From Glycomyces sp. L485 (GTDB lineage: Bacteria; Actinomycetota; Actinomycetes; Mycobacteriales; Micromonosporaceae), in assembly GCF_022548875.1 (NCBI RefSeq), contig NZ_JAKZEW010000011.1, forward strand, positions 1 to 64,000: 64,000 nucleotides of DNA, written 5' to 3'. The notes beneath the pieces are model-generated. The model had not been told where the DNA came from. It did no database searches and worked only from the letters and a program-made list of their open reading frames with translations. This document shows positions 1-64,000 of the stretch, piece after piece. The translations under genes and the position numbers were made by a program. Positions within the stretch are counted from its first letter, which is position 1. Each line of letters opens with the position of its first letter.

Positions 1-25
1 ACTCCACCGACCAGGAAGGACAGCG

Positions 26-182
26 ATGACCCACACCGACGTGCTCCCGCTCTTCGAACTTGCCACCGGGCTCCCGCTTGAGGACCAGATCATCCGCATC
101 GTCCTCGGCGAGCCCGCCGACTACCCGCGGCCCCGGCTCGCGGCCCGCCAGGTCCACCTCGAACACCCCCTCGGCGTCCTCG
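26..182 (+). pseudogene. 5' fragment of an unidentified gene
   Basis: A GGAAGGA ribosome-binding site lies just upstream of the ATG, which looks like a genuine start. About 52 codons are open (begins MTHTDVLPLFELATG). The plausible protein sequence stops where transposase-derived sequence on the opposite strand begins, near 183. I do not recognise the family. The most economical reading is a gene cut by an insertion sequence of which only part remains. Confidence 0.4.
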
Positions 183-335
183 AGGACACTGGAGCAGTTG
201 GTGGGCCACGACCAGGCACACCAGCTCGGCATCGCTGAGCTGCTTGGGCCTGTCGGGTTCGTGGGGGATGACGTGATCGTCGATGATCACGTAGAGTGCG
301 GTCAAGAGGGTCTCGATGTCTTGAATTTCTTTCAC
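183..335 (-). pseudogene. IS982-like transposase, N-terminal fragment
   Basis: The minus-strand frame from a GTG at 335 reads DIETLLTALYVIIDDH and then LSDAELVCLVVAHQLL. This matches the usual N-terminal pattern of IS982-family transposases as I know it (a TLLTALYV-IDD block followed by LSDAELL-LAVAQ-LL). Only about 51 residues remain of a protein normally near 270 aa or more, and the DDE catalytic region is absent, so it cannot be active. It abuts the truncated gene at 26-182. Confidence 0.6.
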
Positions 336-361
336 ACTTCAACATCGCTTAGACTTGATTT

Positions 362-480
362 CTAAGCTTGTCTGCTGGTGAGACGTTGTTTGCGTTGCGC
401 GATGGTCTTGTCGCGCTTGGCTTTCTTGTATCGGTCGTCGAACAGACCGGCGTGGCATCGTTTGCCGCGCGACCGCCCGG
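362..480 (-). pseudogene. Orphan C-terminal coding fragment
   Basis: A minus-strand frame ending in TAG at 362-364 encodes a lysine/arginine-rich tail (AGLFDDRYKKAKRDKTIAQR, then KQRLTSRQA). It looks like a real protein C-terminus, but its upstream part is replaced by the start region of the M20 gene. The family is not recognised. Given the IS debris around it, it is probably the end of a truncated mobile or neighbouring gene. Confidence 0.25.
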
Positions 481-518
481 CTAGCAACGAGCACCCAACA
501 TGCCAGGAGCGCATGCAC

Positions 519-1711
519 ATGGACTTTCAGGAAGAGGCCGCTGCCATCGAGGGCGAGCTGATCGCGCTGCGCCGCGAGCTCCACCAGATTCCCGAGATCG
601 GGCTCGACCTGCCGAAGACGCAGGCAGCTGTCCTCGACGCGCTGGAGAGTCTGCCGCTGGAGATCACCCTCGGGCGAAGCTCCACTTCGGTCACCGCGGT
701 CCTGCGCGGTGGCAAGCCGGGTCCGGCCGTGCTGCTGCGTGGCGACATGGACGCTCTGCCGGTGACCGAGGAGAACGACGCCGACTACGTGTCGGAGCAT
801 GTAGGGACCATGCACGCATGCGGGCACGACCTCCACACCGCGGGCCTCGTTGGCGCCGCGAAACTGCTGTCGGCGCACCAGGCTGGCTGGCCGGAGACGT
901 CGTGTTCATGTTCCAGCCCGGCGAGGAGGGCCACGACGGCGCCAAGCACATGCTCGCCGAGGGCGTCCTCGAAGCGGCCGGCCGCAAGGTCGACGCCGCC
1001 TTTGGCCTCCATGTCATGTCCGACCGGTTGCCGCGCGGGGTGTTCAGCACGAAGCCGGGGCCGATGATGGCCGCGGTCTCGGGGCTGTTCGTGAATGTGG
1101 TCGGCAAAGGCGGGCACGGCTCGCGCCCGCACGCCACTCTCGACCCGATCCCGGTCGCCGCCGAGATCGTCACCGCCCTCCAGACGCTGGTGACGCGGCG
1201 GTTCAGTGTGTTCGAGCCGATCGTCATCACCGTTGGCACCTTCCACGCCGGGACGCGGCACAACATCGTCCCCGATAACGCGCGGTTCGAGGCGTCGGTC
1301 CGCACGTTCTCGGAGGAGGCGCTTGCTCAGGTCGAGACGGAGTCGGTAAGGCTCGCCGAGGACATCGCCGCCGCGCACGGCCTGACCGCCGAGGTCCGGT
1401 TCAACCGTGAAGACCCGGCGACGATCAACGACGCGAACGAGGCGGCGTTCATCGCCGAAACGGTGAAGGACCTGTTCGGCGAGGAACGCTACGCCGAGAT
1501 GCCCGAGCCGGTAATGGGCTCGGAAGACTTCTCGCGGGTCCTCGAGGCGGTGCCCGGGAGCTACATGTTCTACGGCGCCACCGTGAAGGACGACCCGAAC
1601 GAGGCGGCGTCGAACCACTCCCCGCGGGCCGCATTCGACGACAGCGTGCTCGCCGACGGGGCCGCGCTCTTGGCGGAACTCGCAGTTCGCCGCATGAACC
1701 GCGGCTACTGA
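519..1711 (+). pseudogene. M20 family metallo-amidohydrolase, frameshifted
   Basis: This is a hippurate-hydrolase or aminoacylase-like M20 peptidase, a family that hydrolyses N-acyl amino acids using two metals. The N-terminal part (MDFQEEAAAIEGELIALRR, RGDMDALPVTE, HACGHDLHTAGL) and the C-terminal part (FMFQPGEEGHDGAKHM, VGKGGHGSRPH, MGSEDFSRVL) are both well conserved but lie in different frames. The switch falls near 880-895 and equals a one-base deletion. Restoring it would give GWLAGDVVFMFQ, as expected for the family. AGGAG at 505-509 is 9 nt from the ATG at 519; the ATG at 513 is too close. It is either a recent pseudogene or a sequencing error. Total length, about 397 residues, is normal for the family. 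Confidence 0.8.
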
Positions 1712-1718
1712 CTTTGAA

Positions 1719-2051
1719 GTGACAGGGTCTTCGGGCGTTTTGCCACCGGGCCCGGACTCGCTGCTGGACGATGCGCAGCGACAGGCGCTGGAGCAGGCAC
1801 TGGAGGCCGGCCCCGAAGCCGCAGGGTTGGGAAATGACCAGCGGTGGACGCTGCATGTCGCGGACGTTCCTGATCCGCGTCGGGCCAGGGGACGGCGCCA
1901 CGGGTTCTTCACAGTGATCGCGCTCGCCTGCGCGGTGATGCTCGCGGGAAAGAACACAATCGCATCGATCGAGCGGTGGGCGGCCGTCACCAGGGCCTTT
2001 TCTCATGCCCAGCCCTCGACGGAATTTCCACCGAGGGCTAAAAGGAACTGA
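1719..2051 (+). pseudogene. ISAs1-family transposase, N-terminal fragment
   Basis: The segment DVPDPRRARGRRHGFFTVIA followed by LACAVMLAGKNTIASIERWA matches the conserved N-terminal domain of ISAs1-type transposases (DPR-RGRRH, then a hydrophobic stretch ending in AIAEWA). The family is normally 350-400 aa with a DDE domain. Here the similarity ends near 2000 and the frame closes at 2051, so the element is dead. It begins only 8 nt after the M20 stop codon. Confidence 0.65.
2011..2039. terminator. Stem-loop between convergent genes
   Basis: AGCCCTCG at 2011-2018 is perfectly complementary to CGAGGGCT at 2032-2039 with a 13-nt loop. It sits between the transposase fragment (+) and the GNAT gene (-). 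There is no clear T-run, so terminator function is inferred from position and symmetry. Confidence 0.4.
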
Positions 2052-2106
2052 GAAGGGAGCCGACCGGGAGCGTCAATCCCCGTCGAGGACACCCTTCCCG
2101 AAAGCC

Positions 2107-2538
2107 TCATGCTTCGCTTGGATTGCGGTCGTCAAAGCGCCAGTCGATCATGATGTTGTCACTGTCGATGGTGCCTCCTGCAGCCCGGTAGGTGGCCATC
2201 GCGGCGGGGTTCGAGCGTTCGGTGAGTACCCACATGCCCGAGCACCCGCGCTCGCGCGCGAGCGCGGCGAGGGCTTCGATCAGCGCGCGGCCGATACCAC
2301 GGCGGTGGTGGGACTCGAGGACAGCCAGTTCGTTGAGGAACATCTCGGTGCCCTTGTCGGGGTGGGTGATCTCGACGCCGCTGACGAAGCCGACGCCCTT
2401 GTCGCTGTCATAGGCGACCAAGAGGTGATGCTCAGGCGAGCGCAGGAAGCGCTGCGTGGCTTCGGGGTCGACGGTGTAGTCGAAGGCGGGTTCGGCGTCG
2501 AGCACCTCGCTCAGCGTTGTCGCCCGTTTGATCTTCAT
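2107..2538 (-). CDS. GNAT acetyltransferase, AAC(3)-I-like
   Basis: A 143-residue GCN5-related N-acetyltransferase. The acetyl-CoA-binding motif A reads NELAVLESHHRRGIGRALIE (R/Q-x-x-G-x-G/A type), followed by WVLTERSNPAAMATYRAAGG. The layout is closest to the small aminoglycoside 3-N-acetyltransferase AAC(3)-I group, but many such proteins have unknown substrates, so resistance is not implied. The start at 2538 is chosen over an in-frame start at 2640 because an AAGGAGGAT ribosome-binding site lies just upstream and residues before it are not protein-like. It is monocistronic, between IS debris and the giant-protein operon. Confidence 0.8.
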   Translation of the reverse strand: MKIKRATTLSEVLDAEPAFDYTVDPEATQRFLRSPEHHLLVAYDSDKGVGFVSGVEITHPDKGTEMFLNELAVLESHHRRGIGRALIEALAALARERGCSGMWVLTERSNPAAMATYRAAGGTIDSDNIMIDWRFDDRNPSEA

Positions 2539-2745
2539 CGGGAGATCCTCCTTCCAGGTCGGTTCGAGGAAGCTGGTGCTGCGTGTTGGCAGGGCACCAG
2601 TCTCGATGGGCAGTGAGGTCAATAGCAAACGCTTTTGCATCGCGCGGTCATCGCTGGCGTGTTGAAGGGGGTTCGGACGTCGGCACGCCGTACTGGGTTT
2701 CCGTTGAGCTTCGCGGGGGACTGGCCCTGACCATCGGTCCCGCGC

Positions 2746-5700
2746 TCAGAGCCGGTCGGACCCGAGGCCCGCCAGGGCGGCCGCCAAGCCGTCGAGCAGT
2801 GAGGAGAACTCCCTTCCCTCGGGGTCGACGATGTCCTTCGAGGGGGCGAGGATGTCGGACTCCGGCAGGCCCGGCCAACTCGGCTGGACCTCTCCCTCCC
2901 CGCCGTTGGCGACCGTGCGGTACATCAACCGGAAGGCGCTGCACCGACCAGCGAGCTGCGTCCAGCGCGGGTCGGGAGTCGCGGTCGAGCCGGCCTCGCG
3001 CGGGCCGACGCCGAGGACGCGGGCCATGGCAGAGCGGCGGGCGTCCCGCACGGTCGCGCTCACGCCGTCCTTGAGATCGTGGCCGACGAACGCCAGGTCG
3101 GTCGAGCCGTCGAAGGTCAGTCCTCGCCGCGAGAACGTCGAGCCGCCGACCAGCGCCCACACGTCGTCCACGACCGCGAACGTGCCCCGGAGGTTCTCGG
3201 GCCGTCCCGGGAACCCGACCGGGTGGTAGGCCGCGACGCGTTTCGGGAAGGCGTCGGTCAGCGTCTTGACGGCGCGGTTCCGTTCCAGGTACATCCGGTG
3301 CGCGAAGGGCTCGTATCCGGGGCCGAACGGGATCCGGCGGGGCGTCACCAGCACCACCTTCAGGTTCGGTTCGGCGCTCATGCGGTTCAGCAGCAGGTCT
3401 ACCAGGTCGACCTTGTGGTCCTCTGTGGTATCCGAGGTGTGCGACAGGAGGGCGGTCTCGATGTAGACCAGTTCGCGCGCCTGGGAGAGCGCCCACCGCC
3501 AGGCCCACTGCGCGTCGCGCCGTCCCTGGTGGGACGCTCTCGCCTCTCGTTTGAACTCGGCGACCCAGCGGTCGCCCGCCGTCGGCGTCGGCAGCGAGTC
3601 GAGCGGCGCGAGCGAGCCCGTCAGCAGCGAGCCGATCGCACTGATCAGCCCGGCCCAGGTGTCGGGGAGGGCTTCAACGTCCACCAGCTCCAAGGCGGCC
3701 CGGAGCTCGGGCGATTCCACAGTGTGCGCCACCGATTGGAGGACGGTCCCGGTGGCGTTGCCGGACGGGCTGGAGACCGGGTTCCATTTCGCGTCGTCGA
3801 GTTCTACCAGCCGCGTCACGATGTGGTGGGTGCGGCGCAGCGCCGCGCGGGCCAGGTGCTGCGCGAGCGGGCCGGTGACCCGCACGCCCGGGGCGTGCTC
3901 CTCCGGCCCGGCGGGCAGCCCGGGGCTGCCGCGGCGGGCGTCGCCGCCGAGCGAGTCCGCGGTGAGGAAACCCGGACCGGTCACCGAGGTCCAGGATCCG
4001 GGGCCGGCGCCGTCGTGCCCGCACACGGTCGTCTCGGTGCGGGCCATGGTGGCGAACCGCGGCGATTCACGCGGGGCCGCCGCGCCGAGCGCGTCGAGCA
4101 CGATGTCGGTCCCGGTGTGCGTCACGGTCTGCTCGAGCCCGAGGACCGGCGTGGGACCGATGCCGCGGTGGTCGTCGGCGATGTCGTCGAAGGCGTTCGG
4201 GGTGGTGCCGTCGGGCGGTGCGGTGCCGCCGTCGCCGACCTCGTCGATCTCTACCGAGCCGAACAGCCGCTCGGCCCCTCCGGAGGGGCCGCGGGTCACG
4301 ACGAGCAGGTCGAAGACCAGTTTCGGGCTGGACGGTCGCGGGTCGGCACCGATCCCGAACGGGTCCCGGACGCGGATTCGGCATTCGGAGCCGGCCGGGA
4401 CGATGGCGCCGCCGCCGTCGCCGCGTTTGGAGAACCGCAGCCGCTCCAGGGGCCCGGTCGCCCGGCCCGGGTCGACGCGGGGGAAGGCCCGCACGAACGC
4501 CTCGGCGGGCAGCGCCCCGGCCGGCCAGGTCACGACCACGTCTGGGGTGGTGCCGATGTAGGCGGCGGTGGCGTCGGCGCGGGCGGCCGCGGAGTGCTCG
4601 GCGGTGAGGTCCTCGGCGGTGCCGGCCGGCGCGGGCACCTCCGGCCAGCGTTCGGTGCGGCTTCCCGGCAGCGGGAAGTCGTCGGCGATGGTTGGGCTGA
4701 CGGCCAGGCGCGTCCCGGAGAGGCCGGCGATCTCGCCCGCCGCGCCGAGGAAGGACTGCCCGTTGGACAGCACTTCGAGGTCGCCGGTGCCGAGGTCGGG
4801 GGCCGGTTCGTTCGCGGTGGCCTCGTCGGCGCCGTCGACGCCGCCGATCGCGCCGGTGCCGCGGTTGCCGGCCAGGTGCAGGCCGAGGTCGGCCACGGCC
4901 ACGCGGAAGAACTGGCGTTCGAGCTCGGGGGCCGGCGACTCGGCGGGTACACCGGTGGTCGGCAGGGCCGGGGCCGAGATCGCGGCCGTGCCGAGTTCCC
5001 CGTCGGGGAGCGATCCGATGCGGACCGCTCCGGAGTCGTCGGTGACGGTGAGCGCGCCGCTCCACTCGTGCGGTCCGGCCCCGAGGCGGGCGCCCGAGCC
5101 GATGCGGACCCCCTCGCGGGCGGGCTCGTCGTTCCACAGCTTCCCGAACAGGTCCACCAGGTGCAGCCGCACGGCGGCGGCGGTGCCCAGACCGGCGATC
5201 TGCGCGACCGACCCGGCCCGGGCCGAGTCGGTGACGTCGTCGGCGGTTCCCGCCTCGCGGCGGTGCAGGGCCGGTATGGCGCGCAACAGGTCCCGCATCA
5301 TGCAGGCGACGGCGACCGGATCGATGATCAGGCCGCGCTCGTCGTGGAACGTCAAGCGGCCCTGGCCGATGTCCTCTCCGGCGAGGGCGGTGTCCGGCCG
5401 CATGGGCTTGTCGCCCGGCAGACCCGACGGCGGGGTGCCGCCGCGCAGCGCGGCGTAGAACGGGGTGGGCCGGCGGTGTTCGCCGCCGTCGAACCGGTCG
5501 GCGGCGAGTCCTTTGAGTCGCAGTGCGCCCTGCGGGTGGAACCGAAGGACCGCGACTGTGCCGTCGAGACTCGCGCCGGTGTGGTCGGTCAGTTCGGGCG
5601 CGCCGAGCCGCGACCAGACCAGGTAGCCGTCGATCGGGGCGCGCCAGGGGGCGCCTGAGTCGAGGCTCATCGAGGCCTCGTCGAGGCTCGGTCTGGTGTC

Positions 5701-5793
5701 GGCCCAGTTCGCGGACAGTTGCGCCGAAGCGTGGCCGAGGGCCTCCAGGCCGGTGGTGTTGAAGGCGGTGCTGGCGAGAGTCGAGTTGATCAC
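2746..5793 (-). CDS. Giant operon protein 3: unknown with degenerate PLD-like C-terminal region
   Basis: A 1015-residue protein with a GTG start inside the GTGA overlap with the gene upstream, so it is translationally coupled. No signal peptide or membrane segment is seen. The first ~750 residues are Gly/Ala/Asp-rich, probably beta-rich, and not recognised. Residues about 765-945 resemble a phospholipase-D-superfamily fold: a strand before a putative active site (ARELVYIETALLSHTSD), a helix and strand (LKVVLVTPRRIPFG), then a second half-repeat (GTFAVVDDVWALVGGSTFSR, then RGLTFDGSTDLAFV). The second half matches the context of an HxKxxxxD motif, but the His and Lys are absent. It is therefore likely a non-catalytic or very divergent member. 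Last gene of the three-gene operon; function unknown. Confidence 0.75.
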   Translation of the reverse strand: MINSTLASTAFNTTGLEALGHASAQLSANWADTRPSLDEASMSLDSGAPWRAPIDGYLVWSRLGAPELTDHTGASLDGTVAVLRFHPQGALRLKGLAADRFDGGEHRRPTPFYAALRGGTPPSGLPGDKPMRPDTALAGEDIGQGRLTFHDERGLIIDPVAVACMMRDLLRAIPALHRREAGTADDVTDSARAGSVAQIAGLGTAAAVRLHLVDLFGKLWNDEPAREGVRIGSGARLGAGPHEWSGALTVTDDSGAVRIGSLPDGELGTAAISAPALPTTGVPAESPAPELERQFFRVAVADLGLHLAGNRGTGAIGGVDGADEATANEPAPDLGTGDLEVLSNGQSFLGAAGEIAGLSGTRLAVSPTIADDFPLPGSRTERWPEVPAPAGTAEDLTAEHSAAARADATAAYIGTTPDVVVTWPAGALPAEAFVRAFPRVDPGRATGPLERLRFSKRGDGGGAIVPAGSECRIRVRDPFGIGADPRPSSPKLVFDLLVVTRGPSGGAERLFGSVEIDEVGDGGTAPPDGTTPNAFDDIADDHRGIGPTPVLGLEQTVTHTGTDIVLDALGAAAPRESPRFATMARTETTVCGHDGAGPGSWTSVTGPGFLTADSLGGDARRGSPGLPAGPEEHAPGVRVTGPLAQHLARAALRRTHHIVTRLVELDDAKWNPVSSPSGNATGTVLQSVAHTVESPELRAALELVDVEALPDTWAGLISAIGSLLTGSLAPLDSLPTPTAGDRWVAEFKREARASHQGRRDAQWAWRWALSQARELVYIETALLSHTSDTTEDHKVDLVDLLLNRMSAEPNLKVVLVTPRRIPFGPGYEPFAHRMYLERNRAVKTLTDAFPKRVAAYHPVGFPGRPENLRGTFAVVDDVWALVGGSTFSRRGLTFDGSTDLAFVGHDLKDGVSATVRDARRSAMARVLGVGPREAGSTATPDPRWTQLAGRCSAFRLMYRTVANGGEGEVQPSWPGLPESDILAPSKDIVDPEGREFSSLLDGLAAALAGLGSDRL

Positions 5794-8700
5794 GGGGCGC
5801 TCCGGGTTGACGAGGTGCGGCGCCCCAGTGGGTCGGTCGCCGAGGCGGTGACCGACAACGGGACGGTGGCGATTCGGGCGGTGACACGGTACGGGTCGGC
5901 GGCGGTGGCGCGGTGCAGGAACAGCTCCGGCGCGTCCGGCGGCGGTGTCCCGGTGTAGGACGGCAGCGAGCCGATCTCGCCGCGCAGCACGGTCGTCTCG
6001 GTATCGCCGGCGTTCGCGCGCACCGCGACGACCGAGACGGTGAAGGCCCCGAGCCGGGTGCGCAGCGGCGAGGCGTCGGTTCGGAAGGTGGCGACGGCCC
6101 CGCCGGAGCCGTCGGAGGCGGGCACGACGGTCAGGCCGGTCACGGTCGGCGCGTCAGGTGCGGGAACGATGACCTCGGCCGCCGGGGTCGGGTGGGAGCG
6201 GCCGGGGACCTGGCCGAGCGAGGCGTCCGCCGAGGCGACCGCGACGGCCCGGTAGTAGACCGGCTCCCACGGCGGCAGCGGGTCCGAATCGGTCAGTTCC
6301 CAGTGGAGCTTGCCGTCGTCGGCGGTGGCCGTGGTTCTGTTCGCGATCAGCTCCGGCGCTCCGGCCGCTTCCGGCGTGCCCGCGTTCACCCTGCCGCGTA
6401 CCCTGCCGATCTCGATGCGTTCGGCGGCGACCGGCTCATCGTCCACGGTGGCCGAGAGCCGGACCGACGCGCCGTCCCTGCGCGCCAGGAGCAGCGGCAC
6501 GGACGGTTCGAGCCGCACCGGCGCGGCGACGGCGAGGTACCGGTTCGCGTCGGCCGGGAGGCGGCGTTCGATGCCGGTGTCGCTGATCGAGGAGATGCCG
6601 TAGAAGTGGATGAGCCGGTTGCCCTTGGGCAGTTCGACCTCCAGCCTCGGTTCGGTCAGCCGCTCGGTGTGGCGCCGGAAGGCGCGCCTGGCCGATCCGA
6701 AGTCGTGGCCGCGCAGGTCCGCGAGCCGTTCGACCGCGGGCTCATCCAGGTCCGGTGACGGCAGGCCGAGTTCGCGGGCCACGGCCGTCTCGTCGGCGAC
6801 GTACACCGTGTAGCTCGGTCCCGCTCCGGACCAGTCGAGTACGGCGCGGGACACTCCGGCGGCGTCGGGGAGCGAGGACCACCGCATCGGCGCGGTCGTC
6901 ACCGGCGCCGGCGGGGGCAGTGGGCTGGCCACGGCGGTGCCCACCGGCGAGGAGTACTCGCTCAGCGCGAGCGGGCGGACGAGCTCGGCCGCGCGGGCCC
7001 TGGCCTGGACGCGGATGCGCGGGTGGGCCGCGTACGGCAGTCCCAGGCCGGGGATGGTGCACCGGTAGGTCCGCAGCTCGCCTCGACGTTCCTCGAGGAT
7101 CTCCTCGACGCCGGTCGGCGGCGACTCGCTCGAGGCCCCCGAGAACGAGATCACGTGGTCGCCGACCCTGGGGCCGCCGGGGGACAAGACCGAGCCGTCC
7201 GCGTCGGGAGGGGTGGTGCCTTCGGGGTGGACGGTGAGGCCGATGTGCACTTCGGCCGGGCGGCGGTCGGCCCAGTCCCAGGTGAACTCGACCGCGGCGG
7301 CGGGGGCGGGCCCGGACTCGTCGATCTCGACCCGGCGCACCGTCGGCCGCTGCGGCGGCATGACCAGCCGGTCGTGCCGGACCGACCGCCACGGGCTCCA
7401 GCGGCCGAACCAGTCCTGGGCCGCGACGCTGAACCGGGCCTCGTCCGATTCGCCGGGGAAACGCTCGGGGACGGCGGACCGGGTGTACCTGACCTGGTCG
7501 GTCTCGTCGCTCAGGCCCGGCACGAACACCCGGTGACCGCCCGAGGGCCGCTCGTCCAGCGCCGGTTCGAGCTCGGATCCGCCGACCGAGCCGAGCACGG
7601 CGTAGCTCGACGCGCCGATACTCGAGGCCGTGTCCGGCCGGTCCGCATCCCAGGTCAGGTCCACGATCTCCAGCCACGGCCGGTCGATCCCGCCGGGTCG
7701 GTCCAGGCGCGGGCTCGTCCGGTTCTCGTTGACACGCAGCCGCGCCGGCCGGTCCGGCGGGTCGCCGCCGACGACGACGAGCGCGGCCAGGTCGTGTTCG
7801 AGCGGCAGCCGCAGGTCCAGGCCGGCGACCGTCATCTTGAACTCGGCCTTGTGCTTCAAGGTCACCATCAGCAGCCCGCTCACCATCGACCGGTACTCGA
7901 TCCGGTGGGTCACCGCCGGCGGGGCGGACATGAGCGCTGCCGCGTCGATCGAGGTGCCGAAGCCGAGGGCGAGCGCCGCGTACGGGTCGGTGCCGGCCGC
8001 GAGCAGCGCCGACTGCAGCGGCGGCAGCTTCGCGTTCGAGCTCGATCGCCAGTGCGAGGGGGCGTCGGTGCCGTGCACCGACTGCGGCACCGGCACGGAC
8101 TGCTCGAGGACGTACCGAGCGTGGCGGCCCCGGTCGCCGGCCTCCCGCAGCATCTGCGCCAATTGCTCCATCGTGGGTTGCAGCTCGCCGCGCACCAGGG
8201 CCTCCGGGTCGGGCGGTTCGAACGGCGGCACCGGGAGTCCGGAGTCGGTCGTGGGCGCCCAGAAGTCGGCCGGGGTGCCGCGCTCGACCCGCCGTACGGC
8301 GGCCTTGACCGGGTCGGTCAAGGCGCCGGGCGGGCCCTGCCGGTCGAGCGGGTACCCGCCGGAGAACCGCTCGTCCACCGGGAGGCCGACGTGCTCGAGC
8401 AGCTTCCACCCGGGGTCGTCGACGTGCCGTTGCAGATCGAGGACCACCACGCCGGTGACCGTCGCATTCGGACTGGTGGTGAGGGAGCGGATCGACGCCC
8501 CGGCGAGGGTGAGGCCGACCCCGGTGGCGGGACCGGCGGCCGTGACCTCGTCGACCACCTGTCCGGACCCCGACGGGCCGGAGTGCGCGCGGACCAGCGC
8601 CCGCCCGGAGGAGACGTCCAGATCGACCCGCACCATCGCTGCGGCGCGCTCGTCCGGCCAGATGTGCAGCACCCGATCCCGTACGGCCCGGTCCGACCGG

Positions 8701-8876
8701 ACGTCGACCTTCTCCGGTTTGGTCGACGGCTTCGGCAGGTGCCACACCTTGAAGTGCGTCGTCGGCAGGCCGAGCTCCGGATCGATCATCCAGCGCAGCG
8801 CGGCCCTTGCACCGTCGCGGGTGTCGATCACGGCGCCCTTGGCGTTGAACAGGTTCGGCATCACGGTGCGGGTCAT
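5790..8876 (-). CDS. Giant operon protein 2: large beta-rich protein with FN3-like modules
   Basis: A 1028-residue protein starting at ATG 8876, which overlaps the stop of the 2328-aa gene by 4 bp (ATGA). An in-frame extension further upstream is rejected because it lies wholly inside that gene. No signal peptide. The N-terminal half begins MTRTVMPNLFNAKGAVIDTR and contains several segments of strand-turn pattern. The middle and C-terminal parts show repeated FN3/Ig-like blocks: WDWADRRPAEVHIGLTVH, VLDWSGAGPSYTVYVADE, and a block ending YYRAVAVASADASLGQ. I recognise no enzyme motif. Its length, coupling and beta-sandwich content suggest a structural or binding partner of the 2328-aa protein (inference). 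Confidence 0.75.
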   Translation of the reverse strand: MTRTVMPNLFNAKGAVIDTRDGARAALRWMIDPELGLPTTHFKVWHLPKPSTKPEKVDVRSDRAVRDRVLHIWPDERAAAMVRVDLDVSSGRALVRAHSGPSGSGQVVDEVTAAGPATGVGLTLAGASIRSLTTSPNATVTGVVVLDLQRHVDDPGWKLLEHVGLPVDERFSGGYPLDRQGPPGALTDPVKAAVRRVERGTPADFWAPTTDSGLPVPPFEPPDPEALVRGELQPTMEQLAQMLREAGDRGRHARYVLEQSVPVPQSVHGTDAPSHWRSSSNAKLPPLQSALLAAGTDPYAALALGFGTSIDAAALMSAPPAVTHRIEYRSMVSGLLMVTLKHKAEFKMTVAGLDLRLPLEHDLAALVVVGGDPPDRPARLRVNENRTSPRLDRPGGIDRPWLEIVDLTWDADRPDTASSIGASSYAVLGSVGGSELEPALDERPSGGHRVFVPGLSDETDQVRYTRSAVPERFPGESDEARFSVAAQDWFGRWSPWRSVRHDRLVMPPQRPTVRRVEIDESGPAPAAAVEFTWDWADRRPAEVHIGLTVHPEGTTPPDADGSVLSPGGPRVGDHVISFSGASSESPPTGVEEILEERRGELRTYRCTIPGLGLPYAAHPRIRVQARARAAELVRPLALSEYSSPVGTAVASPLPPPAPVTTAPMRWSSLPDAAGVSRAVLDWSGAGPSYTVYVADETAVARELGLPSPDLDEPAVERLADLRGHDFGSARRAFRRHTERLTEPRLEVELPKGNRLIHFYGISSISDTGIERRLPADANRYLAVAAPVRLEPSVPLLLARRDGASVRLSATVDDEPVAAERIEIGRVRGRVNAGTPEAAGAPELIANRTTATADDGKLHWELTDSDPLPPWEPVYYRAVAVASADASLGQVPGRSHPTPAAEVIVPAPDAPTVTGLTVVPASDGSGGAVATFRTDASPLRTRLGAFTVSVVAVRANAGDTETTVLRGEIGSLPSYTGTPPPDAPELFLHRATAADPYRVTARIATVPLSVTASATDPLGRRTSSTRSAP

Positions 8877-11800
8877 GGCATCTCCCAAGCGGGACGGTCG
8901 AGCGGGAACTCGCCGAGCAGCGCGGCGGTGTCGGCGGTGTCGAGGTCGAGCAGCGGGTGCAGTTCGCGGGCGAGGCCGAGCGCCACCGTCGAACCCCGCG
9001 AGCCCGGTTTGAGGAAGGCGAGGGTGCGGGCGCCGCTGGTGTCGCGGGCGAACCGCTCGACCTTCGCGGTGGCGGGCGGCTCGGGCCGCAGCTCCTCGGG
9101 CAGGTGGCGCAGGAACCTCTCGCGCAGCTGTGCGATCGTCGGCGCCGTGACCTCCGGCGTCGCCCGTCCCGGCCGGACGTACCCGGACTCGGCCAGCGAG
9201 CCGCCGCCGGACTCGATCAACTCGTCCACCACGAGCCATTCGCTCCGGTTCAGCCGCCACTGCAGGATGTGGACGCCGTCGTCGGCGTAGACCGGCTCCG
9301 GTTCGAGGCGGCTGCGCCACAGCGGCTCGGGCGCCTCGATGTAGATCGCGACCGGGACTGCCTCCGCGTCGGCGTTCCACAGGACGGTGATCTGCGGGCT
9401 GGCCGGCCGCGGACGGGCCTCCAGGCCGACCTCCGTCAGCGCCCGGTCGAACTCGTCGTCGCCGACCGCGCCGTCCAGCGCGGTGAGCGCGGACAGGCCC
9501 TCCACTCGCCGGTGGACCACCCTGGACTCGCGGACGGCGCGGGCGAACTCGTCCCGGCTGCCGTACCGGGAGGTCGTCATCCGCTGGCGATACAGCGGCC
9601 GCTCGCCGATCTCGCCCTCGCGCGGCTCGGGCGCGGCGACGTCGCCGCCGTCGTCCAGGGCCTCGATGTCGATGACGTAGTCGGTGACCGGGTCGAGGTG
9701 GAAGTCGACTGCGGCGCGGCCATGCCGGTCCCCGCCCGGATCGAAGTCCCGGCAGGGCTTGTCTGCGAGGAGGCGCCGCGCGGTCGCCTCGAACGGGGAG
9801 AGCACCAGCGCCTCCATCCGCTCGAACAGCCCGTCGAGCATGACGCGGGTGAACGGCGCCTCCGGGGTGCCGTCCGAGCCGCGGAACGACGCCGCGCGGG
9901 CGGCGGCCCGCAGCGACCGGTCGTAGGCGGCGTACAGCTCGAGCACGTCGTCGGTGGCGAACACGAACACCACCGGCTCGTCGTGGAAGTGGTGCGGCTC
10001 GTCCGGAGCCGGGAACTGCGCGAGCATCCACGGTTCGAGATTGCGCGGCGCCTTGTCGTCGGTGAAGAAGGTGCGAGGGTCGGTCTCATCGGCGATGGTC
10101 CACTTGACGTCGATCTGGTTCGGGTCGCCCTCCTCGCCGTCGCTCGTTTTGCGCCCGGTCTCGGCGGTGTAGTGGACGACGACCCGGTATTCGGCGTCGG
10201 GCAGCAGCAGCGCGTGCGGGTCGGAGTCCAGTGAGTCCGCCAGGGCCTCCTCATTGGCCTCGGCCTGCCGGTCCTCGGCCTCGTGGCGGCGGCTCTCGCG
10301 CTCCGAGAGCCCCTCGAACGCCACCAGGAACCACGACGGGGCGAGCAGCCCGAAATTCTCGACGGCGTCCCGGAGCGGCCGGAGGCCCAGGTCGATGTGG
10401 AAGGCGGCCCGGGGCGGCTTGACGTGGACGAGGAACTCGGCCCGGCGGCCGGTCCCGGACTCGTGACCGCGGGCGAGCCGCACCTCGTCCCACCAGGGGC
10501 CGCGGGTGTCCCTCCATCGCTCCGGGAGGTCGGACTCGGCGCCGACCCGCTCGAATGCGATGTCGACCGGGCCGAGGTCCCGGTTCGCGGCGTCGTAGGC
10601 GGCGGCGCCCATCAGCCCGGCGCCGACGAGCTTCTCGTCGGCGACGACCAGGAGCGTCAGCACCTCGTGCGGGCCGCCGCTGATCCGGACGACGTCTCTG
10701 AGCCCCTTGGCCCGCGCTTCGTCGGCAACGGCGAGCGCCTCGCCGAGCGGGCTGTCGAAGACCTCCGGCTGCAGCGAGGTGCCGAGCAGCTCGTAGGGCG
10801 CTTCGAGCACTTTGGAGGCGCACATCTTCTCGCCTTTCCGGTGGGCGCGCTCCTGCAGCTCCTTCGACGGGCACTGCACCCGCGAGCCGACGATCTCGGC
10901 GGGCTTGTGGGGGAGGAGCCCGTCGAGCGGGGTGCCGGTGCGCCAGATCTCGCGGACGACGACCTCGGCGTCGACCGGCCGGGTACGGCGGGATCCCGGC
11001 TCGTCCGGCCAGGCCTCGCCGTGCGGGCTCCACCCGGCGTCGTTCGGCCCCAGCGGGCTGTCGCGGAACGTCCACAGGACGCTCGCGGGCCGGGCGACCG
11101 GCGTGCACGCCTCGCCCCAGCCGTCCTCGACGATCCGGTCGAGCGTCTCGCCCTCGAGGATCGCCTTGTCGGTGTTCGTCGGCTTCCAGTCCAGCATGGC
11201 CAGATCGACCGGAAGGCCGTCGCCGCTGCCGTCGTCGGACCCGATCCGCCACGTGTACGGCCTGGGGCCGTCCGTGGTCGGCTCCGTCCCGGCCGCGACC
11301 GGGACGCCGTGCTGGGCCACCAGCTCGAGCTCGACCCGGCTGACGTGGTAGCGCACGTAGACCGTGCCGCGCTTCTGCCATCCGTCGTCGCCGGGCGGCG
11401 GCGCGCCCTGGACGGTCCCGTCGATCGCGGAGCCGTCCACGACCGGGCCGGCCTCGAACTGCAGCAGCGGGATCGCGTCGATCGGGACGCGCACCTCCCG
11501 CGGACCGTCACTGCCGTCGACGACCGGGACGGTACCGTCCCGGGTGCCGCGGCACAGCACCGTGTCGACGCCGCGGTCGACCGCGCTGCCTTCGGCAAGG
11601 GCCGGGGAGCGACTCTGGAGTGTGAGGTCGCGGATCGGCCGGGGCGGGGGAGGCTCGTCGGGGTCGTTGCCGAGCGAGAACTCCACGCAGGCCTCGATGG
11701 TGAAGAACAGCAGGCTGATCTTCCCGCAGACCTCGCCGTGGATGTAAGTGACCAGCTCGGTCGAGGGCGGGTCGCCGTGGCCGGTCTCGACCTCGGCGGC

Positions 11801-14800
11801 CTTGACCGTGAGCGCGGCGCTGGCCTCGATGGCGACGATGATCAGGTGCAGTGCGCCCCTGAGGTAGATCCGGCCCGCGAAGGTGAGCGGCGCGAAGCCG
11901 ATACCGGCGTCGAACCCCGCGGCGACCTCGAGGTACAGGCCGATGTCCTTATCGCCCCAGGTGATCGAGACTTCGAAGCCGGTGGCGAGGGAGAATCCCT
12001 GGAGGCCGTCCCTGATCAGCGGGAACTGCGGGATGCCGTTGCCGTGGACCATGAGGTAGGCGGTGGCATCGAACACTTCGAGGACCGTGGCCTTGATCGG
12101 CTCGCCGATCGTGCCGATGTCCACATAGAAGTTCTCGGGGTCCTCGAAGGGGAAGCCGGCCTCGATGGGGATCTGGAGGTGGAGGATCTCTTTGATCTCG
12201 TATTCGATCTGGATGCCGATCATCACCCCGTTCGGGTTGATGTCGACCACGGCCAGCAGGTTCCCGGTGGTCGTCCCCTTGGTCGCTGGTTTCTCGCTGA
12301 GCAACTGGGCCTTGACGAACAGGAGGATCCGCGGTCCGGGCAGCTCGAGGACGAGCATGCCCTTGATGTTGAGGATCGTGCCGCCCTCGATGGTGCCGGC
12401 GACAACGCCGAGGCCGAAGGCCCAGGAGTCGAGCTGCCCCTTCCAGCCGGTGATGTCGGTGGGGTTTCCGTGGACTTTGGAGTCGAGCCAGTCGAGAGCG
12501 GGGTTGCGCGCGGAGGTGTTCTCGTCGCGTGCGTGGTGCATCGCGAACAGGCCGAGGAAGCCGAAGATCGCCATGCCCGTGCCGCCGAGCGGGATCCCCC
12601 CGGGGAACTCGACCTCGAGGGTCGCCAGCACGCCGGTGGCGGAGCGGTCGCCCTCCTCGACGGTCTCGATCTTGACGCCGGCGGCCACCCGCAGTCCGAC
12701 TGTCGGCAGGGCCAGGTCGAGCTGCCCGGCGAAGCTGTCGTCGAGGATCTGTAGGTAGCCCTTGCCGACGAGGGTGTCGGGGATGTCGACGCCGATGCCT
12801 ATGGCGGTGATCGCCGGCACCCCGAGCGGATCGACCGGCAGCCGGAAGCCGAACTTGTCGACCTTGAACACGCCGAGGTCGACGCCGAGGCCGAGGTCGA
12901 CTTCGATGTTGAGCGGGTTGGTCCTGGCGATGCGGGCGCCCAGAACCTGGATGATGTCGCCTATGGCGTCGCCAAGAGCGGGCAGGACCCGCAGCGACCC
13001 GGAGTCGGCCAGGTCGAGCGTGTAGCCGCGGGAGGAGTCGAACACCGGGCGGAAGTCGGGCGTGCCGTCGGGGGCGACGTCGAGTCCGAAACCGATCGCC
13101 TTGTATCGCACCTTGATCGGCTTGTCGACGCGGGTGGTGACGATCTCGAGGTCTCCGATGGCCAGGTTCAGGCGGATGGCGCTCTCGACGTCGAACAGCA
13201 GCACCGAGTTGACCTCGTCCTCGTCGTGGGTGACGCCGAGTTCGATCCCGTAGTGCGTGAGCCGGTCGACGTGCGCGATACCGAGCGCGGTGACGACGAT
13301 CGGCGTTGCCAGGGAGACGACCAGCGGGACGACATCGCCGCCGTTCGCGGCGTCGGCCGCGGTCGACGAGGTCAGCGGGGCGAGGGCGAAGTAGAGGCCG
13401 AGCAGGTCGCGCCAGGCGTCGTCGGACGGCGTCGCGTCCTCCGAAGCCGGGATCTCGCCCCAGCTCCACAGCCCGTCCCGGTCGCCCGCGCCGGCACGGG
13501 CGACGAGGGTCTCGGTGAAGGTGGCGGTGGCCGGGTCGTGCGTGACGGTGATCCGGAACTCGACGACGCCGTCGTCGGGGTTGGGTTCCGAACCGAGCGC
13601 GGGGAGGTTGCTCTCCTCGGGCTCCTCCAGGCCCGGGCCGATCGTGCCGAGGTCGTCGCGGTACTGCTCCAGCGCGTCCTCGTGGGCGGTCTGGAAGTCG
13701 ATGGTGCCTCGCAGTTCGGCGGCGGTCGGGACGGGGTCGCGTTCCCAGCGGATGGTGGCGCCGATGCTGCGAAGCCAGTCCGGCCGCTGCGACTCCGGCG
13801 GCGCGATCGGATCGTCGTCTTCGTCCTCGTCGGGCTCGGCCGGGTCGCGGATCAGCTCGCCCGAGTACGGGTCGGTGCGCGGCGCGGTGCGGACGAATGT
13901 GGCCACGACGTACCGGAAGTTCTCTCTGCGGTAGTTCGGGTCTGAGCTCATCACCTCCTCGGCCGGGGCCTCGCCCCAGGGCATGACCCGGAAGTCGGAG
14001 TCGCGGAGGCTGCTGATCTCCTCCATCAGGGCAGCCTTGAACGCTTCGGCGCGGCGTGCGGAGAGGGCGAGGTTGTAGTCGGGGTTGGCGGTCCCCTCTC
14101 GGCTCGCGTAGGCGTTCATCTCGATCCGGGGCCTGGTGCCCGAGGCGAGCTCAGCCTCCCAGCCGCGGCGGAACGCTCCGAAGTCGAGTGCGGTGCCGTT
14201 CCCGGAGGTGAAGGCGGTGCCGCTCAGAGTGGCGGTGTCGGTCGTCTCCCGGTCGCCGGGCTCGGCGAACCGGAAGTAGGCCTTGAGGGTGGCCGGCTCG
14301 GGGGTGGGCGGAACGGTCCATTCGACGTTCAGCGGCCGGGTCTCTCCCGGCGCGATCGGCACGGTGGCGCGGCCGTCGGTCACAATGGTGCCCGCGATGG
14401 CGCCGTCGGGCGGATCGAGGCGGACGGTCACCTGGTTCGGGTCGGACTGGTCGACGATGCGGACGCGGTCGGTGGGCGGTTCGAGGCGGACCGCGGGCGC
14501 GCCGTTCGGGTCGGTCTCCACCGAACGGCCGCTTAGTTCACGGACGGCGTAGAGGTCGAGGACGAGGTACAGCTTCCGGTCTTCGCGATCGGAGATGCTC
14601 ACGACCACCTGCTGGTCGTGGGGGAACAGGCGCATCCGCTGCAGCGCGGACAGATCTCGCACGTCGGTCGTGCCCGCGATGAAGGCGTCGAGGGTGTCGG
14701 TGTCAGCGGTGTGGCCGTCGACCGCGCCGTGGTCGAGCGCGTGGGCGGCGGTGATGGTGTACGGGGCCGCGCCGGAGTTCACGTCGACCATGAGCAGGTA

Positions 14801-15859
14801 GTTCTCGGTCTCCGGCCGCATGTTCGAGCTGATGTTGGCGCGGTAGCGGCGGAGCTCAGCCGGGTCGCCGGTGCGGCCCCCCGAGGGCTCGATCTCGGCC
14901 GAGGAGCCGCCGGCGCTGATCAGCCGCAGACTGGCCGCGAGATCGTCGCCTCGGAAGTCCAGATCGAAGCTGATGTCGCCCCAGATGGCCGGCTCGGGCT
15001 TGAAGCCGATTATCAGGTCGCGCGCTCCGACGTTGCCGGCGTATCCGACCGACTTCGCCTGCGAGAAGTAGAACCGGAACTCGGGCAGGTGGATGCCGGT
15101 GAAGTCGTCGCCGAGTCCGAAGCGGTCGAGCAGGTCTGGAGGGGTGTGCTCGTCGGACAGGTCGAGCACTGCCTTCTCCAGGCCGATGCCGAACTGGTCG
15201 TTGTGGAACAGGGCGAGCGCGGGCCGCATCTTGAACAGGGAGGCGACCTCCTCGTCGGGCTCGTTGAGCGTCTCGGCGCCCCAGGAGGCGACTTCGACTT
15301 CGGCGTCGGTGTCGGAGGCGGAGTCCTGGTCGACCTGAAGCACGATGCGCGGCAGGTCGAACTTGACCTCCCTGTTGTTCGGGTCGGGCTTGAGGAACGC
15401 GCCGTCGGGTTCGGCGCCGACCAGGCCGGGAAAGGTGAGGGTGATCAGGTTGAAGAGCAGCTCGAGGCGGAACTGGGTGTTGGGGTAGTCGCTGGGGGCG
15501 CTGTCGGCGGGCCCGAGCGCCCGGACGGCCGTCTGGAGGCCGCTGTCGGTCAGGTCGTCGGCGGAGAGCGACTCGGCCGGGCGACGGGCGACCGAGAGCC
15601 TGAAGTCGATGGCCGTGTCCTGCGGGTCGAACTCGAGGTCGCTCGCTCCGGGAGCGTTGGAATTCAGCGAGAACGCCAGGACGCCTGTTGATTCGTCGGC
15701 GACACGCGCGACGCCGCAGATGACGACCCCGTCGTCGTCCCAGGCCTCCTCGTATTCGTCCACGTGCAGGAATTCGAGGATCTGGTTGAATTCCTCGCCG
15801 AGGTCAACACCTACGAAGAAGTACGGCCGGATCAGATCGATGAGCGCGAGATTTCCCAT
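8873..15859 (-). CDS. Giant operon protein 1: 2328-aa multidomain protein with OmpA-like segment
   Basis: ATG at 15859 is preceded by AGGAG at 8-nt spacing. There is no signal peptide (MGNLALIDLIRPYFFVGVD). Residues ~1-500 are an unrecognised beta-rich region. Residues ~530-640 resemble an OmpA/MotB peptidoglycan-binding fold (IEMNAYASREGTANPDY, then NLALSARRAEAFKAAL). An acidic linker (DPAEPDEDEDDD) follows near 685. Residues ~900-1410 form a long Gly/hydrophobic region of amphipathic strands (VEFPGGIPLGGTGMAIFGF; AGFDAGIGFAPLTFAGRIYL) that could form a large beta-structure. I suspect a DUF-type domain of large bacterial proteins but cannot name it with certainty. The remainder (~1410-2328) is again unrecognised. 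It is the first gene of a coupled operon with the 1028- and 1015-aa proteins, and codon use resembles its neighbours. Confidence 0.8.
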   Translation of the reverse strand: MGNLALIDLIRPYFFVGVDLGEEFNQILEFLHVDEYEEAWDDDGVVICGVARVADESTGVLAFSLNSNAPGASDLEFDPQDTAIDFRLSVARRPAESLSADDLTDSGLQTAVRALGPADSAPSDYPNTQFRLELLFNLITLTFPGLVGAEPDGAFLKPDPNNREVKFDLPRIVLQVDQDSASDTDAEVEVASWGAETLNEPDEEVASLFKMRPALALFHNDQFGIGLEKAVLDLSDEHTPPDLLDRFGLGDDFTGIHLPEFRFYFSQAKSVGYAGNVGARDLIIGFKPEPAIWGDISFDLDFRGDDLAASLRLISAGGSSAEIEPSGGRTGDPAELRRYRANISSNMRPETENYLLMVDVNSGAAPYTITAAHALDHGAVDGHTADTDTLDAFIAGTTDVRDLSALQRMRLFPHDQQVVVSISDREDRKLYLVLDLYAVRELSGRSVETDPNGAPAVRLEPPTDRVRIVDQSDPNQVTVRLDPPDGAIAGTIVTDGRATVPIAPGETRPLNVEWTVPPTPEPATLKAYFRFAEPGDRETTDTATLSGTAFTSGNGTALDFGAFRRGWEAELASGTRPRIEMNAYASREGTANPDYNLALSARRAEAFKAALMEEISSLRDSDFRVMPWGEAPAEEVMSSDPNYRRENFRYVVATFVRTAPRTDPYSGELIRDPAEPDEDEDDDPIAPPESQRPDWLRSIGATIRWERDPVPTAAELRGTIDFQTAHEDALEQYRDDLGTIGPGLEEPEESNLPALGSEPNPDDGVVEFRITVTHDPATATFTETLVARAGAGDRDGLWSWGEIPASEDATPSDDAWRDLLGLYFALAPLTSSTAADAANGGDVVPLVVSLATPIVVTALGIAHVDRLTHYGIELGVTHDEDEVNSVLLFDVESAIRLNLAIGDLEIVTTRVDKPIKVRYKAIGFGLDVAPDGTPDFRPVFDSSRGYTLDLADSGSLRVLPALGDAIGDIIQVLGARIARTNPLNIEVDLGLGVDLGVFKVDKFGFRLPVDPLGVPAITAIGIGVDIPDTLVGKGYLQILDDSFAGQLDLALPTVGLRVAAGVKIETVEEGDRSATGVLATLEVEFPGGIPLGGTGMAIFGFLGLFAMHHARDENTSARNPALDWLDSKVHGNPTDITGWKGQLDSWAFGLGVVAGTIEGGTILNIKGMLVLELPGPRILLFVKAQLLSEKPATKGTTTGNLLAVVDINPNGVMIGIQIEYEIKEILHLQIPIEAGFPFEDPENFYVDIGTIGEPIKATVLEVFDATAYLMVHGNGIPQFPLIRDGLQGFSLATGFEVSITWGDKDIGLYLEVAAGFDAGIGFAPLTFAGRIYLRGALHLIIVAIEASAALTVKAAEVETGHGDPPSTELVTYIHGEVCGKISLLFFTIEACVEFSLGNDPDEPPPPRPIRDLTLQSRSPALAEGSAVDRGVDTVLCRGTRDGTVPVVDGSDGPREVRVPIDAIPLLQFEAGPVVDGSAIDGTVQGAPPPGDDGWQKRGTVYVRYHVSRVELELVAQHGVPVAAGTEPTTDGPRPYTWRIGSDDGSGDGLPVDLAMLDWKPTNTDKAILEGETLDRIVEDGWGEACTPVARPASVLWTFRDSPLGPNDAGWSPHGEAWPDEPGSRRTRPVDAEVVVREIWRTGTPLDGLLPHKPAEIVGSRVQCPSKELQERAHRKGEKMCASKVLEAPYELLGTSLQPEVFDSPLGEALAVADEARAKGLRDVVRISGGPHEVLTLLVVADEKLVGAGLMGAAAYDAANRDLGPVDIAFERVGAESDLPERWRDTRGPWWDEVRLARGHESGTGRRAEFLVHVKPPRAAFHIDLGLRPLRDAVENFGLLAPSWFLVAFEGLSERESRRHEAEDRQAEANEEALADSLDSDPHALLLPDAEYRVVVHYTAETGRKTSDGEEGDPNQIDVKWTIADETDPRTFFTDDKAPRNLEPWMLAQFPAPDEPHHFHDEPVVFVFATDDVLELYAAYDRSLRAAARAASFRGSDGTPEAPFTRVMLDGLFERMEALVLSPFEATARRLLADKPCRDFDPGGDRHGRAAVDFHLDPVTDYVIDIEALDDGGDVAAPEPREGEIGERPLYRQRMTTSRYGSRDEFARAVRESRVVHRRVEGLSALTALDGAVGDDEFDRALTEVGLEARPRPASPQITVLWNADAEAVPVAIYIEAPEPLWRSRLEPEPVYADDGVHILQWRLNRSEWLVVDELIESGGGSLAESGYVRPGRATPEVTAPTIAQLRERFLRHLPEELRPEPPATAKVERFARDTSGARTLAFLKPGSRGSTVALGLARELHPLLDLDTADTAALLGEFPLDRPAWEMP

Positions 15860-16326
15860 GGTTCGGGCTCCTGTGCGATGTGCTCAATGGGCGGAGGGAC
15901 GGCTTGGAGCGGGGTGCCTGGAATGATGGGCAGAATCGGAGGCACGCGCTTACAAGCTGGTCTAATACCAGAATTCGGCGGGTCTCAAATGTCCAATTAG
16001 TGCGTTTGTCAGTTTAAGTGGACGTTGCATGCGACAACCTGAGTATGGCACTCGTCTCGCCATCATGGGGTACGCGAATGTCCTTGCGTAATGAATTGAC
16101 TACCTGATCATGACGGGATTCAGCAGGTTTCCAGAAGGGGCCCAGGTCGTTTACGGCCTGGAGGAATTCGTGGCGACTGCCTGCCCGTGTACCGAGACGC
16201 TCGTTCGAAGCGGTGTTTGCCTGGATTCGTCAGCGGCTCTTGTGGCTTGAGTAGCAGCCTGGGCTTGCGCCGGTTTGTCCCCTGGCTGGTGAGGATTTGC
16301 CGGTCCGCGGTGTCGTCGCGGTGGCG
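15860..16326. other. 467-nt intergenic region upstream of the giant-protein operon
   Basis: No convincing gene. The part near 15950-16030 is clearly more A+T-rich than its surroundings and lies directly upstream of the operon starting at 15859, so it probably holds the minus-strand promoter. A weak TTTGAG/TATTAG pair at 16-nt spacing can be read there on the minus strand. One copy of a 27-bp direct repeat lies at 16193-16219. The part at 16220-16326 is the 3' flank of the helical-repeat gene. Confidence 0.5.
16193..16219 (+). repeat. Direct repeat copy 1 (27 bp, paired with 19862-19888)
   Basis: CGAGACGCTCGTTCGA followed by AGCGGTGTTTG. The same 16 bp, then CGTGGTGTTAG, occurs at 19862 in the same orientation (24 of 27 identical). 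The two copies bracket about 3.65 kb containing the helical-repeat gene and an IS3-like fragment. Confidence 0.6.
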
Positions 16327-19300
16327 TCACCGGTTGCCGCCCTCATACTCCTCAGAGGTGTAGACGCCGAACGCCAGGACCTGCACCATCGAGGACGGAT
16401 GAGCGCGCAGGCGGCGCAGCACCTCACGCCAGGGGGCTTCCCAATCGTCGGCGACCGCGGCGCTCTCGATGATGCCGGCCGCGACGATCGCTGCGTGGAG
16501 GTCCCCGGATCCGACCAGAGAGGTCAAGAAACCGAGCGTGAACGTGTGGGAACCGTAGTTCATCCGCTCGTCCAGGGCCTCGCCGATCAGCCGAGCCTCG
16601 ACCGGGTCTTGGGCACGGCTCGTCAGCGCTACCGCCGATTCTGTGCCCGCGTCCCAGTCGATTGTGCCCGCGAGGAGCTTCGTGCCCAGGTGGGTGGGCA
16701 GGCGTTCGGTGAGCGCTTCGACGGTGGTCGCGGCCGGGGTCGGGCCGCCGTACAGCGGGGACAGGAGCGAGACGATTCGCTCGAAGCGCTGGCGGACGGG
16801 CAGGTCGCGGTCCTTCTCGGCGTTGGGTTCGTCGGTCACGGCGCGCAGGGCGTCGACGGCGCGCAGCAGCGGCCCGGGGTCGCCGCCCGCGGTCACGTTG
16901 GCGCACAGGGCGTTCATCGCGGCAGCCCACACGTCGGTCGTGTCGAGGTCGGTCGCGAGGTCGACCAGCGCGTCGGCGGCGCGCGCTTCGTAGCGGGCCC
17001 AGCGGGCCAGGCCCTGGGAGCCGGTGACCTGGAGGCGCGCGTCGTCGTCGGAGGCGGCCGCGGTCAGCAGTTCGGTGTAGCGGGCGCGGAAGTCGGCCGG
17101 GACCCGCTCGGGCGCGAGGCCGAGCGCGGCGGCTTGGACGTCCGGGGTGTGCTCGTCGACGGCGGCGACGATCGCCTGCGCCCAGGGTTCGGCGAGGCGG
17201 TCGGCGGCGGTCGCGGCGACGGCCTCGCGGACGCTGGGGTGCAGGTCGGCTTCGGCCCAGAGCCCGGTCAGGATCTCGGCCGCGCCCGCCACGCGGTAGC
17301 GGGACAGAACCCGGACGACCTGCTTGTGGACGGTGACTTTGGGCGAGTCGAGGAGCCGGGGCGCCTGCGCGGCGATCACCACGGGTTTGGAGACGTGTGC
17401 GAGCCGGTCCATGACCGCGGCGGCCGTGGGCGCGTCCTTCGAGTCGAGGTATTCGGGCAGGACCTCCCAGACGGCTTGGGTTGGATTCGCGTGGTGGAGG
17501 TCCGCGAGGGCGATGGCTTTGACGTGCGAGTTGTCGCTGTGCAGCAGTGGAAGGAGCGCTTCGAGGGGGATCCCGGGAATCCGGGACAGGGCGCGCACGG
17601 CCTGGCCGCGGTGGGCGTCGGTGCGGCGGTCGTCGGTCGCGATCACCCGCAGCGCCTCCCGGTAGGCGTCGAGTGCCGCCTGCGGCCACCGGCCGAGGAC
17701 AGTCGGGTTCCAGGGCTGGAACAGGACGCCCGGGACGGTGTCGCGCTCGGCGGCGAGCCAGGCCTCTACGAGATCGCCGCGGTGCAGGGCCAGAGCCGGG
17801 AAGAGTTCGGGCAGGCCGGGGCGGGCGGTGGCGAGTTCGGCGAGCCTGTCGTGGCGGCCCTGGGGTATCCCGGCGAGGAGGCGAACTGCTTCTCGGGCGT
17901 GCGAGAGGTTCTTCGATTCCGACACCCGGTGCAGCAGGGCCACCAGTTCGGGGGCTTCGGCGAGTCTCCTGCCGAGGGCGCCCGCGAGAGTCCACAGGAG
18001 GTGGTACTCGCCGATCTCGGCTTTGGCCGCGAGTACGGGCGCTGCCCGCCGGGCCAGTTCGACCGTGAACCGGTGCGGGAGGGCGCGGAGGGCGGCGGTG
18101 AGCTGCCATCGGGTGGTCTCGGTCAGCAGGCGGTCGAACTCGTTCTCGCCGTATACGACGAGGTCGGGGCGGTCCACGCTGAGTCCGGTGTTGACCATGC
18201 GGGCGGCCAGGCCGACGATGAGCGACACAGTGGTCGAGGAGCGCGGGAGCGCCGTCAGCCACGACTCGGTCAGGTACGCCAGCTCGCCCAGGTGCGCCGA
18301 GGTCCAGTCCTGCGGGCGGACCTTCGTCAGGGCTCGGAGGATCGCTTCGTGCACCAGGCCCTGATCACCCGCGGCGCGCTTGAGGCGCCCGAACAGGTCG
18401 GTGAGCGCATCGGGGCTGTTTCTGAAGGCGGCGGCAGTCACGAGGTTGCCGTAGGCTCGCGCTCGCTCTTCGACGTCTGATCGCCTGGTCGCGGCGCTGA
18501 AGTGGTCCCGGACCTCCTCGTACGGCATGTGGGCGCGGGTCGCCTCCCTTCGCACGGCGTTGCCCGCGGTGCGACGTTCTTCGAGGAGCCTGCGGGCCGA
18601 CTCGATCCGGGCCCGGTGCGGCAAGATTTCGAGGAGGCTCCGTTCGTCGAGGTGAACGCCAGCGCTGCGAATCGCGTCGAGTACTTCGATCCGGCGGGAC
18701 GGCGCGACATAGCGCAGGACCCCGGGCACGTTCGCGTTCTCGCCGGCCCGGGCGGTCAAAGTCGCGATGCGCTCGGCGGGCTCGGCGGCGATCCGGCGCA
18801 GGTGGGCGTTGCGCTGGAACAGCGAGGCGAGCATGCGCTCGCGGTGCGGGTCGAGCAGATAGGCCCAGGTGCCGTCACGGTCGGCGGTGAGCAGGGCGGG
18901 GAGGGCCTTGAACACCGCCGCACTGTCGACGCTCGCTGCCGGGTGGCGCACTAGCAGGGTGAGCCAGGCTTCCGGTGCGTTTTCCAGGGCGGCGCTGAGC
19001 CCGGTCCGGTGGTGGCTCCACCAGTCGGTCCACTGCTCGGGGGTCCGGTCGGCGAGGGCGGCGGTCGCGTACGCGGTGAAGACCTGGATGTGATGTTTGG
19101 CGTAAGTCGACCAGGTGGCCGTGTGCGCGGCGAACGTGGGGAGTTCGGCAGCGACCACGGCCGAGGAGCAGGCTGACAGTAGCCGCTCGGCCTCCTGTAT
19201 GCCGTACCGCTCCTTGACGACCGGTAGGAGTCGGTCGGCCAGGGCCTCGTCCCGGTCCCTGCGCAGGGCTCCGTAGGCGGCCAGGCGCACCGCCTTCGAC

Positions 19301-19428
19301 TGGTCCGGGAGGGCCGCCGCGACGGCGTCGCCCATCCCGCCGACCCTGATCGCGGTCTTGAACGCGGCCTTGGCCTCTCCTGCGTTGGACTCGTCCAGGG
19401 TCGCGGTGGTGGGCAGGGTCGGCGGCAT
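16327..19428 (-). CDS. HEAT-like helical-repeat protein, 1033 aa
   Basis: The protein consists almost entirely of paired amphipathic helices rich in Ala/Leu/Arg with HEAT/ARM-like spacing (for example VRLAAYGALRRDRDEALADR; VIAAQAPRLLDSPKVTVHKQ). No signal peptide, membrane segment or enzymatic motif is seen, so it is likely a cytosolic scaffold or protein-binding protein. ATG at 19428 has TGGAG upstream. Its start overlaps, as TGATG, the stop of a truncated upstream frame whose last residues read RPHYGRIGRYRPDPDWSP, a YGRIG core reminiscent of WGR domains. A decayed WGR gene is also present at 20322-20545, so this gene may once have been coupled to a WGR-domain partner (inference). Same strand as the giant operon, 467 nt upstream of it. 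Confidence 0.8.
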   Translation of the reverse strand: MPPTLPTTATLDESNAGEAKAAFKTAIRVGGMGDAVAAALPDQSKAVRLAAYGALRRDRDEALADRLLPVVKERYGIQEAERLLSACSSAVVAAELPTFAAHTATWSTYAKHHIQVFTAYATAALADRTPEQWTDWWSHHRTGLSAALENAPEAWLTLLVRHPAASVDSAAVFKALPALLTADRDGTWAYLLDPHRERMLASLFQRNAHLRRIAAEPAERIATLTARAGENANVPGVLRYVAPSRRIEVLDAIRSAGVHLDERSLLEILPHRARIESARRLLEERRTAGNAVRREATRAHMPYEEVRDHFSAATRRSDVEERARAYGNLVTAAAFRNSPDALTDLFGRLKRAAGDQGLVHEAILRALTKVRPQDWTSAHLGELAYLTESWLTALPRSSTTVSLIVGLAARMVNTGLSVDRPDLVVYGENEFDRLLTETTRWQLTAALRALPHRFTVELARRAAPVLAAKAEIGEYHLLWTLAGALGRRLAEAPELVALLHRVSESKNLSHAREAVRLLAGIPQGRHDRLAELATARPGLPELFPALALHRGDLVEAWLAAERDTVPGVLFQPWNPTVLGRWPQAALDAYREALRVIATDDRRTDAHRGQAVRALSRIPGIPLEALLPLLHSDNSHVKAIALADLHHANPTQAVWEVLPEYLDSKDAPTAAAVMDRLAHVSKPVVIAAQAPRLLDSPKVTVHKQVVRVLSRYRVAGAAEILTGLWAEADLHPSVREAVAATAADRLAEPWAQAIVAAVDEHTPDVQAAALGLAPERVPADFRARYTELLTAAASDDDARLQVTGSQGLARWARYEARAADALVDLATDLDTTDVWAAAMNALCANVTAGGDPGPLLRAVDALRAVTDEPNAEKDRDLPVRQRFERIVSLLSPLYGGPTPAATTVEALTERLPTHLGTKLLAGTIDWDAGTESAVALTSRAQDPVEARLIGEALDERMNYGSHTFTLGFLTSLVGSGDLHAAIVAAGIIESAAVADDWEAPWREVLRRLRAHPSSMVQVLAFGVYTSEEYEGGNR

Positions 19429-19503
19429 CAGGGGCTCCAGTCAGGATCGGGGCGGTACCGGCCGATCCTGCCATAGTGCGGCCGGCCTTCTGCTCTCAAC
19501 TGC

Positions 19504-19647
19504 TCAACCGGGCCGGTGACGTGCAGCGGTGAGCTCGGCACCGACGCCCAGGTCACGAGCGACTCCGACGATCGTCTTACCGGGCAGATGGGACAGTGCC
19601 ACGGCGTTGTCTTTGAACTCAGGGGCATACGGGCCGTTCTTCGGCAT
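19504..19647 (-). pseudogene. IS3-type transposase orfA, N-terminal fragment
   Basis: From the ATG at 19647 the frame reads MPKNGPYAPEFKDNAVALSH and then GKTIVGVARDLGV. This is the helix-turn-helix start of IS3-family OrfA proteins (family pattern: YSPEFRADAVALY...GKTIAEVARDLGVS). The similarity ends after about 35 residues, so it is a non-functional remnant lodged upstream of the helical-repeat gene. The stretch 19650-19860 next to it holds no gene I can support. Confidence 0.6.
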
Positions 19648-19861
19648 GGATCCGGTCGGCGCAGCCCGAACGCATAAAGGCCGCGGCGTTGAGCGCGGCC
19701 GGGAGCGGGGCGTGTTCGACGAATTCGAGCCGCTGCTAGCAGTGACCGCATTGGACTCCATGGGCATCCGCGTCGCCGAGCGGTGGCAGCCTGAATTCAG
19801 GTCGAGGTGGACGAGCTCGCCGAGACCCACGCCGAGTTCTCGCGCAAGCTCCTGATCTGAT

Positions 19862-19888
19862 CGAGACGCTCGTTCGACGTGGTGTTAG
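19862..19888 (+). repeat. Direct repeat copy 2 (27 bp, paired with 16193-16219)
   Basis: CGAGACGCTCGTTCGA followed by CGTGGTGTTAG, the partner of the copy at 16193. It ends 10 nt before the ATG of the 139-aa gene, so it occupies that gene's 5' region. Confidence 0.6.
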
Positions 19889-19898
19889 TTTTGCGTCA

Positions 19899-20318
19899 AT
19901 GAGCGACTTTCGCCCCGCAGCAGAGATCGAGGCCGACCGCGCCGCCTGCCTGGCCTACCAGCCGAGCTCGCGCACCGACGAGGCTCAGGGCGCGATCGAC
20001 GCCTATGACTGGCTGCTCGGCCGTAAAACCGCGCCCCTCTCCGGAGGCGACCTTCCTGCGACGAAGCCGCGCGCCGTCGCGGAGGCGCAGCTCGCCGACA
20101 ACGCGGCCCGAGGCCGTCCCGGCGCGCCGCGAGTGAGGGGTCCCGAAGCGACCTGGACCGAGTCCTATGTGATCGGTGTGCGCGACGCGCTCGGCTGGGC
20201 GACCGGTGAGCGGCGGGCCTCACCGGGCGGCCGCGAGGACCTCACCGGACTGCCCGGGACCGCCAGCGGCCTGATCATCGTGCCTGAACACCGCCGCAGG
20301 CGCACCCGCGAGGAGTGA
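19899..20318 (+). CDS. Small hypothetical protein, 139 aa
   Basis: An Ala/Arg-rich cytosolic protein (MSDFRPAAEIEADRAACLAY) with a W/Y-containing helical segment (WTESYVIGVRDALGWATGER) and a basic tail. Amino-acid composition and third-position GC look like a real gene, and no overlapping frame on either strand is more convincing. There is no clear ribosome-binding site before ATG 19899, so the start is uncertain or the mRNA may be leaderless. No family recognised. Confidence 0.5.
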   Translation: MSDFRPAAEIEADRAACLAYQPSSRTDEAQGAIDAYDWLLGRKTAPLSGGDLPATKPRAVAEAQLADNAARGRPGAPRVRGPEATWTESYVIGVRDALGWATGERRASPGGREDLTGLPGTASGLIIVPEHRRRRTREE

Positions 20319-20321
20319 CCG

Positions 20322-20545
20322 AGGCGCCCGGTCGGGGAGCCTGCGCCGCGGCCCCCCGATCCCCGGTCTTCTCGGTGGCGGCGATGAGCTTCGCGGCTTG
20401 CCGGGTCCCCTCATCACTTGGTCGAGACCACCGCCTTCCCGCCGATCCTGCCGTAGCGGGTGGCGAGTCCCGGGTCGGTCCAGGTCTCCCAGAACTTCGC
20501 GGTACGCACGTCGTGAATTCGAAGCGTCGGGAGGTCGGGCCCGAC
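20322..20545 (-). pseudogene. WGR-domain gene remnant, frameshifted
   Basis: One minus-strand frame gives TAKFWETWTDPGLATRYGRI then GGKAVVSTK and stops at 20414. The next frame continues DEGTRQAAKLIAATEKTGD. Together they match the WGR domain order (KFWE-, -TRYGRIG-, then -AAKLIAEKT-KGY). One frameshift or stop near 20412 therefore splits the domain. No start codon or remaining protein is evident. It sits 3' of rtcB and near the helical-repeat gene, which has another WGR-like scrap at its start. Confidence 0.55.
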
Positions 20546-20592
20546 TCGCGCTGTAGCAGTCAGCGGCGGGCACGAGCGACAAGCCATCGGCC

Positions 20593-21798
20593 TCAGCCGG
20601 GTGGTGGCCATAACCCTTTGACGCAGACGACCTGGCGGAGCCGCGCGACGATCTCGACCAGGTCGGACTGGGCGGCCATGACCTGTTCGATGTCTTTGTA
20701 AGCGGCAGGGATCTCGTCGACCACTCCGGCATCCTTGCGGCACTCGACGCCTTCGGTCTGGGCGGCCAGGTCCTCGGCGGTGAACCGGCGCTTGGCGGCG
20801 CTGCGGCTCATCTTCCGGCCGGCACCGTGCGAGGCCGACTCGAATGCGGCCGCGTTGCCGAGTCCGCGCACAATGAAGCTCGAGGCTCCCATCGAGCCGG
20901 GGATGATCCCCATGTCGCCCGCTCCGGCGCGGATCGCGCCTTTACGGGTGACCAGGAGGTCCTGGCCGTCGTGGGTCTCCTCGGCCACATAGTTGTGGTG
21001 CGCCGAGATCTCGGGTTCGAACCGGGCCTTGTGGAACCGCTTCTGGAAAGCCTTGCGCAGCAGCGCCATCATCACCGCCCGGTTGCGGCGGGCGTAGTCC
21101 TGCGCCCAGAACAGGTCCCGGCGGTAGGCCTCCATCTGCGGGGTGTCCGCCACGAAGACCGCCAGGTCGGGGTCGGGCAGGTCGGCGTTGTGCGGCAGGC
21201 TCTTGGCCCGCTCGATGTGGTGCTGGGCCAGGGCGTTGCCGACGTACCGGGACCCGGAGTGCAGCATCAGCCAGACCTCGTCCGAGTCGGACAGACAGAT
21301 CTCGATGAAGTGATTGCCGCCGCCGAGGGTCCCGAGCTGCTTCATGGCTTTGGCCTCGACCCGCCGGGCCACCGGTTCGGCCAGGTCGCTGAAGGCGGAC
21401 CAGAACCCGTGCCAGCCGTGCAGGCCCGTCTTGAGGCCCTTGGCGTCGACCGAGTTGGCGTGCATGGCGTGCCCGACCGGGATCGCGGCCTCGATGTCGG
21501 ATCGGAGTCGTCCGAGGTCGTCGGGGAGGTCCGAGGCGGTCAGCGAGGTCCGCTGCGCGGTCATGCCGCAGCCGATGTCGACGCCGACGGCGGCCGGTGA
21601 GACCGCCCCGCGCATGGCGATGACCGACCCGACGGTGGCGCCGATGCCGAAGTGGACGTCCGGCATGACGGCGACGCCGTGGACCCACGGGAGTTCTGCG
21701 ATGTTGTACAGCTGTGCCCGCGCCTGTGGCTCGACGGCATCGACATCGCCCCAAAGGCGGATCGGCGCCGCCTTGGAGTCGAGGTGGGTGAATGGCAC
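20593..21798 (-). CDS. rtcB: RtcB-family RNA ligase
   Basis: A 401-residue member of the GTP/Mn-dependent RNA-splicing ligase family, which joins 2',3'-cyclic phosphate or 3'-phosphate RNA ends to 5'-OH ends. Recognisable motifs are HGVAVMPDVHFGIGATVGS, the metal-binding GVDIGCGM, LGTLGGGNHFIEI, and SHGAGRKMSRSAAK, whose His is the guanylylated residue in the family. The C-terminus (DIEQVMAAQSDLVEIVARLR) is also typical. GTG at 21798 is chosen because GGAAGG lies 9 nt upstream and the preceding frame is not protein-like. Length is slightly shorter than long archaeal RtcB but normal for the bacterial subgroup. It diverges from the CBS-domain gene; no archease or RtcR regulator is adjacent. Confidence 0.9.
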   Translation of the reverse strand: MPFTHLDSKAAPIRLWGDVDAVEPQARAQLYNIAELPWVHGVAVMPDVHFGIGATVGSVIAMRGAVSPAAVGVDIGCGMTAQRTSLTASDLPDDLGRLRSDIEAAIPVGHAMHANSVDAKGLKTGLHGWHGFWSAFSDLAEPVARRVEAKAMKQLGTLGGGNHFIEICLSDSDEVWLMLHSGSRYVGNALAQHHIERAKSLPHNADLPDPDLAVFVADTPQMEAYRRDLFWAQDYARRNRAVMMALLRKAFQKRFHKARFEPEISAHHNYVAEETHDGQDLLVTRKGAIRAGAGDMGIIPGSMGASSFIVRGLGNAAAFESASHGAGRKMSRSAAKRRFTAEDLAAQTEGVECRKDAGVVDEIPAAYKDIEQVMAAQSDLVEIVARLRQVVCVKGLWPPPG

Positions 21799-22229
21799 GG
21801 CAACTTTCCTTCCGCGTGAACATCTTGGGGGACAAGGGGCTTCAACGTGTTCTTCATACTGCGGTACGACCGCGGGAGCGTCAACGCGATATCGGCCAGG
21901 CGCTGGACGCGAACTTCGGTGCCGACCGCCAGCGGGAGATCGTGGAGTACCCGCAGGTGGCAGGTCGCGCCCGACCGACTCGGGCTGCTGGTCGGGAACG
22001 AGGACCCGGCCCGGGTGACCGGACGAGAACGCACGGCTGGAGAGTCGTGGTCTCGGTCGGCCGGCTCGGGTTCGGCGGCGATGCCAGGTGCCATTGCCTG
22101 CGGGCCCGTTCACGAGCGGCCCTGCGTGAACCTTCATCGTCTGCCCAGAAATGGTGGATTGCCACTGTTTTGCCGGGCTTGGATGAGGTAATCTTGAAGA
22201 CTACCCGCTGTGCATAGGGGATGATCGCT
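21799..22229. other. 431-nt divergent intergenic region (rtcB / CBS gene)
   Basis: No supported gene. It separates two divergently transcribed genes, so it must contain both promoters. A weak CTGTTT / TAATCT pair with an 18-nt spacer lies at about 22168-22197 ahead of the CBS gene. Short minus-strand frames here are not protein-like. Confidence 0.4.
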
Positions 22230-22664
22230 GTGCGAATAAGTGACATTCTGCGATCCAAGGGATCTGCCGTGGTCACCATCAGGCCGGAGGAGCCGGTGCG
22301 AACACTGCTGGCCGAGTTGGCCGTGCACAATGTGGGCGCGCTGATCGTGAGTCCGGACGGCGCCGCCGTTGCCGGCATAGTCTCGGAACGGGACGTGGCC
22401 AGGGGGCTGCACAACGAACCCGGCCTGCTCGACGCGCCAGTCTTGCAGATCATGACCGAGGACGTGCATTCCTGCGTCTTGGAGGACTCGATCGAGGACC
22501 TGATGGTGCTGATGACCGACCAGCGCATTCGGCACGTCCCCGTCGTCACCGACGACGGGGTCCTCGCGGGAATCGTGAGCATCGGCGATGTCGTGAAGGG
22601 CCGAATCGGCCAACTCGAGTTCGAGAAGGAGCAGCTCGAGGGCTACATCTCCAGCGCAGGCTGA
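22230..22664 (+). CDS. Protein of two CBS domains
   Basis: A 144-residue protein that is essentially a CBS pair: MRISDILRSKGSAVVTI, then VGALIVSPDGAAVAGIVSER, then VLQIMTEDVHSCVLED, ending IRHVPVVTDDGVLAGIVSIG and DVVKGRI. Such stand-alone CBS pairs bind adenine nucleotides and act as energy sensors. The GTG start at 22230 is preferred to ATG 22221 because the GGGGA at 22217-22221 would touch the ATG but is well placed for the GTG, and family members begin M-R-I/V-S-D-I-L. It lies 166 nt upstream of the P-type ATPase on the same strand; a functional link is possible but unproven. Confidence 0.85.
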   Translation: MRISDILRSKGSAVVTIRPEEPVRTLLAELAVHNVGALIVSPDGAAVAGIVSERDVARGLHNEPGLLDAPVLQIMTEDVHSCVLEDSIEDLMVLMTDQRIRHVPVVTDDGVLAGIVSIGDVVKGRIGQLEFEKEQLEGYISSAG

Positions 22665-22830
22665 CCACTCCGCCAGAGCACGCCGGGGCCGGGCGCGCCA
22701 CGCGGCCGAGGTCGACGTTGCCGCTGACCTTCGCGATGCCCGGGGGAGATGGGCCGGGACGTTCGACCTACTGCCGAACGTCATTCCACCGATCATGCTG
22801 GCTCTATGAGCGAAACGAAGCGGGACTCGC

Positions 22831-25650
22831 ATGCTGCGGGATGATCTGACTACCGCGCCCGAGCCCACGGCGCCTCACAGGTATCACGGGTTGGCGGTCC
22901 ACGAGGTGCTGACGACGCTGGGGGCCGACCCGGAGCGCGGCCTCACCGGCCGAGAGGCCGCAGCCCGGTCGGCGCGATTCGGGCCGAACAGCCTGCCGAC
23001 CGCCAAACGTGACGGATTGCTGGTGCGCATCCTGCGCCAGATCCACAATCCGCTGATCTATGTCCTGATCGCCGGCGGCGTGATCACCGCCGTGCTGGGG
23101 CACTACGTCGATTCGACGGTGATCTTCGGAGTGGTGGTGATCAATGCGCTCGTGGGCTTCATCCAGGAGTCGAAGGCCGAATCCGAGCTCGAGAGCCTGC
23201 GTTCGATGGTGCTCACCCACGCCAAGGTGGTCCGCGATGGCCACCAACGGACGGCGCCGTCCGAGGAACTCGTGCCGGGCGACCTCGTCTTGATCGAGGC
23301 GGGTGACAAGGTGCCCGCCGATATGCGGCTGACCCGTTCGGCGGAGCTTCAAGTGGACGAATCGGCGTTGACCGGTGAGTCCGTGCCGGTGCACAAGAGC
23401 GAGACCACGCTGCCCGACGCGATCCCGGTGGCCGACCGGCGCAACATGGTGTACTCGGGAACCCTGGTCACCACCGGCGGCGGCGTCGGCATCGTCTGCG
23501 CGACGGGCGCGCGTACGGAGCTGGGGGAGATTCACCGGCTCGTCGGCGCGGCGGAGTCCTTGTCGACTCCGCTCACGGTGAAACTCGCCAGGTTCAGCAG
23601 GCTCCTGACCGTCGGCATTCTCGCTCTCGCCGCACTCACGTTCGGCGTGGGCCTGTTGCGCGGGCAGGAGGCGGCACAGATGTTCACCGCTGCGATCGCG
23701 CTTGCGGTAGGGGCGATTCCCGAAGGGCTTCCCGCCGCGGTGACCGTCACCCTGGCGATCGGCGTGGCACGAATGGCCCGTCGACGCGCCGTGGTGCGGC
23801 GCCTGCCGGTGGTCGAGACTCTCGGCAGCACCACGGTCATCTGCACGGACAAGACCGGCACGCTCACTGAGAACCAGATGACCGTGCGAGCCGTCTGGAC
23901 CCCCGACTGCGAATACGAGGTCTCGGGCTCAGGCTACGGCCTCGACGGTGCCGTGCGCGACGCCGCGGGCATGCAGGCGTCCGTGGAAAGCGACCAGGCT
24001 CTGCGGTGGTCGCTCCTGGCCGGCGCAGCCTGCAATGACGCCACTCTGACCGTGCATGACGGCACTAGAGGCATCGTCGGCGATCCCACTGAAGGCGCGA
24101 TGCTGGTGGCCGCCGGGAAGGCGGGACTCGGCCCCGACCTGGTCGCCGAGCTCCTGCCCCGGCTCGCGACCATACCCTTCAGCTCCGAACGCCAATACAT
24201 GGCCAGCCTGCACTCCGAGGCCGCCAGCGGACCCGGAACCGCGCACCTGGTGCTTGCCAAGGGCGCCGTCGAGCGGGTGCTCGATCTGTGCGACGGCCAG
24301 CTGGACGCCGAGGGCACCGTACGGCCGCTGGACCGCGTGGCCGCGACGCGCACGGCGGAGGCCCTGGCCGATCGAGGTCTGCGAGTGCTGGCTACGGCCA
24401 TGTGTCCGGCGACGGCAAGGAGCCTCGAACCGGACCGCTTCGGTGAGGATGCGCTGCCCGGCACGCTGGTATTGACCGGGCTGCAGGCGATGCTCGACCC
24501 GCCCCGCGCCGCCGCCGCGCGCGCGGTCACGGCCTGCCACAGTGCAGGCATCTCGGTGAAGATGATCACCGGTGACCACGCCGCCACCGCCGTCGCGATC
24601 GCAGGTCAGGTAGGTCTGTTCGAGCACCGTGACTCGGCCGTCGTGCTGACGGGCGCGGAATTGGCCGCGCTTCCCGACGAGGAAGTCCCCGAGGCGGTCG
24701 ATCGCGCCAATGTATTCGCTCGAGTCTCACCCGAGCAGAAGCTGCGATTGGTCGCTGCAATGCAGGCCCGCGGGCATGTGGTCGCTATGACCGGTGACGG
24801 AGTCAACGACGCACCCGCCCTCCGGCAGGCGGGCATCGGGGTCGCGATGGGCGAAAGCGGTACCGAGGTCGCGAAGGACGCCGCCGACATGGTGCTCACC
24901 GATGACGACTTCGCCACCATCGAAGCCGCCGTCGAAGAGGGCCGAGGTGTCTTCGACAACCTCACCAAATTCATCACGTGGACGCTTCCGACGAACATCG
25001 GAGAAGGCCTGGTGATCCTCGCCGCGATCCTGTTCGGCGCAGCGCTCCCGATCCTGCCCACCCAGATCCTGTGGATCAATATGACGACCGCCGTCGCGCT
25101 GGGCCTGATGCTCGCCTTCGAACCCAAAGAGTCCGGGATCATGACCCGGCCGCCGCGCGACCCCGATCAGCCGCTGCTCACACGAGCGCTCATGTTCCGA
25201 ATCCTTCTGGTCTCCACCATACTGGTCGCCGGTTCGTGGTGGATATTCGACTGGGAGCTCGCGCACGGCGCCGACCCCGCCGAAGCTCGGACCGCGGCGA
25301 TGAACGTATTCGTGACGGTCGAAGCGTTCTATCTTTTCAGCTGCCGCTCACTGACCAGCTCGGTCTGGCGGATCGGACTGTTCTCCAACCCGTGGGTCAT
25401 CGTCGGCCTCACCGTGCAAGCCGTCGGCCAACTCGCCATCACCTACCTTCCTGCCATGAACACCGTGTTCGGCACCGCCCCCATCGGTGGGGACGTTTGG
25501 CTGCGCATCATGGCAATAGGTATCGGGGCGAGTCTCGTGGTGGCCGTGGAGAAACGAATGCGGCAGTCGCCGCCCGCCGGCCGAAGGCGGGACGACTATC
25601 GCCGGAAGACCCGCTCGTCGAGGCCGGGGATTCACCTTGGCCGACGGTGA
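22831..25650 (+). CDS. P-type cation-transporting ATPase (P2 type)
   Basis: A 939-residue membrane pump. Its N-terminal cation-ATPase domain reads HGLAVHEVLTTLGADPERG, with the actuator motif TGES near residue 181 and the membrane motif AIPEGLPAAVTV in M4. The phosphorylation motif DKTGTLT has its Asp at residue 340, and the hinge motif MTGDGVNDAPAL follows near 656. The C-terminal domain has several hydrophobic helices. PEGLPA, rather than CPC/SPC, places it with P2 Ca/Na/Mg-type pumps, not the heavy-metal P1B pumps. The exact ion cannot be read. Length is normal. No strong ribosome-binding site precedes ATG 22831. Confidence 0.9.
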   Translation: MLRDDLTTAPEPTAPHRYHGLAVHEVLTTLGADPERGLTGREAAARSARFGPNSLPTAKRDGLLVRILRQIHNPLIYVLIAGGVITAVLGHYVDSTVIFGVVVINALVGFIQESKAESELESLRSMVLTHAKVVRDGHQRTAPSEELVPGDLVLIEAGDKVPADMRLTRSAELQVDESALTGESVPVHKSETTLPDAIPVADRRNMVYSGTLVTTGGGVGIVCATGARTELGEIHRLVGAAESLSTPLTVKLARFSRLLTVGILALAALTFGVGLLRGQEAAQMFTAAIALAVGAIPEGLPAAVTVTLAIGVARMARRRAVVRRLPVVETLGSTTVICTDKTGTLTENQMTVRAVWTPDCEYEVSGSGYGLDGAVRDAAGMQASVESDQALRWSLLAGAACNDATLTVHDGTRGIVGDPTEGAMLVAAGKAGLGPDLVAELLPRLATIPFSSERQYMASLHSEAASGPGTAHLVLAKGAVERVLDLCDGQLDAEGTVRPLDRVAATRTAEALADRGLRVLATAMCPATARSLEPDRFGEDALPGTLVLTGLQAMLDPPRAAAARAVTACHSAGISVKMITGDHAATAVAIAGQVGLFEHRDSAVVLTGAELAALPDEEVPEAVDRANVFARVSPEQKLRLVAAMQARGHVVAMTGDGVNDAPALRQAGIGVAMGESGTEVAKDAADMVLTDDDFATIEAAVEEGRGVFDNLTKFITWTLPTNIGEGLVILAAILFGAALPILPTQILWINMTTAVALGLMLAFEPKESGIMTRPPRDPDQPLLTRALMFRILLVSTILVAGSWWIFDWELAHGADPAEARTAAMNVFVTVEAFYLFSCRSLTSSVWRIGLFSNPWVIVGLTVQAVGQLAITYLPAMNTVFGTAPIGGDVWLRIMAIGIGASLVVAVEKRMRQSPPAGRRRDDYRRKTRSSRPGIHLGRR

Positions 25651-25661
25651 CGACCGCGGCC

Positions 25662-25693
25662 GGAGGCCCCCTGTGCCTCAGGACCGGGCCTCC
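25662..25693. terminator. Hairpin between convergent ATPase and FAD-enzyme genes
   Basis: GGAGGCCC at 25662-25669 pairs perfectly with GGGCCTCC at 25686-25693. It lies just past the ATPase stop and overlaps the 3' end of the minus-strand FAD-enzyme gene. It is suited to act as a bidirectional terminator, although there is no T-run. Confidence 0.5.
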
Positions 25694-27246
25694 AGAACGG
25701 CCATTGCCGCATTGCGACCGGGAATGCCGCTCACTCCGCCGCCGCGCGCCGCGCCGGCTCCGCAGAGGAAGACGTTGGCATGGTCGGTCTCCACGCCCCA
25801 CCGGCCGGGCGTCTCGTCGGTCCGGAACGGCCACGACAGGTCCCGATGGAAGATGTTCCCACCCGGAAGCCCGAGGTCGCGTTCGAGGTCGACGGGAGTC
25901 TTGGCCTCGATGCACGGGTCTCCGTTCGCGTCCGTCGCCAGGCAGTCGGCCAACGGCTCGTCGAGATGCACCTCAAGCTGCTCGATCGTCGCATCGAGGA
26001 GTCTCACTCTCGTCTCCCGATTCGCGGTCTCCTCTCCTTCGAAGAGCCGCGCGGGCGCGTGCAGGCCGAACAGGGTCAGGGTCTGGTATCCCCGGCGTAC
26101 CAGGTCATAACCCAGAATGGACGGGTCGGACAACGAGTGGCAGTAGAGCTCGGACGGAGGCTTTGACGGAAGCCGTCCGGACGCCGCCTCGGCGTAGGCG
26201 GCCTCGAGCTGCTCGAACGTCTCGGAGACATGGAACGTTCCGGAGAACGCCTCGCGGGGATCGACGTCCGCGTCACGAAGCCGAGGAAGTCGCTTGAGGA
26301 GCATGTTGACCTTCAGCTGGGCTCCCTCGGCCGACTCCGGGCTCTCCTGACCGAGGAAACCCGCCAGAGCTTCAGGAGCGGCGTTGACCAGCACGTGCCG
26401 GGACCCGACGGTCCCGGTGCGCTGCTCGTTCGCATAGGTCACCTCGGCTCGAGAACCGTCCGTGGCGATGGCCGAGACCTCGTGCCCGGTGAGGATCTCC
26501 GCGCCCGCTGACCGTGCCGCGGCGGCCAGGGCGTCGGTCAGGGCGCCCATCCCTCCGACCGGCACGTCCCAGTCCCCGGTGCCTCTGCCGATGACGTGGT
26601 AGAGGAAGGTGCGATTCTGCCGCAGGTCCTCGGCCCACGCCGAGGTGAACGTGCCGATGAGGCCATCGGTGAGCACGACCCCGCGAACGAGGTCGTCGGC
26701 GAAGACGCGCTGAATCGTCTCCCCGAGGGGCTGCTCGAAGAACATGTTCCAGACGCCGTCGTCGGCGACGCGTCGACGCAGCTCTGACTCCGAGGGCAAG
26801 GGGTCGGTGAGCGTCGGGAAGACCTTCCCGGCCAGGTAGGCCGCCGAGCCGTAGAACTTCTGCCACGCTTCGAACTCGGCGTCAGAACCGGTGAGGCGTG
26901 CGAAGGATTCCCGAGTCTGGTTCTGGTCGTGCTTGACGAGCAGCCCCGTCGCCCGCCCACCGCGTTGGGCCGGGGTGTAGGAGGAGACGCTTCTCTTGCG
27001 CATCTGAAACTTCAGGCCGAGGTCGTCGACGATCTTGCGCGGCAGCAGGCTGACCAGGTACGAGTACCGCGACAGCCGCGCGTCCACGCCCGGGAACGCC
27101 GGAGCGGAGATCGCCGCTCCGCCGGTGTGTCCCAGTCGCTCCAAGACCAGGACGCTCTTGCCGGCGCGGGCGAGATAGGCCGCCGAGACCAGGCCGTTGT
27201 GGCCGCCGCCGACGATGACGGCGTCATAGGACGTGTGCAGAGGCAT
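25678..27246 (-). CDS. NAD(P)/FAD-dependent oxidoreductase (phytoene-desaturase / PYROXD2-like)
   Basis: A 522-residue flavoprotein. The N-terminal dinucleotide-binding motif is YDAVIVGGGHNGLVSAAYLA (GxGxxG), followed by LVLERLGHTGGAA. The C-terminal FAD-binding signature is HANVFLCGAGAARGGGVSG then IPGRNAA. The central part contains WAEDLRQNRTFLYHVIGRGT and GDWDVPVGGMGALTDAL, typical of the carotenoid-desaturase-like/PYROXD2 group. No other carotenoid gene is nearby, so the substrate is unknown. ATG 27246 has AAGGG upstream and is preferred over a TTG two codons earlier. Confidence 0.85.
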   Translation of the reverse strand: MPLHTSYDAVIVGGGHNGLVSAAYLARAGKSVLVLERLGHTGGAAISAPAFPGVDARLSRYSYLVSLLPRKIVDDLGLKFQMRKRSVSSYTPAQRGGRATGLLVKHDQNQTRESFARLTGSDAEFEAWQKFYGSAAYLAGKVFPTLTDPLPSESELRRRVADDGVWNMFFEQPLGETIQRVFADDLVRGVVLTDGLIGTFTSAWAEDLRQNRTFLYHVIGRGTGDWDVPVGGMGALTDALAAAARSAGAEILTGHEVSAIATDGSRAEVTYANEQRTGTVGSRHVLVNAAPEALAGFLGQESPESAEGAQLKVNMLLKRLPRLRDADVDPREAFSGTFHVSETFEQLEAAYAEAASGRLPSKPPSELYCHSLSDPSILGYDLVRRGYQTLTLFGLHAPARLFEGEETANRETRVRLLDATIEQLEVHLDEPLADCLATDANGDPCIEAKTPVDLERDLGLPGGNIFHRDLSWPFRTDETPGRWGVETDHANVFLCGAGAARGGGVSGIPGRNAAMAVLEARS

Positions 27247-27305
27247 GCTCAACCCTTACACAGACGGCCTACCGAATATCGAGATCCGACGCCGTTTCGG
27301 GGCGA

Positions 27306-28883
27306 TCAGTAGACGCTCGCGCCGATCCAATCGTCATAGCCGTAGCCGACCGGATCGTCGTAGGAGCGGTCGGCGAGCTCGAAGCCGCTGGCGGCGGTGC
27401 CGCACTCGGTCAGCACCAGCGGTGCCGCGGTCCCGGTCCCGTCGAAACCGATGCACAGGTCCGAGTGGCCTGCCGGATGGATGCCGGTGTCGGTCAGGAC
27501 GAACTCCTGGTTGAGGCCGCCGTGGCAGTCCCACAGCACGAGCGCGGTCCCGGCCTCCATCCTGCCGCCGTCGACATCGACGCAGCGGTCGTGACTGAGC
27601 TCCACGTGCAGTGACCGCCGACCCTCGTCATGCCAGAAGCCCTGGTTGCGGCCGCCGTGGCAGTCCCACGAGATCAGGTGGGTGCCGTTTCTTGAGTCGT
27701 AGCCCTCGGCGTCCGCGCACAGTCCGCTGCCGGTGTTCTTGAGATCCTTGAACTCGAACAGCCCTTCGTAGAGTGTGGCGCTGCCGGTACTGGCCGGGTC
27801 CACACAGGTCGAGGTGTCCCACTCGGGACGCTCGTGGAACCGGGTGATGCATTGGGCGAATGCTCCGTGACCGAGGTAGTTGGGATGCAGCGACTGCCGG
27901 AAGGCGTGTTCTGAAGGCAGCAGTCCCACTTCGGCGTAGACTCCGCGGGCCCAAGGGTCGTCGTCGCATACGCCGTGACCGTCGAACAGACGCTGGGCGT
28001 TGAGATAGCGGACGTCCTTGCCGAGCGCAGCCTGGCGGATGCCCTGCTCGAACAGGGGCACGGCCTTGTTGCGGGCGAAGGCGGCGTCGGCGAGATAGAG
28101 CAGGCAGCCGCCTTGGTACCACCCGGGGAAGTCCGGGTTGTCCTCGACGTCGGGGCCGCCGGGGCTGGAGTAGGACATGACGACCATGTCGTAGTCCGCC
28201 GGCAGGTAGCCGGCGTCGGTCATGGTCTGCCGGACCGCGTCGATCGCGGTCTCCACGCCTTGCCGGCTCACCTGGACGCGGGCCTCCCAGTCCTCGGTGT
28301 GGTCCGGCCAGCACGGCCCCAGGAACAGGATCCGGTCGGCGACGCACTCGGTGGCGGTCGGGCCGAACTCGATGCCGCCTTCGTCATTGGCGCCCACGAT
28401 GATCCATACCAACTTGACGTTGGTGTTGCGGGCCTTGACGGCGAGGTGGTCGCCCTGGTTGAGCTCGTCCCACTGCTGCTGACCGTTGCCTTCGATCAGG
28501 TGCTGGGAGGTGGCGCCGGAGCACGAGATGTTGTATTGGGCGTCGCTTTCGATACCGGTGCGGAACAGCGCCTGGTCGTAGGAGCGGTCGCACCAGTTGC
28601 CGTCCGTGTGGGTGTCGGGTTCGTAGTTGCCGACGCCTTCGCCCGAGATCTGACTGTCTCCCATGGAGATCAGAGAGGTCTTGCGATCCTCGAGGGGGAG
28701 GATGTCGGGGCTGCCGTACAGATCGGTGGCCTCGGCGGCGCGGATGGATTCGAGGTGGTCGGGCAGGGGAACGATGTCAGGGTGTTCCGCCGCTTGAGCC
28801 GGTGCCACCGCTATGGACAGAGTCATGGTGGTGAGAGCTGCGGTGGCCAGCGCCGCAGCCGAACGTATCCGGGGAGTGGACAT
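27306..28883 (-). CDS. Secreted SGNH hydrolase with C-terminal ricin-type lectin domain
   Basis: A 525-residue secreted enzyme. The signal peptide (MSTPRIRSAAALATAALTTM, cleaved near APAQA-AEHP) is followed by an SGNH/GDSL hydrolase domain. The nucleophile block is SLISMGDSQISGEG (Ser77), the oxyanion region is GANDEGG, and a late SLHPNYLGHGAF probably supplies the catalytic His. From about residue 375 there is an R-type lectin beta-trefoil with degenerate QxW repeats (ISWDCHGGRNQGFW; LWDCHGGLNQEF). It probably deacylates or binds an extracellular carbohydrate. TAGGAG lies 7 nt upstream of ATG 28883. Monocistronic. Confidence 0.85.
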   Translation of the reverse strand: MSTPRIRSAAALATAALTTMTLSIAVAPAQAAEHPDIVPLPDHLESIRAAEATDLYGSPDILPLEDRKTSLISMGDSQISGEGVGNYEPDTHTDGNWCDRSYDQALFRTGIESDAQYNISCSGATSQHLIEGNGQQQWDELNQGDHLAVKARNTNVKLVWIIVGANDEGGIEFGPTATECVADRILFLGPCWPDHTEDWEARVQVSRQGVETAIDAVRQTMTDAGYLPADYDMVVMSYSSPGGPDVEDNPDFPGWYQGGCLLYLADAAFARNKAVPLFEQGIRQAALGKDVRYLNAQRLFDGHGVCDDDPWARGVYAEVGLLPSEHAFRQSLHPNYLGHGAFAQCITRFHERPEWDTSTCVDPASTGSATLYEGLFEFKDLKNTGSGLCADAEGYDSRNGTHLISWDCHGGRNQGFWHDEGRRSLHVELSHDRCVDVDGGRMEAGTALVLWDCHGGLNQEFVLTDTGIHPAGHSDLCIGFDGTGTAAPLVLTECGTAASGFELADRSYDDPVGYGYDDWIGASVY

Positions 28884-29331
28884 GGCAGTCTCCTATTCGG
28901 AAACATCGCTGTCGACGAGTTGTAATAGGGACACTACCGTTACTCGGCGGTAATGTGAAGCCTTCGAGGCTGCCATTCTTGAAGGAATGGAAGGAGAACG
29001 CGGCACGTTGATGGCTGCCGATAAGTGGCTGAACATCATGGAGGAAAGGGTGATCCAGGGGCGCTGAAACAGACTGCTGTTGCAATTGACATTGATGATT
29101 TTAAATGGACTTCGAGTCCTGTCGATCATCATGGGATCACGAATCCGCCGCCGGCCATCCGAGCTTCTTGCGAGGGATGAACGGTCGGCCGATCGCCGGC
29201 TGGGGCGAAACGGCACCCAACTCGGGAGGCGTGTGTGAACATGACCAGATGAACTCGCCGGTCGTGGCCGTCATCGGTCGTTGCATCCGCCATGGTCTGC
29301 CGCTCCCGCTCGTGGCCGGCGGTTAGCGGCC
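28884..29331. other. 448-nt divergent intergenic region
   Basis: No supported gene. It lies between the secreted SGNH gene (-) and the membrane protein (+), so it should contain both promoters. It has an A+T-rich patch at about 29085-29105, and a small perfect hairpin CCATTC-TTGAAG-GAATGG near 28972-28989 that would lie in the SGNH leader. Confidence 0.4.
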
Positions 29332-30081
29332 ATGGCGGACTGGTTCGACGATCGGATCATCGACCCCGGACGCATGCCGCTGTTGTGCTTCTTCGCCGGC
29401 ATGGTGGTCGGGTTCCTGTTCATTCGCGTCTCGGTGCGGTTGATCCGGGCGAACGTGCGTTGGTGGCCCGGCAATGTCACGCCCGGAGGCAGACATGTGC
29501 ACCACATGGTGTTCGGTCTCGGCTTCATGGTGGTCGGTGGAGTGTCCGGACTGGCGGTTCCGGACGAGCTCGTCGGCTGGACGTCCGCTGCGGCGGCCCT
29601 GTTCGGCGTCGGCACCGCGCTGGTGATCGACGAGTTCGCGCTGATCCTTCACCTCGACGACGTCTACTGGTCCGAGGAGGGCCGGATCTCGGTGGACGCG
29701 ATGTTCGGGCTCATCGCGGTCACCGCGATGCTGCTGCTGGGAATGCATCCGTTCTTCGGGTTCGAACCCGATTCCGAGGCCTCGGGAGTCTGGCAGGTGT
29801 GGCCCCTCCTGATCGGGCTCGGTCTGGCGGTCGTCACCGTGCTCAAGGGCAAGGTCTGGACCGCGGTGTTCGGCATGTTCATTCTCCTGCCGCTGCTGTT
29901 CGGGGCGATCCGGCTGGCTCGTCCGCAGTCGCCTTGGTCGCGGTGGCGGTATCGCTCCGACAGGCCTCGCGGGGTGCGCAAGCTCAACCGGGCCCGTCGC
30001 CGTGAACACCGGCTGCGAAGACCGGTCAACCAGGCGAAGAACCGGCTTCAGGACCTGGTCGCCGGGAGCCTTCATCGTTGA
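29332..30081 (+). CDS. Multi-pass integral membrane protein, unknown
   Basis: A 249-residue protein with about five to six hydrophobic helices: LLCFFAGMVVGFLFI; MVFGLGFMVVGGVSGLAV; a Gly/Ala-rich helix; LIAVTAMLLLGM; WPLLIGLGLAVVTVL; AVFGMFILLPLLFGAI. A highly basic cytosolic tail follows. A GGRHVHHMVFG segment and the acidic DDVYWSEEGRISVD loop are conserved-looking. It resembles uncharacterised actinobacterial membrane proteins, and no transporter motif is recognised. ATG 29332 is chosen over an upstream TTG because the N-terminus MADWFDDRIIDPGRMP then leads directly into the first helix. Confidence 0.75.
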   Translation: MADWFDDRIIDPGRMPLLCFFAGMVVGFLFIRVSVRLIRANVRWWPGNVTPGGRHVHHMVFGLGFMVVGGVSGLAVPDELVGWTSAAAALFGVGTALVIDEFALILHLDDVYWSEEGRISVDAMFGLIAVTAMLLLGMHPFFGFEPDSEASGVWQVWPLLIGLGLAVVTVLKGKVWTAVFGMFILLPLLFGAIRLARPQSPWSRWRYRSDRPRGVRKLNRARRREHRLRRPVNQAKNRLQDLVAGSLHR

Positions 30082-30094
30082 CGGACTAGGACGG

Positions 30095-31069
30095 TCAGCG
30101 GCCTGCGGTTTCTACGGTGACGCGCTCGCCCACGGTATGCACCAGTACAACCTCCGGATGGAGGAAGACCAGTTTGTCGACCGCCTCCTGGAGCTCCTCG
30201 ACCGGTGGCAGATCGTCGGGGCTGCGCACCTCGATCACCACCTTGTGGGCCTGCCAGCTCACCTCGTCGACGTAGGCGTCCGACCAGTTCTCTGCGGCGG
30301 CCTCGATCTGGCTGCTCCACAACGCTGTCATGGAATTGAGTCCGATGGGGATCGCGACGGCCACGAACACGGCCGCGAGGACCGGGTAGGCGCGGCGCCT
30401 CCAGCTCGGCTCCGCGGCCACCTCAGCCTCTTGGAAGTAGCCGCCGATCTTGAAGACCAGGATCGATGCGACCACCAGGACCACGACGTTCGACAAGAAC
30501 AGCACGAATGCGCCGAGCGCCAGGAACGGATTGCCGTCTCCGAAGCACACCCCCATCACGCCCAGAGGCGGCACGAGCGAGATCGCGATGGCGACTCCGG
30601 GCAGCACGGTGCCTACGTCTCTGCGAGTGGCCGCGATGGCCCCGGCGAAGCCGGTGGCGATCGCCGCGATCAGATCCATGATCGTCGGGGAAGTGCGGCC
30701 CTCGATCTGCGAATTGGCGAGCGCGTCGGTCGGATCGGGCAGCATCGAGGAGATGCCGAACCCGATCGCGACCACCGCGACGACGCTGGCGGCCACGTAC
30801 AGCAGGGAACGACCGACCATCGCGGCGTCACCGACGACGATGCCCAGGCCGACGGCCAGGATCGGGGTGGACAGCGGTGCGATGATCATGGCGCCGATGA
30901 CCGCGGCGGTCGAGTCGGCCAGGACTCCGGCGACCGCGATGAAGCCGGACAGGGTGAGCATGGACCAATAGGCGGACCGTTTCGCACCGCTCTCGCCGTA
31001 GTCCAGTTCGAGGCTGTCGCGGAGGGTGTCAAGGCTCCGGCGCTGGGTGGCGGGGATCAGTACGCTCAA
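30095..31069 (-). CDS. DUF389-family membrane protein
   Basis: A 324-residue protein of the DUF389/TIGR00341 type. The conserved core reads YWSMLTLSGFIAVAGVLADS then TAAVIGAMIIAPLSTPILAV, followed by ATGFAGAIAATRRDVGTVLP and GVAIAISLVPPLGVMGV. Six or so membrane helices precede a cytosolic C-terminal domain (VIEVRSPDDLPPVEELQEAV). The family has no established biochemical role. It converges with the membrane protein at 29332-30081 with a 13-nt gap. Confidence 0.85.
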   Translation of the reverse strand: MSVLIPATQRRSLDTLRDSLELDYGESGAKRSAYWSMLTLSGFIAVAGVLADSTAAVIGAMIIAPLSTPILAVGLGIVVGDAAMVGRSLLYVAASVVAVVAIGFGISSMLPDPTDALANSQIEGRTSPTIMDLIAAIATGFAGAIAATRRDVGTVLPGVAIAISLVPPLGVMGVCFGDGNPFLALGAFVLFLSNVVVLVVASILVFKIGGYFQEAEVAAEPSWRRRAYPVLAAVFVAVAIPIGLNSMTALWSSQIEAAAENWSDAYVDEVSWQAHKVVIEVRSPDDLPPVEELQEAVDKLVFLHPEVVLVHTVGERVTVETAGR

Positions 31070-31200
31070 GAATGCTCCCGCTGGTTCGTTCAGGTAGGCC
31101 TGACCGCGACTATATGGTGTGAAGCGCCTGATCGAGATGAAAACGGGCGGTTCATCTGAGCCGGTCGAGCTCGGGTTTCGGAATCACCGCCGGATGAGGT

Positions 31201-32337
31201 CTATCCGCTTCGTGAGCCTTCCGTGTCCAGGCAGAGGACCGGGATCCGTTGGACCAGGTTGTTGGCGAAGCCGCCTCTGTTCCAAGGCTGGTTCAGCGGT
31301 TGCGTGTTGCCCTCGGCGTCGGTGGCCCGTGCGCTCAGGAGGTGTTCGCCGGGCTCGGCCGTCCACTCGAACCGCCACCGGCGCCAGGCCCAGGGGTGGG
31401 CGGTCGCCTCGTCCAGGTCCGCCTCGCTCCAGGTACGCCCATCATCGGTGGTGACCTCCACCGTCGCGATCGGCGCCCGGCCGGACCAGGCGCGGCCTTC
31501 GAGGGACACTGGGCCCGGTCGAGTCACACGTGACCGAGACATGAAGTCCGGAAACCCGGGAGGGACCATCAGCGCACGTGGTGCGATCCGAGTGACCGGC
31601 TCGCCGAGCTCGTGCGGTTCCTGCCTGAGCCGGTAGGCCGAGGTCTGCTGGAATCCGGTGAACGGAGCGTCGGAGACGGTGATGTCGCGCAGCCACTTGA
31701 CTTGCGCCATGCCGTACCAGCCGGGGACCACCAAGCGCAGCGGTTGTCCGTGCTGCGGCGGCAGCGGGGCGCCGTTCATGGCGTAGGCGACCAGCACTTC
31801 GGGTTCATCGACCGTCGCCACCTCCAGAGGGAGGGCTCGTTGGTAGTCCTGTTCGACGCCTCGCTCCACACCGTGGTCGGCACCGGTGAAGACGACATCG
31901 ACCGCACCGTCCCTCACTTGGGCGTCGGCGAGTAGGAGGCGCAGGGGCACACCCGTCCAGTCGGCGGTGCCGACCGCTTCCACCAGCCACGGTTGACTCA
32001 CCGGCCGGGGGACGAGCCGGGCCCGACCGTTGCCGGCGCACTCCATGGTGACGCGGGCTGTGACTGCCGGATAGGACCGCAGATCATCCATGCCCAGCCG
32101 CAGCGGATGGCGGACGAGACCGTCGATCGTCAACTCCCAAGCGGCGTCCTCAGGGAGGTAGGGGATGTCGTAGTGGGTGAGGACGTAGTGCAGGCCAGGC
32201 GGGGTCACGTCGTAGCGCAGCGCCTCCAGGGGCAGGCCGTGGTTGCGGGTCGCGAGCGCCAGCTCGTCGCGGCCGATACCCTCCTCGGCCTCGGCCAGCC
32301 GAGCAGGCGTGCTCACGTCATCGAGTCGACGACTCAT
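31201..32337 (-). CDS. Sulfite-oxidase-type molybdopterin oxidoreductase
   Basis: A 378-residue protein of the sulfite oxidase family. The molybdopterin domain carries VTMECAGNGRARL, whose Cys is the molybdenum ligand, plus TADWTGVPLRLLL and PLRLVVPGWYGMAQVKWL. A C-terminal Mo-co dimerisation domain follows (IATVEVTTDDGRTWSEADLD; WRRWRFEWTAEPGEHLLSAR). There is no signal peptide and no heme or cytochrome domain, so it is a cytosolic or independently exported minimal form. The start at 32337 (MSRRLDDVSTPARLAEAEEG) is preferred because the in-frame sequence before it is not protein-like. Physiological electron acceptor unknown. Confidence 0.88.
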   Translation of the reverse strand: MSRRLDDVSTPARLAEAEEGIGRDELALATRNHGLPLEALRYDVTPPGLHYVLTHYDIPYLPEDAAWELTIDGLVRHPLRLGMDDLRSYPAVTARVTMECAGNGRARLVPRPVSQPWLVEAVGTADWTGVPLRLLLADAQVRDGAVDVVFTGADHGVERGVEQDYQRALPLEVATVDEPEVLVAYAMNGAPLPPQHGQPLRLVVPGWYGMAQVKWLRDITVSDAPFTGFQQTSAYRLRQEPHELGEPVTRIAPRALMVPPGFPDFMSRSRVTRPGPVSLEGRAWSGRAPIATVEVTTDDGRTWSEADLDEATAHPWAWRRWRFEWTAEPGEHLLSARATDAEGNTQPLNQPWNRGGFANNLVQRIPVLCLDTEGSRSG

Positions 32338-32470
32338 GCCCGGATCGTATGTCGGGCCGCGCCTTGCGCGTAGGTGTTCGCCGCGAAGCGGACGTGCGAG
32401 GCGTGAGCGATCCGATGCGTCGGCGAGCAGTCCAGTGGCCCGCAAGGTTCCCGACGAGCTCTATCCGCAG

Positions 32471-32925
32471 TCACGCCAAGTGCCGCAGTAGTACGAGGGA
32501 TACTTTCATGTCGCGGGACCGGTGAGCGTGAGTGTACTTCTCGACCGCCTGCTGCTCGGCGCGTCGTACCGTGCCACTCCAGGTGGCGGCGATCGCCAAC
32601 AATGCGAGCCAGCCCGCCAGCGCCCAGGTGAGCCACACCGGACCGAATGCGGCGATGAGTGCGCCGCAGGCCATGGCACCGAGTGCGGAGGCGCCGGTGA
32701 CCAGGGTGGCGATGCCGGCGGTCACCCGGCCCCGCATGTGGTCGGGCGTCCGTGCGAGGCGGTAGTTGTCGAGCGCCACGTTGTAGACGGGGCTGACCAC
32801 CGATTCGGCGAAGGCGACGGCCAGCAGCAACCACCAGGTCGGGACGACCGCGTAGAACGGGAATGCCAGGGCTTGGAGAAGGCCTCGGGGAGATCGCAGG
32901 ACATTTACATACTTGATTATTTACT
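32471..32925 (-). pseudogene. MFS transporter, C-terminal remnant
   Basis: The minus-strand frame reads LLAVAFAESVVSPVYNVALD, NYRLARTPDHMRGRVTAG, then three more hydrophobic stretches ending in a cytosolic tail. This matches the last four or five helices of MFS exporters (P-D-x-x-R/Q-G-R-V block). The frame closes upstream with a TAA near 32925 and has no start codon, so roughly the first two thirds are missing. The breakpoint adjoins the control region of the CBM2 esterase. Confidence 0.65.
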
Positions 32926-33007
32926 GATACGATCCGTAAGGGTGGCTTTCCGTTTCACTCCGGATGGGGTGTCACCGAGATGGTCGGGTTCATACGGAAG
33001 TTCCTAT

Positions 33008-33021
33008 TGGGAGCGCTCCCT
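33008..33021 (+). promoter_or_regulatory. CebR/CelR-like cellulose-repressor operator
   Basis: TGGGAGCGCTCCCT matches the known actinobacterial CelR/CebR box TGGGAGCGCTCCCA in 13 of 14 positions. It lies 105 nt upstream of the CBM2-esterase start. In Thermobifida and Streptomyces this box is bound by a LacI-family repressor released by cellobiose or cello-oligosaccharides; the same control is inferred here. Confidence 0.75.
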
Positions 33022-33126
33022 AATGACTTTCGACTCGATCCCGGCTCCATCTCCAGCAGGACCCGCCACTGCGGTCCGCTCGAAGAGCCGCGGCGCCGAC
33101 TCCACCAGATCAGAGGATATTGAAAT

Positions 33127-34242
33127 ATGCAAAGAGCTCGAAATCATAGGAGGATGGCGGCCGCCGCGATCGCGGTCGTGGCCCTCAGTTCCGCCGCGCT
33201 GACGATCGCCTCGGCGAACCCGGCACTCGCCGAGGAAGGCTGCGATGTCGACTATCGTATCGTCAGCGACTGGGGAGGCGGCTTCCAGGCGAATGTCGCG
33301 ATCACTGCGGACGAGCCCATCGACGGCTGGGAGATGAGCTGGGAATTCCCCTCCGGCACGACCGTCAGCAGCGCCTGGAACGTCGATTGGAGCCAGAGCG
33401 GCACCACCTTCAGCGGTTCCGACGTCGGATGGAATGCCGCCATTGCCTCAGGGGAGACCAGTGAGGTCTTCGGATTCATAGGATCCGGCAGCGCCGACGC
33501 GCCGGGGACGATCTCCGTCAACGGCGACGTGTGCGACGGGCAGGCGGATCCGAGTGAGCCGCCGACCGATCCCACTGTGACCCCCACCGACGATCCCACG
33601 ACCGACCCGCCGACGGGACCGGTGTCGATCATGCCTCTCGGCGATTCGATCACCGGCAGTCCCGGCTGCTGGCGGGGCAACTTGTGGGACCTCCTCGTCG
33701 ACGCCGGTCATGAGATCTCCTACGTCGGATCGCTGTCCCAGGGCTGCCCGCCAAGCCAAGCCGACCCGCACCACGAGGGGCACGGCGGCGTCCAGGTCAC
33801 ACAGGCGGTGGCGAACGGCGACACGCGGATGTGGCTGGAGGCCAACACCCCCGACGTGCTGCTGATGCACTTCGGCACCAACGACGTGTGGTCGGCGATT
33901 CCCCCCGCGCAGATCCTCGACGCCTACACCTCGATCGTCGAGGACTTGCGCGAGCTCAACCCGGACGCGGTCGTCCTGGTAGCGCAGATTATCCCGCTGC
34001 ACCCGGACAATTGCGCGGAGTGCCCGCAGCGGGCCGTCGACCTGAACGCCACGATCCCCGGATGGGCCGCGGAACTGACGACCGAGCGGTCGCCGATCGT
34101 CGTGGTCGACCAGTACACCGGGTTCGACCCGGAGGTCGACACCTACGACGGGGTCCACCCCGACGAGGACGGCTACGTCAAGATCGCCGCGAACTGGTTC
34201 GCCGCGCTCGACGGTGTCCTTGCGTCGGCTTCCGATTCCTGA
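33127..34242 (+). CDS. Secreted CBM2-SGNH esterase (probable carbohydrate esterase)
   Basis: A 371-residue secreted enzyme. A signal peptide with basic n-region (MQRARNHRRMAAAAIAVVAL, cleavage near NPALA-EEGC) precedes a CBM2 cellulose/xylan-binding module (CDVDYRIVSDWGGGFQANV ... GWEMSWEFPSG) and a Pro/Thr linker. The SGNH esterase domain has a nucleophile block SIMPLGDSITGSPGCW (Ser174), FGTNDVW, and a DGVHPDEDGY block with Asp341/His344. The layout fits CE2/CE3-type acetyl-xylan esterases. ATG 33127 is preferred because AGAGGA is well spaced, while AGGAGG touches the ATG at 33154. The upstream operator suggests induction on cellulose. Confidence 0.88.
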   Translation: MQRARNHRRMAAAAIAVVALSSAALTIASANPALAEEGCDVDYRIVSDWGGGFQANVAITADEPIDGWEMSWEFPSGTTVSSAWNVDWSQSGTTFSGSDVGWNAAIASGETSEVFGFIGSGSADAPGTISVNGDVCDGQADPSEPPTDPTVTPTDDPTTDPPTGPVSIMPLGDSITGSPGCWRGNLWDLLVDAGHEISYVGSLSQGCPPSQADPHHEGHGGVQVTQAVANGDTRMWLEANTPDVLLMHFGTNDVWSAIPPAQILDAYTSIVEDLRELNPDAVVLVAQIIPLHPDNCAECPQRAVDLNATIPGWAAELTTERSPIVVVDQYTGFDPEVDTYDGVHPDEDGYVKIAANWFAALDGVLASASDS

Positions 34243-34264
34243 CGCCGTTCGTCCCACGTGCGAA

Positions 34265-34296
34265 GCGGCGCCGGACCCACAAGGGACCGGCGCCGC
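34265..34296 (+). terminator. Strong hairpin terminator after the CBM2 esterase
   Basis: GCGGCGCCGG pairs perfectly with CCGGCGCCGC, with an inner CCC/GGG extension and an ACAA loop. It begins 22 nt after the stop codon. No T-run follows, which is common in high-GC actinomycetes. The next ~190 nt up to the riboswitch hold no gene I can support. Confidence 0.65.
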
Positions 34297-34487
34297 CCTC
34301 CTCGACGGAGCAGCGCAACTCGAGGACCGAGTGATCGAGCGCCGCTGACGGCCGAAGTGACCTCCGGTTCAATCCCGGCGCGTTCGGCGAGGGGCTGCGA
34401 ACCATCGGGTCGCGCGGTCGTGAACTCGGTGAGGTGGCCGCGCAGGGTCTGGGCGGACACTGGGGTGGACAGCGGCTACGGCGTGTA

Positions 34488-34620
34488 GTACGTTCAGGTT
34501 CCATTCGACGGAGGCGGTCAGGAACGCAGTGTGATTCTGCGGCGGTCCCGCCACTGTATTCGGAGAGCTGCCCGCCCCGGGGTTGCCGCCGGAGCCCGAC
34601 GGACGCCTTCAGCGGCCGTC
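34488..34620 (+). ncRNA. Cobalamin (adenosylcobalamin) riboswitch
   Basis: The core is recognisable: a GTTCAGGTTCC start, GGTCAGGAACGCAGTGTGA, TTCTGCGGCGGTCCC, then the B12-box CCCGCCACTG at 34547-34556. A closing helix side GCCGGAGCCCGA follows. The order matches the class-I cobalamin aptamer pattern GGAA-CCGGTG-GAATCCGG-CCCGCCACTG. It ends about 150 nt before the cbtB start, which leaves room for an expression platform. High B12 should switch off the downstream cobalt-uptake and cobalamin operon. Exact 5' and 3' borders are approximate. Confidence 0.8.
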
Positions 34621-34767
34621 GAGCGCGGCGCGGAGCCCTGGCCGGACCGAGCGCGGCCACTGGGTCCTGTGACCCGGGAAGGCCGGGCGGACAGTGATGA
34701 TCCGAGAGCCAGAAGACTGAGGCCTTCCGTCACGACTGAGGGGACGAGGATCCCCGAGGAGGTCGAC

Positions 34768-34953
34768 ATGACTGCCATTACCGCCATACCCGTAACCACG
34801 CCGAAGTGGGGCCGCATCGCGCTGTCGCTCTTCGCTTTCACAGCGACGTTGTTCCTGGTCGCCTTCGAGCAGGGCACGATCACCGGCGGCCTGCCGGTCT
34901 TGCACGAGGCCTTCCACGACGCCCGCCATCTGCTCGGATTCCCCTGCCACTGA
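34768..34953 (+). CDS. cbtB: Cobalt transporter subunit CbtB
   Basis: A 61-residue protein with one membrane helix (IALSLFAFTATLFLVAF) and a C-terminal metal-binding motif rich in His (LHEAFHDARHLLGFPCH), the hallmark of CbtB. It pairs with CbtA in predicted B12-regulated cobalt uptake. GAGGAGG lies 5 nt upstream of the ATG. Its stop overlaps the cbtA start as TGATG. First gene after the cobalamin riboswitch. Confidence 0.85.
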   Translation: MTAITAIPVTTPKWGRIALSLFAFTATLFLVAFEQGTITGGLPVLHEAFHDARHLLGFPCH

Positions 34954-35681
34954 TGCTCACCGACAGTGTTCGCCGCGGACTCGCGGCGGGGCTGCTGGCC
35001 GGTCTCGTGGCCGGAGCGTTCGCGCTGCTCGTCGGCGAGGTCCCCCTCGGGGAGGCCATCGCGCTCGAGGAGCAAGCGGACGTCGCTGCCCACGAATCGG
35101 CCCAAGCGGCCCACGATCACGACGAAGGGTTCGCGGTCGACCGCACCCTGCAGCAGGGCCTCCTGCCGGTCGGTACCGCGCTGGTCGGTGCGGCGTACGG
35201 CGGACTGTTCGGGCTCGCCTTCGCGCTGCTCGCCAAGGGATCCCGCGATCGGTGGAAGTCCGGTCTGGCCTTCGGAGTCGCAGCCTGGGCCGCCGTCGCC
35301 CTGTTTCCGGCGCTGAAGTACCCGTCCAACCCGCCCGGCGTCGGCGACCCGGATACGGTCGGCTCGCGGACCACCTGGTTCCTCATATCGATCGTCGCCT
35401 CGGTCGCCCTGGCCGTGCTGCTGTGCATGGCGTCCAGACGACTGCGCGCCCGCGGCATGGACGACGTCACGCGCCAGCTCGCGATCGGCGCCGCTGCCGT
35501 GGTCCTGTACGGCGTGCTGTTCGTCGCAATGCCGTCCAGCGGCGTCGCGATCGAAGTGCCCGCCGCACTGTTGTGGGACTTCCGCCTGGCGTCCATGGGT
35601 ACGCAGGCGATTCTGTGGCTCGGCCTTGCCGTCGGCTTCGCCTGGCTGTGGCACCGTGCCGCGTTGAAGGCGGCGACGTGA
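34953..35681 (+). CDS. cbtA: Cobalt transporter subunit CbtA
   Basis: A 242-residue membrane protein with about five helices. An extracytoplasmic loop after helix 1 carries His/Asp/Glu residues (QADVAAHESAQAAHDHDEGF) that may bind cobalt. Conserved-looking pieces include GAAYGGLFGLAFALLA and ALKYPSNPPGVGDPDTVGSR (the P-N-P-P-x-V segment typical of CbtA). It overlaps cbtB by 1 nt (TGATG) and the phosphatase by 4 nt (GTGA), so it is part of the B12-controlled transcript. Confidence 0.85.
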   Translation: MLTDSVRRGLAAGLLAGLVAGAFALLVGEVPLGEAIALEEQADVAAHESAQAAHDHDEGFAVDRTLQQGLLPVGTALVGAAYGGLFGLAFALLAKGSRDRWKSGLAFGVAAWAAVALFPALKYPSNPPGVGDPDTVGSRTTWFLISIVASVALAVLLCMASRRLRARGMDDVTRQLAIGAAAVVLYGVLFVAMPSSGVAIEVPAALLWDFRLASMGTQAILWLGLAVGFAWLWHRAALKAAT

Positions 35682-36265
35682 AGTCGTTCTCGCGGCTGAC
35701 CCTGGTGCGCCACGCGCCGACCGCCGCGACCCGCCGCCACGCGTTCCCGCTCGACGAGCCGCTCGACGAGGCCGGTGAGACCGAGGCGAGCGGGCTGCGC
35801 GGCAGGCTCCGTGGCTCCGCGGCGGTCGCGGCCCCGGCCGCGCGGTGCCTCCGCACGGCCCTCCTCGCCGGATTCGAGCCGGTCGCGTCCGATCCCCGCT
35901 GGTCCGAACTGGACTTCGGGGACTGGGCCGGTTCGACTTTGAGCGAGATCGGCGACCGCGACCCCCGACGGCTCTCCGCCTGGCTCGACGACCCGCGATC
36001 GGCGCCGCCTGGCGGCGAGTCCCTTCTGTCGCTGCGCGAACGCGTCCGCGCGGCGCTCTCAGACCTCGCCGAGACCGTTGAGGACACCGTGGTGTTCACC
36101 AGCGGCGGCCCTGTCAAGGCCGCCGTCGCGGCCGTCCTCGACGCCCCCGACGCGGCATTCTGGCGGCTCGATGTGGCCCCCTGCTCGGTCACCGTCCTGC
36201 ACTGCCGCTCCGGGGTCTGGACGGTCCGATCCGTCAACGCCGACGCCGGCGGGGAGGGGAGATGA
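35678..36265 (+). CDS. Histidine-phosphatase family protein (CobC-like alpha-ribazole phosphatase)
   Basis: A 195-residue phosphoglycerate-mutase-fold phosphatase. The catalytic phosphohistidine motif is LTLVRHAPTAATRRH (RHA instead of the usual RHG), followed by RCLRTALLAGF, the acid-base region SELDFGDWAGSTLSEIG and the second His region VVFTSGGPVKAAVAAVL. The last site shows SGG where HGG is usual, so one catalytic His may be replaced. Location in the operon suggests removal of the 5'-phosphate of alpha-ribazole-P or adenosylcobalamin-P. The GTG start is within a GTGA overlap. Confidence 0.75.
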   Translation: MKSFSRLTLVRHAPTAATRRHAFPLDEPLDEAGETEASGLRGRLRGSAAVAAPAARCLRTALLAGFEPVASDPRWSELDFGDWAGSTLSEIGDRDPRRLSAWLDDPRSAPPGGESLLSLRERVRAALSDLAETVEDTVVFTSGGPVKAAVAAVLDAPDAAFWRLDVAPCSVTVLHCRSGVWTVRSVNADAGGEGR

Positions 36266-37227
36266 AGGCCTGGGGCATCGGCATCCTCGCCGGTTGCGCG
36301 GCCGACATGATGGTCGGCGACCCCCGGCGCGGCCACCCCGTCGCCGGATTCGGGCGGCTCGCAGCCGACGTCGAACGGCGCACCTGGCGAGATTCCCGGC
36401 TGGCCGGGTCCGTCCACACCGGAACCCTGGTGGCGGCCACGGCGCTGCTCGCCGTGGCCGCGGACCGCGCCGCGAAGCGCCGCCCCTGTGCCCGCGCCGC
36501 CATGGCGGCGGCCCTGACCTGGACCGTCGTCGGCGGACACTCTCTACGCCGCGAGGCCGCCGGAATCGCGGCGGCGATCGAGCACGGCGACCTCGACGAG
36601 GCCCGGAGGCGCCTGCCCGCACTGTGCGGACGCGACCCCGCGCACCTGAGCGAGACCGAGGTGGTGCGCGCCGCGGTCGAATCGGTAGCCGAGAACACCT
36701 CCGACGCCGTCGTCGCCCCGCTGTGGTGGGGCGCGATGGCCGGGCCCGCCGGGCTCGCGGCCTACCGCGCCGTGAACACCCTCGACGCGATGATCGGACA
36801 CAAGTCGCCGCGGTATCGCCGGTTCGGTTGGGCGGCCGCCCGACTCGACGACGCCGCCAACTGGATCCCGGCGCGCTGCGCGGCCGCTCTGGCGGTCGTC
36901 CTCGCGCCGGTCGTCGGCGGCTCCCCGGGCAGCGCCGCGCGGATCTGGCACCGAGACGGCGGCGCGCATCCCAGCCCCAACGCCGGGCAGGTCGAGGCCG
37001 CTTTCGCCGGGGCCCTCGACCGCACGCTCGGCGGCGGCGAGAACCGCTACCCCGGCCACACCGACACCCGGCCCGCGATGGGCGGGGGGCCCGCCCCGAA
37101 CGCGGCCGACCTGCGCCGAGCCGTCCGCCTCTCCGCGGCCGTGTCCGCCGCCGCCGCCGTCTGCGCGGCCGCAACGGCGTCAAGGCGACGCCCGCAGAGG
37201 GGCAAACGTGCCGGGAGGCTGCGATGA
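36262..37227 (+). CDS. cobD: Adenosylcobinamide-phosphate synthase CobD/CbiB
   Basis: A 321-residue membrane enzyme that attaches aminopropanol phosphate to adenosylcobyric acid. Family motifs are seen: MVGDPRRGHPVAGFGRL at the N-terminus, VESVAENTSDAVVAPLWWG, and VNTLDAMIGHKSPRYRRFG then WAAARLDDAANWIPAR. The C-terminal half has further hydrophobic segments and the GHPSPNAG-like AHPSPNAGQVEAA. It overlaps both neighbours by 4 nt (ATGA). Here cobD means the CbiB synthase, not the Salmonella decarboxylase. Confidence 0.92.
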   Translation: MKAWGIGILAGCAADMMVGDPRRGHPVAGFGRLAADVERRTWRDSRLAGSVHTGTLVAATALLAVAADRAAKRRPCARAAMAAALTWTVVGGHSLRREAAGIAAAIEHGDLDEARRRLPALCGRDPAHLSETEVVRAAVESVAENTSDAVVAPLWWGAMAGPAGLAAYRAVNTLDAMIGHKSPRYRRFGWAAARLDDAANWIPARCAAALAVVLAPVVGGSPGSAARIWHRDGGAHPSPNAGQVEAAFAGALDRTLGGGENRYPGHTDTRPAMGGGPAPNAADLRRAVRLSAAVSAAAAVCAAATASRRRPQRGKRAGRLR

Positions 37228-38786
37228 GCGGCGCGATCCTACTGGCGGGCACGGGCTCCGACGTCGGCAAGAGCGTCATCACGGCGGGCGTCTGCCGCCA
37301 CCTCAAACGCCGAGGGGTCTCGGTGGCCCCGTTCAAGGCCCAGAACATGGCGCTCAATGCGGCCGTCACCGTCGACGGCGGCGAGATCGGCCGCGCCCAG
37401 GCCGCCCAGGCCGCCGCCTGCGGCATCCCGCCCGAGACCGCCATGAACCCGATACTCATCAAGCCCACCGGCGAGCGCCACAGCCAGGTCGTCGTCATGG
37501 GCAGGCCCGCGTTCGACGCCGGCGCGCGCGACTACCACCGGCGCCGCACCGCCCTCCTTCCCGCTGTGCTCGACGCCCTCAACGACCTCAAAGGACGATT
37601 CGACGCCGTCGTCTGCGAAGGCGCCGGCAGCGCCGCCGAGATCAACCTGCGCCCGCACGACCTCGCCAACATGGGACTCGCCCGCGCGGCGAACATGCCC
37701 GTGCTGCTCATCGCCGACATCGACCGCGGCGGCGCCCTCGCCGCGCTCTACGGCACGCTCGCGCTGCTCGAACCCGACGACCAGGCGCTCATCGCCGGCT
37801 TCGTCATCAACCGCTTCCGAGGCGACCCGGCCGTCCTCGAACCGGGACTGGAACAGCTGCGCGAACTCACGGGCCGCCCGTGCCTCGGTGTCCTTCCGCA
37901 CCTGAACGGCCTCGACTTCGACGCCGAGGACTCCCTCGCCCTCGACCGGCCCCTTGCAGCCATTGCGCCACTGGGGTCCGACAGTCTGGCGGTGTCGGTG
38001 GTACGGCTGCCGCGCATCGCCAACTTCACCGATGTGGACGCGCTGGCCGCCGAACCCGGCGTGTCCGTGCGATTCACCGACTCCGCCGCCGAGGTCCGCC
38101 GCGCCGACCTGGTGGTCCTGCCCGGCACCAAGAACACCGTCGGCGACCTCGCCTGGCTGCGCGACAACGGCCTGGCCGAGGCGATCGCCGACCGCGCCGC
38201 GGACGGCGGCCCCGTCATGGGGATCTGCGGCGGCTACCAGATGCTCGGCCGAGCGATCACCGACGACGTCGAGTCGCGCTCCGGCACCGTGCCGGGTCTG
38301 AGCCTGCTCCCGGTGACCTGCCAGTTCGCCGAGTCCAAGACCCTCGCGATGCACACCGGCACCGCCCCGGGACTCGGCGGCGCGCCCGCCGGAGGCTATT
38401 CCATCCGCCACGGCCGCCCCACCGTCCACGACGGCCGGACCTGGCTGCGCGACGCCCACGGCCGCGACGAGGGCTGCGTGGTCGGATCGGTGTGGGGGAC
38501 CAGCTGGCACGGTGTCCTCGAACACGACGAGGCCCGTCGCGCCTTCCTGTCCATCGTGGCCGAGACCGCCGGACGCGAGTGGAAGCCCGGAGACGAGCCG
38601 TTCGCGGCCGTCCGGGAACGCCGCCTCGACCGCCTCGGCGACCTGGTCGCCGACCACCTCGACGTGAACGCGCTCGAAACGCTGCTGGCGGACGGCCCAC
38701 CGGCCGACCTGCCGATCGCACCGCCGGGCGGCGCACCCGCGCCGCGCGTCTGGACTGGGGGAGAAGACGAACACCATGCCAATTGA
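37224..38786 (+). CDS. cobQ: Cobyric acid synthase CobQ/CbiP
   Basis: A 520-residue glutamine-dependent amidotransferase that amidates positions b, d, e and g of the corrin ring. The N-terminal dethiobiotin-synthetase-like ATP domain has AGTGSDVGKSVITAGVCR and APFKAQNMALNAAV. The C-terminal glutaminase domain has the Cys motif VMGICGGYQMLG and the catalytic His in WGTSWHGVLEHD. GGGAGG lies upstream of ATG 37224, which overlaps the cobD stop. Length is normal for the family. Confidence 0.95.
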   Translation: MSGAILLAGTGSDVGKSVITAGVCRHLKRRGVSVAPFKAQNMALNAAVTVDGGEIGRAQAAQAAACGIPPETAMNPILIKPTGERHSQVVVMGRPAFDAGARDYHRRRTALLPAVLDALNDLKGRFDAVVCEGAGSAAEINLRPHDLANMGLARAANMPVLLIADIDRGGALAALYGTLALLEPDDQALIAGFVINRFRGDPAVLEPGLEQLRELTGRPCLGVLPHLNGLDFDAEDSLALDRPLAAIAPLGSDSLAVSVVRLPRIANFTDVDALAAEPGVSVRFTDSAAEVRRADLVVLPGTKNTVGDLAWLRDNGLAEAIADRAADGGPVMGICGGYQMLGRAITDDVESRSGTVPGLSLLPVTCQFAESKTLAMHTGTAPGLGGAPAGGYSIRHGRPTVHDGRTWLRDAHGRDEGCVVGSVWGTSWHGVLEHDEARRAFLSIVAETAGREWKPGDEPFAAVRERRLDRLGDLVADHLDVNALETLLADGPPADLPIAPPGGAPAPRVWTGGEDEHHAN

Positions 38787-41700
38787 CGGCTCCGCAAGCG
38801 TCGCCGACGCGACCATCCTGTTCCTCACCACCGCCGACACCGAGATCCTGGCCGCGGCCGGCGCGGTCGACCGGCTTCCCCAGGATGCCCCGAAGCTGCG
38901 GGCGCTCAACCCGGCCCGCGCGGGAGGCGACGAGGACTGGATCGACACGGCCCTGGCCGACGTCCAGGTCGTCGTCGCCCGACTACTCGGCGGCCGCGCG
39001 GCCTTCCCCGAACTCTTCGACCAGCTGCGCGAACGCTGCGTCAAAGCAGGCATTCCGCTCCTGGCGCTCTCCGGCGAGGGATCCCCGGACGCCGAGCTCA
39101 CCGCCCTGTCCACCGCCCCGACCGCCGCACTCGCCCAAGCCTTCGAATACCTGCGCCTCGGCGGGATCGACAACACCGAGCAGCTTCTGCGATTCCTGTC
39201 GGACACGCTGCTGCTCACCGGGCTCGGCTTCGAGCCGCCCATCGAGCTGCCCGACCACGGCGTCTACCATCCCCGTGAGGCCGACCCGCTCGCCGCCGTC
39301 GATCCCGAACGGCCGCTCATCGGCGTCGTCTTCTACCGCTCGCACCTGGTCAGCGGCAACACCGCGTTCGTCGACGCCCTCATCGACGCGATCGAAGCCC
39401 AAGGGGCCCAGGCCGTCGGACTGCACTGCTACTCGCTGCGGCCCGACGCCGACGGGAGCGTCGGCCTGCTGTCCATGCTCGATGAAGCCGGGGTGAAGCC
39501 CGACGCGCTGCTCGTCACCGTCCTGGCCATGGGAGGCGCCACCGCCGCCGACACGCCCACCTGGAAGGCCGAGGCGCTCCAGCGACTCGGCGTCCCGGTC
39601 ATCCAGGCGCTGGCCTCCACCGGATCTCGCCAGACCTGGGTCGACAGCGTCGCGGGTCTGTCCCCGATGGACACGGCGATGCAGATCGCGCTCCCCGAGT
39701 TCGACGGCCGCGTCATCGGCGTCCCCTTCTCCTTCAAGGAACTCACCGAGGACGACGAGCGCATCGGTGGCCCGGTGATCCGCTACGTCGCCGACGCCGA
39801 ACGCACCGAGCGCGTCGCGGGCATCGCTGCCGGCCACGCCCGCCTGCGCCGGGTCCCACACTCGGACAAGCGGATCGCTCTGGTCTTGTCGAACTACCCG
39901 ACCAAGCACAGCCGCATCGGCAACGGCGTCGGTCTCGACACCCCCGCCTCGTGCGCGGCGCTGCTGCGGCGCATGCGCGAGACCGGCTACGACCTCGGCG
40001 ACGTCGACCCCCGCCTGCTGGAGGACTCGGACGCGCTCATCCACGCCCTGATCGACCGGGGCGGCTTCGACGCCGACCTGCTCACCGACGCCCAACTCGC
40101 CGCCGCCGACGCCAAACTGCCCGTCGAGGACTACGCCGCCTGGTTCAAGCTCCTGCCCGACGACCTGCGCGAATCCGTTGAAGCCCAATGGGGCCCGCCG
40201 CCCGGCGAGGTCCTGCTCACCCCCGACGGACGCAACCTGGTCACCGCCACCCTCCGCATGGGCAACGTGGTCCTCGCGATCCAGCCGCCGCGAGGCTTCG
40301 GCGACGACCCCGTGGCGATCTACCACGACCCCGAACTGCCGCCCACCCATCAGTACCTGGGAGCGTACTGGTGGATCACCCGCGTCTTCGGCGCCGACGC
40401 GATCGTCCACGTCGGCAAGCACGGCACCCTCGAATGGCTGCCGGGCAAGGGCGTCGGCCTCTCGGCCACCTGCGCGACCGACGCCGCCCTGACCGACGTG
40501 CCGCTGTTCTACCCGTTCGTCGTCAACGACCCCGGCGAGGGCACGCAGGCCAAGCGCCGCGCCCACGCGGTCATCGTCGACCACCTGGTGCCCCCGATGA
40601 TGCGCGCCGAGACCTACGACGAGCTCACGAGACTGGAGCAGCTGCTCGACGAGCACGCCGAACTCGAACTGCTCGACCCGACCAAGCTCGCGGCCATCCG
40701 CGAGCAGATCTGGGCGCTGCTGGTCGAGGCGAACATCGCCCGCGAACTCGACGTCGAGGCCATGCCCGGCGAAGACGACTTCGGCGACCTCATCACCCAC
40801 GTCGACGGGCACCTGTGCGAGATCAAGGACCTCCAGATCCGCGACGGCCTCCACATCCTCGGCGCGCCGCCGGACGGCGAGCAGTTGCGCGGCCTGGTCA
40901 GGGCGATCCTGCGCCTGCCCCAAGGCGACACCCCGGGCCTGCGCTCCGTCGTCGCCGCCGAGTTCGGATTCGACGAGGCCGAACTGACTCGTGACGGCGG
41001 CGTCCGCGTCGAGGCCGACACCACCGCGCTGACCCGCCTCGCCCCCGGCCCGGCCGCCACCCGCGGCGACGTCCTCGACCGGCTCGACCACCTTACCGGC
41101 GCCATGGTGGAGGACCTGGCCGAGTCCGGCTGGGATCCCGAAGCCGACAATCAGATTGTCGACAATAGACTGAGGCGTTCCGCGCCGGCCGTCGCCGACG
41201 TGCTCCGCTTCGCCTGCACCGAGGTCGTGCCCCGCGTCCGCGCCTCCGCCGCCGAGATCGACCGGCTCCTATCGGCCCTCGACGGTCGGTACCTGCCGGC
41301 CGGACCCTCCGGTTCGCCCACCCGCGGACGCCTCGACGTGCTCCCCACCGGCAAGAACTTCTACTCCGTCGACCCCAAGAGCCTGCCGAGCCGCCTGTCC
41401 TGGGACGTCGGCGTCAAGCTCGCCGACGCGCTCCTCGCCACCCACGAGGAGCGGCGCGGGAGCCTGCCCGAGACCGTCGGCATCGTCGTGTGGGGCACCG
41501 CCAACATGCGCACGCACGGCGACGACATCGCCGAGATCCTCGCCCTGCTCGGCGTCCGCCCGGTCTGGCACGAGGAGACCCGCCGCGTCGTCGACCTTGA
41601 GGTCGTCGACCTCGCCGAGCTCGGCCGCCCCCGCATCGACGTCACCGTCCGCATCTCCGGCTTCTTCCGCGACGCCTTCCCGCACCTCGTGGCCCTCGTC

Positions 41701-42570
41701 GACCGCGCCGTGGAGACGGTCGCGGCACTGGACGAGCCGCTCGAAGCGAACTTCGTGCGAGCCCACGCCCTCGCCGACCTCGAACGGCTGCAAGCCGAAG
41801 GCATCACCGGCGCCGCGGCCCGGCGGCGATCGACCGCGCGGATCTTCGGTGCCAGGCCCGGCGCCTACGGGGCCGGACTTCTGCCGCTCATCGACGCCCG
41901 CAACTGGCGCGACACCGCCGACCTCGCCGAGGTCTTCACCGTCTGGTCCGGCCACGCCTACGGCCGCGGCCTCGACGGCGTCGAGGCGCACGACGACCTG
42001 CACGCCAACCTGCGGCGCGTCCAGGTCGCCGTGAAGAACACCGACACCCGCGAGCACGACATCCTCGACTCCGACGACTACTTCCAGGAGCACGGCGGGA
42101 TGATCGCCGCGATCCGCCACCTCACCGGGGCCGCCCCCGAAGCCTTCATCGGCGACTCCTCCGACCCGTCCCGCCCGGCCGCCCGCACGCTCGGCCAGGA
42201 GGTCGACCGGGTCTTCCGCTCCCGCGTGGTCAACCCGCGCTGGATCGCCAGCATGCGGCGCCACGGCTACAAGGGAGCCTTCGAACTCGCCGCCACAGTG
42301 GACTACATGTTCGGATACGACGCCACCGCGAACGTCGTGAAGGACTGGCAGTACGCCAAGGTCACCGAGTCCTACGTCCTCGACGAGGACGTGCGGGACT
42401 TCATGGAGGACTCCAACCCGTGGGCGCTGCACGGCATCACCGAGCGGCTCCTCGAAGCCGTCGAGCGGGGACTGTGGGCCGAACCCGATCCAGAGCTGCT
42501 CGACAAGTTGCGCCAGGCCCACCTCGACGCCGAAGGCGCGGTCGAGGACCGAGGAGAGGAACGAGCATGA
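38776..42570 (+). CDS. cobN: Aerobic cobaltochelatase large subunit CobN
   Basis: A 1264-residue protein, the usual size for CobN, which inserts cobalt into hydrogenobyrinic acid a,c-diamide with an ATPase partner. Conserved blocks include HVGKHGTLEWLPGKGVGLS, YPFVVNDPGEGTQAKRRAHA, DVTVRISGFFRDAFPHLVAL and VVKDWQYAKVTESYVLDEDV. It starts 11 nt inside the end of cobQ, with a GGGGGAGAA ribosome-binding site. It is followed directly by the AAA+/VWA ChlI-ChlD fusion that supplies the small-subunit functions, so separate CobS and CobT chelatase subunits are not needed. Confidence 0.95.
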   Translation: MPIDGSASVADATILFLTTADTEILAAAGAVDRLPQDAPKLRALNPARAGGDEDWIDTALADVQVVVARLLGGRAAFPELFDQLRERCVKAGIPLLALSGEGSPDAELTALSTAPTAALAQAFEYLRLGGIDNTEQLLRFLSDTLLLTGLGFEPPIELPDHGVYHPREADPLAAVDPERPLIGVVFYRSHLVSGNTAFVDALIDAIEAQGAQAVGLHCYSLRPDADGSVGLLSMLDEAGVKPDALLVTVLAMGGATAADTPTWKAEALQRLGVPVIQALASTGSRQTWVDSVAGLSPMDTAMQIALPEFDGRVIGVPFSFKELTEDDERIGGPVIRYVADAERTERVAGIAAGHARLRRVPHSDKRIALVLSNYPTKHSRIGNGVGLDTPASCAALLRRMRETGYDLGDVDPRLLEDSDALIHALIDRGGFDADLLTDAQLAAADAKLPVEDYAAWFKLLPDDLRESVEAQWGPPPGEVLLTPDGRNLVTATLRMGNVVLAIQPPRGFGDDPVAIYHDPELPPTHQYLGAYWWITRVFGADAIVHVGKHGTLEWLPGKGVGLSATCATDAALTDVPLFYPFVVNDPGEGTQAKRRAHAVIVDHLVPPMMRAETYDELTRLEQLLDEHAELELLDPTKLAAIREQIWALLVEANIARELDVEAMPGEDDFGDLITHVDGHLCEIKDLQIRDGLHILGAPPDGEQLRGLVRAILRLPQGDTPGLRSVVAAEFGFDEAELTRDGGVRVEADTTALTRLAPGPAATRGDVLDRLDHLTGAMVEDLAESGWDPEADNQIVDNRLRRSAPAVADVLRFACTEVVPRVRASAAEIDRLLSALDGRYLPAGPSGSPTRGRLDVLPTGKNFYSVDPKSLPSRLSWDVGVKLADALLATHEERRGSLPETVGIVVWGTANMRTHGDDIAEILALLGVRPVWHEETRRVVDLEVVDLAELGRPRIDVTVRISGFFRDAFPHLVALVDRAVETVAALDEPLEANFVRAHALADLERLQAEGITGAAARRRSTARIFGARPGAYGAGLLPLIDARNWRDTADLAEVFTVWSGHAYGRGLDGVEAHDDLHANLRRVQVAVKNTDTREHDILDSDDYFQEHGGMIAAIRHLTGAAPEAFIGDSSDPSRPAARTLGQEVDRVFRSRVVNPRWIASMRRHGYKGAFELAATVDYMFGYDATANVVKDWQYAKVTESYVLDEDVRDFMEDSNPWALHGITERLLEAVERGLWAEPDPELLDKLRQAHLDAEGAVEDRGEERA

Positions 42571-44579
42571 CCTACCCGTTCAGCGCCCTCGTCGGCCAGG
42601 AACGGCTCACCGCCGCGCTCCTGCTCGGCGCTGTCGACCCGCGCATCGGCGGGGTCCTCGTGCGCGGCTCCAAGGGCTCGGCCAAATCGACGGCCGTGCG
42701 CGGCCTCGCCGCGCTCCTGCCCGACATCGCCACCCGCGCCGGCTGCGGGTACAACTGCCCGCCCGACCATCCCGCCGAGCTGTGCCCCACCTGCGAGGAC
42801 GCACCGGTCCAGCACCGCCCGACCCCGCTGGTCGAACTCCCCGTCGGCGCCTCCGAAGACCGGCTCATCGGCTCGATCGATCTCGAACGCGCCCTCACCG
42901 ACCGGGTTCGCACCTTCCAACCCGGACTGCTCGCCCGCGCCCACCGAGGACTGCTCTACGTGGACGAGGTCAACCTGCTCGACGACCACCTCGTCGACGC
43001 GCTCCTCGACGCCGCCGCCATGGGCGTCAACCACATCGAACGCGAAGGCGTCTCGGCTCGCCATCCAGCGAGATTCCAACTCGTCGGCACCATGAACCCC
43101 GAGGAAGGCGAACTGCGACCGCAGCTGCTCGACCGGTTCGGCCTCACCGTCGAGACCGCCGCTCCCGCCGACGCATCCGACCGCGCCGAGGTGGTGCGCC
43201 GACGCCTCGCCCACGACGGCGACCCCGAGCGATTCGCCGACCGGTTCGCGGACGACGAGCGACTCCTGGCCGAGCGCCTGGTCGCGGCCCGGCGCCTCCT
43301 CGACCAGGTCGCGCTCACCGACGCGTGGCTGGTGAAGATCGCCGAGGTCTGCGCGGCGTTCGGCGTCGACGGGATGCGTGCCGACATCGTCACCGCCCGG
43401 ACCGCCACCGCGCTGGCGGCCTGGGACGGGCGCACCGATGTCACCCGTGCCGACGTCCGCGAGGCCTGCCTGCTCGCGCTCCCGCACCGCCGCCGCCGGG
43501 GACCGTTCGACGACCCCGGCATAGACGAGGACGAACTCGACCGCCTCCTCGGCGACGACGAACCCGAACCGCCCCGAGAAGGCCCCGACGACGACCCCGA
43601 CGACGGCGACGACCCCGACGAGACCGGGCCGACCCCGTCCGGACCGGGAGACCAAGGCCGACCGTCCGAACCGCAGGGCACGCCGCGGCACGGACCCGCC
43701 CCGCAGCCGTCCGAAGCGGACGCCCCCGGCGAGCGCCGGGACGACCTCGCCCCGGCGCCCTCGGGCCGCGTCGAAGCCCCGACCGAGACCCCGAGGTCGG
43801 CGAACCTCATCACCGCCCCGCAGCGCCGCCTCGGCGCCGCCGGCCGCCGCAGCCGGGGCCGGTCCCGCCGGGGAGCCGCCGTCCGGGCCAGGCCGCTCCG
43901 CGCCGGAGAGACGCCCCGCGCCGCCGACCTCGCCGCCTCGCCGACGCTCACAGCCGCCGCCGCGCGCTCCGGCCCGATCCAGGTCGGCCGGGCCGACCTG
44001 CGCCACTACGAACGCTCGGGGAAGCAGGGCCACCTCATCGTCCTGTGCGTCGACGCCTCCGGGTCGATGGGCGCCCGCCGCCGCATGGGCGCGGTCAAAG
44101 GCGCCGTCCGCGCCCTGCTGTTCGACGCCTACCAGCGCCGCGACCTGGTCTCCCTGGTCACCTTCCGCGGCAGGGACGCCGAGACCGTGCTGCCGCCGAC
44201 CGCGGGCGTCGAACTGGCCGAACGCCGCCTCGCCGTCCTGCCCACCGGCGGCCGCACCCCGCTCGCCGCCGGGCTTCTGCGAGCCGCCGACCTCGTCGAA
44301 CGCCATGCCCGACGCGACCCCGACCGACGCCCGCTCCTCGTCGCCGTCACCGACGGCCGCGCCAACGCCGGGCCCGACGCGGTCGACGAGGCCCACCGGG
44401 CCGCGAACCTCCTGGCCGCCAAGGACGTACCCGGCCTGGTCGTCGACACCGAATCCGGGTTCGTCCGCACCGGCCTGGCCGCCGAGCTGGCCCGCCACCT
44501 CGCCGCGCCCTGCGTCGAACTCGACCGGTTCGCCTCCGGCGATCTCGCCCGCACCATCCGCCTCGCCACCGGCCGTTGA
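42567..44579 (+). CDS. Putative cobaltochelatase ATPase, ChlI-ChlD fusion
   Basis: A 670-residue fusion. The N-terminal AAA+ ATPase has Walker A RGSKGSAKSTAVRG and Walker B RGLLYVDEVNLLDD, with the sensor stretch VGTMNPEEGELRPQLLDRFG. A four-Cys insertion (CGYNCPPDHPAELCPTC) in the AAA domain could bind a metal. A long acidic/Pro linker (about residues 325-440) leads to a von Willebrand A domain with the MIDAS motif CVDASGSMG. The layout is that of the chelatase ATPases found beside cobN in actinomycetes. It overlaps the cobN stop by 4 nt. Confidence 0.88.
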   Translation: MTYPFSALVGQERLTAALLLGAVDPRIGGVLVRGSKGSAKSTAVRGLAALLPDIATRAGCGYNCPPDHPAELCPTCEDAPVQHRPTPLVELPVGASEDRLIGSIDLERALTDRVRTFQPGLLARAHRGLLYVDEVNLLDDHLVDALLDAAAMGVNHIEREGVSARHPARFQLVGTMNPEEGELRPQLLDRFGLTVETAAPADASDRAEVVRRRLAHDGDPERFADRFADDERLLAERLVAARRLLDQVALTDAWLVKIAEVCAAFGVDGMRADIVTARTATALAAWDGRTDVTRADVREACLLALPHRRRRGPFDDPGIDEDELDRLLGDDEPEPPREGPDDDPDDGDDPDETGPTPSGPGDQGRPSEPQGTPRHGPAPQPSEADAPGERRDDLAPAPSGRVEAPTETPRSANLITAPQRRLGAAGRRSRGRSRRGAAVRARPLRAGETPRAADLAASPTLTAAAARSGPIQVGRADLRHYERSGKQGHLIVLCVDASGSMGARRRMGAVKGAVRALLFDAYQRRDLVSLVTFRGRDAETVLPPTAGVELAERRLAVLPTGGRTPLAAGLLRAADLVERHARRDPDRRPLLVAVTDGRANAGPDAVDEAHRAANLLAAKDVPGLVVDTESGFVRTGLAAELARHLAAPCVELDRFASGDLARTIRLATGR

Positions 44580-44590
44580 CAGGGGAAGAC

Positions 44591-45187
44591 ATGACCACCG
44601 AACGCAGCCAGTACGACGGCGCCACCGAAGGCGCCACCGCCGACACCCAGCCGAAGAGGCGCAAACGCGAGACGCCGCTGCTCATGGTCCACACCGGAAC
44701 CGGCAAGGGCAAGTCCACGGCCGCGTTCGGAATGATGATGCGCGCCTGGAGCCAGGAGTGGCCCATCGCGGTCTTCCAGTTCGTCAAGTCCGGCAAGTGG
44801 CGGGTCGGCGAGCAGGCCGCCGCCGAGAAGCTCGGCGGCATCGACTGGTTCAAGATGGGCGACGGCTGGTCGTGGACCAGCCGCGACCTCGCCGAGTCGG
44901 CCGACCTCGCCCGTGAGGGCTGGGAGGAGGTCAAGCGCTGCCTGGCCGAGGAGCGCTACCGCTTCTACCTGCTCGACGAGTTCACCTACCCCATGAAGTG
45001 GGGCTGGGTCGACACCGCCGACGTCGTCGAGACGCTGAAGCACCGTCCCGGCTGGCAGTACGTCATGATCACCGGCCGCGACGCCCCTGCCGAACTGGTG
45101 GACGCGGCCGATCTGGTCACCGAGATGACGAAGGTCAAGCACCCGCTCGACCAGGGCTGGCGCGGCCAGAAGGGCATCGAATGGTGA
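44591..45187 (+). CDS. cobO: Corrinoid adenosyltransferase CobO/BtuR
   Basis: A 198-residue ATP:cob(I)alamin adenosyltransferase of the CobA/BtuR type. The P-loop is MVHTGTGKGKSTAAFGMMMR, followed by VFQFVKSGKWRVGEQAA, FYLLDEFTYPMKWGWVD and YVMITGRDAPAELVDAADLV. The first 28 residues are a flexible polar/basic leader. AGGGGAAG precedes the ATG. It is the only gene of the operon that does not overlap the one before it (11-nt gap). Confidence 0.94.
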   Translation: MTTERSQYDGATEGATADTQPKRRKRETPLLMVHTGTGKGKSTAAFGMMMRAWSQEWPIAVFQFVKSGKWRVGEQAAAEKLGGIDWFKMGDGWSWTSRDLAESADLAREGWEEVKRCLAEERYRFYLLDEFTYPMKWGWVDTADVVETLKHRPGWQYVMITGRDAPAELVDAADLVTEMTKVKHPLDQGWRGQKGIEW

Positions 45188-46530
45188 ACGTGCCGCGCGT
45201 CGTGGTCGCCGGGACCCGCTCCGGGGTCGGCAAGACCACCGTGGCGACCGGTCTCATGGCCGCCCTGCGCGGCCTCGGCCTGCGCGTCTCGGGCCACAAG
45301 GTCGGGCCCGACTTCATCGATCCGAGCTACCACGCGCTGGCCTGCGGACGGCCCCCGCGCAACCTGGACGCGTTCATGCACGGCCCCGACCTCGTCGCGC
45401 CGCTGCTCGCCCACGGTGCGGCGGGAGCCGACATCGCCGTCGTGGAGGGCGTCATGGGCCTGTTCGACGGCCGGGCCGGGACCGGCGAGGCCTCCACGGC
45501 CCACATCGCCCACCTGCTCGACGCCCCGGTGGTGCTCGTGGTCGACGCCGCCTCGCAGTCGCGTTCGGTCGCCGCCGAAGTCCACGGCTTCGCCAGTTTC
45601 GATCGATCGATAGAAATCGCCGGGGTCGTACTCAACCGGGTTGCCTCCGACCGGCACGAGCAGATCCTTCGCGAAGCCCTCGCCGACTCGGGCGTCCCCG
45701 TCGTCGGGGTGCTGCGGCGCGGCGAGCAGATCGCGACGCCTTCGCGGCACCTGGGCCTGGTCCCGGCCGCCGAACGCCGGCCCGAGGCCCTGGCGCTCGT
45801 GGAGACCCTGGGGCGCACCGTGTCCCAAAGCATGGACCTGGAGGCGGTGCTGCGCATCGCCCGCTCCGCGCCCGCCCTGGAGGCCGAGCCGTGGCGGCCC
45901 GAACCGGGAACCGTCCCCGGCCGCCCGGTGGTGGCCGTCGCGGGAGGCCCGGCGTTCACCTTCGTCTACACCGAGCACCGCGAACTCCTCGAAGCGGCCG
46001 GAGCCGAGGTCGCCGACGTGGACCCCCTGCGCGATGAAGCCCTCCCGGAGGGGACCGGAGCGGCCTATCTGGGCGGAGGCTTCCCGGAGGTACACGCCTC
46101 GGAACTGGCCGCCAACACCGGGCTCGCCGCCGACCTGCGAGTGCTCGCCGAGGCGGGAGGTCCGATCGTGGCCGAATGCGGTGGCCTGCTCTACCTGTGC
46201 CGCCGCCTGGACGGCCACCGGCTGGTCGGTTTGATCGACGCCGAGGCCGAGTTCACCGAGCGGCTGACGCTCGGCTACCGCACCGCCCGCGCCGCGTCCT
46301 CCGGCCCCCTCGGACCCGAGGGCATGGCCGTGCGCGGACACGAGTTCCACCGCACCGCCGTCCTTCCCGGGTCCGGCACGCCTTCGGCCTGGACCTTCGA
46401 GGACGGCCGGCCCGAAGGCTTCAACTCCCGCGGCGTCCACGCCAGTTTTCTCCATACCGCCTGGACCGGTGCCCCCGAGATGGCACGGTGTCTGGTGGCA
46501 TCCGCACACGCAAGGGAGGCAACGGTATGA
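45181..46530 (+). CDS. cobB: Cobyrinate / hydrogenobyrinate a,c-diamide synthase CobB/CbiA
   Basis: A 449-residue glutamine-dependent amidotransferase acting on the ring carboxyls a and c. P-loop: VVAGTRSGVGKTTVATGL. Then HKVGPDFIDPSYHALACGRP and VVEGVMGLFDG. The glutaminase half has LGGGFPEVHASELAAN, the Cys motif AECGGLLYLCRRL and a C-terminal GVHASFLHTAWTGAP. ATG 45181 has AAGGG 6 nt upstream and overlaps cobO by 7 nt; GTG 45184 is an alternative that loses one residue. Confidence 0.94.
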   Translation: MVNVPRVVVAGTRSGVGKTTVATGLMAALRGLGLRVSGHKVGPDFIDPSYHALACGRPPRNLDAFMHGPDLVAPLLAHGAAGADIAVVEGVMGLFDGRAGTGEASTAHIAHLLDAPVVLVVDAASQSRSVAAEVHGFASFDRSIEIAGVVLNRVASDRHEQILREALADSGVPVVGVLRRGEQIATPSRHLGLVPAAERRPEALALVETLGRTVSQSMDLEAVLRIARSAPALEAEPWRPEPGTVPGRPVVAVAGGPAFTFVYTEHRELLEAAGAEVADVDPLRDEALPEGTGAAYLGGGFPEVHASELAANTGLAADLRVLAEAGGPIVAECGGLLYLCRRLDGHRLVGLIDAEAEFTERLTLGYRTARAASSGPLGPEGMAVRGHEFHRTAVLPGSGTPSAWTFEDGRPEGFNSRGVHASFLHTAWTGAPEMARCLVASAHAREATV

Positions 46531-47240
46531 GCGGCACTCTCATCGGCGTCGGGACCGGGCCCGGTGACCCCGACCTGATCACCGTCAAGGGCCGCGACGC
46601 CCTGTTGTCCGCCGACACGGTGTTCGTGCCGGTCGCGGTGTCCTCGCCGAACGACGAGCCCGGTTACGCCGAGCGGGTCGTGGCTCACCATGTGCCCCAT
46701 GACAAGCCGATCACCCGGCTGGTCTTCGAGCTCGACGCCGATCGGCGGGACTCGGCCTGGGCCCGAGCGGCCGAGACCGTGGCCGAGGTGGTGCGCGCGG
46801 GCAAGACCGCCGTGTTCGCGACCATCGGCGATCCGAACGTCTACTCCACGTTCTCCTATCTCGCCCGCGCCGTCCGCGCGCGCGTCCCCTCCGCGACGAT
46901 CGCGACCGTCCCCGGCGTCACCGCCATGCAGGACCTCGCCTCGCGGACCGGCACGGTCCTGGTCGAGCACGACGAGCCGTTGACCCTCATGCCGATGACC
47001 GCCGGAACCGACCGGGTGCGCGGCGCACTCGAGGACGGCGGGACCGTCGTCCTCTACAAGGGCGGCAGAAGACTCCCCGAGGTCAGGGCCGTCCTGGAAG
47101 CGGGCGGCGCGCTGGACCGCGCGGTGTTCGGTGCGCACCTGGGCCACCCGGACGAAGACGTCCGCGCGGCCGTCCCCGACCGGCCCGCTCCCTACCTCTC
47201 GACCGTCATCGTCACCCCCGAACGCGAGGAACCGCAGTGA
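46527..47240 (+). CDS. cobI: Precorrin-2 / cobalt-precorrin-2 C20-methyltransferase CobI/CbiL
   Basis: A 237-residue SAM-dependent tetrapyrrole methylase. The N-terminal motif is IGVGTGPGDPDLITVKGRDA, followed by AGKTAVFATIGDPNVYSTFS and ATVPGVTAMQDLASRTG, the pattern of the CobI/CbiL group. The GDPNVYST loop distinguishes it from CobM or CobJ. AGGGAGG precedes the ATG, which overlaps the cobB stop (ATGA). The sequence does not tell whether the substrate carries cobalt. Confidence 0.92.
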   Translation: MSGTLIGVGTGPGDPDLITVKGRDALLSADTVFVPVAVSSPNDEPGYAERVVAHHVPHDKPITRLVFELDADRRDSAWARAAETVAEVVRAGKTAVFATIGDPNVYSTFSYLARAVRARVPSATIATVPGVTAMQDLASRTGTVLVEHDEPLTLMPMTAGTDRVRGALEDGGTVVLYKGGRRLPEVRAVLEAGGALDRAVFGAHLGHPDEDVRAAVPDRPAPYLSTVIVTPEREEPQ

Positions 47241-48007
47241 GCAGAGCGAAGATCTGGTTCGTGGGGGCCGGCCCCGGCGCGGCCGACCTGCTGACCGTGC
47301 GTGCGGCGAAGGTCATCGGCGAGGCCGACGTCGTCGTGTGGGCGTCCAGCCTCGTCCACGAGGACGTGCTCGAACACGCCCGACCCGGCGCCCAGATCCT
47401 GGACTCGAAGACCATGACCCTCGAAGAGGTCCTGGACGTCTACCGCCGCGCGGCCGCCGAGGGCCTGACCGTGGCCCGGCTGCACTCCGGCGACCCGTCC
47501 ATTTACGGCGCCGTGCAGGAACAGCTGGAGGCGGTCGCCGCACTCGACGCGGACGTCGAAGTGGTCCCGGGGGTGACCTCGGTGGCCGCCACCGCCGCCG
47601 CGGTCGGACGCGAACTGACCATTCCCGAAGTGGCCCAATCGGTCGTGATGACCCGCATGGCCACCCGCACGCCCATGCCCGAGGGGGAGGACCTGGCCTC
47701 CTTCGCCCGCCACGGAACCACGCTCGCGCTGTTCCTGTCGGCCTCGCGCCCCAAGCGGCTTCAGGCCGAGCTGCTCGCCGGCGGTTACGCTCCCGAGACG
47801 CCCTGCGTGATCGGCTACCGGGTGACCTGGCCCGAGGAGCGCATCGAGACCTGCCGGCTCGACGAACTGGCGGCGACGGTCCGGTCCATGAAGGTCACCA
47901 TGCACACCCTGGTGCTCGTCGGACCCGCTCTCGGGGCGCGAGGGACCCGCAGCCACCTGTACTCGCCGGGCTTCGCCCACACCTATCGTCCGGTGAGGAC
48001 GGCGTGA
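47237..48007 (+). CDS. cobM: Precorrin-4 / cobalt-precorrin-4 C11-methyltransferase CobM/CbiF
   Basis: A 256-residue SAM-dependent tetrapyrrole methylase. Motifs: WFVGAGPGAADLLTVRAAKV, VVWASSLVHEDVLEHA, VARLHSGDPSIYGAVQEQ, VVPGVTSVAATAAAVGRELT, and VVMTRMATRTPMPEGEDLAS, a stretch characteristic of CobM/CbiF. The GTG start lies in a GTGA overlap with cobI. Confidence 0.93.
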   Translation: MSRAKIWFVGAGPGAADLLTVRAAKVIGEADVVVWASSLVHEDVLEHARPGAQILDSKTMTLEEVLDVYRRAAAEGLTVARLHSGDPSIYGAVQEQLEAVAALDADVEVVPGVTSVAATAAAVGRELTIPEVAQSVVMTRMATRTPMPEGEDLASFARHGTTLALFLSASRPKRLQAELLAGGYAPETPCVIGYRVTWPEERIETCRLDELAATVRSMKVTMHTLVLVGPALGARGTRSHLYSPGFAHTYRPVRTA

Positions 48008-49293
48008 GCGAGGGGCCCGCGCGTTCGTTCCCGTCCCGGCTTCCCAAACGTGCCAAGGCCGGTCCGGTACACGTCGATCGCGCCTCACCGCCGCCGCCCG
48101 CGCCCCGGGACCTGGTCGAGCCCGACCTGCCGCGCACCGCCAAGGTCCGCGACGGCAAGGCCCTGCGCACCGGCTTCACGACCGGCGCGTGCGCGACCGC
48201 CGCCACGAAGGCCGCGATCCTGCTGCTGGCCACGGGCAAGCGCAGCGAGAAGGTCGACGTCTGGCTGCCGATCGGACGCCGCGTCGAGTTCGCCGTGGAC
48301 CGCTGCGAGACGATCGGGGAAGCGGCCGAGGCGGTGGTCGTCAAGGACGCCGGCGACGACCCCGACGCCACGAACGGCGCACACCTGACCGCCACGGTCG
48401 CCTGGAGCGCCGACGCGGGCGTGCATCTGTACGGTGGTGAAGGCGTCGGCGTGGTGACCCGCCCGGGCCTGGGCCTGGAGGTCGGCGGCCCGGCGATCAA
48501 CGGCACGCCCCGGCAGACGATCCGCATCACCGTCGAGGAGGTCTGCGACCCCTACCGGGACCGCGGTGTCGACGTGGTGGTGTCGGTCCCCGAGGGCGAG
48601 CGGATGGCCAAGCGGACCACGAACGCGCGCCTGGGCATCCTCGGCGGCATCTCGATCCTGGGCACCACCGGGATCGTCCGGCCCTTCTCGACGGCGGCAT
48701 GGCGGGCGTCGGTACTGCAGGCGGTCGACGTGATGGCCGCCTCGGGCCTGGACACGTGCGTGCTCACGACCGGCGGCAGGACCGAGCGGGCGGCGATCGC
48801 GCTGATGCCCGGACTCGACGAGGTCTGCTTCACCGAGGTCGGCGACTTCACGGGCGCGGCGGTCGAGCGCTGCGTGGAGGCCCGGCTGCGGCGACTGGTG
48901 TTCGTGGGCATGGCCGGGAAGCTGGCCAAACTGGGCGCCGGGGTGATGATGACCCACTACACGAAGTCCCGAGTGGACACCGGCTACCTGGCGGAGGTGA
49001 CCGCGAGGGCGGGCGGCGACGCCGCACTCGTGGAAGCGGTCGGCGAAGCCAACACCGGCAGGCACGCCTACGAACTGTGGGTGCGGCACGGACTGCTCGC
49101 GGCCGCGGGAGACGCCCTTTGCGACGACGTGGCGATCAACCTGGCCGCCTGGGCCGAGCACTGCGGGGGAGCACTGGAGGTCGACGCCGTCCTGGTCGAC
49201 TTCGACGACCTGGACCCGGTCGCCTGGAGCACCCGCGCCCCCGAACGACTCGCCGCAGCGGGAACCGACCCGGAACTGTGGAGGCGAGGATGA
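48004..49293 (+). CDS. cbiD: Cobalt-precorrin-5B C1-methyltransferase CbiD
   Basis: A 429-residue enzyme of the CbiD family, which methylates C1 in the early-cobalt pathway and is unrelated to the aerobic CobF. Signature: LRTGFTTGACATAATKAAIL. Further motifs are VGVVTRPGLGLEVGGPAING, RLGILGGISILGTTGIVRPF, and KLAKLGAGVMMTHYTKSRVD. An extra ~50-residue basic/Pro-rich N-terminal extension precedes the core, and the true start could be further in. The GTG start overlaps cobM by 4 nt. Confidence 0.92.
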   Translation: MSEGPARSFPSRLPKRAKAGPVHVDRASPPPPAPRDLVEPDLPRTAKVRDGKALRTGFTTGACATAATKAAILLLATGKRSEKVDVWLPIGRRVEFAVDRCETIGEAAEAVVVKDAGDDPDATNGAHLTATVAWSADAGVHLYGGEGVGVVTRPGLGLEVGGPAINGTPRQTIRITVEEVCDPYRDRGVDVVVSVPEGERMAKRTTNARLGILGGISILGTTGIVRPFSTAAWRASVLQAVDVMAASGLDTCVLTTGGRTERAAIALMPGLDEVCFTEVGDFTGAAVERCVEARLRRLVFVGMAGKLAKLGAGVMMTHYTKSRVDTGYLAEVTARAGGDAALVEAVGEANTGRHAYELWVRHGLLAAAGDALCDDVAINLAAWAEHCGGALEVDAVLVDFDDLDPVAWSTRAPERLAAAGTDPELWRRG

Positions 49294-50489
49294 CCGCGCC
49301 GGTGATCGTGATCGGCATCGGCCCCGACGGCCGCCCGTCCCGACCGATTCCCCGAGACGCCGAAGCCGTCGCGGGCGGAAAGCGGCACCTGGCCGCCCAC
49401 GCTCCCGCCACCGCGCAGGCCATCCCGATCGCGGGCGATCTCGACTCGGTGCTCGAACGCATCGCCGCCGTCACCGGACCGGTCGCCGTCCTCGCCTCGG
49501 GCGACCCAGGATGGTTCGGCATCCTCCGCCGACTCGCCGAACTCGACCGCCCGCTCGAAGTCCACCCGGCCGCCTCCTCGGTCTCCGGAGCCTTCGCCCG
49601 GATCGGCACCACCTGGGAAGACGCCCAAGTCGTCTCCGCGCACGGCCGCGACCCACGCCCGGCCCTCGCCACCGCGCTCGCCGGAGCCAAGGTCGCCGTC
49701 CTGACCGACGCCGCCGACACCCCGAGCGCCATCGCCCAGGCCCTGCTGGACTCAGGCTGCGGCCCGAGAGCGGTCACGGTCGCGGCCCGCCTGGGCCACG
49801 ACGACGAGACCGTCGTCCACTGCGACCTGCCCGAAGCCGCGGGCCGCGAATTCCCCGACCCTAACGTCATGCTGATCCTCGACCCGACCGCCGCCGGGGC
49901 CGGACCGACGATCCTGGCCCACAACCGACCCGCCGCCGTCTGGGGCCGACCGGTCGAAGACTTCGAGCACCGCGACGGACAGATCACCAAGCCCGCCGTT
50001 CGCGCGGCGGCACTCGCCGCACTCGGCCCGGGACCGGGCCGCCTCATCTGGGACGTCGGCTGCGGATCGGGCAGCGTCGCAGCCGAAGCGGCAGGCCTCG
50101 GCGCGGGCGTCATCGCCGTCGACGCGGACGCGGCCCAGATCGAACGGTCCCGCGCCAACGCCGAATCCCACGGCGTCCGCTTCGGCCTCGTCCACGGCCG
50201 TGCCCCGGCGGCCCTCGCGCCGCTGCCCGATCCCGACGCCGTGTTCATCGGCGGCGGAGGGCCCGACCTCGAAGCGATCATCGACGCCGCGACGGTTCGC
50301 TGCCGCGACCGGATCGTCGTCGCGCTGGCCACCATCGAGCGCGTCGGGCCGGTCATGAATCGACTCGAAGCAGCGGGGTGGACCGCAACCGGTCAACTCA
50401 TCGAGGTCGCCGACTTGGTGCCTCTAGGCGGCGGCCACCGCCTCGACCCGCGAAATCCCGTCCTGCTCGTACAAGGAGTACGCCCGTGA
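49290..50489 (+). CDS. cobL: Precorrin-6Y C5,15-methyltransferase (decarboxylating) CobL/CbiET
   Basis: A 399-residue fusion of CbiE (tetrapyrrole methylase, about residues 1-195) and CbiT (Rossmann methyltransferase, about 210-399). CbiE shows VIVIGIGPDGRPSRPIP and VLASGDPGWFGILRRLAEL. CbiT shows QITKPAVRAAALAALGPGPG and the SAM-binding LIWDVGCGSGSVAAEAAG then GVIAVDADAAQIERSRANAE. It methylates C5 and C15 and removes the C12 acetate carboxyl. ATG overlaps the cbiD stop. Confidence 0.93.
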   Translation: MTAPVIVIGIGPDGRPSRPIPRDAEAVAGGKRHLAAHAPATAQAIPIAGDLDSVLERIAAVTGPVAVLASGDPGWFGILRRLAELDRPLEVHPAASSVSGAFARIGTTWEDAQVVSAHGRDPRPALATALAGAKVAVLTDAADTPSAIAQALLDSGCGPRAVTVAARLGHDDETVVHCDLPEAAGREFPDPNVMLILDPTAAGAGPTILAHNRPAAVWGRPVEDFEHRDGQITKPAVRAAALAALGPGPGRLIWDVGCGSGSVAAEAAGLGAGVIAVDADAAQIERSRANAESHGVRFGLVHGRAPAALAPLPDPDAVFIGGGGPDLEAIIDAATVRCRDRIVVALATIERVGPVMNRLEAAGWTATGQLIEVADLVPLGGGHRLDPRNPVLLVQGVRP

Positions 50490-52177
50490 CCGCGCCCCGC
50501 ACCGTCGTCCTCGCCGCCACCGAGACCGGCCGCCGCCTCGCCGTCGACCTCGCCGTTCATCTCGATGGCGAGCACCGCACCGGGCGCCCCCGCGACGCGC
50601 TCGCCGCGGCCTGGTCCCGCGCCGACGCGCTCGTCCTCGTCATGGCCACAGGCGCGGCCGTGCGACTCGTCGCACCCCACCTGTCCGACAAGCGGACCGA
50701 CCCCGCGGTCGTGTGCGTCGACGACGCCGGACGCTTCGCAGTCAGCCTCTGCGGGGGCCACGAAGGCGGCGCGAACGACCTCGCCGACCGCATCGCAGCC
50801 CACCTCCGTGCCGCCCCGGTCGTCACCACCGCTTCCGAGGCAGCCGGGCTGCCCAGCCTCGGCTCGCTCGGTGAGCACTTCGGCGTCCGAGCCGAAGGCG
50901 ACCTCGCCGCAGTCGGCGGACACGTGCTTGCCGGCGGCTCCGTCCGCGTCGAACGCGACCTCGCCTGGCCTCTCGGGCCGATCCCCGCGCCCGTGACCGA
51001 CGACCCCGCAGCACCGCTGCTGCGCGTGGGCGACCGCCTCGCCCCCGAGACCACTCCCAACGTCTCCTACCGCCCCCCTTCGCTGGTGATCGGCATCGGC
51101 TCCTCCCGCGGCGCCCCCGCCGCCGAGGTGGGCGACCTCATCGACCGGGCCCTCGCCGACGCCGGGCTCTCCCCGCTCGCCGTCCACACCGCCGTGACAG
51201 TCGACCTCAAGGCCGACGAGCCCGGGATCAACCAAGCCGTCGCCGCCCGCGGCTGGTCCATCGTGCACCTCACCTCCGACACTCTCGCCGCCGTCGACGT
51301 CCCCAACCCCTCCGAGACCGTCCGCGCCGCCGTCGGCACCCCCTCGGTGGCCGAGGCAGCCGCCCTCCACCTCGGCGGCGAACTCCTCGTCCCCAAGCGC
51401 CGCAGCCCCATGGCCACCGTCGCCGTCGCCCGGAGACCGGCCCGCGGCCGCCTCGCACTCGTCTCGCTGGGACCGGGCGCCGACGACCTCACCGCCCCGC
51501 GCGCCGCCGCCGAACTGGCCGCCGCCGAAGTCGTGGTCGGCTTCGGCCCCTATGTGGACCAGGCCGCCCGCTGGACCTCGCGCGGCGCCGTCATGGAGCG
51601 CTTCGGTCTCGGCCAGGAGGTCGAACGGGCCGACAGGGCCGTCGCGCTGGCGCGGGCCGGCCACGCCGTCGCCCTCGTCGGCTCGGGCGACGTCGGCGTC
51701 TACGCCATGGCCTCGCCGACCCTCGAACGAGCCGGCGACGACATCGACGTCGTCGTCGTGCCAGGCGTGACCGCCGCGCTGGCCGCCAGCGCGCTGCTGG
51801 GCGCGCCGTTCGGCCACGACCACTGCTCGATCTCCCTGTCGGACTTGATGACCCCGTGGGAGCTGATCGAGGAGCGCGTCGAAGCCGCCGCCCGCGGCGA
51901 CCTCGCGATCGCCTTCTACAACCCGCGCAGCGCCGGACGCGACTGGCAGCTGTCCCGGGCGCTGGAGATCCTCATGCGCCACCGGGATCCGGGCACGCCG
52001 GTGGGCGTCGTCCGCGACGCCGAGCGGCCCGACCAGGCCGTCACCGTGACCACCCTCGGCGGGCTCGATGTGGACGCGGTCCAGATGACCACCTTGGTCC
52101 TGGTGGGCTCCAGCCGGACCCGCATGGTCGCGGGCCGCATGGTCACCCCGCGCGGCTACAGGTCGGAGGCGCCCTGA
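50486..52177 (+). CDS. CbiG-CbiH fusion (cobalt-precorrin-5A hydrolase / C17-methyltransferase)
   Basis: A 563-residue fusion. The N-terminal CbiG part (about 1-315) has VLVMATGAAVRLVAPHLSDK, VCVDDAGRFAVSLCGGHEGG, ANDLADRIAAHL and a C-terminal LVIGIGSSRGAPAAEV domain. The C-terminal CbiH/CobJ part (about 325-563) has LALVSLGPGADDLTAPRAAA, VALVGSGDVGVYAMASPTLE and IAFYNPRSAGRDWQLSRAL, the FYNPRS block being typical of CobJ/CbiH. CbiG opens the delta-lactone of cobalt-precorrin-5A. The GTG start overlaps cobL by 4 nt. Such fusions are known in actinomycetes. Confidence 0.92.
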   Translation: MTAPRTVVLAATETGRRLAVDLAVHLDGEHRTGRPRDALAAAWSRADALVLVMATGAAVRLVAPHLSDKRTDPAVVCVDDAGRFAVSLCGGHEGGANDLADRIAAHLRAAPVVTTASEAAGLPSLGSLGEHFGVRAEGDLAAVGGHVLAGGSVRVERDLAWPLGPIPAPVTDDPAAPLLRVGDRLAPETTPNVSYRPPSLVIGIGSSRGAPAAEVGDLIDRALADAGLSPLAVHTAVTVDLKADEPGINQAVAARGWSIVHLTSDTLAAVDVPNPSETVRAAVGTPSVAEAAALHLGGELLVPKRRSPMATVAVARRPARGRLALVSLGPGADDLTAPRAAAELAAAEVVVGFGPYVDQAARWTSRGAVMERFGLGQEVERADRAVALARAGHAVALVGSGDVGVYAMASPTLERAGDDIDVVVVPGVTAALAASALLGAPFGHDHCSISLSDLMTPWELIEERVEAAARGDLAIAFYNPRSAGRDWQLSRALEILMRHRDPGTPVGVVRDAERPDQAVTVTTLGGLDVDAVQMTTLVLVGSSRTRMVAGRMVTPRGYRSEAP

Positions 52178-52377
52178 TGGAAGCCCCGTTCACCGTCACG
52201 GCCGACTGCACCGCCTGCGGGGCGTGCCTTCGGACCTGTCCGGAGCGGTGCCTGCGTCCGTCGCCCGGCGGACCGGTGCCGCTGATCGTTCTGGAGGAGC
52301 GGTGCACCGGCTGCGGCGAGTGCGCCGAGGTCTGCCCGGCCGAGGCGATCCGGCCGCCGGCGGAGGTGGGCCGGTGA
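52177..52377 (+). CDS. Small 2x[4Fe-4S] ferredoxin
   Basis: A 66-residue protein with two CxxCxxCxxxCP cluster motifs: CTACGACLRTCP near the N-terminus and CTGCGECAEVCP near the C-terminus. GGAGG lies upstream of ATG 52177, which overlaps the cbiGH stop (TGATG). The next gene starts within its stop. Being translated between ring-contraction and methylmutase genes, it likely donates electrons to a step of corrin synthesis, such as cobalt or ring reduction (inference). Confidence 0.88.
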   Translation: MEAPFTVTADCTACGACLRTCPERCLRPSPGGPVPLIVLEERCTGCGECAEVCPAEAIRPPAEVGR

Positions 52378-52994
52378 GACGCATGGGACGCGACCGGGTG
52401 CACCCCATCGAGGTCGAGAGCATGCGCATCCTCGCCTCCAGAGTCGACCTGTCGCATCTGAGGCCATTGAGCCGCGCGGTGACCGAGCGGGTCGTCCACT
52501 CGGCCGCCGACGTCCGCTACGTCGATGACCTCGTGCTCGACGAGGACTCGCTGCGTCTCGGCTGGGAGGCGTTGCGCGACGGGGCGCCGATCGTCGCCGA
52601 CAGCCGCATGGTCGCCGCCGGGATCACCGGCGCCGACGCGGCGGTGCCCCTCACCTGGGACGGGGTGGCCGACCTGGCCCGTGAGCGCGGCACGACCCGC
52701 AGCGCCGCGGCGATCGGGCTCGCCTGCGAACGCTTCGGTCCGGGCGCGGTATGGGTCGTCGGCAACGCGCCGACCGCATTGGAGGCGGTCATCGCCCTCG
52801 CTCCGGACCCGGCGCTGGTCGTGGGTCTGCCGGTCGGTTTCGTCGGCGCGGTCGAATCGAAGGCGGCGCTGCGCGATTCGGGCCTGCCGGCCGTGTCGAA
52901 CCGGTCGGAACTGGGCGGCTCCGCCGTCGCCGCGGCCGCCGTCAACGCCCTCCTGTACTCCGCACCTACCGCATTCGAGGAGAACCCGAGATGA
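52374..52994 (+). CDS. cobH: Precorrin-8X methylmutase CobH/CbiC
   Basis: A 206-residue enzyme that moves the methyl from C11 to C12. Motifs: VHPIEVESMRILASRVD, RVVHSAADVRYVDDLVL with the catalytic His in VHSAAD, DSRMVAAGITGADAAVPL, and VWVVGNAPTALEAVIALA. Then GLPVGFVGAVESKAALRDSG, all typical. The GTG start within GTGA overlaps the ferredoxin stop. Length is normal. Confidence 0.93.
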   Translation: MRRMGRDRVHPIEVESMRILASRVDLSHLRPLSRAVTERVVHSAADVRYVDDLVLDEDSLRLGWEALRDGAPIVADSRMVAAGITGADAAVPLTWDGVADLARERGTTRSAAAIGLACERFGPGAVWVVGNAPTALEAVIALAPDPALVVGLPVGFVGAVESKAALRDSGLPAVSNRSELGGSAVAAAAVNALLYSAPTAFEENPR

Positions 52995-53890
52995 GCCACC
53001 AACTGATGATCGTCGCGCACGGCACGGTGGACGAGGCCGGGCAGGCCGAGTCGTTCCGGCTGCTGGAGGAGGTGCGGGCACTGCGCCCTGACCTTCGCGC
53101 CGATCTATCCTTTCTGGAGCTGTGTCCGCCGCCGATCAGCGAGAGCGTGGCAGCCTCGGTGGCAGACGGGGTCGACCGCATGACCGTCGTGCCCCTGGTG
53201 CTGCTGGGCGCCGGTCACGCCAAAGGAGACGTCCCCGCGTCGATCGCCGCCGAGCGGGAGCGCCATCCGAGCGTGCGGTTCACCTACGGCGCGCCACTGG
53301 GCGTCCGCCCCGAATTGCTCGAACTGGTCGACCGTCGACTGTGCGAAGCGGTTCCAGCTGAGCACCGGGAGGAGACCGCCGTGGTCCTCATAGGACGCGG
53401 CACCTCCGATCCGGACGCCAACGCCGACCTGTTCAAGATCGCGCGCATGGTCTGGGAGGGCCGTCCGTGGCCGCTGGTGGAGACCGGGTTCGTCAGCCTC
53501 GCGCATCCGTCGGTGCCCGAGGCCCTCGACCGCTGCCGCGCCTTGGGCGCGAAGCGGATCGCACTGCTGCCGTACTTCCTGTTCACCGGCGTGCTCGAGC
53601 GCCGCATCCGGGCCCAGACCCGCGAATGGGCCGCCGAGCACCCCGGGATCGAAGTGGTCGACGCACCCTACCTCGGCCCGGACCGGGCCGTCGCCGAGGC
53701 ACTCCTGGCCCGCGCCGACGAGGCCGAGGCCGGGCGCACGTCCGTCAACTGCGACACCTGCCAGTACCGGGTCGCGCTGCCGGGCTTCGAACACCGGGTG
53801 GGCACCCCGCAGACCCTGCACTTCCACCCCGACGACCCGGGCACCCACGGTAACCACCACGAGCACCACCACGCGGAGGCAGCGCAATGA
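52991..53890 (+). CDS. cbiX: Sirohydrochlorin cobaltochelatase CbiX, long form with Cys/His tail
   Basis: A 299-residue two-domain class II chelatase. The N-terminal domain has LMIVAHGTVDEAGQAESFRL with the catalytic-type His in VAHGT, then PLVLLGAGHAKGDVPASI with a second His. The second domain has VVLIGRGTSDPDANADLFKI and LLPYFLFTGVLERRI. The C-terminal tail carries NCDTCQYR and then HGNHHEHHH, similar to the Cys-cluster and His-rich tails of long CbiX. It inserts cobalt early, into sirohydrochlorin. ATG overlaps the cobH stop. Confidence 0.88.
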   Translation: MSHQLMIVAHGTVDEAGQAESFRLLEEVRALRPDLRADLSFLELCPPPISESVAASVADGVDRMTVVPLVLLGAGHAKGDVPASIAAERERHPSVRFTYGAPLGVRPELLELVDRRLCEAVPAEHREETAVVLIGRGTSDPDANADLFKIARMVWEGRPWPLVETGFVSLAHPSVPEALDRCRALGAKRIALLPYFLFTGVLERRIRAQTREWAAEHPGIEVVDAPYLGPDRAVAEALLARADEAEAGRTSVNCDTCQYRVALPGFEHRVGTPQTLHFHPDDPGTHGNHHEHHHAEAAQ

Positions 53891-55488
53891 CCCTCCACCT
53901 CGTCCTCGGCGGCACCCGCTCGGGCAAGAGCGCCCGCGCCGAACAGCTCGCCGCCCGCAGCGGCTTCCCCGTCGCCTACGTCGCCACCGGATCGGCCTTC
54001 GACGAGGAGATGTCCGAACGGATCGCCGCCCATCGCGAACGACGCCCCGACTCGTGGCGCACGGTCGAGACGACCGACATAGACGCCGCGCTCCGCGACC
54101 TGCCGGGCGACACCTGCGTCCTCATCGACGACCTGGACAGCTGGATCACCGACCAGATGGGCCAGGGCTGGCTGTGGACCGACGCCATCCTGGCCCGGCT
54201 CGACGAGAACCAACGCGCGGCCTGGAAACGGATCCTCGCGGCCGCCGAGGCGTGGCGCGACATCGCCAAGTCCCGCCCGGGGCCGGTCATCGTCGCCGCC
54301 GGGCAACCGGGCGGCGGACTCATCCCGACCGCCGCCGCCTCCCGCCGCTGGCTCGACCTGCACGGCGAGGTCGTGCAGGTGCTCAGCGAGAGCGCCGACG
54401 AGTGCGAACTGGTGGTGGCCGGGCGAGCGCTGCCCCTGCCCGCGATGGAGCGGACCGAGGCGCCGGAGCGGTTCCCCGAGCACCGGCTCCGCGAACACGG
54501 CGACACCCAAGTGCCCGAGGGCGCGGTCGACCTCGCAGTGAACGTCCTCGAAGGGCCGCCGCAGTGGCTGGCCGACCGGCTCTCCGAGGCCGCGAAGGAC
54601 CTGGCCGCCTACCCCGACCAGAGGACCGCCAGAGCCGCCGCGGCGGCCCGGCACGGACGCCAACCGTCCGAATGCCTGCTCCTCAACGGAGCGGCCGAAG
54701 GGTTCTGGCTGCTGGCCCAAGAGCTCCGCCCGAAGCACGCCGTCTGCGTCCACCCCACCTTCACCGAAGGCGAGGCGGCGCTCCGTGCCGCCGGAGTGCC
54801 GGTCACCAGGATCTTCCGCGAAAGCGGGCAATGGACCTTCGACCCCGCCGACGTCCCCGACGAAGCCGACTTCGTCCTCCTCACCCGCCCCGACAACCCC
54901 ACCGGCGCCCTCGACCCGGTGGCGACCGTCGAGCGCCTGTGCCGCCCCGGGCGGACCGTCGTCGTGGACGAGGCCTTCGCGGACTTCCTGCCCGACGGCA
55001 CGGGCATGGCCGCCCGCGTCGACCTGCCCGGCCTCGTCGCGGTCCGCAGCCTCACCAAACTGTGGGGCATCGCAGGCCTGCGCGTCGGCTACCTCCTCGC
55101 CGACGCCGCCACCGTCGCCCGCCTCGACGCCGCCCGCCAACCCTGGCCGGTCAGCTCACTCGCCCTGGAGGCGATCCAGACCTGCGCCTCGGCCGAGGAC
55201 GAGCGCGCCGAACGCGTCCGAGGCGTCGCCCGCGATCGCGAAGCGCTCCTGGAGGCCCTCGCCGACATCCCAGGCCTGCGGACCTGGCCCGCCGCGGCCA
55301 ACTTCGTGCTCATCCGCACCGACGAGGCAGACCTGCGCGAACGCCTGCTCGCCGACGGCCTGGCCCTGCGCCGCGGCGACACGTTCCCCGGACTCGACCG
55401 CCACCACCTGCGCATCGCCGTCCGCGACGGTTCGACCACCGACCGACTCCGAACCGCACTCACCCGTCATTTGAAAGGCGCGACATGA
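53887..55488 (+). CDS. CobU - CobC-type aminotransferase fusion
   Basis: A 533-residue fusion. Residues ~1-185 are the CobU adenosylcobinamide kinase/guanylyltransferase: P-loop LVLGGTRSGKSARAEQLA, YVATGSAFDEEMSERIAAHR, and VCVLIDDLDSWITDQM-like core. Residues ~195-533 are a fold-type I PLP enzyme of the CobC / L-threonine-phosphate-decarboxylase-like group: LLNGAAEGFWLLAQELRP, LTRPDNPTGALDPV, VVVDEAFADFL, and the PLP lysine in SLTKLWGIAGLRVGYLL. One polypeptide would thus make the aminopropanol-phosphate arm and activate cobinamide. ATG overlaps the cbiX stop by 4 nt. Confidence 0.9.
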   Translation: MTLHLVLGGTRSGKSARAEQLAARSGFPVAYVATGSAFDEEMSERIAAHRERRPDSWRTVETTDIDAALRDLPGDTCVLIDDLDSWITDQMGQGWLWTDAILARLDENQRAAWKRILAAAEAWRDIAKSRPGPVIVAAGQPGGGLIPTAAASRRWLDLHGEVVQVLSESADECELVVAGRALPLPAMERTEAPERFPEHRLREHGDTQVPEGAVDLAVNVLEGPPQWLADRLSEAAKDLAAYPDQRTARAAAAARHGRQPSECLLLNGAAEGFWLLAQELRPKHAVCVHPTFTEGEAALRAAGVPVTRIFRESGQWTFDPADVPDEADFVLLTRPDNPTGALDPVATVERLCRPGRTVVVDEAFADFLPDGTGMAARVDLPGLVAVRSLTKLWGIAGLRVGYLLADAATVARLDAARQPWPVSSLALEAIQTCASAEDERAERVRGVARDREALLEALADIPGLRTWPAAANFVLIRTDEADLRERLLADGLALRRGDTFPGLDRHHLRIAVRDGSTTDRLRTALTRHLKGAT

Positions 55489-56528
55489 ACGAACTCGCCA
55501 CCCTCCTCGCCGATGTCGAACCCGTCGACGACCGCTTCGCCCTCCTGGCCGCCGAACGCCACAACGGACTCGCCAAACCCCAGGGGAGCCTCGGCCGCCT
55601 CGAAGCCCTCGGAGCGCGTCTGGCCGCCGTCGCCCGCGCCTGCCCGCCGCCCGCCGTCGAGGACCCCGCCCTGGTCATCGCCGCCGGCGACCACGGCGTC
55701 CACGCCCAAGGCGTCAGCCCGTGGCCGCAGGAGATCACCACCATGATGGTCGAGAACTTCTGCGCCGGACGAGCCAGCGCCAACGCCATCGCCGCAGCCT
55801 GCGGCGCGCGCGTCGCCGTCCTCGACGCCGGCGTCGCCAAGCCGCCCGCCGACCACCCCGCGCTCAGCGCCGCCGGGATCCGGGGCGGCACCCGCGACCT
55901 CAGTGTCGAACCGGCCATGACCGAAGCGGAATGCACCGCCGCGCTGCTCGCCGGAGCCGAGCTCGCGGGCCGCATGATCGACACCGGCGCTGACCTGATC
56001 ATCTTGGGCGACATGGGCATCGCCAACACGACCCCCTCGGCGGCGCTGATAGCCGCGTTCACCGGCGAACCCGCCGACCGGGTCACCGGGCGCGGCACCG
56101 GCATCGACGACCGGACCCTGGAGGTCAAGATCGCCGTGGTCGCCGCCGCCCTCGCCCGCCACGGAGCCGACCGCGACCCGCTGCGCACCCTCGCCTCCCT
56201 CGGAGGGCTCGAACACGCCGCCCTAGCCGGCGTGGCGCTCGCCGCCGCCGCGCGGCGCACACCGGTCCTGGTCGACGGGGTCAACACCGTCGCCGCCGCG
56301 CTGGCGGCCGCCGCCTTGCGCCCCGAAGCGACCGGTTACCTCATCGCCGGCCACCGCTCGGTCGAGCCCGGCGCGTCCGCCGGACTCGCCCATCTCGGGC
56401 TCGAACCGCTGCTCGATCTCGAACTGCGACTGGGCGAAGGTACGGGCGCGCTCCTCGCGGTCCCGCTGGTCCGCAGCGCGGCCGCGGTGCTGCGGAGTGT
56501 CGCCGGGCTCGACGAGCTCGGGACCTGA
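55485..56528 (+). CDS. cobT: Nicotinate-nucleotide-dimethylbenzimidazole phosphoribosyltransferase CobT
   Basis: A 347-residue enzyme that makes alpha-ribazole 5'-phosphate. Motifs: KPQGSLGRLEALGARLA, IAAGDHGVHAQGVSPWPQEI, LILGDMGIANTTPSAALIAA, and a late LRLGEGTGALLAVPLVRSAA whose Glu is the general base region of the family. Length is normal. ATG lies in an ATGA overlap with the preceding fusion gene. Confidence 0.94.
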   Translation: MNELATLLADVEPVDDRFALLAAERHNGLAKPQGSLGRLEALGARLAAVARACPPPAVEDPALVIAAGDHGVHAQGVSPWPQEITTMMVENFCAGRASANAIAAACGARVAVLDAGVAKPPADHPALSAAGIRGGTRDLSVEPAMTEAECTAALLAGAELAGRMIDTGADLIILGDMGIANTTPSAALIAAFTGEPADRVTGRGTGIDDRTLEVKIAVVAAALARHGADRDPLRTLASLGGLEHAALAGVALAAAARRTPVLVDGVNTVAAALAAAALRPEATGYLIAGHRSVEPGASAGLAHLGLEPLLDLELRLGEGTGALLAVPLVRSAAAVLRSVAGLDELGT

Positions 56529-57262
56529 TGCGGGCGGTGTGCGACGCGCTGGGCTTCCTGACCGTCCTGCCGGTCCGGGGCCGGTGGCCGCTCACCGGTA
56601 CAGCCGTCGCGGCCTTTCCACTGGCCGGCCTGGTCGTCGGTCTCGCCTGGGCCGGGGCGGCCTGGGCGGGCTTCCACATCGGAGGACCACTAGTGGCGGC
56701 GGCCCTGGTGCTCGCGGTCGACTTCGCGCTGACCGGCGGCCTCCACCTGGACGGCGTGGCCGACACCGCCGACGGGCTGGCGAGCCACCGCCCTCCCGAC
56801 CGGGTGGCCGAGGTCATGAAGGACCCGCGTGTCGGCGCTGTGGGGGCTGCCGCCCTGGTGGTCACCCTCCTGCTCCGCTTCGCATTGCTGGGCTCGATCG
56901 CCGGTTCCGTCGGCGCCTGGCCACTATTGGCCCTCGCCCCGGTCGTCGGTCGCCTGTCCCTGGTCTGGCAGCTGCGGGCGAACCGGCCTCGGGAGGGTTC
57001 CTTGGCCGCGGGCCCGGCCGCGGCCGCGACTCGCGGCGCGCTCATCGTCGCGGCGCTGTGGACCGCTGCTCTGGCCGCCGTGATCGGCTTCGTCGGCGAT
57101 CGGGGCTGGGTGGTCGGCCTCGCCGCCGCGGCGGCGGGCCTCGCCGTCGCGCTGACGGCCTCTCGCCGCTGGCGCCGCCGTCTGGGCACGGGCGGCGACA
57201 CGATAGGAGCCGGAGGCGTGCTTGCAGAGACGACGGCTCTGGCCGTCCTGGCGGCCTCTTGA
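56528..57262 (+). CDS. cobS: Adenosylcobinamide-GDP ribazoletransferase CobS
   Basis: A 244-residue membrane enzyme joining adenosylcobinamide-GDP to alpha-ribazole (phosphate), the last assembly step. Motifs: FLTVLPVRGRWPLTGTAVAA, GGLHLDGVADTADGLASH with the acidic cluster, and VMKDPRVGAVGAAALV. About six hydrophobic helices. It starts in a TGATG overlap with cobT and is the last gene of the operon. Only 3 nt separate its stop from that of the convergent VOC gene, so no dedicated terminator is visible. Confidence 0.93.
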   Translation: MRAVCDALGFLTVLPVRGRWPLTGTAVAAFPLAGLVVGLAWAGAAWAGFHIGGPLVAAALVLAVDFALTGGLHLDGVADTADGLASHRPPDRVAEVMKDPRVGAVGAAALVVTLLLRFALLGSIAGSVGAWPLLALAPVVGRLSLVWQLRANRPREGSLAAGPAAAATRGALIVAALWTAALAAVIGFVGDRGWVVGLAAAAAGLAVALTASRRWRRRLGTGGDTIGAGGVLAETTALAVLAAS

Positions 57263-57265
57263 CCA

Positions 57266-57652
57266 CTAGGTGGGCCAGCCGCCGTATGGGACGGTGATCA
57301 GTTCGAGATTGTGTCCGCTGGGGTCGAGGAAGTACACCCCGCGGCCGCCGTCGTTGCGGTTGATCTCGCCTTCCCTGTCGTGACCGGGGTCGGCCCAGTA
57401 GGTCAGGCCCCTGGCCTGGATCTTGGCGAAGGCCGCGTCGAACTCCTCCTCCGCGACGAGGAAGGCGTAGTGCTGCGGCTTGATGTCGTCCCTCAGCGCG
57501 TTCGCGAAGTCGAGGCCGACCCCGTTGGCGGTGGTGACCTGGACGAACGGCCCGAGCCTCGTGGTGGCGAGCCCGAGCATGTCGGCCAGGAACTCGGCCG
57601 AGTCCTGCTTGTCCTCGGCGAGGACGATGGTGTGGTTCAACTCGACGGTCAT
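57266..57652 (-). CDS. VOC / glyoxalase-fold protein
   Basis: A 128-residue vicinal-oxygen-chelate protein. LNHTIVLAEDKQDSAEFLA carries the first metal-type His, and the end VYFLDPSGHNLELITVPYG has the usual DPxGHxxEL motif with His and Glu. It could be a dioxygenase, isomerase or resistance protein; the substrate cannot be read. ATG 57652 has GAGGA 5 nt upstream and is preferred over an upstream start whose extra residues belong to the decayed ROK gene. It converges with cobS. Confidence 0.82.
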   Translation of the reverse strand: MTVELNHTIVLAEDKQDSAEFLADMLGLATTRLGPFVQVTTANGVGLDFANALRDDIKPQHYAFLVAEEEFDAAFAKIQARGLTYWADPGHDREGEINRNDGGRGVYFLDPSGHNLELITVPYGGWPT

Positions 57653-57734
57653 GCTGTTCCTCGCAATCGAGACGCCTTCGTACTCCAGAGGCGTACCCGC
57701 CCCGCGGCGTCGGACACGTCGGCTTCGGAAGTCC

Positions 57735-58098
57735 TCAGCTCCGCTGCTGGGGAAGCGAGCCGGGCGGCCGGGCGGCGGCGGTGTCGATGAAGGGCGCCCA
57801 GGCCAGGCCGTCGGTCCTGATGTCCAGGCCCAGCCCAGCGGGCGCCCGCGCTTGGAAGACGTCAGGCCCACGCGGGGGGCGCCCGGCCCGGCCGTCGCGG
57901 GCCGCACCGGTCTCGGCGACGAGCCGGCCGGCGATGAGCTCCTCGAAGTTCCGGGCGCGTCAGACCGGTCGCCGAGGCGAGCTCGGTGCGGGAGATCGGC
58001 TCGCCGGCAGCGAGGACGTGCCGAAAGGCCGGCTCGACGTTCAGCTCGCGCAGGCGTTCTTGCCGGGCGGGTCGTCCGGGTCCGCCGGTGGCGTTCAT
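57735..58098 (-). pseudogene. ROK-family repressor, N-terminal pseudogene
   Basis: From ATG 58098: MNATGGPGRPARQERLRELN, FRHVLAAGEPISRTELASAT then GLT, the winged-helix start of ROK repressors. Downstream pieces in other frames continue it: NFEELIAGRLVAETGAARDG, AGRP..RVGLT, and AGLGLDIRTDGLAWAPFID ending in a stop at 57735. At least two frameshifts are needed, and the sugar-kinase-like domain is missing. It lies directly 3' of the GH43 gene, probably once its regulator. Confidence 0.65.
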
Positions 58099-58159
58099 GC
58101 CGCCTCGGCGACCGGGCGGCCGTCCAGGCGCAAGTGGAGCCTCCGGGGCTGCGACCAAG

Positions 58160-59713
58160 TCATCGATGATCAGATTCGCGTCCGTCGGTGACGCGCATGG
58201 AGTCGAACTCGGCCGTGCCGCTGCCCGGCGCGGCGATTGCGGCGAACAGACCGAGAGTCGCGCCGACCCATCTGCCGGCGGTGGCCCCGAACGGCTTGCC
58301 GACGGGGCGCAGTTCCTCGCCGGCGAGCGCGGCGAGGAACCGGCACCGGCCGCTCGGGTCGACGTCCACGCCGATGGTGACCGGCATGGTCGTGCCATTC
58401 GCGCGCAACGGGACCCATGTCGTGGGTGCGGTGTCTCGTTCGGGCTCGTCGACCTCTGCCGTCCGGCACACCAGGACGGCGCCGTCCGCCAGGTTCTCCA
58501 GGCCGATCCAGGCGTAGCTGTCGCCGACGACTGCCAGTCCCGCCCGCGCGCGGGCTTCGGCTCCGATCAGGCGCACCGTCGTGACGGCGCGGAAGCGGTC
58601 GGAGGGGAGCCGCTGGCCCAGCAGGTTCGGGATCTGTCGCAGGTCTCCGGAGGCGGTCGGCGTGCAGCGCAGCCGCAGTCCCCGCTCCGGGTCGAGTTCG
58701 TGCCAGTCCGGGTTCGGGTTGGCCTGCCACGTCCACTGCGGACCGAGGTCGGGACCGGTGAAGTCGTCGCTCACCGCGGGGGCGGCCGGCTTCTCGGAGG
58801 TCGCGATGCCCGGCTTGGGGTGCGAGGCGACCGGCCGGCCGGCGGGAGCGCCGATCTCGGGCCAGTCGTCGGCGTTCCAGCGCATGTGCTGGAGGTGCAC
58901 GACGCGCCCGAACGGCCCCTTGTCCTGGAAGTGCAGGAACCAGTCTTCTCCATCCGAAGTGGCCACCCAGGCTCCCTGGTGCGGCCCGTTGACGTCGGTG
59001 TCGCCCTGCTCCAGGACGATGCGGCCCTCATACGGCCCGAACGGGTGCCGGGACCGGAACGCCGACTGCCAGCCGTCGCTCACCCCGCCGGCCGGGGCGA
59101 AGATCCAGTACCAGCCGCCCCGCCGGTAGAACTTGGGCCCTTCGAGCGTCCGGTACCCGGGCAGGGCGTCGCCGTCGACGGCATGGCGTCCCTCGTCCAG
59201 CAGCGCGGACGCGTCGGGGCTCATCCGGTGGACGGTGAGCTTGTTGTTGAACCCGGCGCGGCTCTTGGCCCAGGCGTGCACGAGATACGCCGTCCCGTCG
59301 TCGTCCCACAGCGGACACGGGTCGATGAGACCGCGTCCGGCCTTGAGCAGTTGCGGGCGTGACCACGGCCCGGCGGGGTCCTCGGCGGTGACGACGAAGA
59401 GGCCGCGGTCCGGGTCGGGGTAGAAGATCCGGAACCGGCCCGCGTGGTGGCGGACGGCCGGCGCCCACACCCCGCAGCCGCGCTGCGGGGTCCGGAACTC
59501 GTCCTCCGGTTCCAGGCGTGGCAGCGCGTGGCCGATGATCGACCAGTTGACCAGGTTCCGGCTGTGGAGAACCGGGAGTCCTGGCACCCGGTGGAAGCTG
59601 GAGGCGACGAGGTAGAAGTCGTCGCCGACGCGGACGGCATCGGGGTCGGACCAGTCCGCGTGCAGGACCGGGTTGCGGTAGGTGCCGTCGTCGGCGTGGT
59701 GCGGTCGGTTCAC
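58160..59713 (-). CDS. GH43-family glycoside hydrolase (beta-xylosidase / arabinosidase-like)
   Basis: A 517-residue cytosolic enzyme with no signal peptide. A five-bladed propeller of GH43 type: YRNPVLHADWSDPDAVRVGD with the catalytic base Asp in the SDPD motif, FYLVASSFHRVPGLPVLHSR, GVWAPAVRHHAGRFRIFYPD, GLIDPCPLWDDDGTAYLVHA, and the acid Glu in GYRTLEGPKFYRRGGWYWIF. The C-terminal ~190 residues are the accessory beta-sandwich (FTGPDLGPQWTWQANPNPD). It probably releases xylose or arabinose from imported oligosaccharides. GTG start with GAGGAG upstream. Flanked by an ABC-permease remnant and a ROK pseudogene. Confidence 0.88.
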   Translation of the reverse strand: MNRPHHADDGTYRNPVLHADWSDPDAVRVGDDFYLVASSFHRVPGLPVLHSRNLVNWSIIGHALPRLEPEDEFRTPQRGCGVWAPAVRHHAGRFRIFYPDPDRGLFVVTAEDPAGPWSRPQLLKAGRGLIDPCPLWDDDGTAYLVHAWAKSRAGFNNKLTVHRMSPDASALLDEGRHAVDGDALPGYRTLEGPKFYRRGGWYWIFAPAGGVSDGWQSAFRSRHPFGPYEGRIVLEQGDTDVNGPHQGAWVATSDGEDWFLHFQDKGPFGRVVHLQHMRWNADDWPEIGAPAGRPVASHPKPGIATSEKPAAPAVSDDFTGPDLGPQWTWQANPNPDWHELDPERGLRLRCTPTASGDLRQIPNLLGQRLPSDRFRAVTTVRLIGAEARARAGLAVVGDSYAWIGLENLADGAVLVCRTAEVDEPERDTAPTTWVPLRANGTTMPVTIGVDVDPSGRCRFLAALAGEELRPVGKPFGATAGRWVGATLGLFAAIAAPGSGTAEFDSMRVTDGRESDHR

Positions 59714-59737
59714 TGCGCTCCTCGACTTCCCTTGCGC

Positions 59738-59824
59738 CTATTCGAAACCAGTGGCGGCGATGCTCTTGACCAGGTACTTCTGTCGGGCGATGAAGAACCG
59801 CATGATCGGGGCCGGCTCGACGCC
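59738..59824 (-). pseudogene. 3' remnant of a carbohydrate ABC-transporter permease
   Basis: The minus-strand frame ending in TAG at 59738-59740 reads PIMRFFIARQKYLVKSIAAT then GFE. This is the very characteristic C-terminus of MalG-type sugar permeases (FFxxQRYFVKGIAATGxKG). Nothing upstream continues it. It sits 24 nt before the GH43 start, the expected position of a co-transcribed permease. The rest of 59825-60078 holds no gene I can support. Confidence 0.55.
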
Positions 59825-60078
59825 GCCGGTCTCTTCGCACGGCAGGCGCGCCGTTTCGGGTTGACGTCACCGCGGAGCGCTCGTGTGGGCATCGACGTGA
59901 GTCGATGATCGCGGCCTAGGTTACGGCCGTGGCCGAAGCCATGTCAATCCATGAAACAAATATGCCGGAGGTTGTGGGACGCCATCGGCGCAGAGCCACT
60001 GTCACCCGGCTGACTCGCATGATCGGCGGCCGCAGGGCTGTCTCGCGCCTCCCAGTCCGCGGCTCGACCGGGACCCGA

Positions 60079-60108
60079 TTGACAAAGTTTGGCTTGCCAA
60101 CTTAGTCT
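60079..60108 (+). promoter_or_regulatory. Cellulase promoter with overlapping palindromic operator
   Basis: A perfect -35 TTGACA at 60079-60084 and a -10-like TAGTCT at 60103-60108 (18-nt spacer). The spacer is itself an imperfect palindrome, AAGTTTGGCTTGCCAACTT (arms AAGTT(T)GGC / GCCAACTT). An operator between -35 and -10 implies repression; the pattern resembles ROK-family operators as I know them (inference). Confidence 0.55.
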
Positions 60109-60188
60109 TGTATCGACATTGTTCAATGGTGCCCTCCCTGGGTGCCACCCCCCCCCCTGAAGCAACGCACAACAAGTGGAGGAGCTCC

Positions 60189-62258
60189 ATGCTCAGAGCG
60201 ATGCGACGATCCCGAAGACGACTACTGCTCATTCTGGCGCCCGCGGTCGCCGTCCTGGCAGGCCTCGGGATCATTGCCCCCATGGCCGCCCAGGCCGCCG
60301 AGGGCTGCGAAGTGGACTACCAGGTCCAGAATGAGTGGCCGGGAGGCTTCTCCGCAAACGTCAACATCACCAACCTCGGCGACCCGATCGACGGATGGGA
60401 ACTGGCCTGGATTTTCCCGTCCGACCAGCAGGTCACCCAGGCCTGGAGCGCCGACGTCGACACCTCGGGTTCCCAGACCACCGCCACGAACGTCGGATAC
60501 AACGCCCAGATCGCCTCGAACGGCTCGACCTCGTTCGGCTTCAACGGCTCCTGGTCCGGCACCAACACCGATCCGACCGCGTTCACGCTCAACGGCGTCG
60601 AATGCACCGGCGACATCGGCCAGCCCACGACCGCCCCGCCCACCACGACCCCGCCGCCGACCGGCGACGTGGACGCGGTCGAGACGGTCGCCGCGATGGA
60701 GCCCGGCTGGAACCTCGGCAACTCGCTCGACGCCGTCGGCGACGACGAGACCGCGTGGGGCAACCCGCGCATCACCCAGCAGCTCATCCAGAACGTCAAG
60801 GATCAGGGCTACAACAGCATCCGTATCCCGGTCACGTGGGACGACCACCAGGGCGGCGCACCGGACTACACCATCGACCCGGCATACCTCGACCGTGTCG
60901 AGGAGGTGGTCAACTGGGCGCTCGACGCAGACCTTTACGTGCTCATCAACATTCACCACGACTCGTGGATCTGGGCCGCGGACATGCAGAGCAACCGCAC
61001 GGAGGTCCTCGACCGTTACGAGACGATCTGGACCGCGATGGCCGACCGTTTCCGCGACTCCTCGTCGAAGCTGCTGTTCGAGAGCATCAACGAGCCGCAG
61101 TTCAACAACGTGGACGACGCGACCGCCTACGACCTGCTCGACGAGCTCAACATCGTGTTCCACCAGATCGTGCGCGACTCCGGCGGCAACAACGCCGACC
61201 GCGTGCTGGTCCTGCCGACGCTGCACACCAACGCAGAGCAGGAGCGACTCGACGCGCTGACCGAGACGATCGACGCGCTGAACGACCCGAACATCGCCGC
61301 GACCGTCCACTACTACGGGTTCTGGCCGTTCAGCGTCAACGTCGCCGGCTACACCACCTTCGACGAGGAGTCTCGCCAGGACATCGTCGACAACTTCGAC
61401 CGGGTCCACAACGAGTTCACCGCCAACGGTGTCCCGGTCATCATCGGCGAATGGGGCCTGCTCGGATTCGACGCCCACACCGGCACGATCGAGCAGGGCG
61501 AGAAGCTCAAGTTCTTCGAGTTCGTCGGCTACTACGCCCAGCAGAAGGACCTCACCCTCCAAGTGTGGGACAACGGGCAGCACTTCGACCGGACCTCGTT
61601 CCAGTGGAGCGACCCGGAGCTGTTCGCCATGATGGAGGCGAGCTGGACGTCGCGTTCGGGCACCGCCTCGACCGACCAGGTGTTCGTCGAGAAGGCCGCC
61701 TTGATCACCGATGAGACGGTCACGCTGAACCTGAACGGCGGCACCTTCCAGCGCCTGCTCCAGGGCGGCACCGAGTTGGAACAGGGCAGCGACTACACCG
61801 TGTCGGGCGATCAGCTGACGATCACGGCTTCGGCGCTGACCGGTCTCGTCGGCTCCCAGGAGTACGGCAACAACGCCGACCTGTACGTGGAGTTCTCACA
61901 GGGTGCCCCGTGGCGGATCAGCATCGTCTCCTACGACACGCCGATCCTCCAGAGCGTCTCGGGCTCGACGGACTCGTTCGCGATCCCGACGCAGTTCCGT
62001 GGCGACCAGCTGGCAACGATGGAGGCGACGTACGTCAGCGGCGGCAACGCCGGACCGCACGACTGGACCTCCTACAAGGAGTTCGCCAGGGCGTTCCAGC
62101 CGGACTACGACGTCGGCGAGATCGAGCTGACCTCCGACTTCTTCGACGCGGTCGACGACGGCCAGGAGGTGACGCTCACCTTCCACTTCTGGAGCGGTGA
62201 GACCGTCGCCTACACCGTCACCAAGTCCGGAAGCTCCGTGACCGGCTCCGCCGGTTAA
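60189..62258 (+). CDS. Secreted GH5 endoglucanase: CBM2 - GH5 - X2-like - C-terminal module
   Basis: A 689-residue secreted cellulase. Signal peptide MLRAMRRSRRRLLLILAPAV with cleavage near MAAQA-AEGC; its Arg-rich start is TAT-like. CBM2 at about 37-140 (CEVDYQVQNEWPGGFSANVN), then a Pro/Thr linker. GH5 domain at about 165-470: GWNLGNSLDAVG, NIHHDSW, acid/base Glu302 in SINEPQFNN, HYYGFWPF, and nucleophile Glu421 in IIGEWGL. X2-type module at about 490-580 and a further beta module to the end (WTSYKEFARAFQPDYDVGEI). GGAGGAG lies 4 nt upstream of ATG 60189. Controlled by the palindrome-bearing promoter upstream. Confidence 0.93.
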   Translation: MLRAMRRSRRRLLLILAPAVAVLAGLGIIAPMAAQAAEGCEVDYQVQNEWPGGFSANVNITNLGDPIDGWELAWIFPSDQQVTQAWSADVDTSGSQTTATNVGYNAQIASNGSTSFGFNGSWSGTNTDPTAFTLNGVECTGDIGQPTTAPPTTTPPPTGDVDAVETVAAMEPGWNLGNSLDAVGDDETAWGNPRITQQLIQNVKDQGYNSIRIPVTWDDHQGGAPDYTIDPAYLDRVEEVVNWALDADLYVLINIHHDSWIWAADMQSNRTEVLDRYETIWTAMADRFRDSSSKLLFESINEPQFNNVDDATAYDLLDELNIVFHQIVRDSGGNNADRVLVLPTLHTNAEQERLDALTETIDALNDPNIAATVHYYGFWPFSVNVAGYTTFDEESRQDIVDNFDRVHNEFTANGVPVIIGEWGLLGFDAHTGTIEQGEKLKFFEFVGYYAQQKDLTLQVWDNGQHFDRTSFQWSDPELFAMMEASWTSRSGTASTDQVFVEKAALITDETVTLNLNGGTFQRLLQGGTELEQGSDYTVSGDQLTITASALTGLVGSQEYGNNADLYVEFSQGAPWRISIVSYDTPILQSVSGSTDSFAIPTQFRGDQLATMEATYVSGGNAGPHDWTSYKEFARAFQPDYDVGEIELTSDFFDAVDDGQEVTLTFHFWSGETVAYTVTKSGSSVTGSAG

Positions 62259-62274
62259 GCGGTGATCGACGCGG

Positions 62275-62300
62275 GGGCCGGCAGGTTCGCCTGCCGGCCC
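62275..62300 (+). terminator. Perfect 11-bp hairpin terminator with TTCG loop
   Basis: GGGCCGGCAGG - TTCG - CCTGCCGGCCC, 17 nt after the cellulase stop. The very stable UUCG tetraloop and fully paired stem make it a strong intrinsic terminator despite the lack of a T-run. Confidence 0.8.
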
Positions 62301-62422
62301 TCACTCGTTCGGTCCGAGCCCCGTTCCGCGATCGACCTCGGCACCGCCCGTCGCCTGGAGGTCACCGTCCGGCGCCGAGCCGACGGGTAAGCTGGCCGCC
62401 GAGCTAAACAGAAGGAGCGGTC

Positions 62423-63427
62423 ATGTCGAACCTGAAGGCCCTGTTCATCGGCGGCAGCGGCAGAATCAGCACGTCCTGCGTCCGCGAGGCGGTGCGCCAG
62501 GGCATCGAGGTGACCGTGCTGAACCGCGGGGCCGACAAGACCCGTGTGCTCCCCGAAGGCGTCACCCGCCTCACCGGCGACTCGAACGACCCGGAGTCGG
62601 TCCTCGCCGCGATCGGCGACGAGCACTACGACGCCGTCGTCAACTGGGTCAACTTCGTGCCCGAGCAGGTGCAGCGGGATATCGAAGTGTTCACCGGACG
62701 CTGCGGCCAGTACGTCTTCATCAGCTCCGCCTCCGCCTACCAGACCCCGCCGGCCCGCATGCCGGTCGTCGAGTCGACGCCGCTGAAGAACCCCTACTGG
62801 CAGTACTCACGCGACAAGATCGCCTGCGAGGAACTGCTGGTCGAGGCGTACCGCAACGACGACTTCCCAATGACGATCGTGCGCCCCTCGCACACCTACG
62901 ACGAGACGATGCTTCCGTTCGACGGCGGCTGGACCGTCATCGAGCGCATGCGCGCGGGCAGGCCTGTCGTCGTCCCCGGCGACGGCACCACACTGTGGAC
63001 CATCACGCACAGCCGCGACTTCGCCGTCGGCTTCACCGGACTGCTCGGCAAGGAGGCCGCGATCGGAGAGCCCTTCCACATCACCGGCGATGAGGCCCCG
63101 ACGTGGAACCAGATCTACCGCCGGCTGGCCGAAGCCGCCGGCGTCCCCGATCCCGAGCTCGTCCACGTCGCCTCCGACGCGATCGCCGCCGCGGACCCCG
63201 ACTGGGGCGCCGGTCTCCTCGGCGACAAGGCGCACACGATGATCTTCGACAACACCAAGATCAAGACGCTCGTCCCCGAGTTCGGCCGGTCGACCACGCC
63301 GTTCAAGGAAGGCGCTCGCGAGGTCGTCGCCTGGTACGACGCCCACCCCGAGCATAAGGTCGTGGTCCCGGAGGTCGACGCTCTCATGGACCGCCTGGCC
63401 GCGGCCTACGCACCGAGGGCGCTCTAG
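62423..63427 (+). CDS. NAD-dependent epimerase/dehydratase family protein
   Basis: A 334-residue extended short-chain dehydrogenase. The cofactor motif near the N-terminus is KALFIGGSGRISTSCVREAV (GGxGxI/GGSGRIS variant), then YVFISSASAYQ with Ser, and YWQYSRDKIACEELL with the YxxxK catalytic pair. GRPVVVPGDGTTLWTITHSR and EPFHITGDEAPTWNQIYRRL are typical of this subgroup. Substrate unknown, probably a nucleotide sugar or related compound. GAAGGAG lies upstream of the ATG. Its TAG stop is completed by the first base of the miniature element. Confidence 0.87.
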   Translation: MSNLKALFIGGSGRISTSCVREAVRQGIEVTVLNRGADKTRVLPEGVTRLTGDSNDPESVLAAIGDEHYDAVVNWVNFVPEQVQRDIEVFTGRCGQYVFISSASAYQTPPARMPVVESTPLKNPYWQYSRDKIACEELLVEAYRNDDFPMTIVRPSHTYDETMLPFDGGWTVIERMRAGRPVVVPGDGTTLWTITHSRDFAVGFTGLLGKEAAIGEPFHITGDEAPTWNQIYRRLAEAAGVPDPELVHVASDAIAAADPDWGAGLLGDKAHTMIFDNTKIKTLVPEFGRSTTPFKEGAREVVAWYDAHPEHKVVVPEVDALMDRLAAAYAPRAL

Positions 63428-63576
63428 GCCGTGTCTGATGACCCCGACCTGGCCGTATCCGGACCATTCGCCCGCTCGCTGCGTTGTCAGGCAGCCCGGT
63501 CACAACCCCGGTAGCCGGACTGCGAGCGAACAAACGGCCTCGGATTCGACCTCGCCCGGAGTCATCACACACGGCC
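63427..63576. mobile_element. 150-bp MITE-like element, TA-flanked
   Basis: Terminal inverted repeats GGCCGTGTCTGATGACCCC and (right end, reversed) GGCCGTGTGTGATGACTCC match at 17 of 19 positions. The element is bounded on each side by TA (63425-63426 and 63577-63578), consistent with a TA target duplication. The interior is non-coding and partly self-complementary. The ends resemble those of IS5-type elements of actinomycetes as I recall them. It lies exactly between two convergent genes and could also act as a terminator. Confidence 0.65.
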
Positions 63577-64000
63577 TAACGCAGTGCCGGGACGTCGAAG
63601 GCGAGCGTCCCGGCATCGGCGTCCAAGACCGCCGGGACGCCCAGCGGAACCGTCCACGACGGTGAGCAGTGCCCGAAGCCGAAGTCCTCGACCACCGGGA
63701 CTCCCAAGTCGCCCAAGCGGTCGACGAGGACGGCCCGGACCTCGTCGACCGGGCCGCAGTCGGTCCACGATCCCAGCGCGATCCCGGCGACGCCGTCGAA
63801 CCTGCCCGCGCGCCGCATCTGCGTCAGGTACCGGTCGAGCCGGTAGCCGGCTTCCTCGATCTCTTCGAGCAGCAGGATGCCGCCCTCGGCACGCCGGTGG
63901 TCTTCGGCGGTGCCGATGCCGGCGGCGAGCAGGCTGGCGCACCCGCCGAACGTGACCCCCGCGGCCTGCCCGGGCACGAGCGGCCCGGCCGTCGGCGGCG
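63576..64000 (-). CDS. LD-carboxypeptidase (S66 family), C-terminal part
   Basis: The minus-strand frame continues beyond the window edge; only the last ~140 residues are seen. LVPGQAAGVTFGGCASLLAA, LLLEEIEEAGYRLDRYLTQM with the catalytic Glu, GIALGSWTDCGP, and VVEDFGFGHCSPSWTVPLGV with the catalytic His match the C-terminal domain of S66 peptidases. These cleave LD-peptide bonds in murein peptides or, in the MccF branch, microcin-like nucleotides. The stop codon TAG (63578-63576) takes its last base from the miniature element. Confidence 0.85.
   Translation of the reverse strand, partial: PPTAGPLVPGQAAGVTFGGCASLLAAGIGTAEDHRRAEGGILLLEEIEEAGYRLDRYLTQMRRAGRFDGVAGIALGSWTDCGPVDEVRAVLVDRLGDLGVPVVEDFGFGHCSPSWTVPLGVPAVLDADAGTLAFDVPALR

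Follow-up and report, generated by a model that had tools for sequence, protein, structure and literature searches.

The described family closest to the locus analysed here is DUF6603 (PF20248), which is named but uncharacterised. In the open literature (subscription journals and preprints fell outside the search), neither DUF6603 nor PF20248 is named in any paper, and keyword searches returned nothing relevant to cassettes of this kind; in the part of the giant-gene literature that was available, the matches listed name other giant proteins. Around nine DUF6603 genes (loci L046, L073 and L075–L081), single-linkage clustering of the genes at E 1e-8 placed members of two partner families, g2 and g3, at all nine loci and a further family, g4, at five, with many 4-nt gene overlaps; the clustering did not include L047 and L048, whose neighbours look related by BLAST. 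The VCBS, BGTF and lamin-tail annotations at these loci are carried by proteins from the g2, g3 and g4 families. In L075, L076, L079, L080 and L081, g4 follows the DUF6603-g2-g3 run, and four of the five g4 members carry an RQWQ-like motif (RQWE in one) near the N-terminus; we know of no name for this family. Three of the DUF6603-g2-g3 loci (L075, L077, L078) are haloarchaeal and plasmid-borne, so that the gene class spans two domains of life.

The locus described here lies on the minus strand of a 64,000-nucleotide stretch (the window) of the 4.4-Mb genome of Glycomyces sp. L485. Three open reading frames of 2328, 1028 and 1015 codons, designated A, B and C, were identified (Table 1). The original prediction had described three coupled-looking genes with ATGA and GTGA overlaps, and their coordinates and open frames were confirmed; the overlaps suggest that the three genes are translationally coupled. 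Gene B lies within a longer open frame (5790–10031); read from the ATGA start, it encodes 1028 aa with matching N-termini in both Glycomyces sp. L485 and G. salinus. Third-position GC was 0.93 for A and 0.92 for C in a greedy gene caller that left B unlisted, its long frame overlapping A. As had been predicted, no convincing N-terminal signal peptide was found in A, B or C by a crude hydrophobicity measure, and the same measure gave no clear one in the cassette proteins whose N-termini were inspected.

Table 1. Positions of the genes, domains, motifs and neighbouring genes in the 64,000-nucleotide window.
Feature	Coordinates	Strand	Description
Gene A	8873..15859	-	2328 aa, 252 kDa, pI 4.5; giant protein whose core is related to DUF6603
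A residues 820-1425	11585..13402	-	DUF6603-related amphipathic beta core; contains the most conserved part (901-1400)
A residues 576-633	13961..14134	-	OmpA-like segment; falls where the two Glycomyces copies are least alike (551-650)
A stop / B start	8873..8876	-	ATGA overlap; putative translational coupling
Gene B	5790..8876	-	1028 aa; constant neighbour of A, without library match
B residues 27-45	8742..8798	-	Conserved N-terminal motif, consensus LRWxxxPxLGLPxxPFxVW
B stop / C start	5790..5793	-	GTGA overlap
Gene C	2746..5793	-	1015 aa; third gene, optional
C residues 755-930	3004..3531	-	PLD-like domain (one catalytic half)
C residues 869-876	3166..3189	-	RGTFAVVD; degenerate site of HxKxxxxD (e.g. 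HAKVCVID in stand-alone relatives)
Upstream stretch	15860..16089	-	Present also in G. salinus; extends to the limit of the homologous block; possible leader or promoter
HEAT-like protein	16327..19428	-	1033 aa; next gene upstream of A; HEAT-like by look, without Pfam match
Lipase	27306..28883	-	GDSL-type, with ricin-type lectin domain
Cobalamin genes	36262..42570	+	CobD/CbiB, CobN

DNA comparison of window positions 1–24000 with 40 kb of the G. salinus contig revealed a single homologous block at 2735–16089, with 89.6% identity over 13,386 columns (13.4 kb). This block comprises A, B, C and 230 bp upstream of A, and it ends 11 bp past C. No other DNA match was found in the flanks at E 1e-8, and the translated comparison of the flanks gave short scattered matches only. 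Conservation of the 230-bp upstream stretch between the two Glycomyces was patchy, and promoter and terminator scans found neither a sigma-70 promoter consensus nor a terminator pattern. The encoded proteins are 88.0% (A), 86.1% (B) and 87.6% (C) identical to those of G. salinus, with dN/dS ratios of 0.32, 0.35 and 0.27, respectively, which indicates that A, B and C are real genes under purifying selection. Over-called reading frames are ruled out by this selection together with conservation across phyla. Cassette dN (0.067–0.078) was 2.6 to 3 times the rpoB value of 0.026, and cassette dS (0.21–0.26) was similar to that of rpoB (0.20) between the same two genomes; rpoB is the sole yardstick here, since the CobN and P-type ATPase genes of the window had no G. 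salinus match at E 1e-50. Although the flanks differ, a recent transfer between the two Glycomyces is thus unsupported.

The gene next upstream of A, for a HEAT-like protein, was matched in 5 of 22 Glycomyces genomes (its own included), and two of the matched copies contain an in-frame TAG. It has no match in G. salinus, which carries the cassette, and was ruled out as part of the system. Further along the window, a GDSL-type lipase gene and cobalamin genes were observed (Table 1).

Protein A is most conserved in its core, as seen across 16 A proteins. The long amphipathic-strand region that the original prediction had noticed was recovered at residues 900–1400: the fraction of amphipathic beta windows was 0.15–0.23 in six A cores and 0.17 in a DUF6603 protein, compared with 0.055–0.076 in shuffles. 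Elsewhere, values of 0.12 (B), 0.11 (RtcB), 0.07 (CobN) and 0.05 (C) were obtained. The core of the window protein itself has no Pfam match to DUF6603; six of 14 core homologues match the family, the best at 1.1e-13. When family profiles were compared, A matched a DUF6603 family of nine members at 98.2% (E 4e-14, 384 columns); none of the 14 other pairings of A, B or C with cassette families exceeded 1.0%. When small families were compared with three DUF6603 proteins only, the match was weaker, at 76% for the window type of A and 1.5% for the Paracoccus type. Against these three proteins, the single proteins from Mycetohabitans and Azospirillum reached at most 0.2%; against the nine-member family they reached 51% and 91%, respectively. 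On profile evidence, the A core is related to DUF6603.

The only Pfam match of the window A protein is a weak one to OmpA. The OmpA-like segment described in the original prediction was repeatable, since 8 of 14 homologous segments match at E ≤ 0.1 (best 1.2e-4), but it is weak: the window copy reaches E 4.2e-4 and 21.1 bits, below the Pfam gathering cut-off of 27.2. PHROGs yielded one weak match (E 0.014), which falls in the same region. Protein B has no library family match (none in Pfam at E ≤ 1 for the window protein), and residues L27, R28, G36 and P38 of its N-terminal motif are invariant in 16 of 16 rows. The FN3/Ig-like blocks once proposed for B were not recovered, as none of the 16 B proteins matched such families in Pfam at E ≤ 0.1.

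Protein C likewise has no library family match (none of the window protein in Pfam at E ≤ 1), and the degenerate PLD-like region reported from the first reading of the DNA was confirmed by alignment. At the place of the HxKxxxxD motif, none of the six C rows retains it and HxK is destroyed in all of them, whereas the motif is kept in all 18 stand-alone relatives tested (L003–L020, from a survey in which 29 genomes had such matches). The aspartate of the motif and the subsequent RRGLxFD are retained in all six C rows; because these were kept while HxK was lost, the PLD domain of C is probably folded but non-catalytic. The C family matches the intact PLD of a Mycetohabitans cassette at 94.7% by profile comparison, and the Oceanicella C protein matches other C proteins even when the PLD part is removed (84%, E 8e-6).

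Relatives of A are sparsely distributed. A full-length single-protein search, in which few candidates were scored per genome, found A in 1 of 396 phylum-sample genomes, its own, and the more sensitive core profile found it in 6 of 296 class-sample genomes, own included. Whole C was detected in 2 of 101 relatives' genomes (own included), and 29 others gave mainly PLD-part matches. These genome searches were samples, with Pseudomonadota genomes outside them. In a named genome collection, 13 loci with A relatives were identified, belonging to G. salinus, Rhizobium tropici, four Cellulomonas, Demequina, two Paracoccus, Sphingomonas, Roseococcus, Oceanicella and a contig filed as Williamsia. A plasmid collection gave seven records with A relatives, although this collection was searched by choice and the share of plasmid copies carries little meaning; A was matched over 95% of its length at 32% on R. 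tropici pRtrCIAT899c. The Williamsia contig (L032) is filed under a MAG; its third-position GC is lower and its neighbouring genes look different, which suggests that it comes from another phylum, perhaps Bacteroidota, and was binned wrongly. The A protein of the actinobacterium Demequina is 60% identical to that of Paracoccus aminophilus and 21% identical to that of Cellulomonas, from which we infer that the A-B pair very probably crossed between phyla.

B is the gene after A in all 20 close-type loci, which come from Actinomycetota, Alphaproteobacteria and the one contig of doubtful taxonomy (the window, L022, L023, L030–L042 and L056–L059, two of them R. tropici strains; the more distant Mycetohabitans cassettes L024 and L026, Azospirillum cassette L025 and G495 cassette L060 are not counted). 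With the nearest in-frame start taken as the beginning of B, the gap between the two genes falls between −4 and +2 nt at 16 of the 17 loci tabulated, a set that includes the distant Azospirillum locus and leaves out L056–L059; the exception is L032 (+147 nt). Pairwise identities of A and B correlate across 19 loci (Pearson 0.99, Spearman 0.87, 0 of 1000 permutations in a Mantel test), L058 being omitted because a contig end cuts its A gene. Furthermore, profile comparison shows the two A types to be homologous (100%, E 1e-87), as are the B subgroups in the five of six pairings that were run (95.7–100%; controls ≤0.4%). A and B are therefore one inherited unit with overlapping or near-overlapping gene ends.

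C comes after B in six of these 20 loci: the window, G. salinus, two R. tropici, L032 and Oceanicella. The neighbourhood survey places the trio outside the strain in which it was first noticed as well. The other 14 loci lack C, and apart from a hemopexin gene at L059 no obvious third gene of the system stands out among their ORFs. A search of 15 host genomes with the C profile found full-length C in two, both at known A-B-C loci, PLD-part matches alone in five and nothing in eight. The fixed-stoichiometry complex first proposed holds in part: the close spacing of A and B is a general feature, which makes an A-B complex likely, but a strictly fixed three-part system is unsupported because C is present in so few of the A-B loci.

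More distant cassettes carry other genes in the third position. In two of four Mycetohabitans plasmid records inspected, a large protein, an intact PLD and an A-related giant are encoded together, and the G495 cassette has the same gene set. One of the two Mycetohabitans giants inspected is annotated as DUF6603, but the family was not recovered when this protein was scanned with Pfam. The Azospirillum cassette encodes an A-like protein that is shorter, a partner about the size of B and a third protein, a Streptomyces relative of which directly precedes a DUF6603 gene. Another relative of this third protein, on a Rhizobium ruizarguesonis plasmid (L074), lies near a 2569-aa hypothetical protein, which has relatives in Rhizobium plasmids only, and near a Shedu-type nuclease gene. 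Neighbours recorded at other cassettes include PLD, a peptidoglycan-binding protein, an M64 peptidase, a weak PhoD-like match below the cut-off, hemopexin, WD40, an S8 peptidase and a pentapeptide protein; these are records of adjacency, not set against a background rate. The third slot therefore varies between lineages, holding nothing recognised or C with its degenerate PLD domain in the close-type loci, and an intact PLD or a peptidoglycan-binding-type protein in the more distant cassettes.

Searches for a described counterpart covered several further collections. Phage records gave no match for A or C, and viral contigs gave no confirmed relative; together with PHROGs, PADLOC and the tail-sheath search, they leave a phage, tail-like or defence origin unsupported. 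PDB sequence searches returned nothing useful (best weak matches at E 0.45 and E 0.21). Three-part Tc toxins were considered on account of the sizes of the genes, but Pfam shows no domains of that family, and the OmpA match is confined to A. No well-characterised family of known function was found for A, B or C. The earlier view that no described system has this composition stands in that respect and needs qualifying in another, as the A core is related to a family that already has a name. The cassette is nevertheless new as a system, because no described system tested or found fits it.

The reading we favour, with a probability of about 40%, is an obligate assembly of A and B with an exchangeable third part, probably acting at membranes or envelopes. 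A would be an elongated scaffold, and its amphipathic beta core would fold into a hydrophobic groove or barrel able to meet a membrane or carry lipid. B would bind A, in line with the physical A-B complex that the genomic pairing suggests, and the third gene would contribute a module for binding or cutting a substrate in the envelope. In this Glycomyces genome, C might bind a phosphodiester, phospholipid or another, and leave it uncut, or might simply fill the slot structurally. The most likely site of action would be a membrane or cell envelope, whether of the host cell or a foreign one, and the assembly would be an accessory trait that moves between hosts. The absence of clear signal peptides is the main difficulty for the envelope part of this proposal, since by that crude measure an envelope site would need an unknown route of export or lysis. 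Additionally, the WD40, S8 and pentapeptide neighbours would suit a cytoplasmic complex too. The loci without C or an obvious third gene (hemopexin at L059 apart) and the weaker core match to three DUF6603 proteins also count against it, as does the observation that RtcB and B exceed their own shuffles in amphipathicity, less so than the A core.

Alternatively, the cassette could encode a released or secreted complex of toxin-like or host-interaction type, assembled in the cytosol and set free when the cell lyses, with A and B as carrier and the third gene as payload or targeting part. We consider this unlikely. It would account for the patchy, in some hosts plasmid-borne, occurrence, for a third gene that changes and is of hydrolytic type in relatives, for the low-identity patch in A (551–650) between close species and for the hemopexin gene adjoining B at L059; but no toxin family is matched in Pfam by A, B, C or eleven relatives scanned, the C protein of the window has no catalytic motif, and the search for a contractile injection system or phage tail found a tail sheath in only 3 of 10 hosts and none in the genome itself.

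Two intracellular roles were also weighed, and each appears distinctly improbable. Patchy distribution, transfer between phyla and large coupled genes that in relatives have neighbours of WD40, S8 and PLD type would be in keeping with a scaffold for defence or conflict inside the cell, as would the missing signal peptides and the Shedu-type gene mentioned above, which lies at a locus where no DUF6603 was shown. Such a role sits poorly with PADLOC, in which none of the three proteins has a match at E ≤ 1, with Pfam, which found no nuclease or NTPase domain in them, and with the ten window neighbours, among which a Pfam scan recognised nothing defence-like. A body for intracellular lipid storage or transfer, in which the groove of A would bind lipid and C would recognise phosphatidyl groups as a dead PLD, draws on the amphipathic beta core, the PLD-type partner and, again, the lack of clear signal peptides; however, Pfam shows no match to a lipid-transfer family, and the OmpA-like segment and the peptidoglycan-binding and peptidase neighbours of relatives are left unexplained.

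Returning to the A-B assembly with an exchangeable third part, a broader proposal, which we hold a little more tentatively, is that DUF6603-type proteins are the constant anchor of widespread, undescribed giant-protein machines in bacteria and archaea. These would combine a fixed amphipathic-beta carrier with exchangeable functional parts, and the Glycomyces branch would be one in which the enzyme part is now a non-catalytic binding module. About 13 kb of coding sequence under selection, with an A-B part passed between phyla, points to a real molecular machine, and the occurrence in haloarchaea of a domain related to the A core adds to this case. If true, an anchor with changing partners would represent a novel modular strategy by which microbes put enzymes or binding modules to use.

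Compared with known families and gene runs, the cassette shows both likeness and difference. The Phospholipase D superfamily, represented by stand-alone actinobacterial proteins of mostly ~530–580 aa, is homologous in one catalytic half to residues 755–930 of C; C differs in lacking HxK in all six rows and in its long N-terminal part, for which no counterpart was found. A resembles the OmpA-like domain (PF00691) in the N..L...R helix residues, which are invariant in 14 of 14 rows (N97, L100 and R104 of alignment A7), although the window protein scores under the Pfam cut-off; Glycomyces is Gram-positive and has no OmpA-type outer membrane. The PF20248 gene runs of Streptomyces, Nocardia, Rhizobium lusitanum and haloarchaea share with the cassette a related amphipathic core and large neighbours that often overlap by 4 nt. 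They differ in their partners, as profile comparison shows no relationship of B or C to g2, g3 or g4 (≤0.2%), and A is about twice as long as PF20248 proteins and has an OmpA-like part. The Mycetohabitans operon is like the cassette in encoding an A-related giant (99.9%) and in filling the third slot with a PLD, whereas its gene order is different, its large partner resembles B weakly (55%) and its PLD is short and intact.
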